Below are positions 1 through 64,000 of a stretch of DNA of 64,000 nucleotides, one piece after another. Numbering within the stretch: position 1 is the first letter of the stretch; every line of letters starts with the position of its first letter. The stretch spans positions 885,708 to 949,707 of the forward strand of contig NW_025814042.1 in NCBI RefSeq assembly GCF_021917145.1, given 5' to 3'. Source of the stretch: Hypomesus transpacificus. Its lineage: Eukaryota; Chordata; Actinopteri; Osmeriformes; Osmeridae. The notes below the pieces were generated by a model. It did not search any database and was not told where the DNA came from. It worked only from the letters and a program-made list of their open reading frames with translations. A program made the position numbers and the translations under genes.

Positions 1-973
1 AATCCGTGGGAAGAGTTTTCTCATACCTAAAGGCAGAACTGCAAGGACATGCCTGGGTAGGCTGTGATCCAGACTGTAGAAGTGACAACATCCTGATTGG
101 CATGTTCCACAGCAAAACCCTCCCCCAAAACAAGGAGAGAGTGTTGGCTTCACTGAGGGGGGAAGGAAAGTGTCGGGTATTTGTTGCAACTACAGCTTTG
201 GGGATGGGGTTGAATTTCCCTAATGTTTCACATGTGGTAATGTACGGGGCTCCAGGGGACCTAGAGGCTATTGTACAACAGGTGGGCAGGGCTGGAAGGC
301 ATGGTCAGCCCTCACATGCCATCCTCTACAACACTGGACAGTGTTTCAAGGTGGATGATGAGGTAAAACAACTGCTTGATGTTGGAAACAACACATGTTT
401 TAGGAAATCTCTCTATGCACATAGAGAGAAGCAGAACCCAGCCATGTAGAGCCACGCCATCTCTGTTGTACATACTGTCAGACTGTGTGCTCTTGTTCAT
501 CTGGCACATGTACAGAACCCACGCCAAATTATGAACGGATTGAAGATGAACCAATTATTCAGAGATCTAGGCATGTGGATGCAAATTACAAATCTTTGAT
601 TGCAGATTTGCTGAATGACTACAGTGGTAGTCTGATAAATTCCACGAATCGACTGTACACCTCACATGCAGCTTCCACTTGATTCAGTCAGCAACTGGTG
701 GATGCAGTGTTGACCCATTGTCAATACATATTTGACCTGTCATACATTATTGCTAACCTTCCTGTGTTTAGATTGGACCATGCAAAGGAGATTTTAATTA
801 TCATTAGTGATGTTTTTGGGGATATTGATGTGGATCTGCAATATGATTCAAGGGGGTATTTAACTGACCCAGATCTCTATTACAGTAACTACTTTGACGA
901 TGATGACAATGATGCTGTTGTTGTTGAAGATGCACTCAGGAGGCATGTCAGTAGCTCAGAGTCCGAACAGTAA
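1..973 (+). pseudogene. RecQ-like DNA helicase, C-terminal part, broken and cut by the window edge
   Basis: The reading frame is open from the left edge, so the N-terminal helicase domain lies outside the window. Codons up to about 430 give the second RecA-like lobe of an SF2/RecQ helicase: FVATTALGMGLNFPNV (motif V) and VQQVGRAGRHG (motif VI with the arginine finger). The family would act as a 3'-5' ATP-dependent DNA helicase. A frameshift near 425-445 moves the sequence into another frame, which continues with a Cys-rich zinc-binding segment (HLCCTYCQTVCSCSSGTC, about 458-510). A TGA at 680-682 interrupts that frame, and it resumes to a TAA at 971-973 with an acidic tail. A polyadenylation signal (AATAAA) lies near 1108. 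Such multicopy RecQ genes in fish are usually carried by mobile elements. The neighbour, convergent at 1406-5589, is a transposon-type DUF6589 gene, so I read this as the helicase of the same decayed element. Confidence 0.75.
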
Positions 974-1405
974 ATTCAGTTGTGATAAACTGAACACTTT
1001 GAAGCCCTTTGTGTACTCGTGCAGGAACATGGTTGGTGTGTTAGTTGTACATATTGTTGTAAATGTGTCTGTTATTTGTGCTTTTCTACAAAACTGTACA
1101 TGTCTTAAATAAAAGTGTGTAATCACATACTTGTAAGACCATAATTAAGGTATAAAAGAACCCATAAGACATACTATAAAAATGTGTTCTATTATATCTC
1201 CGCAAATGTAAGAATATTCATTACAAACTCCGTTTCACCAAAAAGTACTAGAATCATTGTATACAAGGACAATGTGTATAGACATTATTTAAATATTGAC
1301 TCATTGTCTGTACATACAACGATAAACTATACAAATAACATTCCAAGTAGGCATTCTATGACAAAGCTTCAAAGCTGGACCATTACAAAGCAGGCAAGTA
1401 ACTGA
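974..1405. other. AT-rich 3' flanks between two convergent pseudogenes
   Basis: This AT-rich interval separates the 3' ends of the helicase (+) and DUF6589 (-) pseudogenes. It contains the AATAAA of the helicase gene near 1108. I see no open frame of interest, RNA gene or repeat in it. Confidence 0.5.
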
Positions 1406-4400
1406 TTAAATTGCTACAGCCCTCCGGTCTTTCAGCCTGGAATGCATCCATTGCCATAAGTCTTTATAATTGAGCTTGGACAGAATGTTTCTCTCAAAGT
1501 TAGGGAATGCAGAGAAGTGTCTTCCCGGTCGGTGGTTGAAAACTTCTGTCTTCCTAAATACCTCAAGTACTGTTAAAATGTTGTTTTTGAGATCAGCTGC
1601 ATGGTGGATGCCACTAGGTCGGGATAGCTGCAGCTCTCTGTCTGTTGTGTCCATCAGGGTTTTTAACACACCAACAGATCTGCTGACCCTGTCAGCTGTT
1701 TGCTCTGTAAGGTTAGTGCCTTTGTTCCTCAAAAAAGATTTCAGAAAGTTGTTGAGGTGCTCAAGGTGCAGATCAAGAGGTATATTTTTCCCTTTTCCAC
1801 CCCTGCTATTCCAGAATCGGTTCTAGGTTACATCATGTGCAACCCGAGGGGACAGTGTTGCATTGGCTTGCACTAAAAAAAGGAAAGTGCTGTAGGCATA
1901 TTGACTGTGCCCGTATGCCTTGTAAATGAGTAGTGCCACCTTGTACAGCCTTACCAAGCGCTCCCCATCTCCCTCTTTCACCGCATCCAACATATTAAAA
2001 AGCAGAAATCCAAAGCTAAGCCTGGCCTCAGTATGATCTTTTTTGTGGTCAATCAAATCGGAGGAAGCAGGCTGAACAACTGGCATAGCTGCCACCTCAA
2101 GACTGTGTACTTTCTTCTCGTGGGTCTCTCTTGCTTTTTTATAAATGAACCCTTTGGTGCAACCTGGCTCACAACAAGGGAGCATCTCCTTCTCAGTGCG
2201 TTGTGCCCTTGCTGCTTCAGTTACGCCAGCTGACAGTACAGAAATGTCTGTTGACATCAAAAACTTGTCGACAACCTCTGCCACAGAGTCATGGAGCCAG
2301 GTCCTCTTCTGTTCTGCAGAGCCTTGCTGGATATGGTCTGGTACTACTCCGTCAGAAGTGGCTGTAACAAAACACACTATAAAGTGTTATATTGTACCTG
2401 AAGACAAGAAAAAAAAAAAGTTTGATTCCTTGATGTAATCCTTTAACACAATGTAACAGATACAAACCTGTGACATCATCCAAATGGAAATGTTCCATTG
2501 CTGCCGCAAGGAAAAGTGCTGTCGTGTAAATCTGCACAAACTCTTTGTAAGCATTGTATGCAGTATGCGGGCCTTTTTTTGCATTGCTGCACCTGTTAAT
2601 CACATAGCAGTTGGCGTATGAAACGTAGCAACAGTAGCAAGTGGCGTATGAAACATATTTTCGTTATATTCAATTCATAGTTCATAAATTCAAGACGGCG
2701 TGTTTTTTTTTGTAGTACGTATAACCCCTTTCACCCTTAAAGACAACGAAAAGCAGCCGAATTCATGGTGGCTGTGCTTTCTTGGAAACATGCACACAGT
2801 TCATACATCCACGCCAACTTCATGGTTGGCGAAGACCATCTTTAGGGTAAGACTCCTTGGGAAACATGTAGAGAGAAATGCATTTTAGAAAAAGATACAT
2901 ACACAGTAATAAATGGCAATATGACATTAATCTGAAGACACATGGCTTCTTTTGTTTAGTGACTGAGTACCTCAAGAGATTCATGTTGGCAAGGATTGTG
3001 CCATGGTCTTTGGCAGATGCTTCATTAAAGAAGATGTGATGATATATCTGTAATGCATATCAAAAAGGTCATCTTAGAACCAGCCCTTACAAATCAGAAG
3101 ACATTGTTACTTCTCTAAGCCTTGGGAAGCAGTATTTAAAATGTGCTTTTAGTAAATGACAATAGTGTATCAGGGTGCATGTAGTTAAATGTGCTTTGTA
3201 TTACTGTGTACTGACCTCAAAGAGATTTCGAATTGCATGCCAGTCTTCAAATTTGAAGACGAGGCCTTCCAGGCGGTCCTCCTCTGTCTCCCCATCAGCA
3301 AACGCCAACTGGACATTCCGGGAATTTCCCTCTGTGAGTCTGTCACCACCGATCAAAATCTTCTCAAGACCATCAGGACATCTTGGCACATACCTAGAGA
3401 GAACTTACAGTTAGAATATTATATATATATAAATTTTACATGTGTTTAGACTATTTCCAGACTAAAAGCTTGATTTTCACTAACGCTTTAAGTTTAATGG
3501 ATAAGTCGAATCCATGTATGGGAAACTGTCCCAGTGTTCACAAAGCAACTATTGATCTTGCATGGCATTTACTCCTTTTGAAGGTGCTGGAGCACATCCA
3601 CCAAGTCGCCAGTTTTGGTTTCATCCTTGAAGAGAAGTCCAAGTGGGTACTACAAAAGGGGAAATGGGTGGATGGCTCTGCCATTTTTTCAGAGAACTGG
3701 TGGGGGATGTGGTGAACAACCACACTGGAGAGGGTCTTGAATGACTCCAAATACGTTGTCAGGATTTGGCTCCCCAAAACAACAAATTCCCGACGCATTA
3801 TGGCTTGTGTGTTTGGTCCAGGTAGTGAATTCCCGAGATCATAGTCAATCAAAGAATTGGCTGGTTTCAACTTGTCAAGGTGTAGTGAGGTGACTAGGTT
3901 GATGACACACATGTGGTGGATCCAGTGTATTGATTTGTTGATCAATGGCTGGTAGACTGATGGTGCGTCTGAATGTAAAAGTCCAGGTTATCAAATATGA
4001 TTGAATATGTTTGAGGACCCGATGAGGTTGGAAGTGCTGAGGCAGACAATGGAGCAACACCCATATCGGTCCTGTCTGGGTCTGACAGTGTGCTGAATGT
4101 GAAGACATCAACTGCGTCCACCTCCTTGCTTGGTTGGACAGTGGTCTCTGTGGTAGTGAACAAATAAATCAAGTTAGTCATTATAGTACAAAAAAAAACA
4201 TACCTCCAAAGTTTACCTAAAGGTTATGTTAAACAAACTCACCTGATAAGGACAGGTCTTCGAGGCTTTTTTGAATAATCCTCTCTTGTTCATCTGTCCT
4301 TGGCTGATTCTGGAAAGTCTCCAAGTCCCGTTTTAAGGACATCACCGGACGCATACAGTGTTGGGCCATTTCTTTCTGTTTGCCAACTGCATGTAAATGT

Positions 4401-5589
4401 AATGTAGAGATGCCCAGTTTGGCCAGTCGCTGGAAAACAGCTTTTTTTGCCCCGCCATACATTAATACAGAATTGATGTAATATGATAGGGCTGATAAAC
4501 GGGGTTCTCTTCCTCTCAAAGCCACTGAGGCTGCAGCACAAATGTGAGGGATAGTCTTTTGTGATTTTAGAAAGAATGCTGAACAGGAAAGGGGACAGCC
4601 GCTTCAGGTCATCGTGTAACTCTTGGAATGAAAATGATTGCAGGTCTAGAGCACTTGACCTCCACAGCATAAATTGGTTCTGTTCGTTACACAGGGTCAC
4701 ACAGTCAGCCTCCACTATATCCAACACACTGGCTTCTAAATGGTCCATGAGCTCTGTATTTCTTGAAATGAGATTGGAAGCTCTAGAAAAATTCATTTTT
4801 GCCAAACTTTCAACAATGCCAGCTATGTCAGATTGGCATGTCAGTGTCTTCTTCGTGAGGTCATAGTTGATCAAAACCTGAAATAATCACAGGGGAATCT
4901 TGCATCAAAATGTAATTTTTAAATATTCACATGATAAATCTACCTAGAGAGAGTAGGTCTACGGTATGCTGAATGGGTGGAGGGTCTATAACAGTTAGCT
5001 TTACAGGCTCTATCTCCCCTCCCATCTGACTTGCTCTAACACTAAACTAATAAACAAGCCAATACAGATGTACATCAAGTGTAGTTAGGCTACGTTTTCA
5101 ACTAGGCTAGCAGCTATTGTTGATACCAATTACATGGATGCTTATCTGAGGCAATACAACGAAAGACATTACAGCATGACAAAAAGTTACAGATAAACAA
5201 CATTTTTTCCCTACCTCGGTCACACTGCTTCTCAATGGCATTTCAGTGGATTTCCTGGACTTTTTTATGAGCCTTGGAGTTTTAGAAGGAGTGGGGTCTC
5301 TGTCTCTCTTGTCAGTGGAACTGGTATCTTCCCCTTGGCATGTCTTCGTCGTCTCCGTCGTCTCCTCGTTCTTCCACTTTTGAAAAATCTCCGTATCGCG
5401 CTGTAGCCTGGTAATCACTGAACAGCATTTGTGGCAGATCCAAAACGACCAAAGCGGCGTATTGTGAATTATTAGACCCAGCTTCGACAGTTGACTGTAT
5501 ATATTATCACAGCTCTTAGTGTCAAATATACATTTAGAATATATAATTGTTCCTTTAATTCTTAAATTCAAAAAACATGTAAAAGACAT
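1406..5589 (-). pseudogene. DUF6589-type transposon protein, multi-exon, broken
   Basis: Reading right to left, the pieces match the order I know for DUF6589 proteins. The N-terminal exon (about 5215-5589) has paired cysteines (CHKCC). The middle exon (about 4229-4880) contains SYYINSVLMYGGAKK. The next (about 3538-4150) has IIFDNLDFYIQTHHQS, then NKSIHWIHHMCV. An exon at about 3201-3393 has PRCPDGLEKILIGGDRLT and FKFEDWHAIRN. Exons at about 2972-3051 (ASAKDHGT) and 2468-2596 follow. The last exon (1406-2360) has a C2H2 finger (CCEPGCTKGF...HEKKVH), DAVKEGDGERLVRLYK and NIPLDLHLEHLN. GT-AG borders are visible at 2468, 2596 and 2360. Breaks: TAG at 1823-1825 where the family has Trp, and 1-bp shifts near 3950-3975 and 4555-4570. 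The function is probably transposition, which is inferred from family distribution. A paired helicase and transposase gene is also known from AcademH-type DNA transposons; I cannot confirm membership. Confidence 0.75.
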
Positions 5590-5806
5590 CTTTACGTACT
5601 CCTCTGCTCATTCCAATGGGGGATGGTTGTTTACAGCCTGCGCTCCTACGTGGTTTCAGGCCGGCTCCGGCGCATAACTTACGTCACGACCAAACGTTAG
5701 CGATTGTTTATGGCAAATCCAGAGTGGCATTGGGCTGATCCAATAGTTTTAAACTTCCACCGAGTACCCGTCCTTAAGGAAGTTAACGTTTGTCAATGGA
5801 GAGATC
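5590..5806. other. 5' flank of the DUF6589 gene
   Basis: This is the stretch between the presumed start of the minus-strand DUF6589 gene and a terminal hairpin. It is relatively GC-rich in 5620-5700 and would hold the promoter, but I see no clear motif. Confidence 0.35.
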
Positions 5807-5844
5807 CCAGACCCTCTGTACAAATGAAATGTACGAGGGTCTGG
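5807..5844. repeat. Hairpin at the right border of the helicase/DUF6589 element
   Basis: CCAGACCCTC and its reverse complement GAGGGTCTGG face each other across 18 bases that also pair partly (GTACA / TGTAC). The stem lies 14 bp from the point where truncated tRNA-Gly sequence begins (5858), so it is a good candidate for the terminal or subterminal inverted repeat of the decayed element. The other terminus is outside the window. Confidence 0.5.
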
Positions 5845-5857
5845 TTAGGACCAGGCT

Positions 5858-5886
5858 AGCTATGCTTGCCAATATACCACCAATGC
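5858..5886 (-). pseudogene. tRNA-Gly fragment (5' part only)
   Basis: The minus strand reads as the first 29 nt of tRNA-Gly (acceptor strand GCATTGG, then TGGTATATTGGCAAGC, with one box A change). The anticodon arm and 3' half are missing. In their place is the border of the DUF6589/helicase element. Confidence 0.7.
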
Positions 5887-6213
5887 CAACAACATCCTCC
5901 ATGATCGCACAGCATTTCGAGCCATGGTTCGACTTTTCACACCACCTACTGACGTCCTACTAGTAAGAGATTGCCCTAAGCCTGGTTTAAACTTCTGCCG
6001 AGTTTGGAACACTTGGCCTAATCCGGATGTGTTCGACCGTCACAGGAGACGAAATGCCTCTTCACGGTTTGTATTGTCTGCGGATGGAGCCACTATACCT
6101 ACGATGCCCCAAGAAAGTTTCAACGACCGCACAACTTGTCGAGCCACAGTTCACTTTTTCAAACCCACTTACTGACGTGAAAGCAACGAGACGGCGTTAG
6201 AACCCTACAAAAC

Positions 6214-6295
6214 TGGCAGCGGTGGGATTGGAACCCACGCCTCCGGAGAGACTGGAGCCTAAATCCAGCGCCTTGGACCGCTCGGCCACGCTACC
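6214..6295 (-). pseudogene. tRNA-Leu(TAG), box B mutated
   Basis: The 82-nt type II tRNA has anticodon TAG in the loop TTTAGGC, stem CTGGA/TCCAG and a long variable arm. The T-loop reads GGTTCCAATCC instead of GGTTCGAATCC, which damages the internal promoter and the T-loop fold. The same change occurs in the copy at 26471-26552. Confidence 0.8.
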
Positions 6296-6601
6296 CCGTT
6301 GTCAGCTGTTGGCCACCCGAGCTTCTCCCAAAACTGATCGATACTGAACTAGTAACAGTTTTCCCCAAACCTGGTTTATACTTCTGTCGAGTTTGGAACA
6401 CTTGGCCTAGTCTGGATGTGTTCGACCGTGACAAGAGACGAAATGCCTCTTCGTGGTTTGTATTGTCTGGTGATGGAGCCACTATACCTACGATGCCCCA
6501 AGAAAGCATCAACGACAACACAACATGTCGAGCCACAGTTCACCTTTCAAACCCACTTACTGACGTGAAAGCAAGGAGACGGTGTTAGCACCCTACAAAA
6601 G

Positions 6602-6683
6602 TGGTAGCGGTGGGATTCGAACCCACGCCTCCAGAGAGACTGGAGCCTAAATCCAGCGCCTTGGACCGCTCAGCCACGCTACC
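6602..6683 (-). tRNA. tRNA-Leu(TAG)
   Basis: Full 82-nt tRNA-Leu with intact box B (GGTTCGAATCC), anticodon TAG and a fully paired acceptor (GGTAGCG with CGCTACC, where most copies have a T-G wobble). It decodes CUA leucine codons. It looks functional. Confidence 0.9.
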
Positions 6684-6809
6684 CCATTGTCCGCTGTTGG
6701 CCACCCGAGCTCCAACCGAAGCTGATCGATCGTCCAGGAGCTCACATGACTTTTTAATGCCCGCAAGCAGTTGAATGACACAAGATAAAACACATCTTTC
6801 TCAAGGTTC

Positions 6810-6881
6810 TGCATTGGCTGGGAATCGAACCCGAGTCAACTGCTTGGAAGGCAGCTATGCTTACCACTATACCACCAATGC
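6810..6881 (-). tRNA. tRNA-Gly(TCC)
   Basis: The 72-nt tRNA-Gly has acceptor GCATTGG/CCAATGC, anticodon TCC in CTTCCAA, and an intact T-loop TTCGATT. The T-stem has one mismatch (TCGGG/CCCAG). It is the best preserved Gly gene in the window. Confidence 0.85.
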
Positions 6882-7202
6882 CCACAACATCCTCCATGAT
6901 CGCACAGCATTTCGAGCCACGGTTCGACTTTTCACACCACCTACTGACATCCAACTAGTGAGAGATTGCCCTGAGCCTGGTTTATACTTCTGTTGAGTTT
7001 GGAACACTTGGCCTAGTCCGGATGTGTTCGACCGTGACAAGAGATGAAATGCCTCTTCGTGGTTTGTATTGTCTGGTGATGGAGCCACTATACCTACGAT
7101 GCCCCAAGAAAGCATCAACAACAACACAACGAGCCACAGTTCACTTTTCAAAGCCACTTACTGACGTGAAAGCAACGAGACGGCATTAGCACCCTACAAA
7201 AG

Positions 7203-7284
7203 TGGCAGCGGTGGGATTCGAACCCACGCCTCCAGAGAGACTGGAGCCTAAATCCAGCGCCTTGGACCGCTCAGCCACGCTACC
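7203..7284 (-). tRNA. tRNA-Leu(TAG)
   Basis: Complete 82-nt tRNA-Leu with anticodon TAG, intact box B and acceptor GGTAGCG/CGCTGCC with the usual T-G wobble. It looks functional. Confidence 0.9.
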
Positions 7285-7410
7285 CCGTTGTCAGCTGTTG
7301 GCCACCCGAGCTTCAACCGAAGCTGATCGATCGTCCAGGAGCTCACATGAGTTTTTAATGCCCGCAAGCAGTTGAATGACACAAGATAAAGCACATCTTT
7401 CTCAAGGTTC

Positions 7411-7453
7411 TGCATTGGCCGGGAATCGAACCTGGGTCAACCGCGCGGCAGGC
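7411..7453 (-). pseudogene. tRNA-Gly 3' half, cut in the anticodon arm
   Basis: The minus strand gives the 3' half of tRNA-Gly (intact GGTTCGATTCCCGG T-arm, CCAATGC acceptor, discriminator A). It stops in the anticodon arm at GCCTGCCGCGCGG, where the DUF6729 element begins. The matching 5' half is found 18.6 kb away at 26111-26143. Confidence 0.75.
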
Positions 7454-8177
7454 TGCTATGAATAGTCTTAACTTCCTTAACTTTTCCCATTCATTCTCTA
7501 TGGCTATCCTTAACCATATCGAATACTACCATTTGTGGCCACTATGGGGATTTGGGGGGCGCTGTTTCGCGGTTTTCTTACGAGATAGAGAAGCGTCTCA
7601 GATCAGAATATTTTTTGAGAGAACAGTACACGTAGATCTGCACTGAGGTAAGATATCCATCTGGATAGATCTAAAGATAGCTAGCTAAATCATGAATGAA
7701 CATGTTATTTTACTCATCTCTGCTTTGTGAAAACTCAACATTGAGCACGCTATGACTCTCAGTCTAACAGTATGAATGAATGAAACTGTATGTACAGTAG
7801 CCACTAATGCAATGTTACGTTGGTACTACTATAACTTCCCAAAGTTATTCAGTAACGTTAGTTACTAACAATATACCGACAATGGTTTGCCAGCACGTTA
7901 TGTAAAATTAATAGTGAATCGTGAATAAAAGTCATGTTAGAAGAGAGCTGTTCGCAGCTAATACACATTCCAAGACAAAGGACATTGAGGGGGATTTTTG
8001 GGGGATGGGGGAGGATGGGGGAGTTGAGATGAGGCACATTCACCTCAAGTAAGCACACTCATCGAATAGATACAGATCTACTGTAGGGCAGTGTTGTTTG
8101 AAAATACTCTGGCTACCACCCCCTCTTGACATGTAATCTGTTGTAATTATTGAATGTGTTATTTCTTTTAAATACAG
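7454..8177. other. 5' part of the DUF6729 element, no coding seen
   Basis: This non-coding stretch lies between the broken tRNA-Gly and the ATG at 8178. Directly before the ATG is a splice acceptor (TTTCTTTTAAATACAG), so an untranslated first exon probably lies within this stretch. No clear terminal inverted repeat with 26050-26100 was found by eye. Confidence 0.45.
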
Positions 8178-8353
8178 ATGTCTAAGCAAGTTTTTAGTTT
8201 TTATCCTGGGAGAGTGGTGGTGGTCTTTCGGAAGGGGTCACATGGCTACCTTCTCCAAGATGCAACTGAGGAAGCCAAGCGTTGGAAGGACTCCTCTGTC
8301 TCTCTGAAGGACAAGTCAGCACCCATAAAGGAGGAACAGATGAGGGCAAGGGC

Positions 8354-8381
8354 GTGCTCTTTGGTCCGTGCTCTTTGGTCC
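8354..8381. repeat. 14-bp tandem duplication that breaks exon 1
   Basis: GTGCTCTTTGGTCC occurs twice in direct succession (8354-8367 and 8368-8381). Removing one copy joins the frame starting at 8178 with the frame carrying the conserved FGKYKGK motif, so this is a replication-slippage frameshift. Confidence 0.85.
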
Positions 8382-9325
8382 GTGACCGAGGGGGGGATGT
8401 GTCTGATCAAACTGAGGTGTTGGGGGAGTATACTTTACAGTTTGGAAAGTATAAGGGGAAATTGTTCAGATGGCTCCTTGAAAATGATGTGGGGTACACT
8501 CTGTACCTCATTAAACAATTTGAAAAGGAGCAAATGGCTGGCATGCCTTTGGATGGGCCCAGCAAAGACAGCCTGCGGTCCTTTGTAGGGTATGCCAATT
8601 CCTTCAAGGAAATCAAGGCAGTGCTGGAGTACGAGGCCAGGAGGACCGGGGCTGTCAGCTCAGTGGAGGAGGACCAACAGGTCGGCTTTGGCCGCATGCC
8701 AACAAGGACCTGGGGTGACGTCTGGGAGGGTAGGGCAGATGGCTTTGCAGCGTTCGTTCTGTCCCGGACCACCACTCCGGGAACTAGCATGGACAAACTG
8801 AAGCGGTACCTGACCAAGAAGACCCAGGAGGCATCCATGTCCTCTCCTCTGCTCGCCTCCAGCCAAGCCGTGGGTAGGTCATCAGTATTAATTAAATATT
8901 ATAAGTAATTTAATGCTTGTGATTATGGTTAACTTTCATTTGATGCATGTAACAGATAGGATATAAATGTAACTATTGTACAGTGAAAGGAATACATTCT
9001 TATGTTTCTTTCCTGTTTGCACCACAGTCATGGATGAAGATGAAGACCTGGAGCAAGCCATGCTGAACATCTCCCCCTCCAAGATGGTCAAGCAGAGCTG
9101 TAAGTGAATGTTCCTTTGTGGGCCTTGTTGTGTGTGACTGAGGACACATTTAAAGCAATATGCTTTTGAACTGCTACTTGACAGCATGTTGTACATCTTT
9201 TCATCTCTGCTTTGTCACTAGCTGCTGCCCTGTCTTCGGGTGCATCTTCATCTCCCAGGAATAAGAGACCAGCAGGCCGAGGTCTCTTTGCGTATCAGTT
9301 GTTGGGACCAAGACATGACTCTTGG

Positions 9326-9398
9326 TCAATGTTCATGCCACGTTCCTGGCCTTGTTCAATGTTCATGCCACGTTTCTGGCCTTGTTCAATGTTTATGG
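9326..9398. repeat. 30-bp minisatellite, about 2.4 copies, in an intron
   Basis: A 30-bp unit beginning TCAATGTTCATGCCACGTT repeats twice and a third time in part, inside the intron after exon 3 of the DUF6729 gene. Confidence 0.8.
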
Positions 9399-10326
9399 TG
9401 TTCTGCCTTTCAAAACTCCAATCATGAATTTACATCCTCTCCATCGTTGATGGTAAGTGTTTTTTTTCTTATACTCTGCATGATTCCCATTATGAATTTA
9501 CAGGCTCTTCGTTGAGGGTAAGTGTTATTTGTCTTATACTCTGCACAATGACTGCATGAATGTGCATGCCACCGTTTGCATTGTTTGCTTAACAGGTTTT
9601 TGAACAAAATTATTTATTTAGGATTAAAGCTGTTTGATAGTTGCTGACAGATCCAATTGAGAGAAGTTCTTACATGCAAACAAAGCACACATGCAATTTG
9701 CCTCTGTCAGTCTGAAATATAACTTTTACACGGTGACTAACTTTGTCTTATTTTTCAGGATATAAGAATCCATCCGCTGCTCAGTCTAAACTGCCTGGTA
9801 ACAGACTGGACCCCAGCACTGCTCAAGGTAAAATGATCATGTTCCTAGGACTACATCTGAATCTCTTGCAATTTAAAAACATACTACAAACAATATGTTG
9901 TGTTTTGCATGAGCTACTATGTTAGATGTTGAGAATAACATTGTGCTTTCTGTAATAGAAAAGAGTAAACCAGCAGCCACACTCTCCAGACCAGACCAGG
10001 GTGATGGACTCACCTCTTTGTTGCCAGGTTAATATTGATGTCCACATGCGCCTAACTAGATACAAGATTTAATCAAACATAACTTACTTACCTCATTTAA
10101 CTCTTAGCCTGTGATTGAAAGTCATCTCTCACTGCAGTCCCGGTAGCAAAAAGACAGGTTGTGAGCTATATACATATTTTGTCATTAGATCCCCCAGTTC
10201 CAGTGAAGGCTCCAGTGCCAGTTCCGCCCGAGTTGCTTGCACCGGGCCTGTGTACAGAGTCAGCAAACACTGCTATCTCAAAAGGTATGAGTCACTATTA
10301 TTTAATAATATAATTACTTGAAAGTA

Positions 10327-13300
10327 ATTATATTAAAGGAGGGGCCCTCCTTGAAAGTGCCCCTCCTTGAGTCACCACCTTACCGCGGTGGAGGGGTTTG
10401 CGTGTCCTAGTGATCCTGGAAGCTATGTTGTCGGGGGCTTCATGCCCCTGGTAGGGTCACCCAAGGCAAACAGGTTCCAGGTGAAAGACCAGACAAAGCG
10501 TGGCTCAAAAAACCAACCATGAAGAAATACAACAATGGTTCTCAGTTGCCCCTGCCCGGAAGCGGGTCACCGGGGCCCCCCCCTGGAGCCAGGCCCGGGG
10601 GTGGGGCTCGATGGCGAGCGCCTGGTGGCCGGGCCTTTTCCCATGGGGCCCGGTCGGGCACAGCCCGAAGAGACAACGTGGGACCCTCTTCCAGTGGGCT
10701 CACCATCCGCAGGAGGGGTCATGGGGGTCGGGTGCAGTGTGAGACGGGCGGCGGCCGAAGGCGGGGGCCTTGGCGGTCCGATCCTTGGCTGCAAAAGTTA
10801 GCTTTAGGGACGTGGAACGTCACCTCGCTGGCGGGAAAGGAGCCTGAGCTGGTGCGCGAGGTAGAGAGTTTCCGGCTAGATATAGTCGGCCTCGCCTCGA
10901 CGCACAGCGTGGGCTCCGGAACCAGTCTCCTTGAGAGGGGCTGGACTCTCTTCCACTCTGGAGTTGCCCTTGGTGAGAGGCGTCGAGCTGGGGTGGGAAT
11001 ACTGGTTTCCCCTCGGTTCGGCGCCTGTACATTGGGGTTCACCCCGGTGGACGAGAGGGTAGCCTCCCTCCGCCTTCGGGTGGGGGGACGGGTCCTCACT
11101 GTCGTTTGTGCTTATGCACCAAACGGCAGCTCAGAGTACCCACCCTTTTTGGAGTCTCTGGGGGGGGTGCTGGAAAGCGCTCCTCCTGGGGATTCCCTCG
11201 TCCTCCTGGGGGACTTCAATGCTCATGTGGGCAATGACAGTGAGACCTGGAGGGGCGTGATTGGGAGGAACGGCCCCCCCGATCTGAACCCGAGTGGTGT
11301 TTTGTTGTTGGACTTCTGTGCTAGACACGGTTTGTCCATAACGAACACCATGTTCAAGCATAAGGGTGTCCATATGTGCACCTGGCACCAGGACACCCGA
11401 GGTCTCAGTTCGATGATCGACTTTGTAGTCGTGTCATCGGACTTGGGGCCGCATGTCTTGGACACTCGGGTGAGGAGAGGGGCGGAGCTGTCAACTGATC
11501 ACCACCTGGTGGTGAGTTGGCTTCGATGGTGGGGGAGGACGCCGGTCAGGCCTGGCAGGCCCAAACGTAATGTGAGGGTCTGCTGGGAACGTCTGGCGGA
11601 ACCCTCTGTCAGAAGGAGCTTCAACTCCCACCTCCGGGAGAGCTTCGATCATGTCTCGGGGGGGGCCGGGGACATTGAGTCCGAATGGGCCATGTTCCGG
11701 GCCTCCATTGTTGAAGCGGCTGACCGGAGCTGCGGCCGCAGGGCGGTCGGTGCATGTCGCGGCGGTAACCCTCGGACCCGGTGGTGGACTCCGGAGGTGA
11801 GGGATGCCGTCAAGCTGAAGAAGGAGGCCTATCGGACTTTATTGGCTGGTAGGACTCCAGAGGCAGCTGATGTGTACCGGCAGGCCAAGCGGAACGCGGC
11901 TTTGGCGGTCGCGGAGGCAAAAACCCGGGCATGGGAGGAGTTCGGCGAGGCCATGGAGAATGACTTCCGAACGGCTTCAAAAAGGTTCTGGACCACCATC
12001 CGGCGGCTCAGGAGGGGGAAGCAGTGCTCTGTCAACACTGTATACGGTGGGGATGGTGCGCTGCTGACCTCGACGGGGGACGTCCTGGATCGGTGGAAGG
12101 AATACTTCGAAGACCTCCTTAATTCCACCAACACGCTTTCCGACGTGGAGGCAGAGTCTGGGGACATCGGGGGGGGCCCTTCTATCTCTGGGGCTGAGGT
12201 CGCCGAGGTGGTTGAAAAGCTCCGCGGTGGCAGGGCCCCTGGGGTGGATGAGGTCCGCCCGGAGTTCCTTAAGGCTCTGGATGTTGTAGGGCTGTCTTGG
12301 TTGACACGACTCTGCAACATCGCGTGGACATCGGGGACAGTGCCTCTGGACTGGCAGACCGGGGTGGTGGTTCCCCTCTTTAAAAAGGGGGACCGGAGGG
12401 TGTGCTCCAACTTTAGGGGGATCACACTCCTCAGCCTCCCTGGGAAAGTCTATTCAGGGGTCCTGGAGAGGAGGGTCCGTCGGATTGTCGAACCTCGGAT
12501 TCAGGAGGAGCAATGTGGTTTTCGTCCTGGCCGTGGAACAGTGGACCAGCTTTATACCCTCCGCGGAGTCCTGGAGGGTACGTGGGAGTTCGCCCAACCA
12601 GTCTACACATGTTTTGTGGATTTGGAAAAGGCGTTCGACCGTGTCCCTCGGGGGCTCATGTGGGGGGTGCTCCGAGAGTACGGGGTACCGGATTTCCTGA
12701 TCGGGGCTGTCCGGTCCCTGTACGACCGGTGCCAGAGTTTGGTCCGCATTGCCGGTAGTAAGTCGAACTTGTTTCCGGTGAGGGTTGGACTCCGCCAGGG
12801 CTGCCCTATGTCACCGATTCTGTTCATTACCTATATGGACAGAATTTCTAGGCGCAGCCAGGGTGTTGAGGGGGTCCGGTTTGGTGACCTCAGGATCGGG
12901 TCGCTGCTTTTTGCGGATGATGTGGTCCTGTTGGCTTCATCGGGCCGTGACCTTCAGCTCTCACTGGAGCGGTTCGCAACCGAATGTGAAGCGGCTGGGA
13001 TGCGAATCAGCACCTCCAAATCTGAGGCCATGGTAATCGACCGGAAAAGGGTGGAGTGCCATCTCCGGGTCGGGGAGGAGATCCTGAACCAAGCGGAGGA
13101 GTTCAAGTATCTCGGGGTCTTGTTCACGAGTGAGGGAAGAATGGAGCGCGAGGTCGACAGGCGGATCGGTGCGGCGTCCGCAGTGATGCGGGCTCTGCAT
13201 CGGTCCGTCGTGGTGAAGAAGGAGCTGAGTCGAAAGGCGAAGCTCTCTATTTACCAGTCGATCTACGTTCCTACCCTCACCTATGGTCACGAACTATGGG

Positions 13301-13721
13301 TAGTGACCGAAAGAACGAGATCGCGAATACAAGCGGCCGAAATGAGCTTTCTCCGTAGGGTGTCCGGGCTCTCCCTTAGAGATAGGGTGAGAAGCTCGGT
13401 CATCCGGGAGGGGCTCAGAGTAGAACCGCTGCTCCTCCGCGTCGAGAGGAGCCAGCTGAGGTGGCTCGGGCATCTGATTAGGATGTCTCCTGGACGCCTC
13501 CCTGGTGAGGTGTTCCGGGCACGTCCCACTGGGAAGAGGCCCCGGGGAAGACCCAGGACACGCTGGAGGGACTATGTCTCTCAGCTGGCCTGGGAACGCC
13601 TTGGGGTCCCCCAGGAAGAGCTGGCGGAAGTGGCCGGGGGGAGGGAAGTCTGGGCCTCCCTGCTTAGGTCGCTGCCCCCGCGACCCGATCCCCGGACAAG
13701 CGGCAGATGACGACGACGACG
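10327..13721 (+). mobile_element. RTE-clade (Rex3-like) LINE, apparently full length
   Basis: The element carries one long ORF, almost no 3' UTR and a short (CGA)n tail, as in RTE-clade LINEs. It is flanked by an 11-bp direct repeat ACTTGAAAGTA (10316-10326 and 13722-13732), a likely target-site duplication. About 190 bp of GC-rich 5' sequence precede the ORF. It lies in the intron after exon 7 of the DUF6729 gene, in the same orientation. The base composition is much more GC-rich than the host intron. The exact 5' end is uncertain because RTE elements have ragged 5' ends. Confidence 0.85.
10519..13710 (+). CDS. RTE-type endonuclease/reverse transcriptase polyprotein
   Basis: The 1,063-codon uninterrupted ORF begins with a low-complexity Gly/Pro/Arg-rich stretch (1-90). 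An apurinic-like endonuclease follows from about residue 95 (LGTWNVTSL), with GDFNAHVG near 231 and TDHHLVV near 325. The reverse transcriptase spans about 540-830, with [59 protein letters not shown] (near 757) and the catalytic FADD (near 798). The C-terminal region ends with [12 protein letters not shown]. The enzyme nicks target DNA and primes reverse transcription of its own RNA. All key residues visible to me are present, so the copy may be competent. The start at 10519 is the first ATG in frame; the true start may be downstream because the first 90 residues are atypical. Confidence 0.9.
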
Positions 13722-13943
13722 ACTTGAAAGTATTTAAAAATATTTTATATGTTTAAAAATCTATGTATTTAGTCTGTAGTTTACAGAATGTAGTTGCTCA
13801 TCATTATCATCTGTCATCCTGCAGCCTCTCCCCGACTGGCTCCTGTGCTGTCTGCAGCCACCATGCCACCGCACTCTGCTCCATCTCCTGCCACGTCTGC
13901 TGCTGTCGCTCTACCCTGTCCTGTTCCAGCCGCAGCTGGTGCG

Positions 13944-13947
13944 CTAC
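13944..13947. repeat. Target-site duplication of the retrovirus, left
   Basis: CTAC immediately before the left LTR matches CTAC at 21625-21628 immediately after the right LTR, a 4-bp duplication as made by gamma-type retroviral integrases. Confidence 0.75.
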
Positions 13948-14493
13948 TGTTGGAGCCTCGAAAGTGGTTCTTAGTGTAGCAAGAATTAACAGGCTTGGAG
14001 TCAGGAGATTGATTGCAATGGCTTCGTTTATTGCCAGGTATTTTGGAATCATACGCAGAGCTTCTCTAGCCAGAGAAGTCTCTCATATGCCGAGCCTCCC
14101 TAGCCAGGTCAGTCCGACATGTATTCAATAGACAAGAACTTTTATACAGTCTTACTACGTCACACACATCTGTTGGCAATTAGACACACACACAGTTTGT
14201 TCCAGATAAACAGATATCCTCCCTCACTTGGTTTATTCTTACACAAACCATGATTGTTCTTGCCCAACTCGTGGCTGTTGTTTGCACAACCCGTGGTTGT
14301 TTTCTTACGACCCTACCAGGTCATTCTGATCTGATTTCCTCTCTGGAAAGAACATTCTAAGGGAGGGGGAAAGTGACTCTCCCAGCTCACTCTTTCCCCA
14401 CTGAGTGTGGGGATAAACAATCTTCCTCTCCTCATCTGCCCCCGTCCTAGCTGACTCCTCTCTTGAGGTCACAAGGTCACAAAAACCCCAACA
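13948..14493 (-). repeat. 3' LTR of the retrovirus
   Basis: On the minus strand the LTR starts TGTTGG and ends CCAACA. It carries TATAAAA (near 14140-14146) and, downstream, AATAAA (near 14027-14032), which define U3, R and U5. It differs from the right LTR by about six substitutions. Confidence 0.92.
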
Positions 14494-14507
14494 TACCCCC
14501 CTTTGTG
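14494..14507 (-). other. Polypurine tract
   Basis: The minus strand reads ACAAAGGGGGGTA directly before the 3' LTR, the expected place and composition for the plus-strand DNA primer. Confidence 0.8.
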
Positions 14508-15233
14508 GACATCCCTGTCCACACTACTTCCCCCAATATCTATCTTTTTGTGTAGCCCGTAAAACATTTAAACATTGAAAAAAACAAACCCTCAGAACCA
14601 ATTTTCCTTAATTTTTTCTTGACTAATAGGCGAATATATGGTAGAATAGTAAGCTAGTGTTTGTCTGTAATGAAGCTGTCCGGATTCATGTTGTGTAAAC
14701 AAAGTCCCCAGTCTGAAGGAAACCTTGGCTCAGTCTACTCATATGGTTGTAAGCCTGCAATATGTGTGAGTATATAACCTTCCTTTGGCTAGATAAGTAC
14801 CCCCTGAACCTCAAACACAGTTTCACAAAAACACGATGGTATATGATCAAACATCAAGTCCAGACATAAAGTTTACAACAACATATGCAGTTCTCAAATA
14901 TCTGTTCAGAATTGCCTTTGTTCCTCTGTGTCATCAGATCCTGGAGTAAAACTCCCCCAGGCTTGTTAGGCCACGTTCTTTAAAAGGGGGAGAAACCATG
15001 GATGATTTAACAGAAATGGGTTTGGGAGGGCAGTCCTCCACAAACCTACACCGATTAATGCACAAATCACTGAGTCACATATACATCACTCAATTATACA
15101 TAATAAAACAAAAATTAAACTCATAAAACAAACAAAATTATGTGCTTGGTATACTCATTGAGCGATGTTCCACGGCCTCGAAGCGGCTCGATTGAGTTGG
15201 CATCGCCCGGTGTGGCCTGGTTAGGAACATCAC
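14508..15233 (-). other. Non-coding 3' region of the retrovirus
   Basis: This AT-rich stretch lies between the end of the env remnant and the polypurine tract. No ORF or RNA gene is seen. Confidence 0.5.
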
Positions 15234-15692
15234 TCAGCCACTTTGACACTCCTCTCCCTGCCCTCCCTTGCTCCCCGCCGGGGCAGGGTACAAGGCCGGG
15301 GCAGAAAGCCTGTTTTTAAACAGAGAAAATACATTTGAGTCATCCGACTCCTGCATCTTAGCTACAATGGGGCAGGCATAGTGGGTTTTGACACGAGACC
15401 GGAAGATGGGTATGCAACAGCAGAGAATCAATACAATGGCCAATAAGGTCAGCAGCACTGCTATCCCTATTCTTACCTAGCTAAATCCCCAATCCCCCAA
15501 GCTCTCTCTCATCATCTCAAACCATTCAGTTTTTTGTCCAGCATTATCCTTCACCTCCTGCCTCAGTGCCTTTAAGTCAGTCATAGCTTGTGCAAATCTT
15601 CCTGTAGGGGCAGTGTTGTTCGGTATGAATGTGCAACATACCTGACTAATCAGAGTGCAAACCCCCCCACGCTCCGCCAGCAGCCAGTCCAA
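15234..15692 (-). pseudogene. Retroviral env, transmembrane subunit remnant
   Basis: The frame contains the immunosuppressive-like LLAERGGVCTLISQVCC segment with the CX6CC motif of gamma-type TM subunits. After a premature TAG at 15477-15479 it continues in the same frame with a hydrophobic membrane anchor (LLTLLAIVLILCCC) and a cytoplasmic tail. The family protein mediates membrane fusion. The stop removes the anchor, so this copy cannot make a complete envelope. The upstream surface part (15693-17908) is not readable with confidence. Confidence 0.85.
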
Positions 15693-17908
15693 TACCTGTC
15701 GATTCTGCTAGGTCATTGCTGATGTTGCCGACAGCTGCTGGCCCAGGGCGGTGAGAGCCTCGTCTGTATAGTTAATGAAGCGCTGCTGGTTATAGTACAG
15801 GTAATTAATCCATTCAGTGTTCTTATTTACCGTTATTCAGGGTAAGATGGACTCAAACCCTGACGCCACCTCATTTCCTTGCTTTAAAATCATTGGGCAC
15901 CCCCCTTGGCTGACCTATGGCATCGATCGTTACATCAGACTTGAAAGCCCGCCTCTTGCGGGGAGCCTCCTCGAGGTTTTCTGTGGTTTGGTTTAGTTTG
16001 GAGTGGATCACCTGGGTGACGGCATGTGCTATTCATATTGCAATGAACTCTGCTTTGCTCCCCCCCTCTCCTAAAACATCTCATGTCAGCCCACTTACCT
16101 CTCCCTCAACGAGCAGTTTGCTCGGGAAGGGGATTCTGCTGTGTGGGTGTGGGGTCTATGGGGTCTGCCAGGATCGTCCCCTGCTCGCTCAGCTGCACGT
16201 CTTTTAGCGGCTGCACGAGTGGGGCTGTTGGAGGTCGATGGTCTCTGGTGCTGGCCCTCTTTGGTGAACCTTCCCTGGCTTGACCCCTGGCTCTGGATCT
16301 GGTTTTACCTTCTCCTGGAATTAGATACAGTCCAGGAGCAGGATACTTCTGTGTTCAGGGGAGAGTCTTATTGACTCTGTCACCATAATGGAGGTGAGTT
16401 TTATAGAAACCGGGACAGAGAGATGGATATACAGTCATAACAGCTTCAAGCTTAGGATGTTTAGTTTAGTCATAGCTTTTGTGAAACTCCATCAGAAACA
16501 ATGTGGATGTAGGCATACATCACCAAACCCTATCTTCCTCTGCTACTCGCCAGTTGTTCTCCATGCACGGGCAGTGGACTCTGGGAGGTGTTAACTCAGA
16601 GCCACCAAACATCGTTAATGTCATCAATAAACCCTGGTTCTATCAACCTAAACCACCTAGGCATTTATCAACAACTACTTTAGTTTCACATTTCAAATGA
16701 CAATACTGCTGTTGCATCCACCTCATGTGTCCCCGTTTCACTCACCCCCCTTCTTCCCAGTTGGAACGCAACCAGGAAGGGATTGTTGTTATTCGGCGGC
16801 TGAGTTTCATTTTCTGATCCCTCAACAGGGAGCAGTGGTTGAGTGACTGTTTGCCGTTGTCCAGGGTGGCTTGGTAACTTCGAGCCCTGGATTTGGTCCT
16901 TGGTCTTAAGCACAACCTTGACTTCTGAGGCACGAGCAGGAAGCTCTCAATCCTCAGTCTCAGGCCCAGTCGGAGGCTGAGAGTTAACCAACGTCGTTCG
17001 TGTGTTTTGCCTTTAGGACAGCACTGTCCTGTACTGTATCAGGGAAATCAGAGTCAATAGTTGTTATAGGTGTGACCAAGTTTGATGTGGGATTTATAAC
17101 GGTGCTTCCAGATGGACCACATGGTTGACCCTTCAAACTGTTTTGTGGTCATCGTTGCTCGTGACCCTGTGTTCAGGCAGTGTCTCTACATGGGGGTGTT
17201 GACTTTTCCCCCCTTCGCCTTTACTGGAGACTCGACCACCAGGCTGGATACTGATTGGTTTCTCCGAGGCTCGTTCTCTCCTCCTTCTCCTCCCCTAACT
17301 TCCTACAAAACATCTTTAACAAAAACTTCACCATAGTCTAAGGTTAGACTATCAAAATTATAAATGTTACTACTTAGGGTGTGCTTTACTTGCTTATCAA
17401 CTAAATTATCAATTTAAAATTGCCTCTGTCTCTGAGACCATAGTCCAAATTTTTCCTATCCCCCTTCCCCCCATCGCATAGTTCATATCTATGCGATTCC
17501 TAAGGGATAGAAAAAATATGTTAGTCAGTGACAACCCAAATTCTTCATATTCCTTCACATATTTCATAATATTTTTACCTCTTCTTTAAATCTCCTGCTC
17601 TTAAGCAGAGTTTGGGGATGTTTAATCAAACTTTAATAACTGTACCTGTTTTAGTCCTGTCCACCACATCAAATCATTCACACCACTGGGTTCCTGAAAC
17701 AAAAATTGTCTACCGACAATGTTAGTTCAGTCCTTCCAATGGCTAAGTTTCAAATTGGTCCTTAACTTTACAATCATGGCTTAGGCCCATGCAGCAGGAA
17801 AAATAGTGTTTAGCTGAATTTACAGTGGTGGGTGCAGGCATTTCACTTATTTAGAGCATAACCAATCAACGATGTTATTTATTGCCTATGCAAGTATTTC
17901 CCCATCAT
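15693..17908 (-). other. Decayed retroviral interior (env surface part, pol missing)
   Basis: By position this stretch should hold pol and the env surface subunit. I see only short open pieces without reverse transcriptase, integrase or protease motifs, so pol is probably lost by deletion and SU heavily mutated. Confidence 0.5.
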
Positions 17909-18919
17909 TCAACAAAACCTGTGTGTGTTGTGTGTGTCTCTACCTGGTGTTACATTATCATGTATGGTGTGCCGTCTCAGATGTGTTAGAGCCCTTTGGC
18001 AGCATGGCCGCGGCATTAACTCCGCTTGTGGTTGCACCCATGCGTACCTTGCTCTAGGTGGCTGCGCACAGCCCTCCGTCACTGGAACTCTGACTGGGGT
18101 GTCATTCTGTCTTTGGCCGGGGCAGGACTGCTTATAATGTCTACTTTCTCCACATCCCCAGCAAAACCGTACTTTTTTACCTTGTTGCAGGGTGGGGTTT
18201 CCTCGGGACAGCCTGGCCTCTGTCATTACCCTTTGACCTCCATTCCCCCACTCGTAAGGGGGCGGCCAATCTTCCTGGACAGTAGGTGGATCGCATGAGG
18301 CAGTTGGAAGGGGGATGGTCGAAGATTGTTTTCCTTTCTTGCATTCTTTGCGAGCTCCTTTTCCAACTTCTCTCACGAGGTCCTTCAGTCCCTTTTCAGT
18401 CAGTAGATACACCCTTGTGTCGACACCCCCCTCTGGGAGCTTGTTGGGCTGCTCCTGGAGGGTCTCTCCAGTGGACATAGGACGCCTGTTAAGAGAGTCA
18501 ATTGATGTACCTCCCACTCCCTGTACCTGAAGGCTCACTGCTGCAGACTGGAACTCAGCTTGGACCTCAGTGATGTCATCATGTGGTCTTGGGACCCTGC
18601 CAGCCTTAGCACGCTGCTCGGCTTCATCCAGCAGACATCTTACGTAGAAGTATGTTGCTAAAAGTTGTTCGTGGGTCAAAACAGTGTCCAGCATTTCATT
18701 ACCTGCCCCTGTTGGAATTGGCATTGCCTCTGCCCCCCTCTCAACCAAAGTCCTTCTGGGTGGGACAGCGCTAGTACTCATCTGGAACACATGGGGCGCT
18801 GTAGAGAGAGTCTGGTCAGGGGTTGCTCTTCCCTCCTGCATCATTGCTCTCTCTGCCATGGGGTGGTAGTTGTTAGGCACAGCAGCTCGGTGATCTAAGC
18901 TCAAATACAGGTATATCAT
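17909..18919 (-). pseudogene. Retroviral gag remnant with one zinc knuckle
   Basis: The open frame of 336 codons contains a PPPYEW late-domain-like motif and, near the C-terminus, a single CCHC knuckle, CWGCGESRHYKQSC (CX2CX4HX4C). It is the nucleocapsid and part of capsid of a retroviral Gag, which packages genomic RNA. The first in-frame ATG is not likely to be the authentic Gag start, because more than 2 kb separate it from the primer site. The frame closes soon after the knuckle with no protease following. Confidence 0.8.
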
Positions 18920-21060
18920 TCAACAAGTCAAACCAACCCTTGTCCTCTCTAACACCAACTATAATGAGATATAAATCAGTTTGGAGAAACTCTCAAGACT
19001 ATACCCCTGTATAGTATGTATGTGTTTGTGCATAATATTTATGTGGCAGTGGCTTTGTTGAACGGGAAAATCACTCTGCACACGCAACAGAAACACAGTT
19101 CCTTTTTTTATTACTCCCTATATAAACACTTTGAGAAAGGGCTTGTGTAAACCCTTTTGTTGTACTTGTGCCAGATTTTCGCCTCTCCGTCTGTAATATT
19201 CAGAGAGAAGAGAATGTGAGACAGCTTGTATATGCATTTCTTCAAGTTTACTTTCAGATTTTTCGCTTACAGTTACTTTAAACATTTCAACCCCTTGAAA
19301 CCTTTCTGGTCAGTTTCGTCAAACTTTACACAGATATTTTCCTATCCTAGTTTAAATTGTTGACTTCTCTTGAAATCATATACATTCACTTGGTTTTTAA
19401 TGTTCCCTCTTCTGTTGGTCTAAAGATGTGCCATCATTACTTGATTGTATTCTGTTCAGTTCACACTGCTTCCCTGCTCTGCCCCGTGCCGGGCCCGGCC
19501 CCCCCCCCCCCCCCCTCTCATCCTCAGGACACCCTCGTCCCAAATGAGAAAAGGTGGGGGCCGAGCGAGCCGCAAAGCAGCACAGACATAATGTTTCCTA
19601 TGTCACAACTTTTACTCCTATCCTTAATATGCAAACATTAAACTTTTCAGGATTATGACCTTGTTAACATCTCTGTTAACCCTTTCCATATTTATCTTTC
19701 TTTACCATTTCTTGTGCGTGATCAGCCATGTTCTTAGTTTAGGCTTGTCTGTTAATTTTATACGGGTAATTAGGCCGTTTTTTCTTAACCAGACTGAGAA
19801 TCAGTGTGCCCACATATTCTCAGCCGCACACGCACATTCATAGTCCACAATTCTACCAGGTCCAGTACTTTAGTTATCTCCAAATAACTTAAGTCAGTTC
19901 ACTGGCTTCCTTTCATCTTTATTCATCTCAACAGTTCTTATTTCTCCTTCTATTGCTGATTTACGATATTCACACATTGCTCAGGGCAACGCCCTTGTTT
20001 TTAACAAACCTGCTCACCCCCTCCCTTACAACTCGCCTTCCTGAAGCGAGTCTGAAACGATTGCGCAACAGCCGTACTCTCTCATTTTTTCAGACTCGTT
20101 TCACTGATTTTTGAGGGTTTTACATGTCAATATCAAAACAGTCAATAGATTTATCCCTTCGTTTTTACCTGACTCCATCTTCCATATGTTTTTTAGCATT
20201 TTAACAGAGATTTTTGTCTTTTTTGGTTCCTCTCGCTCCCTCAACAGCCTTATTGACCACAGCTGTTTTAGGAACTCTTCAGAACTTTTCAAGACTGCCA
20301 TCTCTCGGAATGTCATAAAAACATACATCTTTTCATACATTATACACATTATCTACGGATATCCGTCTAACCCAAGTTTTTTCAGCACGTCTTAAGATGA
20401 ATTTTTTCGGATAGCTAGTCCTGACTCACTTTCGACTGAAGTAATAGTGGCCACTATACTTTGCTGTCACTCGTTGTTAATAGTGCAACTTTTTAGCCAG
20501 AACGGATATTTACAATAATAATTTGTTTGAGGTCTGTTGAAAATGTTAGTCACGCAGATGCTGTCCCACAATTGTTAACACCTTTAGCTAACCTGATCTT
20601 TTCAACAGCCTTGTTTTGAAGCGTAACCATATTACTGTGATTACACACGCTTTGACCATTTGTTGGTCAAGGTACGATGAGCCAGACTTTTTGAATTTTA
20701 CTGGTGCTTGATTCAAAAAGCCCTAAAAAGTTATGTCCTCAGTTTACCGAATTTTTTCAAAGAGGTCCATAGCAAGTTTGTACCTAAACTTAACAGGTTA
20801 TGAATAGGGGCCGCCGGAGACCCCCTTGCCTGAGCTTAATAGTACGACAGTAGAAAAGCTTTTAGCAAGAAACATTTATACATTCACTCTTTTCTTACAT
20901 TCAGGGAAACATACATCCTAGCAATTAAAACATTTGCAACCACTCCCCTTCTCCAAAGCCTTTTCACTTTCTCTTAGTTCAAGATTCGTATCTAGGCATT
21001 CATTAGGTTTTACAGGTTTTTTTTCATTGCCTACCTTCTTAAATGTAGATGTAGCGAATC
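18920..21060 (-). other. Retroviral leader and decayed 5' gag
   Basis: This stretch holds the packaging leader and probably matrix, but no frame is open over a useful length. A run of about 16 C lies near 19498-19514. Confidence 0.5.
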
Positions 21061-21078
21061 ACGTCGGTGGTCACCAAT
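21061..21078 (-). other. Primer binding site, tRNA-Trp type
   Basis: Next to the 5' LTR the minus strand reads TGGTGACCACCGACGTGAT. This equals the tRNA-Trp complementary site used by avian leukosis-type viruses, except for one inserted A. Confidence 0.75.
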
Positions 21079-21624
21079 TGTTGGAGCCTCGAAAGTGGTT
21101 CTTAGTGTAGCAAGAATTAACAGGCTTGGAGTCAGGAGATTGATTGCAATGGCTTCATTTATTGCCAGGTATTTTGGAATCATACGCAAAGCTTCTCTAG
21201 CCAGAGAAGTCTCTCATACGCCGAGCCTCCCTAGCCAGGGAAGTCCGACATGTATTCAATAGACAAGAACTTTTATACAGTCTTACTACGTCACACACAT
21301 CTGTTGGCAATTAGACACACACACAGTTTGTTCCAGATAAACAGATATCCTCCCTCACTTGGCTTATTCTTACACAAACCATGATTGTTCTTGCCCAACT
21401 CGTGGCTGTTGTTTGCACAACCCGTGGTTGTTTTCTTACGACCCTACCAGGTCATTCTGATCTGATTTCCTCTCTGGAAAGAACATTCTAAGGGAGGGGG
21501 AAAGTGACTCTCCCAGCTCACTCTTTCCCCACTGAGTGTGGGGATAAACAATCTTCCTCTCCTCATCTGCCCCCGTCCTAGCTGACTCCTCTCTTGAGGT
21601 CACAAGGTCACAAAAACCCCAACA
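21079..21624 (-). repeat. 5' LTR of the retrovirus
   Basis: It has the same length and ends as the left LTR. TATAAAA is near 21271-21277 on the minus strand. The flanking CTAC at 21625-21628 is the second target-site copy. Confidence 0.92.
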
Positions 21625-24600
21625 CTACCTACCCCAGCTCCGTCTACCATCCCACCACCACTCCATAGGAAGGACCAAGACGTCAGCCAGTGGAACTGCT
21701 CCCAAAACCAGAAGATGTGGATGAAAACGGAGATGGAATCTTTGGGACTTTGGCCAGGATCTCGACCTGTACGACATCTGATGGGTATGATCTCCTTGTG
21801 GCGTCATCCACCCCAACCAGAACTCATAGATCCAGTCTATGATATGCCATCTCCCAAGTACTTCCAGCTACATCCATTTTTCATTTGGAAACCGGAGCAT
21901 GCAATTATGGAGAGAGTGAGGAACAATTACATTTTACCCTGCCTCTACGGCTGCTCCACTCCCCATGTGGTTTCGGCAGGAGTTGGGCGACCCCGGGTCA
22001 TTATTGGGACCAGCGGCCAGTACTACATCTTGGCCTCTCGGCTGAACTGCAAAACATGCAAGAGGTACTGGTTCGCTGACAAACCCCAGTGGATGGAAAT
22101 GCTGCCACAACTCTTCTGCAACATCCTGCCAGCATTTCTCACCCACAAAAAAGCCATCTGCAAAACGGTAATGGATGAGCTATGTCGCACAGGGAGGTCG
22201 GCCACAGACATGGCAAATCAGCTGAATGAGGCTCTGCACCTACGGCACGAGAGGGCACACCTTGCCTATCTGTTGACTGTACAGAATGTGCAGGATGGTG
22301 ACTCCGGCCTGTATGGGCAGAAGACCATCACAGGCACCATGCGGAAGGACAACACCCCTGATCCTTTTGGTACCTACGACTCGACCAATGGCTGGTGTGG
22401 GGTAGCCATCAGTCCCCGCTACCTAGTAGACTGCCTCGTACATGAGTACCACCGTAAGGAGAAGACCCTCACTCTTGTCCTGCAAGGCACTTTTGGGCAG
22501 GTCATTCGAGCTGACCACACTCGGAAGGTGGCCCGGAAGGTGGTGCTCTCATCCGGAACCATGTCCTCGTACTCCGTGATGAACGAGAACTGGATGATCC
22601 TGTCCTGGGTGATGCTTCAGTCAGAGAGTGACCGGTCGCTGGAACCCATGTACGAGGGGCTGTCTCATCGCTACGACTCAGCTGGACTGCCGAAGGCAAA
22701 GTACCAGTGGGTGGACAGGTAAAAGCCAGATCACAGCTTTTGTATTCAATTTTACACAGGACAGAAACATTTAGCAAAATATAATATACTATATAGTTAC
22801 AGGGGATTGTATGCAGGTGACATAGAAACTCAAAGCCTATCATTAATTTGTGTTTTTCTCTCTCTCTCTCACTGTGTGAGCAGGGACTGCTGTGCTGATT
22901 TCCGGATCCCAAACCTTGACCCCCAGGAGCACCTCCACTGGGATTCATGGAAAACCACGGAAGCTGTGGTGACGGGGGCAACATCTGGGAACCTGACCAA
23001 CTCATGTGCCTCCCGGGGAAAGTACAGCAGCGACATCACTGTCAAACTGGACCTTTTCCATTGCATGCGGCGGTTCTCAAGGGAGTGCGTGTCAGAGCAC
23101 CATACACTCCACAGCACTTTCTGCCGGTTCCTCAGTGCTGCATTCTGTGTGGTGGACCAGACTGACCTGCAGAGGCTGACGGAGGCATACGCCTTCTGTG
23201 GGATCAGGCCTGCCAATCCCACAAAGCAGCATATCTGGGAACACTGCCGGACCAAGGTACTTTTGAATGTTCATAACATTAATAATGCTTGTTATGTTAT
23301 AACATAAATAAGAAAAATACGTAATTTCATTTCTGTATTCCGTTAATGCATATGAAATCATCTGTAATCCTTTTTTCAATTGTAAGGTACCACAACCTAC
23401 AGAGCTGCTGGAGAGAGTGGAGAGCGTCCTCAAACAGTTCTTCCTAGAGACAGATCCCAATGGTGTCTACCTCTTCAAGCCGTCCATGCTAAAGCTGTGG
23501 AGACTCCAGAGGGTGCACATCCTGAGAGGCTGCCTGAGTGATCCAGAGGAGGAGGACGGGATCCTTTACAGACACGGAGGAACAGTGCAGCTCAACCACG
23601 TCAAGGGTGAAGGAGCAGCTGTCCCAGTGTGGATCCCTGTGAGAGGCACCTCCCAACAGGAGGGTTTCCATGCGCATCAGGCACGGTGGATCACAGGCAA
23701 CTGTGTTTCCTCCGAGCTCTTCCAGGCTCAAGGCATGATGGGCATGGCACGGTGGAACTTTCAGAGATTGGTGGATCTGAAGTTACCGGACGTGAAGCTA
23801 CCTGCAGTCTTTGACCCAGTGCTCATCATGCAGCTGAACGTGGCATCGGAGAGGGTGACCGGCCATGCCAAATACCCTGCACTGCAGTTGAGCCACAGAG
23901 ACACAGGGGAGAGATTTGGCCTGCAGTATGTGGAGCCAGGCTGTCGCCCTGTGCCTCTGGACTGGTTCAAGAACAGGTCTCAGGGGGCTGATGAAGAGGG
24001 AGCTGAGGAAGAGGAGGCTGACCGGGTGGTCGCCGACCAGCCCTTCATCACGCCAGAAGACAATGTAAGTTGCATTGATAGCACTTTGTAATTTACCCTT
24101 TCAAACTTACACAGGTTATACCTGCAGACTAAGCACACATGTTTAAATAATTGAAATGCATGTACTTCCTCTGTTGCAGGATGACGTCTTTGGTGAGGCT
24201 TCTGGAGTCTTGCCCCAGACCACAGTCCAGCCAGTCCAATCAACCTCCACTCAAGGTAATTTTGCAAATATCCCTCATTTTACACATCTGCTAGTAAAAT
24301 GTGAATGAGATGCAACACTCAAGTTGCACTGATGCTTGATAGAGCAAGATTTTATATTTATTATGTGTTATTTCTACTTGTCTTCAGGTCTGCCAACGAC
24401 ACCTGCACTGCCCATCACAGCAAACCCGCGTGCTGCTCGCACAATGTCCATCAAGGCAGGCGGGCTTCTGTACATCTTGGACCATTCCCGGTGGACAGAG
24501 GCCATGAAGGAGGTCATCGACGGCCTCATAGGAATCCACCAAGGGTCGAAGGATTTCCTGCAGAGGGTGGACAGTGACTACGCTGGCTTGGTGCAGGCTG

Positions 24601-25454
24601 CTTCCCGTGATCCCAATAGCCTGTTGCATCCAACAACAAAGCAACACATTTCACAGTATGTGAAGCATTGGGCAAAGCGGACCAACGCCAGCACGTCCCT
24701 GAACACCAGCCCAGAGAAACTCCTGGAGACGCAGCAGCTGTGGCAGCACCTGACGGCAGAGAGTGAGACCAAGAGCGTGCCGGTGGTGACCATACCACCC
24801 GCTGCGGTCAATCCACCTGGGAGAGATCCCCAGGAGGCCCCTCTGACCAAGGCTGCTATCGAGGACATGGTGCGGGACATAGTCCAGAAGCAGACGGCAC
24901 TGCAACAACAGCAGCAGCAGCAGCTGGGCAAAAAGAAGACGAGGAACTGTCTTGCCTGTGGCCAGCCGAAGTCGCGATACCAGGGAGACGGTTCCTCCAT
25001 CCACCTCTTCTACCAGTCTGGGGAGGTCAAGTACTTTTACTGCTCACAAAGAGTCCACAAGCTCTATGCAGCAGAAGGCCTGAATGACCCCAGAATGCCG
25101 TTTGAGGACTTTGCGGACACCCCTTTCTTTGGGAAAGAGCTTGAGGCAGCCAAGCTCAGGTCAGCAGAGGCACGGAGGTTGGCTGATCTGCGGGGGAAAC
25201 GGAGGGCGGCAGAACAGCAGCCCACCGGTCGGCTCTGCAAGTTCTGCCGCAAGCCCATCAAGCAGGGGCCAGAAAGCCCCCATGTGTACCATTCGTTCCG
25301 GGGTGTGGCGGGCAGGTACATTTACTGTCCTACCAGGGTGCTGTCCCTGTACAAGGCAGACAGAATGAATGCTGAAATGACCTGGGGGGAGTTTCAACAA
25401 TCAGCCTTCTACAAGGCAGAGAAGAAGAGGTGGGCTGAGGAGAAGGGGAAGTAG

Positions 25455-26098
25455 GCAAACTGTACATAAAAATTGTTGTAAATAGTTCAAATAAATAATA
25501 TGACTGTTTTGCACTTAATCTAGGTTATTTGTACAAGCCTTGATTACATGTTCCAATAAATGGCCAAAATAAGATTGTGTGTTCATCTCAGTTATTTGTA
25601 TCACAATTAATCATCAAATAAATGTTCATGATGTATGAAAATGGAGATGGATCAGACTATTGATTACCATTGACCCCTTAAGACTCATCTGTACAAATGT
25701 CTTCATTTAGTGGCGCAAACAAATCCAGGCAACTGGTTACACTGAAAATAAATCCCCAATATTAGATGTTTTTACCAGAATATATTTTTTTATATTCCAT
25801 CAAAACCAGACAATATACAAACAATGAAAATAGTGCCAACGGACAATACACAATCTTGTTAATAAACAAGGCTAAATACAATTATGATGTATTTGTAATG
25901 TACAATGCTGCAATTTTAGATGTAGATTAGAGGCATCTCAGTATGGCCTTTTACATTGGTTTGATATATAGCAGATAACCAGTGCCACTATATTGTATCA
26001 TTGAAAGAAGTACAATAAATCATTTGTAATAAACATCGTTGTGACCGGAATTCGACACGAGTACCCCAATTTTTCCCTTTACAGATACAGGCGTCTGC
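25455..26098. other. 3' flank of the DUF6729 gene to the element border
   Basis: AT-rich non-coding DNA with several AATAAA motifs (first near 25490). The right border against tRNA-Gly sequence is near 26099. No coding potential is seen. Confidence 0.5.
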
Positions 26099-26110
26099 CC
26101 ACCGCGTGGA

Positions 26111-26143
26111 AGGCAGCTATGCTTGCCACTATACCACCAATGC
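26111..26143 (-). pseudogene. tRNA-Gly 5' half, cut in the anticodon arm
   Basis: The minus strand reads GCATTGGTGGTATAGTGG onward to GCTGCCT, the 5' half of tRNA-Gly with intact box A. It is the partner of the 3' half at 7411-7453. ACCGCGTGGAAGGC (26101-26114) resembles ACCGCGCGGCAGGC on the left side. Confidence 0.75.
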
Positions 26144-26470
26144 CCACAACATCCTCCATGATCGCACAGCATTTCGAGCCACGGTTCGACTTTTCACACC
26201 ACCTACTGACATCCAACTAGTAAGAGATTGCCCTGAGCCTGGTTTATACTTCTGTCGAGTTTGGAACACTTGGCCTAATCCGGATGTGTTCGACCGTCAC
26301 AGGAGACGAAATGCCTCTTCACGGTTTGTATTGTCTGCGGATGGAGCCACTATACCTACGATGCCCCAAGAAAGCATCAACGACCGCACAACATGTCGAG
26401 CCACAGTTCACTTTTTCAAACCCACTTACTGACGTGAAAGCAACGAGACGGCGTTAGCACCCTACAAAAG

Positions 26471-26552
26471 TGGCAGCGGTGGGATTGGAACCCACGCCTC
26501 CAGAGAGACTGCAGCCTAAATCCAGCGCCTTGGACCGCTCGGCCACGCCACC
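26471..26552 (-). pseudogene. tRNA-Leu(TAG), degenerate
   Basis: The 82-nt gene has the GGTTCCAATCC box B mutation, an anticodon-stem mismatch (CTGGA with TGCAG) and an acceptor change (GGTGGCG). Confidence 0.8.
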
Positions 26553-26858
26553 CCATTGTCAGCTGTTGGCCACCCGAGCTTCTCCCAATACTGATCAATA
26601 CTGAACTAGTAACAGATTTCCCCAAACCTGGTTTATACTTCTGTCGAGTTTGGAACACTTGGCCTAGTCTGGATGTGTTCGACCGTGACAAGAGACGAAA
26701 TGCCTCTTCATGGTTTGTATTGTCTGGTGATGTAGCCACTATACCTACGATGCCCCAAGAAAGCATCAACGACAACACAACATGTCGAGCCACAGTTCAC
26801 CTTTCAAAACCACTTACTGACGTGAAAGCAAGGAGACGACGTTAGCACCCTACAAAAC

Positions 26859-26940
26859 TGGCAGCTGTGGGATTCGAACCCACGCCTCCAGAGAGACTGG
26901 AGCCTAAATCCAGCGCCTTGGACCGCTCGGCCACGCTACC
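26859..26940 (-). tRNA. tRNA-Leu(TAG), one acceptor mismatch
   Basis: Full length, with anticodon TAG and intact box A and box B. The acceptor 3' strand has A instead of C at position 66, opposite G7. It is possibly functional. Confidence 0.75.
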
Positions 26941-27075
26941 CCGTTGTCAGCTGTTGGCCACCCGAGCTCCAGCCGAAGATGATCGATCGTCCAGGAGCTC
27001 ACATGACTTTTTAATGCCCGCAAGCAGTTGAATGACACAAGATAAAAGATAAAAGAGAAATCTTTCTTAAGGTTC

Positions 27076-27147
27076 TGCATTGTTTGGGAATCTAACCCGG
27101 GTCAACTGCTTGGAAGGCAGCTATGCTTGCCACTATACCACCAATGC
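27076..27147 (-). pseudogene. tRNA-Gly(TCC), degenerate
   Basis: The 72-nt gene has anticodon TCC, but box B reads GGTTAGATTCC and the acceptor 3' strand is ACAATGC, giving a mismatch with GCATTGG. Confidence 0.75.
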
Positions 27148-27491
27148 CCACAACATCCTCCACTATGCACAGCATTTCGAGCCACGGTTCAACTTTTCAC
27201 ACCACCTACTGACGTCCAACTAATAAGAGGTTGCCCTAAACCTGGGTCCTGTACTACGAATCAAGATTCCCGTTCAGGGAATGTGTTTTTAGACCGCCAT
27301 CAGAGGCCAAGAAGCTGGAAAATCTCTTCATTCTGGTGCCTTGAGAGCCTCTGCTGCATGTTGGGCATAACTTTCCAAGGTGGCTTTCGAAGATGCTGTC
27401 GACCCCACCTTGAAGCACCTATTCGAAGAGAAAACGGAAGCCTGAGCCAGTCCCGCCTGATGAATCAAGGCGCCGTGCCTTGGTCGGTCAA

Positions 27492-27565
27492 GGCGCCGTG
27501 GCTTAGTCGGTCAAAGCGCCTGTCTAGTAAACAGGAGATCCTGAGTTCAAATCTCAGCGGTGCCT
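27492..27565 (+). tRNA. tRNA-Thr(AGT), unit A
   Basis: The 74-nt tRNA has anticodon AGT in CTAGTAA, stem CTGTC/ACAGG region intact, acceptor GGCGCCG/CGGTGCC and T-stem CTGAG/CTCAG. A TTTTT terminator follows at once. The sequence before it repeats the first part of the gene (see findings). Confidence 0.88.
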
Positions 27566-27671
27566 TTTTAGGCGCAGGCCTCAGCTCAATTTTGCATCAA
27601 ACTTAGAGGTGCAACCGAGACAAAGGTTGCGTGCCACAAGCCACGCTCTGCAGTTTGAACACAAAGCTCAC

Positions 27672-27707
27672 ACAGGGACTTGAACGCTGGACCCTCCGAT
27701 TAAAAGC
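27672..27707 (-). pseudogene. tRNA-Lys 3' half, unit A
   Basis: The minus strand reads CTTTTAATC...GGGTCCAGCGTTCAAGTCCCTGT, the anticodon loop to T-arm of tRNA-Lys without the 5' half or acceptor. Confidence 0.7.
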
Positions 27708-27789
27708 TTCCCTTGTTTCCTCAAAGTCAGGTACATAAGAGAGACACATTTGAATGTGGCCTGCTTCATCCCACAGTTTGAACACCCTT

Positions 27790-27862
27790 CGCCCGAACAG
27801 GGACTTGGACCCTGGACCCTCAGATTAAAAGTCTGATGCTCTGCCGACTGAGCTATCCGGGC
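27790..27862 (-). tRNA. tRNA-Lys(TTT), unit A, T-loop change
   Basis: The 73-nt tRNA has anticodon TTT in CTTTTAA, an intact acceptor GCCCGGA and intact box A. Box B reads GGGTCCAAGTCC, with T54 changed to C, which may weaken transcription. Confidence 0.8.
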
Positions 27863-28010
27863 TCTGGAAAGGCAGGACACGCTGAGCTTTTCGTGGAACA
27901 TCTACATGTACATCTCCTCCACCACACAAACCCCTAAGGATCGTGTGGCCAATCCCTCGCAAGCATGCCGGTGCACCTCTGAGCCCGGATAACCTTTCTG
28001 TCGAGTCAGG

Positions 28011-28084
28011 GTCTCTGTGGCGCAATTGGCTAGCGCGTTCGGCTGTTAACCGAAAGGATGGTGGTTCGAGCCCACCCAGGGACG
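28011..28084 (+). tRNA. tRNA-Asn(GTT), unit A
   Basis: 74 nt, anticodon GTT in CTGTTAA, box A and box B (GGTTCGAGCCC) intact, acceptor GTCTCTG/CAGGGAC. It is almost identical to the vertebrate consensus. Confidence 0.92.
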
Positions 28085-28170
28085 AACGTCTTCTTGTTTG
28101 CCTCTGTTGCGGGTCTTGCCTGTGTGACTATGAGCTGTGCCGCCGTCGGAGCTGGAAATTCTCTGAAAAA

Positions 28171-28205
28171 TACTGTACTCCGCTCTACCCACTGAGCTGT
28201 CAAAG
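28171..28205 (-). pseudogene. tRNA-Tyr-like 5' half, unit A
   Basis: The minus strand reads CTTTGACAGCTCAGTGGGTAGAGCGGAG, matching the acceptor, D-arm and start of the anticodon arm of tRNA-Tyr. The 3' half is not recognisable downstream. Confidence 0.5.
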
Positions 28206-28345
28206 GGTGAGCGAGTGGGACGCTTTATTCGCGAGGAAGCCGTGCGATCCCCCATTGTCAGTTCAGATACAAAAGAAGAAAGCCTTTGCTGACGCCCGAC
28301 TCTTTTAACCCCTTTAAGGAGTAGCTTCGCACATATGTGATCGTT

Positions 28346-28658
28346 CGAAAGCGGGCCCCACGGCGTAGCGTCGCACGTGTGATTTCCAACATTCCAACTG
28401 CCTGTTTTCCCATAGACCAAAACTATATGACAAACGCCATAGTATGGCTTTGAAATGTACAATGTGGAAGCTAACAAGCAAATGTAAATGTCAACGTAAA
28501 GTAACCCTAGCAGGTAGTAGCATCGCTACGAGTATTATGCTAGGTTGCTAAGTAACGGAAGCCAACTAAGGCTGGCTAGCTTCCGTTTCGGAACAATAAC
28601 TCACTCTGGTGGGCGCGTGGGAAATATTTAGCACTCACGCATCTAAGAGTTGAGTCTC
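28346..28658. other. Spacer between tRNA units, no gene seen
   Basis: Unique spacer with no open frame or RNA gene recognised. It marks what normally follows unit A. In unit B the corresponding place is taken by telomeric repeats. Confidence 0.5.
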
Positions 28659-28730
28659 TCCCTGGTGGTGTAGTGGCTGGGATTTGGCGCTCTCACCGCC
28701 ACGGCCCGGTTTCCATTCCCAGTCAGGGAA
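28659..28730 (+). pseudogene. tRNA-Glu(CTC), degenerate
   Basis: The 72-nt gene has anticodon CTC in GCTCTCA. Box B is damaged (GGTTTCCATTCC) and other stem positions are changed. Confidence 0.8.
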
Positions 28731-28814
28731 TTTTAGGTTCAGTGGAAACCTTTGACCAGCTGCGTTTTGCAACGTGGTCGTCATCTTTGACAGCGAGCAG
28801 AGGAAGGCAAGCTC

Positions 28815-28886
28815 TCCCTGGTGTTCTAGTGGCTAGGATTCGGCGCTCTCACCGCCACGGCCCGGGTTCGATTCCCGGTCAGGGTA
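28815..28886 (+). tRNA. tRNA-Glu(CTC)
   Basis: 72 nt, anticodon CTC, intact box B (GGTTCGATTCC). The last acceptor pair is lost (T1 opposite T72). It is directly followed by duplication unit B. Confidence 0.8.
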
Positions 28887-29119
28887 TGTGTTTTTAGACC
28901 GCCATCAGAGGCCAAGAAGCTGGAAAATCTCTTCATTCTGGTGCCTTGAGAGCCTCTGCTGCATGTTGGGCATAACTTTCCAAGGTGGCTTTCGAAGATG
29001 CTGTCGACCCCACCTTGAAGCACCTATTCGAAGAGAAAACGGAAGCCTGAGCCAGTCCCGCCTGATGAATCAAGGCGCCGTGGCTTGGTGGGTCAAGGCG
29101 CCGTGGCTTGGTCGGTCAA

Positions 29120-29193
29120 GGCGCCGTGGCTTAGTCGGTCTAAGCGCCTGTCTAGTAAACAGGAGATCCTGAGTTCAAATCTCAGCAGTGCCT
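29120..29193 (+). tRNA. tRNA-Thr(AGT), unit B, acceptor mismatch
   Basis: Same gene as at 27492, with one acceptor mismatch (CAGTGCC for CGGTGCC). A TTTTT terminator follows. Two additional copies of the 5' portion precede it. Confidence 0.82.
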
Positions 29194-29299
29194 TTTTAGG
29201 CGCAGGCCTCAGCTCAATTTTGCATCAAAGTCAGAGGTGCAACGGAGACAAAGGTTGCGTGCCACAAGCCACGCTCTGCAGTTTGAACACAAAGCTCAC

Positions 29300-29335
29300 A
29301 CAGGGACTTGAACGCTGGACCCTCCGATTAAAAGC
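29300..29335 (-). pseudogene. tRNA-Lys 3' half, unit B
   Basis: Copy of the truncated tRNA-Lys at 27672-27707. Confidence 0.7.
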
Positions 29336-29417
29336 TTCCCTTGTTTCCTCAAAGTCAGGTACATAAGAGAGACACATTTGAATGTGGCCTGCTTCATCCC
29401 ACAGTTTGAACACCCTT

Positions 29418-29490
29418 CGCCCGAACAGGGACTTGAACCCTGGACCCTCAGATTAAAAGTCTGATGCTCTGCCGACTGTGCTATCCGGGC
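29418..29490 (-). tRNA. tRNA-Lys(TTT), unit B, box A change
   Basis: 73 nt, anticodon TTT, with box B intact (GGGTTCAAGTCC), unlike unit A. The D-stem/box A reads TAGCACAGTCGG instead of TAGCTCAGTCGG. Each of the two Lys copies is therefore damaged at a different promoter box. Confidence 0.8.
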
Positions 29491-29638
29491 TCTGGAAAGG
29501 GAGGGCACGCTGAGCTTTTCGTGGAACATCTACATGTACATCTCCTCCACCACACAAACCCCTAAGGATCGTGTGGCCAATCCCTCGCAAGCATGCCGGT
29601 GCACCTCTGAGCCCGGATAACCTTTATGTCGAGTCAGG

Positions 29639-29712
29639 GTCTCTGTGGCGCAATTGGCTAGCGCGTTCGGCTGTTAACCGAAAAGATGGTGGTTCGAGCC
29701 CACCCAGGGACG
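29639..29712 (+). tRNA. tRNA-Asn(GTT), unit B
   Basis: As the unit A gene, with one variable-loop difference (AAAGATGG for AAGGATGG). It looks functional. Confidence 0.92.
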
Positions 29713-29798
29713 AACGTCTTCTTGTTTGCCTCTGTTGCGGGTCTTGCCTGTGTGACTATGAGCTGTGCCGCCGTCGGAGCTGGAAATTCTCTGAAAAA

Positions 29799-29833
29799 TA
29801 CTGTACTCCGCTCTACCCACTGAGCTGTCAAAG
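29799..29833 (-). pseudogene. tRNA-Tyr-like 5' half, unit B
   Basis: Identical in layout to 28171-28205. Confidence 0.5.
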
Positions 29834-29976
29834 GGTGAGCGAGTGGGACGCTTTATTCGCGAGGAAGCCGTGCGATCCCCCATTGTCACTCCAGTTCAGA
29901 TACAAAAGAAGAAAGCCTTTGCTGACGCCCGACTCTTTTAACCCCTTTAAGGAGTAGCTTCGCACATATGTGATCG

Positions 29977-30063
29977 TTAGGGTTAGGGTTAGGGTCAGGG
30001 TTAGGGGGTTAGGGTTAGGGTCAGGGTTAGGGGGGGGGGGGGGGTTAGGGTTAGGGTTAGGGG

Positions 30064-30095
<32 letters not shown>

Positions 30096-30134
30096 AGGGT
30101 TAGGGTTAGGGTTAGGGTTAGGGTTAGGGTTAGG
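29977..30134 (+). repeat. Interstitial telomeric repeat tract 1 (TTAGGG)n
   Basis: About 158 bp of TTAGGG with TCAGGG and TTAGGGG variants and a run of 15 G (30030-30044). The G-rich strand is +, as at a right-hand chromosome end. It joins unique tRNA-cluster DNA to the 3.9-kb satellite. Confidence 0.95.
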
Positions 30135-30596
30135 GAGCAGTTTCTGAAGACCCCCACGCCAAGCAGTTCAGTACTTCGACCCGCATAGGCTAGGGGTAAA
30201 TGCACAAGTATCCTAGACCCATGTAGATCATCCATCAGAGGGGGTAGGGGAATGGACCCCCTCCAGGACCCCAAAGGAGTCCCAGGCCTGTAGACCTTGT
30301 CACGCTTGCTACCCGAGGTAAATAAATGCCTAAGCACTAAGAGGACGTGAGCAACCGACGGGTACATGGATAACCCACCCCCGTATCCACTTACGGACGT
30401 GTGCAAACCACCAGGTCTAAGCAGGAGCATGCTCTGAAGTCTTCCGTCCCCACAAGCAAGGTAACCCCCGAGGAGGAGAGGTAGGAGACCTCTGGTGTCA
30501 AGGTTCACGCGTGGGTAGCAGAGGTGACCGGTAACCGTAGCACATGCTACATCCGAGTGAAGACACTGGGGGCTCCTCACATCCAATCCTAAGCGC

Positions 30597-30627
30597 GGAG
30601 CGCATCGGCGCAAAGCGCCGATTGCGC
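30597..30627. repeat. Hairpin insertion found only in array-edge units
   Basis: A 31-bp segment containing CGCATCGGCGC AAA GCGCCGATTGCG forms a stem with a 3-nt loop. It is absent from the units starting at 34066, 37966, 41860 and 45756. A shortened form (GAAGCGCCGATTGCGC) is in the unit starting at 63011. Confidence 0.85.
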
Positions 30628-31191
30628 GGAGCCAAAGGTGTCCCAGCGGCAACGGTGATTCTGCGAAGTCCAAACAGGGTCCTCTTGAAGAGTAGTGGCA
30701 CTGTCGTGAGTGAATGGATGCACATGAGTGTGTGAGTGCGTGCTATACCTGTGCCCAGAAGCCAACTCAATCTGAAAGTCTAAAAAAGGCCTGCCTGAAA
30801 AAGAGAGAATAACCTATACCAAAACCAGGGCGTGTTTGAAGAGTAGAAGACATCTGCACCTCATGTGCACCTGGGGAGAGAGCGGGTTAGTGGACAGGAC
30901 ACACGAGTGCCGTGAAAGCAAAATGGGGGTGCTCAGAAGAAGAGCACCGCAGGTGTACATGAGTACAGGAAGGACAGGGCCTGTGAGAAGGGAAAAAGAG
31001 ACAATGCGTGTGGATGTGGAGATGTGTGTGTGCGAGCGAGAGGAGAGTGTGAGAGTGTGTAGTAGGCAGAGCAAGAGAGGGGGCTCCTCGGAGCCAAAGC
31101 AAGGTTGTAGTCAAGAACGCAGAACTCCACTCCCCGGGCGGTGCCTCCTGCAGGCCCATGCCAGAACATTAAACAGGGATATGTGAGGTCC

Positions 31192-31247
31192 TAACCGGCC
31201 ACGACTGCAGTTTCGCTCTCCTAAGAGCTCATCAGGTGACAAAGTTA
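31192..31247 (-). ncRNA. Hammerhead ribozyme, 3.9-kb unit 1
   Basis: Read on the minus strand, the conserved core CUGAUGA (31235-31229) is followed by a perfect stem II, GCUCU-UAGG-AGAGC, then GAA and A15.1 (31211). Stem III is short (ACU-GC-AGU), and the cleavage site is GUC with cleavage after C at 31203. Stem I has five pairs (GUCAC with GUGGC, one G-U). After an internal loop there are four more (UAAC with GUUA). Open stem I and minimal stem III make it a type I hammerhead like those of Penelope-like elements and the schistosome and newt satellites. It would cut minus-strand array transcripts into unit-length RNAs. Confidence 0.88.
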
Positions 31248-31454
31248 TGAAATAAAACCCCCAACGCAGGACAAGGGCCGTTCCTAGGACTATGGACTAT
31301 CAAGAACTCAGGGGTGACGACCACAAAAAGGGGGGGTGTTCGTACCCCCTGTGTCCGTGGGCGCCCACCAGAATCGGTCATCTCAATTAATCAGCTAGGG
31401 AAAAGAGGATAGAGGAGAGAGAGAGAGAATGCACAGAGTAGCAAAATGTATGGA

Positions 31455-31458
<4 letters not shown>

Positions 31459-31493
<35 letters not shown>

Positions 31494-31494
31494 T
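31459..31494. repeat. (GT)n microsatellite of the 3.9-kb unit
   Basis: A GT dinucleotide run ending in TATGTGTGTATG. It is shorter in the third unit (by 6 bp relative to the first two) and in later units, and this accounts for most of the length difference between units. Confidence 0.9.
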
Positions 31495-32201
31495 ATGCAA
31501 GGTGAGAGGAACCCAGAAGGCATCTGTAAAAGAAAAAGTGCACAAATTAGGGTGGATGTAGTGCCGTAATGGACCTGTGAAGGAAAAAGTATACAGATCA
31601 AGGTGGATGCAGCGCAGCAGTGGATCTGTGAAAGAAAAGAAAGGCATGGATCAAACACAGTAAAGAGGCCAGAGAAAGCCGTAGACACCGAAATCACAGG
31701 CAAGGTCAGAAGGGGTTGAGGTTAGAGCAGAGGGGGGACTTAGGGTTAGATAAGAAAAAGGAGGGGTTGAGGTCAGGGTAAAGACAGAGGGACAGTAGAA
31801 GAGAAGACCCAGAGTCTAGACTTAAATTTAGGTAAGAGCAGGGAGAGCAGAGTAGGAGGAGTGGACAGATAAGGAGATCAAGGAAGGAGCCAAGTGAGAG
31901 AGGAAGACCCAAGACAAGCACACAAGTGAAAGGAAAACAAACACAACACCGTCCACGTGAAAAACCTAGGAAAAAAGAAAACGTGTGTGACAATCAGTAT
32001 GGGATGTGGGTGGACAGGAGAGACGAGCTCCACAGCATGAGCGTGGAGGTGTGATGGATGGACTCACAGATGGCCCCAGGTGAAGGAACGTCGAGGAGAG
32101 AATCCAGGCCACGTAGGGGAGGAAGCGTCGATGGGAGGCCAGCCTTGTCCAGAGCTTTGAGAGCGCTGGCAGAATCCAAAGAGAGCAGGTCTACTACCCA
32201 G

Positions 32202-32214
32202 AGGTCAAAGGTCA
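32202..32214 (+). promoter_or_regulatory. Perfect DR1 (AGGTCA A AGGTCA), 3.9-kb unit
   Basis: Two AGGTCA half sites spaced by one base match the binding site of RXR/PPAR/HNF4-type nuclear receptors. A second perfect copy is at 33373-33385 and both recur in every complete unit. Use as a regulatory site is unproven. Confidence 0.4.
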
Positions 32215-33372
32215 GAGGCTCCCAAAGGTCAGCACCGCACGCACGCCAAGTCCTCCAGACACAACAGCCACCTACGGTGCAGGGTGTTTAAGGGTCACGT
32301 CCGATATTCCCCCAGCCTGGCAAAGGGTCACAAACTGATCTTCCCCCGCGCACACACACCACCCATACAAACAGAAGTGCCCGGTCAAAACCGCCACCCA
32401 GGCCCCAGCGACAGGCTAGATACTAAGGTCACATCCGATATTCCCGAGCACCATTACCTTTTTCAGCCATACCCCAGTGACGGTAGACCAAGGCTCCTGC
32501 AGCAAGCCAGAGGCCCCACAGGAGGCCCGAGCATCCGGGGTGAAAACGTAGCCGCAGAACGTGACCTCCCAGAGCCAAAGGCCAGAGACGGTCAGAGAGC
32601 AGAAACTGTCCAGTGGATGGTGCCATAGAGAGTCGGTGGAGCAGCTCAGCTTGTGTAGTTTGACCCAGTGGGGACACGTCCTCCCGGGTCCAAGGAAGGA
32701 CGGCGGGCAGACGAACCAGAGCTGCGAGCAGGTTCAGCCTGGGGTTGAAGAAAAGCGCAGTGCAACACAGACGCAGGACCCGCCATGGTAGAGGTGAATA
32801 CAATTCTGTAGGGATGCGGTCAGACTACCATCAACAGGTCTCCCGATGACAGAGTACAACTGGTTCCACACTACGCCGATCGCCGCCCTGAGAGGTCCTC
32901 CCCCTGCATACTGCTATTTAGCCCATTCGTCGATACCATAGCAGACAGACACCCCCGTCTAGAACAGACGTTTGCGGAGTGAATGCGGAGGACGTCAGGG
33001 ACAGTTTGTCGATTGAAGCCTAGATAGGAAGAGGGGCCAGATGCGTAGTGAAACGCATCAATGACGGTATGTTTTGCCCACGACAGGAAGTGCTGTCTCC
33101 CTCCCAGAAGTCTCGTCATCGGCACAGAGTGGCTCGGTGATGTCCTGCCCCGGGATAGGCATGGCACCGGGAGGAGCGTGGCCTCGTTCACACCCATGGA
33201 TCCAGAGAAGGCCGTCTGGGGGCGGGGTAAGGACACGTCCACGGCCGGTCCAGTAGACACAGGAAAGCTGGGCCCGACACTCCATGATGTGACGAGACCG
33301 GTTCCGACTGCGAGCGTGAGCCCCGTGCCGTCACTAGAAGACGGGAGAGGCCGAGAGGAGCGGAGAGGCCAG

Positions 33373-33385
33373 AGGTCAAAGGTCA
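33373..33385 (+). promoter_or_regulatory. Second perfect DR1 in the 3.9-kb unit
   Basis: Same 13-mer as at 32202-32214, also preceded by CAG. The two sites may share an origin by local duplication. Confidence 0.4.
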
Positions 33386-35091
33386 ATAGGAGTGCCCAGC
33401 AGGTTGGCCCCCTGTTTAGGAGGGCCTTCTTCTGCGGGGGCGTGTTATAGGTGGGGGTAAGGCTATAGCAGGGTGGCCTCCTGACAGTCAGTGGTGCAGA
33501 GAACCTCTCTGTTCTTCAGCCAGAGAGCGGCGTGAGGAGAGGAGCCCCCCACAGCTCTAAACTGGGCCACAGCTAAAATACGTGTTGTGTGTTAAGGCGT
33601 GCGAGGCCCGTCCCCTTGGGACTATAGCCGTATACCCCGTAGAGACGTTCCGTTGGCCCGCCCGCTGGGTCTCCAACATAACCGCGAGGATATGGCAGGA
33701 TGAAATGAAAGGCCGTGAGTTGTCACGTGCAGTTACGCCATTTCAACACCGTTTCCCTCGCTGAGTCGACCCCATTGTGGGCCAGTCCCCCTCCAAAGTA
33801 GTAGGACGACAATCTTCTTTGCCTGCATGCTAATGCGAGACAGTGACAACACTCACAGTCTGTGTCCAGCCCAGGGAGAACCGCAGCGCACTCGATAGGG
33901 AAGCGTCCATCTTCCAGACTGCGCTGTGTTGCACGTGGGGACTGAGCGCCCGTGGAGAGAGGTGGGGCTCGCGCAACAAGGAATCCGACATTCCCCTGAG
34001 GGGCAATCCGGTGGCCCCCCAATGAGGCCTCAAGGCATGGCTCTACATACGCAGGCAGGGTTAGGGAGCAGTTTCTGAAGACCCCCACGCCAAGCAGTTC
34101 AGTACTTCGACCCGCATAGGCTAGGGGTAAATGCACAAGTATCCTAGACCCATGTAGATCATCCATCAGAGGGGGTAGGGGAATGGACCCCCTCCAGGAC
34201 CCCAAAGGAGTCCCAGGCCTGTAGACCTTGTCACGCTTGCTACCCGAGGTAAATAAATGCCTAAGCACTAAGAGGACGTGAGCAACCGACGGGTACATGG
34301 ATAACCCACCCCCGTATCCACTAACGGACGTGTGCAAACCACCAGGTCTAAGCAGGAGCATGCTCTGAAGTCTTCTGTCCCCACAAGCAAGGTAACCCCC
34401 GAGGAGGAGAGGTAGGAGACCTCTGGTGTCAAGGTTCACGCGTGGGTAGCAGAGGTGACCGGTAGCCGTAGCACATGCTACATCCGAGTGAAGACACTGG
34501 GGGCTCCTCACATCCAATCCTAAGCGCGGAGCCAAAGGTGTCCCAGCGGCAACGGTGATTCTGCGAAGTCCAAACAGGGTCCTCTTGAAGAGTAGTGGCA
34601 CTGTCGTGAGTGAATGGATGCACATGAGTGTGTGAGTGCGTGCTATACCTGTGCCCAGAAGCCAACTCAATCTGAAAGTCTAAAAAAGGCCTGCCTGAAA
34701 AAGAGAGAATAACCTATACCAAAACCAGGGCGTGTTTGAAGAGTAGAAGACATCTGCACCTCATGTGCACCTGGGGAGAGAGCGGGTTAGTGGACAGGAC
34801 ACACGAGTGCCGTGAAAGCAAAATGGGGGTGCTCAGAAGAAGAGCACCGCAGGTGTACATGAGTACAGGAAGGACAGGGCCTGTGAGAAGGGAAAAAGAG
34901 ACAATGCGTGTGGATGTGGAGATGTGTGTGTGCGAGCGAGAGGAGAGTGTGAGAGTGTGTAGTAGGCAGAGCAAGAGAGGGGGCTCCTCGGAGCCAAAGC
35001 AAGGTTGTAGTCAAGAACGCAGAACTCCACTCCCCGGGCGGTGCCTCCTGCAGGCCCATGCCAGAACATTAAACAGGGATATGTGAGGTCC

Positions 35092-35147
35092 TAACCGGCC
35101 ACGACTGCAGTTTCGCTCTCCTAAGAGCTCATCAGGTGACAAAGTTA
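35092..35147 (-). ncRNA. Hammerhead ribozyme, 3.9-kb unit 2
   Basis: Sequence identical to the unit 1 ribozyme; cleavage after the C at 35103 on the minus strand. Confidence 0.88.
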
Positions 35148-35354
35148 TGAAATAAAACCCCCAACGCAGGACAAGGGCCGTTCCTAGGACTATGGACTAT
35201 CAAGAACTCAGGGGTGACGACCACAAAAAGGGGGGGTGTTCGTACCCCCTGTGTCCGTGGGCGCCCACCAGAATCGGTCATCTCAATTAATCAGCTAGGG
35301 AAAAGAGGATAGAGGAGAGAGAGAGAGAATGCACAGAGTAGCAAAATGTATGGA

Positions 35355-35393
<39 letters not shown>

Positions 35394-38300
35394 TATGCAA
35401 GGTGAGAGGAACCCAGAAGGCATCTGTAAAAGAAAAAGTGCACAAATTAGGGTGGATGTAGTGCCGTAATGGACCTGTGAAGGAAAAAGTATACAGATCA
35501 AGGTGGATGCAGCGCAGCAGTGGATCTGTGAAAGAAAAGAAAGGCATGGATCAAACACAGTAAAGAGGCCAGAGAAAGCCGTAGACACCGAAATCACAGG
35601 CAAGGTCAGAAGGGGTTGAGGTTAGAGCAGAGGGGGGACTTAGGGTTAGATAAGAAAAAGGAGGGGTTGAGGTCAGGGTAAAGACAGAGGGACAGTAGAA
35701 GAGAAGACCCAGAGTCTAGACTTAAATTTAGGTAAGAGCAGGGAGAGCAGAGTAGGAGGAGTGGACAGATAAGGAGATCAAGGAAGGAGCCAAGTGAGAG
35801 AGGAAGACCCAAGACAAGCACACAAGTGAAAGGAAAACAAACACAACACCGTCCACGTGAAAAACCTAGGAAAAAAGAAAACGTGTGTGACAATCAGTAT
35901 GGGATGTGGGTGGACAGGAGAGACGAGCTCCACAGCATGAGCGTGGAGGTGTGATGGATGGACTCACAGATGGCCCCAGGTGAAGGAACGTCGAGGAGAG
36001 AATCCAGGCCACGTAGGGGAGGAAGCGTCGATGGGAGGCCAGCCTTGTCCAGAGCTTTGAGAGCGCTGGCAGAATCCAAAGAGAGCAGGTCTACTACCCA
36101 GAGGTCAAAGGTCAGAGGCTCCCAAAGGTCAGCACCGCACGCACGCCAAGTCCTCCAGACACAACAGCCACCTACGGTGCAGGGTGTTTAAGGGTCACGT
36201 CCGATATTCCCCCAGCCTGGCAAAGGGTCACAAACTGATCTTCCCCCGCGCACACACACCACCCATACAAACAGAAGTGCCCGGTCAAAACCGCCACCCA
36301 GGCCCCAGCGATAGGCTAGATACTAAGGTCACATCCGATATTCCCGAGCACCATTACCTTTTTCAGCCATACCCCAGTGACGGTAGACCAAGGCTCCTGC
36401 AGCAAGCCAGAGGCCCCACAGGAGGCCCGAGCATCCGGGGTGAAAACGTAGCCGCAGAACGTGACCTCCCAGAGCCAAAGGCCAGAGACGGTCAGAGAGC
36501 AGAAACTGTCCAGTGGATGGTGCCATAGAGAGTCGGTGGAGCAGCTCAGCTTGTGTAGTTTGACCCAGTGGGGACACGTCCTCCCGGGTCCAAGGAAGGA
36601 CGGCGGGCAGACGAACCAGAGCTGCGAGCAGGTTCAGCCTGGGGTTGAAGAAAAGCGCAGTGCAACACAGACGCAGGACCCGCCATGGTAGAGGTGAATA
36701 CAATTCTGTAGGGATGCGGTCAGACTACCATCAACAGGTCTCCCGATGACAGAGTACAACTGGTTCCACACTACGCCGATCGCCGCCCTGAGAGGTCCTC
36801 CCCCTGCATACTGCTATTTAGCCCATTCGTCGATACCATAGCAGACAGACACCCCCGTCTAGAACAGACGTTTGCGGAGTGAATGCGGAGGACGTCAGGG
36901 ACAGTTTGTCGATTGAAGCCTAGATAGGAAGAGGGGCCAGATGCGTAGTGAAACGCATCAATGACGGTATGTTTTGCCCACGACAGGAAGTGCTGTCTCC
37001 CTCCCAGAAGTCTCGTCATCGGCACAGAGTGGCTCGGTGATGTCCTGCCCCGGGATAGGCATGGCACCGGGAGGAGCGTGGCCTCGTTCACACCCATGGA
37101 TCCAGAGAAGGCCGTCTGGGGGCGGGGTAAGGACACGTCCACGGCCGGTCCAGTAGACACAGGAAAGCTGGGCCCGACACTCCATGATGTGACGAGACCG
37201 GTTCCGACTGCGAGCGTGAGCCCCGTGCCGTCACTAGAAGACGGGAGAGGCCGAGAGGAGCGGAGAGGCCAGAGGTCAAAGGTCAATAGGAGTGCCCAGC
37301 AGGTTGGCCCCCTGTTTAGGAGGGCCTTCTTCTGCGGGGGCGTGTTATAGGTGGGGGTAAGGCTATAGCAGGGTGGCCTCCTGACAGTCAGTGGTGCAGA
37401 GAACCTCTCTGTTCTTCAGCCAGAGAGCGGCGTGAGGAGAGGAGCCCCCCACAGCTCTAAACTGGGCCACAGCTAAAATACGTGTTGTGTGTTAAGGCGT
37501 GCGAGGCCCGTCCCCTTGGGACTATAGCCGTATACCCCGTAGAGACGTTCCGTTGGCCCGCCCGCTGGGTCTCCAACATAACCGCGAGGATATGGCAGGA
37601 TGAAATGAAAGGCCGTGAGTTGTCACGTGCAGTTACGCCATTTCAACACCGTTTCCCTCGCTGAGTCGACCCCATTGTGGGCCAGTCCCCCTCCAAAGTA
37701 GTAGGACGACAATCTTCTTTGCCTGCATGCTAATGCGAGACAGTGACAACACTCACAGTCTGTGTCCAGCCCAGGGAGAACCGCAGCGCACTCGATAGGG
37801 AAGCGTCCATCTTCCAGACTGCGCTGTGTTGCACGTGGGGACTGAGCGCCCGTGGAGAGAGGTGGGGCTCGCGCAACAAGGAATCCGACATTCCCCTGAG
37901 GGGCAATCCGGTGGCCCCCCAATGAGGCCTCAAGGCATGGCTCTACATACGCAGGCAGGGTTAGGGAGCAGTTTCTGAAGACCCCCACGCCAAGCAGTTC
38001 AGTACTTCGACCCGCATAGGCTAGGGGTAAATGCACAAGTATCCTAGACCCATGTAGATCATCCATCAGAGGGGGTAGGGGAATGGACCCCCTCCAGGAC
38101 CCCAAAGGAGTCCCAGGCCTGTAGACCTTGTCACGCTTGCTACCCGAGGTAAATAAATGCCTAAGCACTAAGAGGACGTGAGCAACCGACGGGTACATGG
38201 ATAACCCACCCCCGTATCCACTAACGGACGTGTGCAAACCACCAGGTCTAAGCAGGAGCATGCTCTGAAGTCTTCTGTCCCCACAAGCAAGGTAACCCCC

Positions 38301-38991
38301 GAGGAGGAGAGGTAGGAGACCTCTGGTGTCAAGGTTCACGCGTGGGTAGCAGAGGTGACCGGTAGCCGTAGCACATGCTACATCCGAGTGAAGACACTGG
38401 GGGCTCCTCACATCCAATCCTAAGCGCGGAGCCAAAGGTGTCCCAGCGGCAACGGTGATTCTGCGAAGTCCAAACAGGGTCCTCTTGAAGAGTAGTGGCA
38501 CTGTCGTGAGTGAATGGATGCACATGAGTGTGTGAGTGCGTGCTATACCTGTGCCCAGAAGCCAACTCAATCTGAAAGTCTAAAAAAGGCCTGCCTGAAA
38601 AAGAGAGAATAACCTATACCAAAACCAGGGCGTGTTTGAAGAGTAGAAGACATCTGCACCTCATGTGCACCTGGGGAGAGAGCGGGTTAGTGGACAGGAC
38701 ACACGAGTGCCGTGAAAGCAAAATGGGGGTGCTCAGAAGAAGAGCACCGCAGGTGTACATGAGTACAGGAAGGACAGGGCCTGTGAGAAGGGAAAAAGAG
38801 ACAATGCGTGTGGATGTGGAGATGTGTGTGTGCGAGCGAGAGGAGAGTGTGAGAGTGTGTAGTAGGCAGAGCAAGAGAGGGGGCTCCTCGGAGCCAAAGC
38901 AAGGTTGTAGTCAAGAACGCAGAACTCCACTCCCCGGGCGGTGCCTCCTGCAGGCCCATGCCAGAACATTAAACAGGGATATGTGAGGTCC

Positions 38992-39047
38992 TAACCGGCC
39001 ACGACTGCAGTTTCGCTCTCCTAAGAGCTCATCAGGTGACAAAGTTA
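38992..39047 (-). ncRNA. Hammerhead ribozyme, 3.9-kb unit 3
   Basis: Sequence identical to the unit 1 ribozyme; cleavage after the C at 39003 on the minus strand. Confidence 0.88.
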
Positions 39048-39256
39048 TGAAATAAAACCCCCAACGCAGGACAAGGGCCGTTCCTAGGACTATGGACTAT
39101 CAAGAACTCAGGGGTGACGACCACAAAAAGGGGGGGTGTTCGTACCCCCTGTGTCCGTGGGCGCCCACCAGAATCGGTCATCTCAATTAATCAGCTAGGG
39201 AAAAGAGGATAGAGGAGAGAGAGAGAGAATGCACAGAGTAGCAAAATGTATGGACA

Positions 39257-39287
<31 letters not shown>

Positions 39288-42200
39288 TATGCAAGGTGAG
39301 AGGAACCCAGAAGGCATCTGTAAAAGAAAAAGTGCACAAATTAGGGTGGATGTAGTGCCGTAATGGACCTGTGAAGGAAAAAGTATACAGATCAAGGTGG
39401 ATGCAGCGCAGCAGTGGATCTGTGAAAGAAAAGAAAGGCATGGATCAAACACAGTAAAGAGGCCAGAGAAAGCCGTAGACACCGAAATCACAGGCAAGGT
39501 CAGAAGGGGTTGAGGTTAGAGCAGAGGGGGGACTTAGGGTTAGATAAGAAAAAGGAGGGGTTGAGGTCAGGGTAAAGACAGAGGGACAGTAGAAGAGAAG
39601 ACCCAGAGTCTAGACTTAAATTTAGGTAAGAGCAGGGAGAGCAGAGTAGGAGGAGTGGACAGATAAGGAGATCAAGGAAGGAGCCAAGTGAGAGAGGAAG
39701 ACCCAAGACAAGCACACAAGTGAAAGGAAAACAAACACAACACCGTCCACGTGAAAAACCTAGGAAAAAAGAAAACGTGTGTGACAATCAGTATGGGATG
39801 TGGGTGGACAGGAGAGACGAGCTCCACAGCATGAGCGTGGAGGTGTGATGGATGGACTCACAGATGGCCCCAGGTGAAGGAACGTCGAGGAGAGAATCCA
39901 GGCCACGTAGGGGAGGAAGCGTCGATGGGAGGCCAGCCTTGTCCAGAGCTTTGAGAGCGCTGGCAGAATCCAAAGAGAGCAGGTCTACTACCCAGAGGTC
40001 AAAGGTCAGAGGCTCCCAAAGGTCAGCACCGCACGCACGCCAAGTCCTCCAGACACAACAGCCACCTACGGTGCAGGGTGTTTAAGGGTCACGTCCGATA
40101 TTCCCCCAGCCTGGCAAAGGGTCACAAACTGATCTTCCCCCGCGCACACACACCACCCATACAAACAGAAGTGCCCGGTCAAAACCGCCACCCAGGCCCC
40201 AGCGACAGGCTAGATACTAAGGTCACATCCGATATTCCCGAGCACCATTACCTTTTTCAGCCATACCCCAGTGACGGTAGACCAAGGCTCCTGCAGCAAG
40301 CCAGAGGCCCCACAGGAGGCCCGAGCATCCGGGGTGAAAACGTAGCCGCAGAACGTGACCTCCCAGAGCCAAAGGCCAGAGACGGTCAGAGAGCAGAAAC
40401 TGTCCAGTGGATGGTGCCATAGAGAGTCGGTGGAGCAGCTCAGCTTGTGTAGTTTGACCCAGTGGGGACACGTCCTCCCGGGTCCAAGGAAGGACGGCGG
40501 GCAGACGAACCAGAGCTGCGAGCAGGTTCAGCCTGGGGTTGAAGAAAAGCGCAGTGCAACACAGACGCAGGACCCGCCATGGTAGAGGTGAATACAATTC
40601 TGTAGGGATGCGGTCAGACTACCATCAACAGGTCTCCCGATGACAGAGTACAACTGGTTCCACACTACGCCGATCGCCGCCCTGAGAGGTCCTCCCCCTG
40701 CATACTGCTATTTAGCCCATTCGTCGATACCATAGCAGACAGACACCCCCGTCTAGAACAGACGTTTGCGGAGTGAATGCGGAGGACGTCAGGGACAGTT
40801 TGTCGATTGAAGCCTAGATAGGAAGAGGGGCCAGATGCGTAGTGAAACGCATCAATGACGGTATGTTTTGCCCACGACAGGAAGTGCTGTCTCCCTCCCA
40901 GAAGTCTCGTCATCGGCACAGAGTGGCTCGGTGATGTCCTGCCCCGGGATAGGCATGGCACCGGGAGGAGCGTGGCCTCGTTCACACCCATGGATCCAGA
41001 GAAGGCCGTCTGGGGGCGGGGTAAGGACACGTCCACGGCCGGTCCAGTAGACACAGGAAAGCTGGGCCCGACACTCCATGATGTGACGAGACCGGTTCCG
41101 ACTGCGAGCGTGAGCCCCGTGCCGTCACTAGAAGACGGGAGAGGCCGAGAGGAGCGGAGAGGCCAGAGGTCAAAGGTCAATAGGAGTGCCCAGCAGGTTG
41201 GCCCCCTGTTTAGGAGGGCCTTCTTCTGCGGGGGCGTGTTATAGGTGGGGGTAAGGCTATAGCAGGGTGGCCTCCTGACAGTCAGTGGTGCAGAGAACCT
41301 CTCTGTTCTTCAGCCAGAGAGCGGCGTGAGGAGAGGAGCCCCCCACAGCTCTAAACTGGGCCACAGCTAAAATACGTGTTGTGTGTTAAGGCGTGCGAGG
41401 CCCGTCCCCTTGGGACTATAGCCGTATACCCCGTAGAGACGTTCCGTTGGCCCGCCCGCTGGGTCTCCAACATAACCGCGAGGATATGGCAGGATGAAAT
41501 GAAAGGCCGTGAGTTGTCACGTGCAGTTACGCCATTTCAACACCGTTTCCCTCGCTGAGTCGACCCCATTGTGGGCCAGTCCCCCTCCAAAGTAGTAGGA
41601 CGACAATCTTCTTTGCCTGCATGCTAATGCGAGACAGTGACAACACTCACAGTCTGTGTCCAGCCCAGGGAGAACCGCAGCGCACTCGATAGGGAAGCGT
41701 CCATCTTCCAGACTGCGCTGTGTTGCACGTGGGGACTGAGCGCCCGTGGAGAGAGGTGGGGCTCGCGCAACAAGGAATCCGACATTCCCCTGAGGGGCAA
41801 TCCGGTGGCCCCCCAATGAGGCCTCAAGGCATGGCTCTACATACGCAGGCAGGGTTAGGGAGCAGTTTCTGAAGACCCCCACGCCAAGCAGTTCAGTACT
41901 TCGACCCGCATAGGCTAGGGGTAAATGCACAAGTATCCTAGACCCATGTAGATCATCCATCAGAGGGGGTAGGGGAATGGACCCCCTCCAGGACCCCAAA
42001 GGAGTCCCAGGCCTGTAGACCTTGTCACGCTTGCTACCCGAGGTAAATAAATGCCTAAGCACTAAGAGGACGTGAGCAACCGACGGGTACATGGATAACC
42101 CACCCCCGTATCCACTAACGGACGTGTGCAAACCACCAGGTCTAAGCAGGAGCATGCTCTGAAGTCTTCTGTCCCCACAAGCAAGGTAACCCCCGAGGAG

Positions 42201-42885
42201 GAGAGGTAGGAGACCTCTGGTGTCAAGGTTCACGCGTGGGTAGCAGAGGTGACCGGTAGCCGTAGCACATGCTACATCCGAGTGAAGACACTGGGGGCTC
42301 CTCACATCCAATCCTAAGCGCGGAGCCAAAGGTGTCCCAGCGGCAACGGTGATTCTGCGAAGTCCAAACAGGGTCCTCTTGAAGAGTAGTGGCACTGTCG
42401 TGAGTGAATGGATGCACATGAGTGTGTGAGTGCGTGCTATACCTGTGCCCAGAAGCCAACTCAATCTGAAAGTCTAAAAAAGGCCTGCCTGAAAAAGAGA
42501 GAATAACCTATACCAAAACCAGGGCGTGTTTGAAGAGTAGAAGACATCTGCACCTCATGTGCACCTGGGGAGAGAGCGGGTTAGTGGACAGGACACACGA
42601 GTGCCGTGAAAGCAAAATGGGGGTGCTCAGAAGAAGAGCACCGCAGGTGTACATGAGTACAGGAAGGACAGGGCCTGTGAGAAGGGAAAAAGAGACAATG
42701 CGTGTGGATGTGGAGATGTGTGTGTGCGAGCGAGAGGAGAGTGTGAGAGTGTGTAGTAGGCAGAGCAAGAGAGGGGGCTCCTCGGAGCCAAAGCAAGGTT
42801 GTAGTCAAGAACGCAGAACTCCACTCCCCGGGCGGTGCCTCCTGCAGGCCCATGCCAGAACATTAAACAGGGATATGTGAGGTCC

Positions 42886-42941
42886 TAACCGGCCACGACT
42901 GCAGTTTCGCTCTCCTAAGAGCTCATCAGGTGACAAAGTTA
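42886..42941 (-). ncRNA. Hammerhead ribozyme, 3.9-kb unit 4
   Basis: Sequence identical to the unit 1 ribozyme; cleavage after the C at 42897 on the minus strand. Confidence 0.88.
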
Positions 42942-43150
42942 TGAAATAAAACCCCCAACGCAGGACAAGGGCCGTTCCTAGGACTATGGACTATCAAGAA
43001 CTCAGGGGTGACGACCACAAAAAGGGGGGGTGTTCGTACCCCCTGTGTCCGTGGGCGCCCACCAGAATCGGTCATCTCAATTAATCAGCTAGGGAAAAGA
43101 GGATAGAGGAGAGAGAGAGAGAATGCACAGAGTAGCAAAATGTATGGACA

Positions 43151-43183
<33 letters not shown>

Positions 43184-46100
43184 TATGCAAGGTGAGAGGA
43201 ACCCAGAAGGCATCTGTAAAAGAAAAAGTGCACAAATTAGGGTGGATGTAGTGCCGTAATGGACCTGTGAAGGAAAAAGTATACAGATCAAGGTGGATGC
43301 AGCGCAGCAGTGGATCTGTGAAAGAAAAGAAAGGCATGGATCAAACACAGTAAAGAGGCCAGAGAAAGCCGTAGACACCGAAATCACAGGCAAGGTCAGA
43401 AGGGGTTGAGGTTAGAGCAGAGGGGGGACTTAGGGTTAGATAAGAAAAAGGAGGGGTTGAGGTCAGGGTAAAGACAGAGGGACAGTAGAAGAGAAGACCC
43501 AGAGTCTAGACTTAAATTTAGGTAAGAGCAGGGAGAGCAGAGTAGGAGGAGTGGACAGATAAGGAGATCAAGGAAGGAGCCAAGTGAGAGAGGAAGACCC
43601 AAGACAAGCACACAAGTGAAAGGAAAACAAACACAACACCGTCCACGTGAAAAACCTAGGAAAAAAGAAAACGTGTGTGACAATCAGTATGGGATGTGGG
43701 TGGACAGGAGAGACGAGCTCCACAGCATGAGCGTGGAGGTGTGATGGATGGACTCACAGATGGCCCCAGGTGAAGGAACGTCGAGGAGAGAATCCAGGCC
43801 ACGTAGGGGAGGAAGCGTCGATGGGAGGCCAGCCTTGTCCAGAGCTTTGAGAGCGCTGGCAGAATCCAAAGAGAGCAGGTCTACTACCCAGAGGTCAAAG
43901 GTCAGAGGCTCCCAAAGGTCAGCACCGCACGCACGCCAAGTCCTCCAGACACAACAGCCACCTACGGTGCAGGGTGTTTAAGGGTCACGTCCGATATTCC
44001 CCCAGCCTGGCAAAGGGTCACAAACTGATCTTCCCCCGCGCACACACACCACCCATACAAACAGAAGTGCCCGGTCAAAACCGCCACCCAGGCCCCAGCG
44101 ATAGGCTAGATACTAAGGTCACATCCGATATTCCCGAGCACCATTACCTTTTTCAGCCATACCCCAGTGACGGTAGACCAAGGCTCCTGCAGCAAGCCAG
44201 AGGCCCCACAGGAGGCCCGAGCATCCGGGGTGAAAACGTAGCCGCAGAACGTGACCTCCCAGAGCCAAAGGCCAGAGACGGTCAGAGAGCAGAAACTGTC
44301 CAGTGGATGGTGCCATAGAGAGTCGGTGGAGCAGCTCAGCTTGTGTAGTTTGACCCAGTGGGGACACGTCCTCCCGGGTCCAAGGAAGGACGGCGGGCAG
44401 ACGAACCAGAGCTGCGAGCAGGTTCAGCCTGGGGTTGAAGAAAAGCGCAGTGCAACACAGACGCAGGACCCGCCATGGTAGAGGTGAATACAATTCTGTA
44501 GGGATGCGGTCAGACTACCATCAACAGGTCTCCCGATGACAGAGTACAACTGGTTCCACACTACGCCGATCGCCGCCCTGAGAGGTCCTCCCCCTGCATA
44601 CTGCTATTTAGCCCATTCGTCGATACCATAGCAGACAGACACCCCCGTCTAGAACAGACGTTTGCGGAGTGAATGCGGAGGACGTCAGGGACAGTTTGTC
44701 GATTGAAGCCTAGATAGGAAGAGGGGCCAGATGCGTAGTGAAACGCATCAATGACGGTATGTTTTGCCCACGACAGGAAGTGCTGTCTCCCTCCCAGAAG
44801 TCTCGTCATCGGCACAGAGTGGCTCGGTGATGTCCTGCCCCGGGATAGGCATGGCACCGGGAGGAGCGTGGCCTCGTTCACACCCATGGATCCAGAGAAG
44901 GCCGTCTGGGGGCGGGGTAAGGACACGTCCACGGCCGGTCCAGTAGACACAGGAAAGCTGGGCCCGACACTCCATGATGTGACGAGACCGGTTCCGACTG
45001 CGAGCGTGAGCCCCGTGCCGTCACTAGAAGACGGGAGAGGCCGAGAGGAGCGGAGAGGCCAGAGGTCAAAGGTCAATAGGAGTGCCCAGCAGGTTGGCCC
45101 CCTGTTTAGGAGGGCCTTCTTCTGCGGGGGCGTGTTATAGGTGGGGGTAAGGCTATAGCAGGGTGGCCTCCTGACAGTCAGTGGTGCAGAGAACCTCTCT
45201 GTTCTTCAGCCAGAGAGCGGCGTGAGGAGAGGAGCCCCCCACAGCTCTAAACTGGGCCACAGCTAAAATACGTGTTGTGTGTTAAGGCGTGCGAGGCCCG
45301 TCCCCTTGGGACTATAGCCGTATACCCCGTAGAGACGTTCCGTTGGCCCGCCCGCTGGGTCTCCAACATAACCGCGAGGATATGGCAGGATGAAATGAAA
45401 GGCCGTGAGTTGTCACGTGCAGTTACGCCATTTCAACACCGTTTCCCTCGCTGAGTCGACCCCATTGTGGGCCAGTCCCCCTCCAAAGTAGTAGGACGAC
45501 AATCTTCTTTGCCTGCATGCTAATGCGAGACAGTGACAACACTCACAGTCTGTGTCCAGCCCAGGGAGAACCGCAGCGCACTCGATAGGGAAGCGTCCAT
45601 CTTCCAGACTGCGCTGTGTTGCACGTGGGGACTGAGCGCCCGTGGAGAGAGGTGGGGCTCGCGCAACAAGGAATCCGACATTCCCCTGAGGGGCAATCCG
45701 GTGGCCCCCCAATGAGGCCTCAAGGCATGGCTCTACATACGCAGGCAGGGTTAGGGAGCAGTTTCTGAAGACCCCCACGCCAAGCAGTTCAGTACTTCGA
45801 CCCGCATAGGCTAGGGGTAAATGCACAAGTATCCTAGACCCATGTAGATCATCCATCAGAGGGGGTAGGGGAATGGACCCCCTCCAGGACCCCAAAGGAG
45901 TCCCAGGCCTGTAGACCTTGTCACGCTTGCTACCCGAGGTAAATAAATGCCTAAGCACTAAGAGGACGTGAGCAACCGACGGGTACATGGATAACCCACC
46001 CCCGTATCCACTAACGGACGTGTGCAAACCACCAGGTCTAAGCAGGAGCATGCTCTGAAGTCTTCTGTCCCCACAAGCAAGGTAACCCCCGAGGAGGAGA

Positions 46101-46781
46101 GGTAGGAGACCTCTGGTGTCAAGGTTCACGCGTGGGTAGCAGAGGTGACCGGTAGCCGTAGCACATGCTACATCCGAGTGAAGACACTGGGGGCTCCTCA
46201 CATCCAATCCTAAGCGCGGAGCCAAAGGTGTCCCAGCGGCAACGGTGATTCTGCGAAGTCCAAACAGGGTCCTCTTGAAGAGTAGTGGCACTGTCGTGAG
46301 TGAATGGATGCACATGAGTGTGTGAGTGCGTGCTATACCTGTGCCCAGAAGCCAACTCAATCTGAAAGTCTAAAAAAGGCCTGCCTGAAAAAGAGAGAAT
46401 AACCTATACCAAAACCAGGGCGTGTTTGAAGAGTAGAAGACATCTGCACCTCATGTGCACCTGGGGAGAGAGCGGGTTAGTGGACAGGACACACGAGTGC
46501 CGTGAAAGCAAAATGGGGGTGCTCAGAAGAAGAGCACCGCAGGTGTACATGAGTACAGGAAGGACAGGGCCTGTGAGAAGGGAAAAAGAGACAATGCGTG
46601 TGGATGTGGAGATGTGTGTGTGCGAGCGAGAGGAGAGTGTGAGAGTGTGTAGTAGGCAGAGCAAGAGAGGGGGCTCCTCGGAGCCAAAGCAAGGTTGTAG
46701 TCAAGAACGCAGAACTCCACTCCCCGGGCGGTGCCTCCTGCAGGCCCATGCCAGAACATTAAACAGGGATATGTGAGGTCC

Positions 46782-46837
46782 TAACCGGCCACGACTGCAG
46801 TTTCGCTCTCCTAAGAGCTCATCAGGTGACAAAGTTA
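46782..46837 (-). ncRNA. Hammerhead ribozyme, 3.9-kb unit 5 (truncated unit)
   Basis: Sequence identical to the unit 1 ribozyme, retained although the unit is cut at 47370. Confidence 0.88.
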
Positions 46838-47046
46838 TGAAATAAAACCCCCAACGCAGGACAAGGGCCGTTCCTAGGACTATGGACTATCAAGAACTCA
46901 GGGGTGACGACCACAAAAAGGGGGGGTGTTCGTACCCCCTGTGTCCGTGGGCGCCCACCAGAATCGGTCATCTCAATTAATCAGCTAGGGAAAAGAGGAT
47001 AGAGGAGAGAGAGAGAGAATGCACAGAGTAGCAAAATGTATGGACA

Positions 47047-47079
<33 letters not shown>

Positions 47080-47370
47080 TATGCAAGGTGAGAGGAACCC
47101 AGAAGGCATCTGTAAAAGAAAAAGTGCACAAATTAGGGTGGATGTAGTGCCGTAATGGACCTGTGAAGGAAAAAGTATACAGATCAAGGTGGATGCAGCG
47201 CAGCAGTGGATCTGTGAAAGAAAAGAAAGGTATGGATCAAACACAGTAAAGAGGCCAGAGAAAGCCGTAGACACCGAAATCACAGGCAAGGTCAGAAGGG
47301 GTTGAGGTTAGAGCAGAGGGGGGACTTAGGGTTAGATAAGTAAAAGGAGGGGTTGAGGTCAGGGTAAAGA

Positions 47371-47397
47371 GTAGGGTTAGGGTTAGGGTTAGGGTTA
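47371..47397 (+). repeat. Interstitial telomeric repeat tract 2
   Basis: About four TTAGGG repeats join the truncated 3.9-kb unit to the first 2.9-kb unit. Confidence 0.93.
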
Positions 47398-47746
47398 GGT
47401 TTGTGGAAGTCTTTGCCCAATTTTGGGCTAGAGTTGCACTGGCACAAGTCTCATGTTTTTATTTGATGGTTTTTTTATCCCCAGGAAAAAGGTGAAGAGG
47501 AGGATTATGTTCCCATAAAGGTAGGTATACAGGTAAGTAAAAATTCATATCCTGTACTCGAGATCCCTATTGATCTTTTTCCTTTTGTTTCCTTTTCCAT
47601 AGGTACCCTTTTCCCCCTGCTGGTCATTTCAGGTAAGTAGAAATATGTATGTGTGATCCCTGGTAGTATTAATGTATAATATTTTATTTCTCTCCCCAGG
47701 AATCCTTCATCTACTCCCCGGAAATCAGCCGGGAATACGTAACCCT

Positions 47747-49417
47747 TTACATCATTAGATGATCAATCCATAATTTCAGCATTCTATGTGCAGTTCCAGG
47801 AGTCCAAAGGACCGGATCCTGTTCTGTGACCCGGAATCGGATTCTATCCAGTTCAGGTATTGGCTGGAAGGGAGAAATATTATCAATTTTGATATTAAGA
47901 GTCTCCAATAATTTTTGTTGGTCTAAATCTAGTCTGTCGGAGAAAGTGATGAGTGGCATATAGGCGGCAGCCCTGGGAAAAGCTTTGCCACAGGACTGCC
48001 CGAGCTGCCGCACTTGCTTCCAGGTAGTGCTGGCCCTCTGTCTGTCTAGACAGTTCCCCAGACCCACAGACAGAATCACGTGTTTCACGTCTGGGTTTGG
48101 TGTTAGTTTCTCTAGCACCCCCCTTAGGTGAAGACAGTTAGCCTCAGGAAAACTGTCGACCTGGATGTTCTCATCCTGAAAAGTAGGGATGGCCGAGAGG
48201 TTGGTATCACCCAACACCAATATGGGTTTAATTACCTCTAAATTCCACTCATATATCTTTCTCCTGCAGATGGGATGGATCGTTGGCTCCAGCCGCAAGG
48301 AGAGTTCCGGAGGCAACTGACGGTCAGTGAGCAGGTCAGTGGGGTCAAGGGGAGGGGGGAGGGGATAAGGGGAGGGGGGGGGAGGGTTGGGATTAGGCAT
48401 GGGAAAGGAGGGGTTGGGGTTAGGATCAGGGGTCAGGAAGCCCCTAGTTCCCACCATGGGATTTGGTGGGGGGGGAGGGGTGGGGTTGGAAATGGGGAAG
48501 GAAAGGTTGGGGTTAGGAGGTGGGGTAGGGGCAGAATTAGGACCCCTTTTGTCCACCAAACTGTCACTCAAACGCTTCAGCATCACTTTGGGATGCCAAC
48601 TGATCTCCACTGTTGGGGGCGGGTTGGTATTAGCCGGGCTAGTTACCACCTCACTGCTACTACTGGGGCCAACTTGAACCCTCTCCCTCACAATTTCGGA
48701 GACCCCAGATGTAATATTTAGGGCCTCTTTAAAGGTAAGTAGGGAGGTCTCAGCTGTGCTTAACCCATGTAACAGTTTTTTGTTCTTTCTTTTCCCCACA
48801 GGAGATGTTCCAGAGGTCACCGGAATTCCCCCTGTTCCCACTGAAGGTAAGTGTCCATCCCCCTGGGTGACTACACCGGTGTCGGAGTCCTCCTCTATTG
48901 GAGTTAGGACCCCCGTATCCATGGACGCAGGCAATGGTGGGAAGTCCTCTGGACTCATCGGACGGTGGGCCGGAGAAGGTGGATCTTCTCCTGGAGAGGT
49001 AAGTAATTCCCGCAATGTTTTCACTGATGATATTGTGAATTTGCGTTTATATCTCAACCTTCCCCAGCCCACCGCCACTCGAAGAGCCTCCTCATCCATC
49101 CCAGGTAAGTCACCCAGTAAGAAAACCAACATATCATTATAATGACATTTTAAAATTTCCAGGTTCCCCTCTAACCACTTATTGGTGTTGATTTTCACCT
49201 TGGTGGTGGTGTTAAGAGAGGGAGACGCAGGTTTAATAAATGTTGTTAACTTATTAACCTGTCTTTGCATCCCTTTCGGGCAGGATCCTTTAGAGATGGA
49301 ATTATCCAGGATCTCTGTATGATGCAAGGCCTGGAGAATTTTAAAATATCTTTTAGCCAGTGGGACGTTCAGATATTTGGGTTTATTTCCCCCATTTTCC
49401 GTTGGTCCCACTTCCAT
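47747..49417 (-). CDS. SGNH (GDSL)-like ORF of the 2.9-kb unit, copy 1, 556 codons
   Basis: Residues 1-130 form a basic N-terminal region I do not recognise. Residues 140-260 are Ser/Pro/Gly-rich, and 290-375 are a proline-rich linker (PPPPPNP, NPNPSFPMPNPNPPPP). Residues 395-556 resemble the SGNH hydrolase-like domain that ends some fish retroelement ORF1/gag-like proteins. Block I is LGDTNLSAIPTF (Thr in place of the catalytic Ser), then SVGLGNC (block III), and TEQDPVLWTP where active members have D-x-x-H. Ser and His are thus missing and enzymatic activity is unlikely. There is no reverse transcriptase in the unit. A hammerhead-like motif lies about 560 nt upstream, as a ribozyme-bearing 5' UTR would. 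A 556-codon frame kept in several copies argues for selection or recent amplification. Confidence 0.75.
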   Translation of the reverse strand: MEVGPTENGGNKPKYLNVPLAKRYFKILQALHHTEILDNSISKGSCPKGMQRQVNKLTTFIKPASPSLNTTTKVKINTNKWLEGNLEILKCHYNDMLVFLLGDLPGMDEEALRVAVGWGRLRYKRKFTISSVKTLRELLTSPGEDPPSPAHRPMSPEDFPPLPASMDTGVLTPIEEDSDTGVVTQGDGHLPSVGTGGIPVTSGTSPVGKRKNKKLLHGLSTAETSLLTFKEALNITSGVSEIVRERVQVGPSSSSEVVTSPANTNPPPTVEISWHPKVMLKRLSDSLVDKRGPNSAPTPPPNPNLSFPISNPTPPPPPNPMVGTRGFLTPDPNPNPSFPMPNPNPPPPSPYPLPPPLDPTDLLTDRQLPPELSLRLEPTIHPICRRKIYEWNLEVIKPILVLGDTNLSAIPTFQDENIQVDSFPEANCLHLRGVLEKLTPNPDVKHVILSVGLGNCLDRQRASTTWKQVRQLGQSCGKAFPRAAAYMPLITFSDRLDLDQQKLLETLNIKIDNISPFQPIPELDRIRFRVTEQDPVLWTPGTAHRMLKLWIDHLMM

Positions 49418-49536
49418 ACTCCCTGGTAAAACTGAAACCGCTAAAATTGCTAAAAGTATGTCTAAAATGTCTCAATAAAAATTGTTCAGACAAATAAAAT
49501 GCATCTACTACCTATGGTGTTTTCCTATTTAGTCCT

Positions 49537-49842
49537 TTAAATTGCAGATAGAAAATGATTGGCTTTTAGAAAAGCCTTTCTAAAAAGAGCCCTTACTATA
49601 AGGGTTGTCTTTTTTTGCCCCAATGACACCTGTGCAGGGTAAAGATGGCCCCTTCCTTGGTCAGTCCCTTTAGAACTGCACACTGTGCTTTTTGAACAAA
49701 AGGTTCCAAACCAGGAATAAGGTAAGTGCACCACACACCCACACACACACACACTCACCCCACACAAAGAGGGAACTGAGCCAACCAGGGTTTTTTCTCC
49801 CCTGCTCATAAAGTGCCAAGTACTGGGTGCAAAGATCTGCAA
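49537..49842. other. Upstream region of the SGNH-like ORF, (CA)n run
   Basis: Between the ORF start and the hammerhead-like motif lies non-coding DNA with a (CA)n run near 49734-49754. A 101-codon open frame here (minus) has no recognisable domain and overlaps a putative + strand exon. I do not call it a gene. Confidence 0.5.
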
Positions 49843-49973
49843 CTGTTTATTTAAAACAAAGGACTAAAAAAAGTTCAAAGATGGACTGGGTCCACTCTGA
49901 ATAAAACCATAGGATAAAATGCACTCTAAAAGTTTTTGCCCCCCATAAAAGAGTAAAAGAATAAAAGAGAGAG

Positions 49974-50012
49974 CTCCTAACGTTTCACCTTCACAAGGCT
50001 TCCTCAGAGGAG
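49974..50012 (-). ncRNA. Hammerhead-like motif, 2.9-kb unit 1
   Basis: The minus strand reads CUCCU-CUGAGGA-(stem II)-GAA-ACGU-U-AGGAG. CUGAGGA fits the core CUGANGA. Stem II is CCUU/AAGG closed by A-U with a bulged G. Stem III is only the palindrome ACGU, as in minimal hammerheads that work as dimers. H17 is U, a poor choice. Stem I is five perfect pairs (CUCCU/AGGAG). Probably a weak or decayed ribozyme. Confidence 0.55.
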
Positions 50013-50363
50013 AACTGAGTTGGATGAGGCAGACAGGAAGTTAAGTAGTGGAGGAGGGGAGGGGGCTTGGCCACTTCCTGTGGTTTCTATTGGCCAATCT
50101 GCCATACCCCTCTCACACCTTCTTGTGTTCAATCAAGGCTTAATTAGGCCCAACACTTTCTTTGTAAAAGTTACCAATAACTTAATTCCTATCTAAAACC
50201 TCCAAAGATAGAGCAAGGGGGAATTTAAAATTATTTTCCAAAAAATAAAACACTAGACTAGGCTCTGGCTGGGTTAGGTTTGTGGAAGTCTTAGCCCAAT
50301 TTTGGGCTAGAGTTGCACTGGCACAAGTCTCATGTTTTTATTTGATGGTTTTTTCATCCCCAG

Positions 50364-50653
50364 GAAAAAGGTGAAGAGGAGGATTATGTTCCCATAAAGG
50401 TAGGTATCCAGGTAGGTATACAGGTAAGTAAAAATTCATATCCTGTACTCGAGATCCCTATTGATCTTTTTCCTTTTGTTTCCTTTTCCATAGGTACCCT
50501 TTTCCCCCTGCTGGTCATTTCAGGTAAGTAGAAATATGTATGTGTGATCCCTGGTAGTATTAATGTATAATATTTTATTTCTCTCCCCAGGAATCCTTCA
50601 TCTACTCCCCGGAAATCAGCCGGGAATACGTAACCCTTTACATCATTAGATGA
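50364..50653 (+). other. Three phase-0 exon-like segments ending in a stop, 2.9-kb unit 2
   Basis: Segments bounded by consensus splice sites are 50364-50399 (or to 50411 or 50423 with alternative donors), 50494-50523 and 50591-50653. Their lengths are 36/48/60, 30 and 63 nt, all multiples of three, and all are open in one continuous frame. The peptides are EKGEEEDYVPIK, VPFSPCWSFQ and ESFIYSPEISREYVTL plus four residues, then TGA. The stop overlaps the end of the minus-strand SGNH-like ORF. I do not recognise the product; two Y-x-x-I/L motifs are present. Confidence 0.4.
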
Positions 50654-52308
50654 TCAATCCATAATTTCAGCATTCTATGTGCAGTTCCAGGAGTCCAAAG
50701 GACCGGATCCTGTTCTGTGACCCGGAATCGGATTCTATCCAGTTCAGGTATTGGCTGGAAGGGAGAAATATTATCAATTTTGATATTAAGAGTCTCCAAT
50801 AATTTTTGTTGGTCTAAATCTAGTCTGTCGGAGAAAGTGATGAGTGGCATATAGGCGGCAGCCCTGGGAAAAGCTTTGCCACAGGACTGCCCGAGCTGCC
50901 GCACTTGCTTCCAGGTAGTGCTGGCCCTCTGTCTGTCTAGACAGTTCCCCAGACCCACAGACAGAATCACGTGTTTCACGTCTGGGTTTGGTGTTAGTTT
51001 CTCTAGCACCCCCCTTAGGTGAAGACAGTTAGCCTCAGGAAAACTGTCGACCTGGATGTTCTCATCCTGAAAAGTAGGGATGGCCGAGAGGTTGGTATCA
51101 CCCAACACCAATATGGGTTTAATTACCTCTAAATTCCACTCATATATCTTTCTCCTGCAGATGGGATGGATCGTTGGCTCCAGCCGCAAGGAGAGTTCCG
51201 GAGGCAACTGACGGTCAGTGAGCAGGTCAGTGGGGTCAAGGGGAGGGGGGAGGGGATAAGGGGAGGGGGGGGGAGGGTTGGGATTAGGCATGGGAAAGGA
51301 GGGGTTGGGGTTAGGATCAGGGGTCAGGAAGCCCCTAGTTCCCACCATGGGATTTGGTGGGGGGGGAGGGGTGGGGTTGGAAATGGGGAAGGAAAGGTTG
51401 GGGTTAGGAGGTGGGGTAGGGGCAGAATTAGGACCCCTTTTGTCCACCAAACTGTCACTCAAACGCTTCAGCATCACTTTGGGATGCCAACTGATCTCCA
51501 CTGTTGGGGGCGGGTTGGTATTAGCCGGGCTAGTTACCACCTCACTGCTACTACTGGGGCCAACTTGAACCCTCTCCCTCACAATTTCGGAGACCCCAGA
51601 TGTAATATTTAGGGCCTCTTTAAAGGTAAGTAGGGAGGTCTCAGCTGTGCTTAACCCATGTAACAGTTTTTTGTTCTTTCTTTTCCCCACAGGAGATGTT
51701 CCAGAGGTCACCGGAATTCCCCCTGTTCCCACTGAAGGTAAGTGTCCATCCCCCTGGGTGACTACACCGGTGTCGGAGTCCTCCTCTATTGGAGTTAGGA
51801 CCCCCGTATCCATGGACGCAGGCAATGGTGGGAAGTCCTCTGGACTCATCGGACGGTGGGCCGGAGAAGGTGGATCTTCTCCTGGAGAGGTAAGTAATTC
51901 CCGCAATGTTTTCACTGATGATATTGTGAATTTGCGTTTATATCTCAACCTTCCCCAGCCCACCGCCACTCGAAGAGCCTCCTCATCCATCCCAGGTAAG
52001 TCACCCAGTAAGAAAACCAACATATCATTATAATGACATTTTAAAATTTCCAGGTTCCCCTCTAACCACTTATTGGTGTTGATTTTCACCTTGGTGGTGG
52101 TGTTAAGAGAGGGAGACGCAGGTTTAATAAATGTTGTTAACTTATTAACCTGTCTTTGCATCCCTTTCGGGCAGGATCCTTTAGAGATGGAATTATCCAG
52201 GATCTCTGTATGATGCAAGGCCTGGAGAATTTTAAAATATCTTTTAGCCAGTGGGACGTTCAGATATTTGGGTTTATTTCCCCCATTTTCCGTTGGTCCC
52301 ACTTCCAT
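50638..52308 (-). CDS. SGNH-like ORF, copy 2, 556 codons
   Basis: Same intact 556-codon protein as copy 1, with nine G in the poly-G run that encodes the proline linker. Confidence 0.75.
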   Translation of the reverse strand: MEVGPTENGGNKPKYLNVPLAKRYFKILQALHHTEILDNSISKGSCPKGMQRQVNKLTTFIKPASPSLNTTTKVKINTNKWLEGNLEILKCHYNDMLVFLLGDLPGMDEEALRVAVGWGRLRYKRKFTISSVKTLRELLTSPGEDPPSPAHRPMSPEDFPPLPASMDTGVLTPIEEDSDTGVVTQGDGHLPSVGTGGIPVTSGTSPVGKRKNKKLLHGLSTAETSLLTFKEALNITSGVSEIVRERVQVGPSSSSEVVTSPANTNPPPTVEISWHPKVMLKRLSDSLVDKRGPNSAPTPPPNPNLSFPISNPTPPPPPNPMVGTRGFLTPDPNPNPSFPMPNPNPPPPSPYPLPPPLDPTDLLTDRQLPPELSLRLEPTIHPICRRKIYEWNLEVIKPILVLGDTNLSAIPTFQDENIQVDSFPEANCLHLRGVLEKLTPNPDVKHVILSVGLGNCLDRQRASTTWKQVRQLGQSCGKAFPRAAAYMPLITFSDRLDLDQQKLLETLNIKIDNISPFQPIPELDRIRFRVTEQDPVLWTPGTAHRMLKLWIDHLMM

Positions 52309-52612
52309 ACTCCCTGGTAAAACTGAAACCGCTAAAATTGCTAAAAGTATGTCTAAAATGTCTCAATAAAAATTGTTCAGACAAATAAAATGCATCTACT
52401 ACCTATGGTGTTTTCCTATTTAGTCCTTTAAATTGCAGATAGAAAATGATTGGCTTTTAGAAAAGCCTTTCTAAAAAGAGCCCTTACTATAAGGGTTGTC
52501 TTTTTTTGCCCCAATGACACCTGTGCAGGGTAAAGATGGCCCCTTCCTTGGTCAGTCCCTTTAGAACTGCACACTGTGCTTTTTGAACAAAAGGTTCCAA
52601 ACCAGGAATAAG
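51161..52612 (+). other. Further + strand splice-site chain, antisense to the SGNH-like ORF, unit 2
   Basis: Acceptor-like sites precede 51161 (TTTCTCCTGCAG), 51693 (TTTTCCCCACAG), 51959 (CCTTCCCCAG), 52054 (AAAATTTCCAG) and 52439 (TTTAAATTGCAG). Donors AG|GTAAGT start at 51626, 51738, 51890, 51996 and 52613. The 45-nt segment 51693-51737 encodes EMFQRSPEFPLFPLK and resembles the start of the last exon (ESFIYSPE). Transcription is not proven by sequence. Confidence 0.4.
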
Positions 52613-52864
52613 GTAAGTGCACCACACACCCACACACACACACACTCACCCCACACAAAGAGGGAACTGAGCCAACCAGGGTTTTTTCTCCCCTGCTCAT
52701 AAAGTGCCAAGTACTGGGTGCAAAGATCTGCAACTGTTTATTTAAAACAAAGGACTAAAAAAAGTTCAAAGATGGACTGGGTCCACTCTGAATAAAACCA
52801 TAGGATAAAATGCACTCTAAAAGTTTTTGCCCCCCATAAAAGAGTAAAAGAATAAAAGAGAGAG

Positions 52865-52903
52865 CTCCTAACGTTTCACCTTCACAAGGCTTCCTCAGAG
52901 GAG
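52865..52903 (-). ncRNA. Hammerhead-like motif, 2.9-kb unit 2
   Basis: Identical copy of the motif at 49974-50012. Confidence 0.55.
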
Positions 52904-53528
52904 AACTGAGTTGGATGAGGCAGACAGGAAGTTAAGTAGTGGAGGAGGGGAGGGGGCTTGGCCACTTCCTGTGGTTTCTATTGGCCAATCTGCCATACCC
53001 CTCTCACACCTTCTTGTGTTCAATCAAGGCTTAATTAGGCCCAACACTTTCTTTGTAAAAGTTACCAATAACTTAATTCCTATCTAAAACCTCCAAAGAT
53101 AGAGCAAGGGGGAATTTAAAATTATTTTCCAAAAAATAAAACACTAGACTAGGCTCTGGCTGGGTTAGGTTTGTGGAAGTCTTAGCCCAATTTTGGGCTA
53201 GAGTTGCACTGGCACAAGTCTCATGTTTTTATTTGATGGTTTTTTCATCCCCAGGAAAAAGGTGAAGAGGAGGATTATGTTCCCATAAAGGTAGGTATCC
53301 AGGTAGGTATACAGGTAAGTAAAAATTCATATCCTGTACTCGAGATCCCTATTGATCTTTTTCCTTTTGTTTCCTTTTCCATAGGTACCCTTTTCCCCCT
53401 GCTGGTCATTTCAGGTAAGTAGAAATATGTATGTGTGATCCCTGGTAGTATTAATGTATAATATTTTATTTCTCTCCCCAGGAATCCTTCATCTACTCCC
53501 CGGAAATCAGCCGGGAATACGTAACCCT

Positions 53529-55200
53529 TTACATCATTAGATGATCAATCCATAATTTCAGCATTCTATGTGCAGTTCCAGGAGTCCAAAGGACCGGATC
53601 CTGTTCTGTGACCCGGAATCGGATTCTATCCAGTTCAGGTATTGGCTGGAAGGGAGAAATATTATCAATTTTGATATTAAGAGTCTCCAATAATTTTTGT
53701 TGGTCTAAATCTAGTCTGTCGGAGAAAGTGATGAGTGGCATATAGGCGGCAGCCCTGGGAAAAGCTTTGCCACAGGACTGCCCGAGCTGCCGCACTTGCT
53801 TCCAGGTAGTGCTGGCCCTCTGTCTGTCTAGACAGTTCCCCAGACCCACAGACAGAATCACGTGTTTCACGTCTGGGTTTGGTGTTAGTTTCTCTAGCAC
53901 CCCCCTTAGGTGAAGACAGTTAGCCTCAGGAAAACTGTCGACCTGGATGTTCTCATCCTGAAAAGTAGGGATGGCCGAGAGGTTGGTATCACCCAACACC
54001 AATATGGGTTTAATTACCTCTAAATTCCACTCATATATCTTTCTCCTGCAGATGGGATGGATCGTTGGCTCCAGCCGCAAGGAGAGTTCCGGAGGCAACT
54101 GACGGTCAGTGAGCAGGTCAGTGGGGTCAAGGGGAGGGGGGAGGGGATAAGGGGAGGGGGGGGGGAGGGTTGGGATTAGGCATGGGAAAGGAGGGGTTGG
54201 GGTTAGGATCAGGGGTCAGGAAGCCCCTAGTTCCCACCATGGGATTTGGTGGGGGGGGAGGGGTGGGGTTGGAAATGGGGAAGGAAAGGTTGGGGTTAGG
54301 AGGTGGGGTAGGGGCAGAATTAGGACCCCTTTTGTCCACCAAACTGTCACTCAAACGCTTCAGCATCACTTTGGGATGCCAACTGATCTCCACTGTTGGG
54401 GGCGGGTTGGTATTAGCCGGGCTAGTTACCACCTCACTGCTACTACTGGGGCCAACTTGAACCCTCTCCCTCACAATTTCGGAGACCCCAGATGTAATAT
54501 TTAGGGCCTCTTTAAAGGTAAGTAGGGAGGTCTCAGCTGTGCTTAACCCATGTAACAGTTTTTTGTTCTTTCTTTTCCCCACAGGAGATGTTCCAGAGGT
54601 CACCGGAATTCCCCCTGTTCCCACTGAAGGTAAGTGTCCATCCCCCTGGGTGACTACACCGGTGTCGGAGTCCTCCTCTATTGGAGTTAGGACCCCCGTA
54701 TCCATGGACGCAGGCAATGGTGGGAAGTCCTCTGGACTCATCGGACGGTGGGCCGGAGAAGGTGGATCTTCTCCTGGAGAGGTAAGTAATTCCCGCAATG
54801 TTTTCACTGATGATATTGTGAATTTGCGTTTATATCTCAACCTTCCCCAGCCCACCGCCACTCGAAGAGCCTCCTCATCCATCCCAGGTAAGTCACCCAG
54901 TAAGAAAACCAACATATCATTATAATGACATTTTAAAATTTCCAGGTTCCCCTCTAACCACTTATTGGTGTTGATTTTCACCTTGGTGGTGGTGTTAAGA
55001 GAGGGAGACGCAGGTTTAATAAATGTTGTTAACTTATTAACCTGTCTTTGCATCCCTTTCGGGCAGGATCCTTTAGAGATGGAATTATCCAGGATCTCTG
55101 TATGATGCAAGGCCTGGAGAATTTTAAAATATCTTTTAGCCAGTGGGACGTTCAGATATTTGGGTTTATTTCCCCCATTTTCCGTTGGTCCCACTTCCAT
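53529..55200 (-). pseudogene. SGNH-like ORF, copy 3, frameshifted
   Basis: A poly-G run of ten (54156-54165) instead of nine shifts the frame in the proline-rich linker. The N-terminal part ends after 357 codons. The SGNH-like part remains as a separate 189-codon frame. Confidence 0.8.
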
Positions 55201-55764
55201 ACTCCCTGGTAAAACTGAAACCGCTAAAATTGCTAAAAGTATGTCTAAAATGTCTCAATAAAAATTGTTCAGACAAATAAAATGCATCTACTACCTATGG
55301 TGTTTTCCTATTTAGTCCTTTAAATTGCAGATAGAAAATGATTGGCTTTTAGAAAAGCCTTTCTAAAAAGAGCCCTTACTATAAGGGTTGTCTTTTTTTG
55401 CCCCAATGACACCTGTGCAGGGTAAAGATGGCCCCTTCCTTGGTCAGTCCCTTTAGAACTGCACACTGTGCTTTTTGAACAAAAGGTTCCAAACCAGGAA
55501 TAAGGTAAGTGCACCACACACCCACACACACACACACTCACCCCACACAAAGAGGGAACTGAGCCAACCAGGGTTTTTTCTCCCCTGCTCATAAAGTGCC
55601 AAGTACTGGGTGCAAAGATCTGCAACTGTTTATTTAAAACAAAGGACTAAAAAAAGTTCAAAGATGGACTGGGTCCACTCTGAATAAAACCATAGGATAA
55701 AATGCACTCTAAAAGTTTTTGCCCCCCATAAAAGAGTAAAAGAGTAAAAGAATAAAAGAGAGAG

Positions 55765-55803
55765 CTCCTAACGTTTCACCTTCACAAGGCTTCCTCAGAG
55801 GAG
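55765..55803 (-). ncRNA. Hammerhead-like motif, 2.9-kb unit 3
   Basis: Identical copy of the motif at 49974-50012. Confidence 0.55.
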
Positions 55804-56428
55804 AACTGAGTTGGATGAGGCAGACAGGAAGTTAAGTAGTGGAGGAGGGGAGGGGGCTTGGCCACTTCCTGTGGTTTCTATTGGCCAATCTGCCATACCC
55901 CTCTCACACCTTCTTGTGTTCAATCAAGGCTTAATTAGGCCCAACACTTTCTTTGTAAAAGTTACCAATAACTTAATTCCTATCTAAAACCTCCAAAGAT
56001 AGAGCAAGGGGGAATTTAAAATTATTTTCCAAAAAATAAAACACTAGACTAGGCTCTGGCTGGGTTAGGTTTGTGGAAGTCTTAGCCCAATTTTGGGCTA
56101 GAGTTGCACTGGCACAAGTCTCATGTTTTTATTTGATGGTTTTTTCATCCCCAGGAAAAAGGTGAAGAGGAGGATTATGTTCCCATAAAGGTAGGTATCC
56201 AGGTAGGTATACAGGTAAGTAAAAATTCATATCCTGTACTCGAGATCCCTATTGATCTTTTTCCTTTTGTTTCCTTTTCCATAGGTACCCTTTTCCCCCT
56301 GCTGGTCATTTCAGGTAAGTAGAAATATGTATGTGTGATCCCTGGTAGTATTAATGTATAATATTTTATTTCTCTCCCCAGGAATCCTTCATCTACTCCC
56401 CGGAAATCAGCCGGGAATACGTAACCCT

Positions 56429-58100
56429 TTACATCATTAGATGATCAATCCATAATTTCAGCATTCTATGTGCAGTTCCAGGAGTCCAAAGGACCGGATC
56501 CTGTTCTGTGACCCGGAATCGGATTCTATCCAGTTCAGGTATTGGCTGGAAGGGAGAAATATTATCAATTTTGATATTAAGAGTCTCCAATAATTTTTGT
56601 TGGTCTAAATCTAGTCTGTCGGAGAAAGTGATGAGTGGCATATAGGCGGCAGCCCTGGGAAAAGCTTTGCCACAGGACTGCCCGAGCTGCCGCACTTGCT
56701 TCCAGGTAGTGCTGGCCCTCTGTCTGTCTAGACAGTTCCCCAGACCCACAGACAGAATCACGTGTTTCACGTCTGGGTTTGGTGTTAGTTTCTCTAGCAC
56801 CCCCCTTAGGTGAAGACAGTTAGCCTCAGGAAAACTGTCGACCTGGATGTTCTCATCCTGAAAAGTAGGGATGGCCGAGAGGTTGGTATCACCCAACACC
56901 AATATGGGTTTAATTACCTCTAAATTCCACTCATATATCTTTCTCCTGCAGATGGGATGGATCGTTGGCTCCAGCCGCAAGGAGAGTTCCGGAGGCAACT
57001 GACGGTCAGTGAGCAGGTCAGTGGGGTCAAGGGGAGGGGGGAGGGGATAAGGGGAGGGGGGGGGGAGGGTTGGGATTAGGCATGGGAAAGGAGGGGTTGG
57101 GGTTAGGATCAGGGGTCAGGAAGCCCCTAGTTCCCACCATGGGATTTGGTGGGGGGGGAGGGGTGGGGTTGGAAATGGGGAAGGAAAGGTTGGGGTTAGG
57201 AGGTGGGGTAGGGGCAGAATTAGGACCCCTTTTGTCCACCAAACTGTCACTCAAACGCTTCAGCATCACTTTGGGATGCCAACTGATCTCCACTGTTGGG
57301 GGCGGGTTGGTATTAGCCGGGCTAGTTACCACCTCACTGCTACTACTGGGGCCAACTTGAACCCTCTCCCTCACAATTTCGGAGACCCCAGATGTAATAT
57401 TTAGGTCCTCTTTAAAGGTAAGTAGGGAGGTCTCAGCTGTGCTTAACCCATGTAACAGTTTTTTGTTCTTTCTTTTCCCCACAGGAGATGTTCCAGAGGT
57501 CACCGGAATTCCCCCTGTTCCCACTGAAGGTAAGTGTCCATCCCCCTGGGTGACTACACCGGTGTCGGAGTCCTCCTCTATTGGAGTTAGGACCCCCGTA
57601 TCCATGGACGCAGGCAATGGTGGGAAGTCCTCTGGACTCATCGGACGGTGGGCCGGAGAAGGTGGATCTTCTCCTGGAGAGGTAAGTAATTCCCGCAATG
57701 TTTTCACTGATGATATTGTGAATTTGCGTTTATATCTCAACCTTCCCCAGCCCACCGCCACTCGAAGAGCCTCCTCATCCATCCCAGGTAAGTCACCCAG
57801 TAAGAAAACCAACATATCATTATAATGACATTTTAAAATTTCCAGGTTCCCCTCTAACCACTTATTGGTGTTGATTTTCACCTTGGTGGTGGTGTTAAGA
57901 GAGGGAGACGCAGGTTTAATAAATGTTGTTAACTTATTAACCTGTCTTTGCATCCCTTTCGGGCAGGATCCTTTAGAGATGGAATTATCCAGGATCTCTG
58001 TATGATGCAAGGCCTGGAGAATTTTAAAATATCTTTTAGCCAGTGGGACGTTCAGATATTTGGGTTTATTTCCCCCATTTTCCGTTGGTCCCACTTCCAT
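56429..58100 (-). pseudogene. SGNH-like ORF, copy 4, frameshifted
   Basis: It has the same +1 G frameshift (57056-57065) as copy 3 and one amino-acid change in the N-terminal part (FKEDLNI for FKEALNI). Confidence 0.8.
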
Positions 58101-58656
58101 ACTCCCTGGTAAAACTGAAACCGCTAAAATTGCTAAAAGTATGTCTAAAATGTCTCAATAAAAATTGTTCAGACAAATAAAATGCATCTACTACCTATGG
58201 TGTTTTCCTATTTAGTCCTTTAAATTGCAGATAGAAAATGATTGGCTTTTAGAAAAGCCTTTCTAAAAAGAGCCCTTACTATAAGGGTTGTCTTTTTTTG
58301 CCCCAATGACACCTGTGCAGGGTAAAGATGGCCCCTTCCTTGGTCAGTCCCTTTAGAACTGCACACTGTGCTTTTTGAACAAAAGGTTCCAAACCAGGAA
58401 TAAGGTAAGTGCACCACACACCCACACACACACACACTCACCCCACACAAAGAGGGAACTGAGCCAACCAGGGTTTTTTCTCCCCTGCTCATAAAGTGCC
58501 AAGTACTGGGTGCAAAGATCTGCAACTGTTTATTTAAAACAAAGGACTAAAAAAAGTTCAAAGATGGACTGGGTCCACTCTGAATAAAACCATAGGATAA
58601 AATGCACTCTAAAAGTTTTTGCCCCCCATAAAAGAGTAAAAGAATAAAAGAGAGAG

Positions 58657-58695
58657 CTCCTAACGTTTCACCTTCACAAGGCTTCCTCAGAGGAG
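58657..58695 (-). ncRNA. Hammerhead-like motif, 2.9-kb unit 4
   Basis: Identical copy of the motif at 49974-50012. Confidence 0.55.
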
Positions 58696-59320
58696 AACTG
58701 AGTTGGATGAGGCAGACAGGAAGTTAAGTAGTGGAGGAGGGGAGGGGGCTTGGCCACTTCCTGTGGTTTCTATTGGCCAATCTGCCATACCCCTCTCACA
58801 CCTTCTTGTGTTCAATCAAGGCTTAATTAGGCCCAACACTTTCTTTGTAAAAGTTACCAATAACTTAATTCCTATCTAAAACCTCCAAAGATAGAGCAAG
58901 GGGGAATTTAAAATTATTTTCCAAAAAATAAAACACTAGACTAGGCTCTGGCTGGGTTAGGTTTGTGGAAGTCTTAGCCCAATTTTGGGCTAGAGTTGCA
59001 CTGGCACAAGTCTCATGTTTTTATTTGATGGTTTTTTCATCCCCAGGAAAAAGGTGAAGAGGAGGATTATGTTCCCATAAAGGTAGGTATCCAGGTAGGT
59101 ATACAGGTAAGTAAAAATTCATATCCTGTACTCGAGATCCCTATTGATCTTTTTCCTTTTGTTTCCTTTTCCATAGGTACCCTTTTCCCCCTGCTGGTCA
59201 TTTCAGGTAAGTAGAAATATGTATGTGTGATCCCTGGTAGTATTAATGTATAATATTTTATTTCTCTCCCCAGGAATCCTTCATCTACTCCCCGGAAATC
59301 AGCCGGGAATACGTAACCCT

Positions 59321-60991
59321 TTACATCATTAGATGATCAATCCATAATTTCAGCATTCTATGTGCAGTTCCAGGAGTCCAAAGGACCGGATCCTGTTCTG
59401 TGACCCGGAATCGGATTCTATCCAGTTCAGGTATTGGCTGGAAGGGAGAAATATTATCAATTTTGATATTAAGAGTCTCCAATAATTTTTGTTGGTCTAA
59501 ATCTAGTCTGTCGGAGAAAGTGATGAGTGGCATATAGGCGGCAGCCCTGGGAAAAGCTTTGCCACAGGACTGCCCGAGCTGCCGCACTTGCTTCCAGGTA
59601 GTGCTGGCCCTCTGTCTGTCTAGACAGTTCCCCAGACCCACAGACAGAATCACGTGTTTCACGTCTGGGTTTGGTGTTAGTTTCTCTAGCACCCCCCTTA
59701 GGTGAAGACAGTTAGCCTCAGGAAAACTGTCGACCTGGATGTTCTCATCCTGAAAAGTAGGGATGGCCGAGAGGTTGGTATCACCCAACACCAATATGGG
59801 TTTAATTACCTCTAAATTCCACTCATATATCTTTCTCCTGCAGATGGGATGGATCGTTGGCTCCAGCCGCAAGGAGAGTTCCGGAGGCAACTGACGGTCA
59901 GTGAGCAGGTCAGTGGGGTCAAGGGGAGGGGGGAGGGGATAAGGGGAGGGGGGGGGAGGGTTGGGATTAGGCATGGGAAAGGAGGGGTTGGGGTTAGGAT
60001 CAGGGGTCAGGAAGCCCCTAGTTCCCACCATGGGATTTGGTGGGGGGGGAGGGGTGGGGTTGGAAATGGGGAAGGAAAGGTTGGGGTTAGGAGGTGGGGT
60101 AGGGGCAGAATTAGGACCCCTTTTGTCCACCAAACTGTCACTCAAACGCTTCAGCATCACTTTGGGATGCCAACTGATCTCCACTGTTGGGGGCGGGTTG
60201 GTATTAGCCGGGCTAGTTACCACCTCACTGCTACTACTGGGGCCAACTTGAACCCTCTCCCTCACAATTTCGGAGACCCCAGATGTAATATTTAGGGCCT
60301 CTTTAAAGGTAAGTAGGGAGGTCTCAGCTGTGCTTAACCCATGTAACAGTTTTTTGTTCTTTCTTTTCCCCACAGGAGATGTTCCAGAGGTCACCGGAAT
60401 TCCCCCTGTTCCCACTGAAGGTAAGTGTCCATCCCCCTGGGTGACTACACCGGTGTCGGAGTCCTCCTCTATTGGAGTTAGGACCCCCGTATCCATGGAC
60501 GCAGGCAATGGTGGGAAGTCCTCTGGACTCATCGGACGGTGGGCCGGAGAAGGTGGATCTTCTCCTGGAGAGGTAAGTAATTCCCGCAATGTTTTCACTG
60601 ATGATATTGTGAATTTGCGTTTATATCTCAACCTTCCCCAGCCCACCGCCACTCGAAGAGCCTCCTCATCCATCCCAGGTAAGTCACCCAGTAAGAAAAC
60701 CAACATATCATTATAATGACATTTTAAAATTTCCAGGTTCCCCTCTAACCACTTATTGGTGTTGATTTTCACCTTGGTGGTGGTGTTAAGAGAGGGAGAC
60801 GCAGGTTTAATAAATGTTGTTAACTTATTAACCTGTCTTTGCATCCCTTTCGGGCAGGATCCTTTAGAGATGGAATTATCCAGGATCTCTGTATGATGCA
60901 AGGCCTGGAGAATTTTAAAATATCTTTTAGCCAGTGGGACGTTCAGATATTTGGGTTTATTTCCCCCATTTTCCGTTGGTCCCACTTCCAT
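59321..60991 (-). CDS. SGNH-like ORF, copy 5, 556 codons
   Basis: Intact, with nine G in the linker run as in copies 1 and 2. It lies to the right of the two frameshifted copies, so the intact and broken alleles are not ordered by position. Confidence 0.75.
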   Translation of the reverse strand: MEVGPTENGGNKPKYLNVPLAKRYFKILQALHHTEILDNSISKGSCPKGMQRQVNKLTTFIKPASPSLNTTTKVKINTNKWLEGNLEILKCHYNDMLVFLLGDLPGMDEEALRVAVGWGRLRYKRKFTISSVKTLRELLTSPGEDPPSPAHRPMSPEDFPPLPASMDTGVLTPIEEDSDTGVVTQGDGHLPSVGTGGIPVTSGTSPVGKRKNKKLLHGLSTAETSLLTFKEALNITSGVSEIVRERVQVGPSSSSEVVTSPANTNPPPTVEISWHPKVMLKRLSDSLVDKRGPNSAPTPPPNPNLSFPISNPTPPPPPNPMVGTRGFLTPDPNPNPSFPMPNPNPPPPSPYPLPPPLDPTDLLTDRQLPPELSLRLEPTIHPICRRKIYEWNLEVIKPILVLGDTNLSAIPTFQDENIQVDSFPEANCLHLRGVLEKLTPNPDVKHVILSVGLGNCLDRQRASTTWKQVRQLGQSCGKAFPRAAAYMPLITFSDRLDLDQQKLLETLNIKIDNISPFQPIPELDRIRFRVTEQDPVLWTPGTAHRMLKLWIDHLMM

Positions 60992-61541
60992 ACTCCCTGG
61001 TAAAACTGAAACCGCTAAAATTGCTAAAAGTATGTCTAAAATGTCTCAATAAAAATTGTTCAGACAAATAAAATGCATCTACTACCTATGGTGTTTTCCT
61101 ATTTAGTCCTTTAAATTGCAGATAGAAAATGATTGGCTTTTAGAAAAGCCTTTCTAAAAAGAGCCCTTACTATAAGGGTTGTCTTTTTTTGCCCCAATGA
61201 CACCTGTGCAGGGTAAAGATGGCCCCTTCCTTGGTCAGTCCCTTTAGAACTGCACACTGTGCTTTTTGAACAAAAGGTTCCAAACCAGGAATAAGGTAAG
61301 TGCACCACACACCCACACACACTCACCCCACACAAAGAGGGAACTGAGCCAACCAGGGTTTTTTCTCCCCTGCTCATAAAGTGCCAAGTACTGGGTGCAA
61401 AGATCTGCAACTGTTTATTTAAAACAAAGGACTAAAAAAAGTTCAAAGATGGACTGGGTCCACTCTGAATAAAACCATAGGATAAAATGCACTCTAAAAG
61501 TTTTTGCCCCCCATAAAAGAGTAAAAGAATAAAAGAGAGAG

Positions 61542-61580
61542 CTCCTAACGTTTCACCTTCACAAGGCTTCCTCAGAGGAG
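61542..61580 (-). ncRNA. Hammerhead-like motif, 2.9-kb unit 5
   Basis: Identical copy of the motif at 49974-50012. Confidence 0.55.
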
Positions 61581-62205
61581 AACTGAGTTGGATGAGGCAG
61601 ACAGGAAGTTAAGTAGTGGAGGAGGGGAGGGGGCTTGGCCACTTCCTGTGGTTTCTATTGGCCAATCTGCCATACCCCTCTCACACCTTCTTGTGTTCAA
61701 TCAAGGCTTAATTAGGCCCAACACTTTCTTTGTAAAAGTTACCAATAACTTAATTCCTATCTAAAACCTCCAAAGATAGAGCAAGGGGGAATTTAAAATT
61801 ATTTTCCAAAAAATAAAACACTAGACTAGGCTCTGGCTGGGTTAGGTTTGTGGAAGTCTTAGCCCAATTTTGGGCTAGAGTTGCACTGGCACAAGTCTCA
61901 TGTTTTTATTTGATGGTTTTTTCATCCCCAGGAAAAAGGTGAAGAGGAGGATTATGTTCCCATAAAGGTAGGTATCCAGGTAGGTATACAGGTAAGTAAA
62001 AATTCATATCCTGTACTCGAGATCCCTATTGATCTTTTTCCTTTTGTTTCCTTTTCCATAGGTACCCTTTTCCCCCTGCTGGTCATTTCAGGTAAGTAGA
62101 AATATGTATGTGTGATCCCTGGTAGTATTAATGTATAATATTTTATTTCTCTCCCCAGGAATCCTTCATCTACTCCCCGGAAATCAGCCGGGAATACGTA
62201 ACCCT

Positions 62206-62895
62206 TTACATCATTAGATGATCAATCCATAATTTCAGCATTCTATGTGCAGTTCCAGGAGTCCAAAGGACCGGATCCTGTTCTGTGACCCGGAATCGGA
62301 TTCTATCCAGTTCAGGTATTGGCTGGAAGGGAGAAATATTATCAATTTTGATATTAAGAGTCTCCAATAATTTTTGTTGGTCTAAATCTAGTCTGTCGGA
62401 GAAAGTGATGAGTGGCATATAGGCGGCAGCCCTGGGAAAAGCTTTGCCACAGGACTGCCCGAGCTGCCGCACTTGCTTCCAGGTAGTGCTGGCCCTCTGT
62501 CTGTCTAGACAGTTCCCCAGACCCACAGACAGAATCACGTGTTTCACGTCTGGGTTTGGTGTTAGTTTCTCTAGCACCCCCCTTAGGTGAAGACAGTTAG
62601 CCTCAGGAAAACTGTCGACCTGGATGTTCTCATCCTGAAAAGTAGGGATGGCCGAGAGGTTGGTATCACCCAACACCAATATGGGTTTAATTACCTCTAA
62701 ATTCCACTCATATATCTTTCTCCTGCAGATGGGATGGATCGTTGGCTCCAGCCGCAAGGAGAGTTCCGGAGGCAACTGACGGTCAGTGAGCAGGTCAGTG
62801 GGGTCAAGGGGAGGGGGGAGGGGATAAGGGGAGGGGGGGGGGAGGGTTGGGATTAGGCATGGGAAAGGAGGGGTTGGGGTTAGGATCAGGGGTCA
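62206..62895 (-). pseudogene. SGNH-like ORF, copy 6, truncated
   Basis: Only the C-terminal SGNH-like part and a piece of the linker remain. The linker has ten G (62833-62842), and the rest of the gene is replaced by telomeric repeats after 62895. Confidence 0.85.
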
Positions 62896-63010
62896 GGGTC
62901 AGGGTCAGGGTTAGGGTTAGGGTTAGGGTTAGGGTTGGGGTTGGGGTTGGGGTTGGGGTTGGGGTTGGGGTTGGGTTAGGGTTAGGGTTAGGGTTAGGGT
63001 TAGGGTTAGG
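62896..63010 (+). repeat. Interstitial telomeric tract 3 with a TTGGGG block
   Basis: GTCAGG variants, then TTAGGG repeats, then six TTGGGG and one TTGGG (62935-62975), then TTAGGG again. It links the truncated 2.9-kb unit to a new 3.9-kb unit. Confidence 0.93.
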
Positions 63011-64000
63011 GAGCAGTGTCTGAAGACCCCCACGCCAAGCAGTTCAGTACTTCGACCCGCATAGGCTAGGGGTAAATGCACAAGTATCCTAGACCCATGT
63101 AGATCATCCATCAGAGGGGGTAGGGGAGTGGACCCCCTCCAGGACCCCAAAGGGGTCCCAGGCCTGTAGACCTTGTCACGCTTGCTACCCGAGGTAAATA
63201 AATGCCTAAGCACTAAGAGGACGTGAGCAACCGACGGGTACATGGATAACCCACCCCCGTATCCACTTACGGACGTGTGCAAACCACCAGGTCTAAGCAG
63301 GAGCATGCTCTGAAGTCTTCCGTCCCCACAAGCAAGGTAACCCCCGAGGAGGAGAGGTAGGAGACCTCTGGTGTCAAGGTTCACGCGTGGGTAGCAGAGG
63401 TGACCGGTAACCGTAGCACATGCTACATCCGAGTGAAGACACTGGGGGCTCCTCACATCCAATCCTAAGCGCGAAGCGCCGATTGCGCGGAGCCAAAGGT
63501 GTCCCAGCGGCAACGGTGATTCTGCGAAGTCCAAACAGGGTCCTCTTGAAGAGTAGTGGAACTGTCGTGAGTGAATGGATGCACATGAGTGTGTGAGTGC
63601 GTGCTATACCTGTGCCCAGAAGCCAACTCAATCTGAAAGTCTAAAAAAGGCCTGCCTGAAAAAGAGAGAATAACCTATACCAAAACCAGGGCGTGTTTGA
63701 AGAGTAGAAGACATCTGCACCTCATGTGCACCTGGGGAGAGAGCGGGTTAGTGGACAGGACACACGAGTGCCGTGAAAGCAAAATGGGGGTGCTCAGAAG
63801 AAGAGCACCGCAGGTGTACATGAGTACAGGAAGGACAGGGCCTGTGAGAAGGGAAAAAGAGACAATGCGTGTGGATGTGGAGATGTGTGTGTGCGAGCGA
63901 GAGGAGAGTGTGAGAGTGTGTAGTAGGCAGAGCAAGAGAGGGGGCTCCTCGGAGCCAAAGCAAGGTTGTAGTCAAGAACGCAGAACTCCACTCCCCGGGC
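63011..64000. repeat. 3.9-kb satellite, start of a second array, cut by the window
   Basis: It matches the first 990 bp of the 3.9-kb unit. It shares edge-type variants with the unit at 30135 (CACTTACGG, CTTCCGTCC, GGTAACCGTAG and part of the hairpin insertion). The ribozyme position lies beyond the window end. Confidence 0.93.

Follow-up and report, generated by a model that had tools for sequence, protein, structure and literature searches.

A predicted hammerhead ribozyme in telomere-joined Penelope-like elements and a non-coding 3.9-kb tandem unit of Hypomesus transpacificus

Layout of the window and of the tandem units

The window (the whole stretch of 64,000 nt that was analysed) is the end of contig C374 in an assembly of 437 Mb and 376 contigs. 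As seen in Table 1, it contains an array of 3.9-kb units (u39), a 2.9-kb array (u29) and the start of a further 3.9-kb unit, each carried by telomeric repeats; a (TTGGGG)n stretch lies within the window telomere tract at 62911-62976. The u39 array (30136-47370) consists of four complete units and a truncated fifth, and the first ~460 bp of unit 1 hold 3 base differences and a 31-bp insertion that set it apart from units 2-5. Six ORFs of the u39 unit were tried against Pfam and gave no match at E<=1, so that a recognisable reverse transcriptase (RT) is absent, and the unit is also without ORF1, a reading frame of the coding Penelope-like elements (PLEs) described below. The u29 array has a 574-aa ORF1 (minus strand, e.g. 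49471-47747) that is homologous to the ORF1 of telomeric PLEs.

Table 1. Coordinates of telomeric tracts, tandem units and hammerhead (HHR) motifs in the window, and of one coding element on contig C376.
Feature	Contig	Position	Strand	Remark
Telomeric (TTAGGG)n	C374 (window)	29976-30135	+	G-rich strand on plus; carries the first unit
u39 unit 1	C374 (window)	30136-34066	-	3931 bp; RNA sense minus
u39 unit 2	C374 (window)	34067-37966	-	3900 bp
u39 unit 3	C374 (window)	37967-41860	-	3894 bp
u39 unit 4	C374 (window)	41861-45756	-	3896 bp
u39 unit 5	C374 (window)	45757-47370	-	~1614 bp; truncated (5' in RNA sense), then telomere repeats
Seed GGGTTAGGG	C374 (window)	34058-34066	+	unit-unit junction; CCCUAACCC in RNA
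Further seeds GGGTTAGGG	C374 (window)	37958-37966, 41852-41860, 45748-45756	+	
Telomeric repeats	C374 (window)	47371-47399	+	cap the 3.9-kb array and carry the next array
u29 array (2.9 kb)	C374 (window)	47400-62870	-	layout as u39; junction of GGGTTAGG with TTTGTGG
Telomeric repeats	C374 (window)	62871-63011	+	between the 2.9-kb array and the second 3.9-kb insertion
Further 3.9-kb unit	C374 (window)	63012-64000	-	start only; stopped by the contig end
HHR copy 1	C374 (window)	31192-31247	-	in unit 1
Copy 1 stem I	C374 (window)	31240-31236 with 31202-31198	-	five pairs, one U.G
Copy 1 core CUGAUGA	C374 (window)	31235-31229	-	
Copy 1 stem II	C374 (window)	31228-31215	-	five pairs, loop UAGG
Copy 1 core GAA	C374 (window)	31214-31212	-	
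Copy 1 stem III	C374 (window)	31211-31204	-	palindrome ACUGCAGU; three pairs, GC diloop
Copy 1 C17	C374 (window)	31203	-	GUC site; predicted cut 31203/31202
HHR copy 2	C374 (window)	35092-35147	-	identical
HHR copy 3	C374 (window)	38992-39047	-	identical
HHR copy 4	C374 (window)	42886-42941	-	identical
HHR copy 5	C374 (window)	46782-46837	-	identical; in the truncated last unit
HHR of coding element	C376	18761		
ORF1 of coding element	C376	19360-22518		
RT/GIY-YIG frame	C376	22443-24713		
3' UTR	C376			
Telomere repeats	C376	26146-26187		3' side of the element
3.9-kb array	C376			3' side of the element

A hammerhead motif in the 3.9-kb array

The minus strand from 31247 to 31192 reads UAAC-UUU-GUCAC-CUGAUGA-GCUCU-UAGG-AGAGC-GAA-ACU-GC-AGU-C/GUGGC-CG-GUUA. 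The initial annotation had described this segment as a complete hammerhead, and every conserved core position (CUGANGA, GAA, A15.1-U16.1, H17) was found in it together with stems I-III and the GUC site. The cut that it had placed between 31203 and 31202 agrees with the core numbering. Stem I is extended, as had also been proposed, by an outer UAAC/GUUA helix across a UUU/CG internal loop, and stem II is closed by the loop UAGG; these are the loops between which a loop I-loop II contact may form. All four of the repeats reported to be unchanged are identical to copy 1, and the motif, said to occur in every complete unit, is present in each window unit that reaches the site; in the sixth unit (63012-64000) the contig ends 53 bases before it.

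A strict descriptor (at least 4 pairs in stem I, 4 in stem II and 3 in stem III) matched the window five times on the minus strand, these being the array copies, and gave no match on the plus strand. There was also no match in 60 Mb of order-1 Markov random sequence, which corresponds to at most ~0.0064 expected matches per window at 95%. The Rfam scan of the window found no hammerhead at gathering level; the best match of a window copy was to RF02275 (HH9; 26.0 bits, E=0.0095 in an 18-kb stretch, cut-off 52 bits). Single-strand folding proved uninformative as evidence, since the hammerhead fold is not the minimum-energy fold (-9.0 kcal/mol, stem III not modelled, vs -14.7 kcal/mol) and the comparison with shuffles gave z of -0.84 for the 56-mer and -0.07 for 68 nt. 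The sameness of the five window copies was dropped as evidence of selection: whole units are nearly identical, differing by just a handful of bases and indels, and thus the identity of the five copies says nothing on selection.

Diverged relatives and covariation

A relaxed scan of the fetched loci detected a hammerhead in each of two other elements (L019, L017), and a search with a model, R1, built on six of the sequences aligned below (whose own R1 scores are therefore by construction) added one more hammerhead family (L053). The alignment comprises seven HHRs from five families of the same genome (three from family A and one each from B, C, F and G). In all 12 aligned pairs, 81/81 cells are standard pairs; neither the outer helix nor pair five of stem II enters this count, and with both included 93.8% of cells pair (six sequences). 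Changes on both sides were found in 5/12 pairs, spread over stems I, II and III, and variation in the core is limited to N7 and H17. None of 500 shuffles reached the observed covariation score, 3/500 matched the number of pairs with both-side changes, and when partners were slid along the seven-HHR alignment only 21-58% of cells paired.

The Rfam type I model, proposed earlier as a check, divides the families: the window copy stays below cut-off, and its family F relative is above that of RF00163 (35.5 vs 34 bits), accounting for the five loci over cut-off in the genome. Families C and B score 31.1 and 25.5 bits, and none of 14 control genomes had a match over cut-off (one weaker match). The diverged relatives give the decisive support for the predicted hammerhead identity, which rests on core and covariation, Rfam score aside, and on these grounds the proposal of a telomere-joined array carrying a type I-like hammerhead with minimal stem III is supported. 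It is extremely unlikely that the motif is a chance occurrence in a neutral satellite: the window copies do fall under the Rfam cut-offs, and their identity is silent on selection, but 60 Mb of random sequence held no match, hammerheads lie at homologous places where this was compared (A with B; A with F), and the compensatory changes across five families speak strongly against it.

The stem III sequences ACUGCAGU, ACCGGU and ACCGCGGU each form a palindrome, and in the C82 copy (ACUACAGU) the palindrome is broken. A palindromic stem III suits dimeric action. Small PLE hammerheads are reported to cleave as dimers (Lunse et al. 2017), and the minimal, palindromic stem III of the fish HHR would resemble theirs.

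Exact copies of the 33-nt core number at least 50, on 11 contigs. Allowing up to 3 mismatches raises the count to at least 52 by adding two inexact sites, which together have 3 substitutions (at N7, in the diloop of stem III, and in stem II, where a U-A pair is turned to a U.G wobble). A 16-nt piece common to families B and F occurs at at least 21 sites on six contigs, including four copies at 6889-bp spacing on C127 and three ~7.74 kb apart on C293. All these site counts are lower bounds, as more diverged motifs escape such searches. Compared with the window, the C14 HHR matches at 53/56 positions (neighbouring aligned 40-nt blocks mostly 80-98%, one 52%) and the C82 HHR at 54/56 (blocks 82-100%). 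In neither of these two copies is the HHR clearly more conserved than neighbouring sequence, and we therefore do not claim purifying selection on recent copies.

An interstitial copy on C26 (L012 6152-6871, at 4.3 Mb) has a 241-bp block including the HHR that is 99% identical to the window unit, and the part adjoining this block is 85% identical. Gene conversion, a fresh insertion or selection might account for the block.

Junctions with the telomere

Among 15 proximal boundaries (C14 and C82 copies left out), 12 join TTAGGG to one fixed unit position, on nine contigs. Three boundaries depart from this: on C52 the array meets other DNA at unit position ~3718, C162 has an internal rearrangement, and the copy on C26 has no telomere run in the 9.9 kb read. 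The unit-unit junctions inspected carry GGGTTAGGG. Nine distal ends were placed, at window-unit positions ~778, 856, 1600-1613, 1614, 1721, 1767, 2238, 2359 and 3101; five others are concealed by contig ends or an N gap. Eight of the nine run into TTAGGG, at these varying positions and in two cases after a few filler bases, and one runs into other DNA. A recheck of six against another reference unit gave no placement for the end on C323 or for the first array on C69. The predicted cut of the hammerhead (unit position 1036/1037) coincides with 0/9 distal ends, so the template does not usually begin at an end made by this cut, and HHR-cut linear RNA is not favoured as the usual template. A fixed RNA 3' end on the telomere with a ragged, capped 5' end is the layout described for endonuclease-deficient PLEs in PMC3846280 and PMC6431247.

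The coding elements were submitted to a prediction test, in which 7/9 RT copies had 3' flanks that run into CCCTAA repeats within 2 kb; the other two flanks have a single CCTAACCC and none within 1.97 kb, respectively. At the start of C27, ~2.4 kb of telomere sits directly on a truncated unit. The hammerhead itself is not required for attachment to telomeres: the 2.9-kb array is attached in the same way and no HHR was found in it with R1 and the descriptor over the window, nor was one found by R1 in L057, over the 2.15 kb that separates two RT copies belonging to the 741-aa family.

Some copies (C13, C21, C26 and C14) sit 4-8 Mb inside large scaffolds. On C13, the telomere-joined array at 6.67-6.70 Mb (L001-L010), with seven HHRs, lies within a 14.85-Mb scaffold and ends at an N run; it is an interstitial telomere or a wrong scaffold join. 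We also note a variant (GGGTCA)n joined to unit position 144 (L025 3175-3245, C162), and another 3.9-kb unit start at C69:255443-255966 (99% over 524 bases) with no match to the 33-nt core (up to 3 mismatches) behind it: the unit is truncated or has lost the motif. Further telomere-joined families start with TTAGG followed by TTTGGCAATAGTGACGAGG or by TGTGGTAGTAATAACGAGG (L009, L011, L018, L021, L023), and the stretch behind these starts is common to those families.

Coding Penelope-like elements on the same contigs

Reading frames with RT and GIY-YIG domains adjoin the 3.9-kb arrays on the same contigs. GIY-YIG was above the Pfam cut-off in L016, L022 and L023, RVT_1 was detected in L016 and L023 with scores under its cut-off, and two L013 frames (one of 644 aa) and the L017 ORF1 gave no Pfam match. 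The 757-aa RT/GIY-YIG frame of C376 was read by eye. We take the RT motifs of these neighbouring elements to be PLE-type. A protein search of the genome with the RT gave 64 matches, 8 of which cover residues 1-741 in an open frame, and among 8000 scored sequences 3002 were homologues at E<=1e-10, the named ones from fish (Salmo trutta, Corythoichthys, Pangasianodon, Coilia). Coding PLEs also occur in tandem, as seen from four open RT copies 5916 bp apart on C27 and from the four HHRs on C127.

The element on C376 (Table 1), mapped best of all, is complete as far as read. In RNA sense, u39 matches it in the leader around the HHR (381 nt, 72%, E 4e-49), in the 3' end (227 nt, 64%, E 7e-14) and in a piece between the two (80 nt, 71%, E 1e-5). 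Because its ends match the C376 PLE and its ORFs are without RT match, u39 is taken as a non-autonomous PLE derivative rather than a PLE proper. A plain satellite is ruled out by the leader and 3' end that match a coding PLE, and the earlier view of u39 as a stand-alone satellite had to be given up, as both unit ends are common to PLEs on the same contigs.

The HHR of the coding elements lies ~600 nt (family F) or ~500 nt (family C) upstream of the ORF1 frame. ORF1 ends in a C-terminal domain with the pattern GDSN ... D-H-W (window 47747-49471, minus; L011 4909-6651; L013, L016, L017 and L037), which is SGNH/GDSL-like by motif; the ORFs tried gave no Pfam match. The Ser and His of the motif are kept in four coding PLEs, and the 2.9-kb array (GDTN, DPVLW) and L011 (GDKN, DPVLW) have neither, their frame being still open. 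Hairpins resembling the histone 3' stem-loop (RF00032; 27.6 and 23.0 bits, cut-off 34) were seen in the window at 49537-49581 (minus) and 52428-52472, and at 1471-1517 (+) of L057. In both the 2.9-kb array and the 741-aa PLE family, telomeric families without an HHR match, they precede ORF1, and they are possibly a signal in place of the hammerhead leader of the other families.

Proposed life cycle and origin of the arrays

Taken from these sequence comparisons, the hammerhead very probably belongs to the leader of a telomere-attaching PLE family, of which u39 would be a non-autonomous member, joined to TTAGGG ends when the telomere primes its reverse transcription and then capped by new telomere repeats. 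The shared sequence suggests that a PLE RT mobilises u39 in trans. In the proposed cycle, the minus strand of the unit would be transcribed, and CCCUAACCC in the RNA would pair with the 3' TTAGGG overhang, as the recurrent junction suggests. The PLE reverse transcriptase, acting in trans, would then extend the chromosome end through the unit. Synthesis would halt at varied points and telomerase would cap the new end, in line with the variable ends that are followed by TTAGGG. The hammerhead, likely dimerising through the palindrome of stem III, would probably process multimers of the RNA into monomers and possibly circles.

How the tandem arrays form was approached by comparing units over 1091 shared columns (C26 row left out). 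Within arrays, the median difference is 1 base (50 pairs, range 0-5), and between arrays it is 5 bases (446 pairs, range 0-12), with 126/446 between-array pairs differing by just 0-2 bases; units are thus more alike within arrays than between, and arrays are not cleanly distinct. Units 1-3 of C323 have 0 mismatches, the first unit included, and unit 1 of C13 deviates by 3-4 bases. The period is 3894-3931 bp in the window, 3924 bp on C323 and mostly 3929 bp on C13. As multi-unit arrays run through the HHR site, the template must have been uncut, religated or DNA.

The last of these has close to an even chance of being the main route, with single retrotransposed units amplified at the DNA level (break-induced replication, copying as rolling-circle DNA, or unequal exchange from seed to seed) and the hammerhead inherited from the PLE without a part in building the arrays. 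The deviating first units of the window and of C13, the near-identical units on different contigs and the 2.9-kb array, which has the same layout and in which no HHR was found, all fit with such amplification, and a roll-and-spread process is described for yeast telomeres in PMC3486848. DNA-level amplification would have to come on top of retroposition, since alone it leaves unexplained why PLE ends are shared and why PLE genes have the same junctions.

The function of the hammerhead is a related question, and the role of PLE hammerheads has been called unknown (PMC7761336). Processing of multimeric transcripts would, by analogy with the Anolis PLE, be its most likely role here. A role in the PLE life cycle other than circularisation has somewhat less than an even chance: the HHR may trim the 5' end of read-through array transcripts or expose the start of ORF1, perhaps in a protein-dependent manner. 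Its distance of ~600 nt (family F) or ~500 nt (family C) from ORF1 would suit this, and the Anolis PLE HHR is reported (PMC11167929) to cleave only when protein is present and to be dispensable for insertion in vitro. Against it, u39 has no ORF1, yet the copies read across the site keep the core, an observation biased by the choice of loci through that core.

Telomere-primed rolling-circle reverse transcription is rather unlikely as the origin of the arrays. Here the hammerhead would cut multimers, tRNA ligase would close the 3.9-kb monomer, and the circle with CCCUAACCC would be copied repeatedly, giving an array in one event. Several observations agree with this: arrays begin at the seed and continue for several units, differences within arrays are fewer than between them (medians of 1 and 5 bases), units 1-3 of C323 are without mismatch, periods vary between several arrays, and every multi-unit array read continues across the cut site, a requirement if the template was a ligated circle. 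Ligase-closed HHR circles have moreover been reported for metazoan retrozymes (PMC7229834). The 126/446 between-array pairs that differ by 0-2 bases, the first units that deviate on C13 (by 3-4 bases) and in the window array (by 3 bases plus a 31-bp indel), and the 2.9-kb array, with its same layout and no HHR found, count against it. The earlier claim of circularisation is not supported as stated, given that 0/9 placed ends are at the cleavage site and that unit 1 is unlike units 2-5. Circularisation of cut monomers is possible, and circle-templated synthesis and DNA-level expansion can both have occurred. We consider it unlikely that a vertebrate telomere is extended by an RNA system other than telomerase, in the full combination of HHR-made 3.9-kb RNA circles, a telomerase-like CCCUAACCC template and an endonuclease-bearing, telomere-homing Penelope RT that lays down a whole array per event.

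Comparison with known systems

PLE hammerheads, telomeric HHR-bearing PLEs of rotifers and hammerhead tandem repeats are already known. The initial annotation had looked to newt and schistosome satellites for kinship, but the nearest systems are the PLE HHRs and the rotifer Terminons. As described in PMC6431247, the Terminons/Athena elements of bdelloid rotifers are, like the fish elements, PLEs at chromosome ends with HHR motifs, an RNA whose 3' end carries the telomere repeat in reverse complement, 5'-truncated copies that are telomere-capped, head-to-tail arrays, and an SGNH/GDSL-like accessory ORF (a likeness by motif only). They differ in being endonuclease-deficient and up to 40 kb long, whereas the fish RT frame retains a C-terminal GIY-YIG; in their 3' HHR, which abuts the telomere repeat while the fish HHR is ~1.04 kb (u39) or ~7.4 kb (C376) upstream of it; and in that the fish system has a non-autonomous 3.9-kb member and a vertebrate host. 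The fish elements suggest that the life style of the rotifer Terminons does not need the loss of the endonuclease. A common ancestry of telomerase and the reverse transcriptases of PLEs is held likely in the literature (PMC3846280).

Poseidon PAc of Anolis (PMC11167929) resembles the fish elements in its RT with C-terminal GIY-YIG, its tandem copies and an HHR near the ORF, and differs in that it cuts AT-rich DNA; telomere joining is not mentioned in the available part of that source. The metazoan non-LTR retrozymes and the newt/axolotl HHR repeats (PMC7229834) share with u39 the non-coding tandem units with one type I HHR, and the amphibian repeats also the short stem III. The same source proposes PLEs as the mobilising partner of metazoan retrozymes. 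Retrozyme RNAs are ~170-400 nt long and the available text of PMC7229834 does not mention telomere joining, in contrast to the fish unit of 3894-3931 bp with its PLE 3' end.

Our literature search covered few subscription papers and is weak evidence of absence; it found neither a telomere-joined PLE in a vertebrate, endonuclease-bearing or not, nor a hammerhead in a vertebrate telomeric repeat. Anolis also has the retroelement Tx1_Acar, a LINE rather than a PLE. Like the fish elements, Tx1_Acar is a vertebrate telomere-associated retroelement, and no HHR is mentioned in the part of PMC10088271 that was available. A single genome here has telomere-joined open-frame PLEs, a non-coding passenger that shares their HHR leader and 3' end, and related families that gave no HHR match; the use of the hammerhead to the PLE and the origin of PLE tandem arrays thereby become testable by comparison within one animal.

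Other features of the window

Fourteen tRNA genes, in duplicated blocks of ~0.4-1.1 kb, are found at 6214-7284 and 26471-29712. An ORF with DUF6729 (60.1 bits, cut-off 27) at 21598-22722 (+) is probably part of a mobile element, and 10414-13710 (+) is occupied by a LINE-like open frame of 1098 aa that has endonuclease and RT domains.
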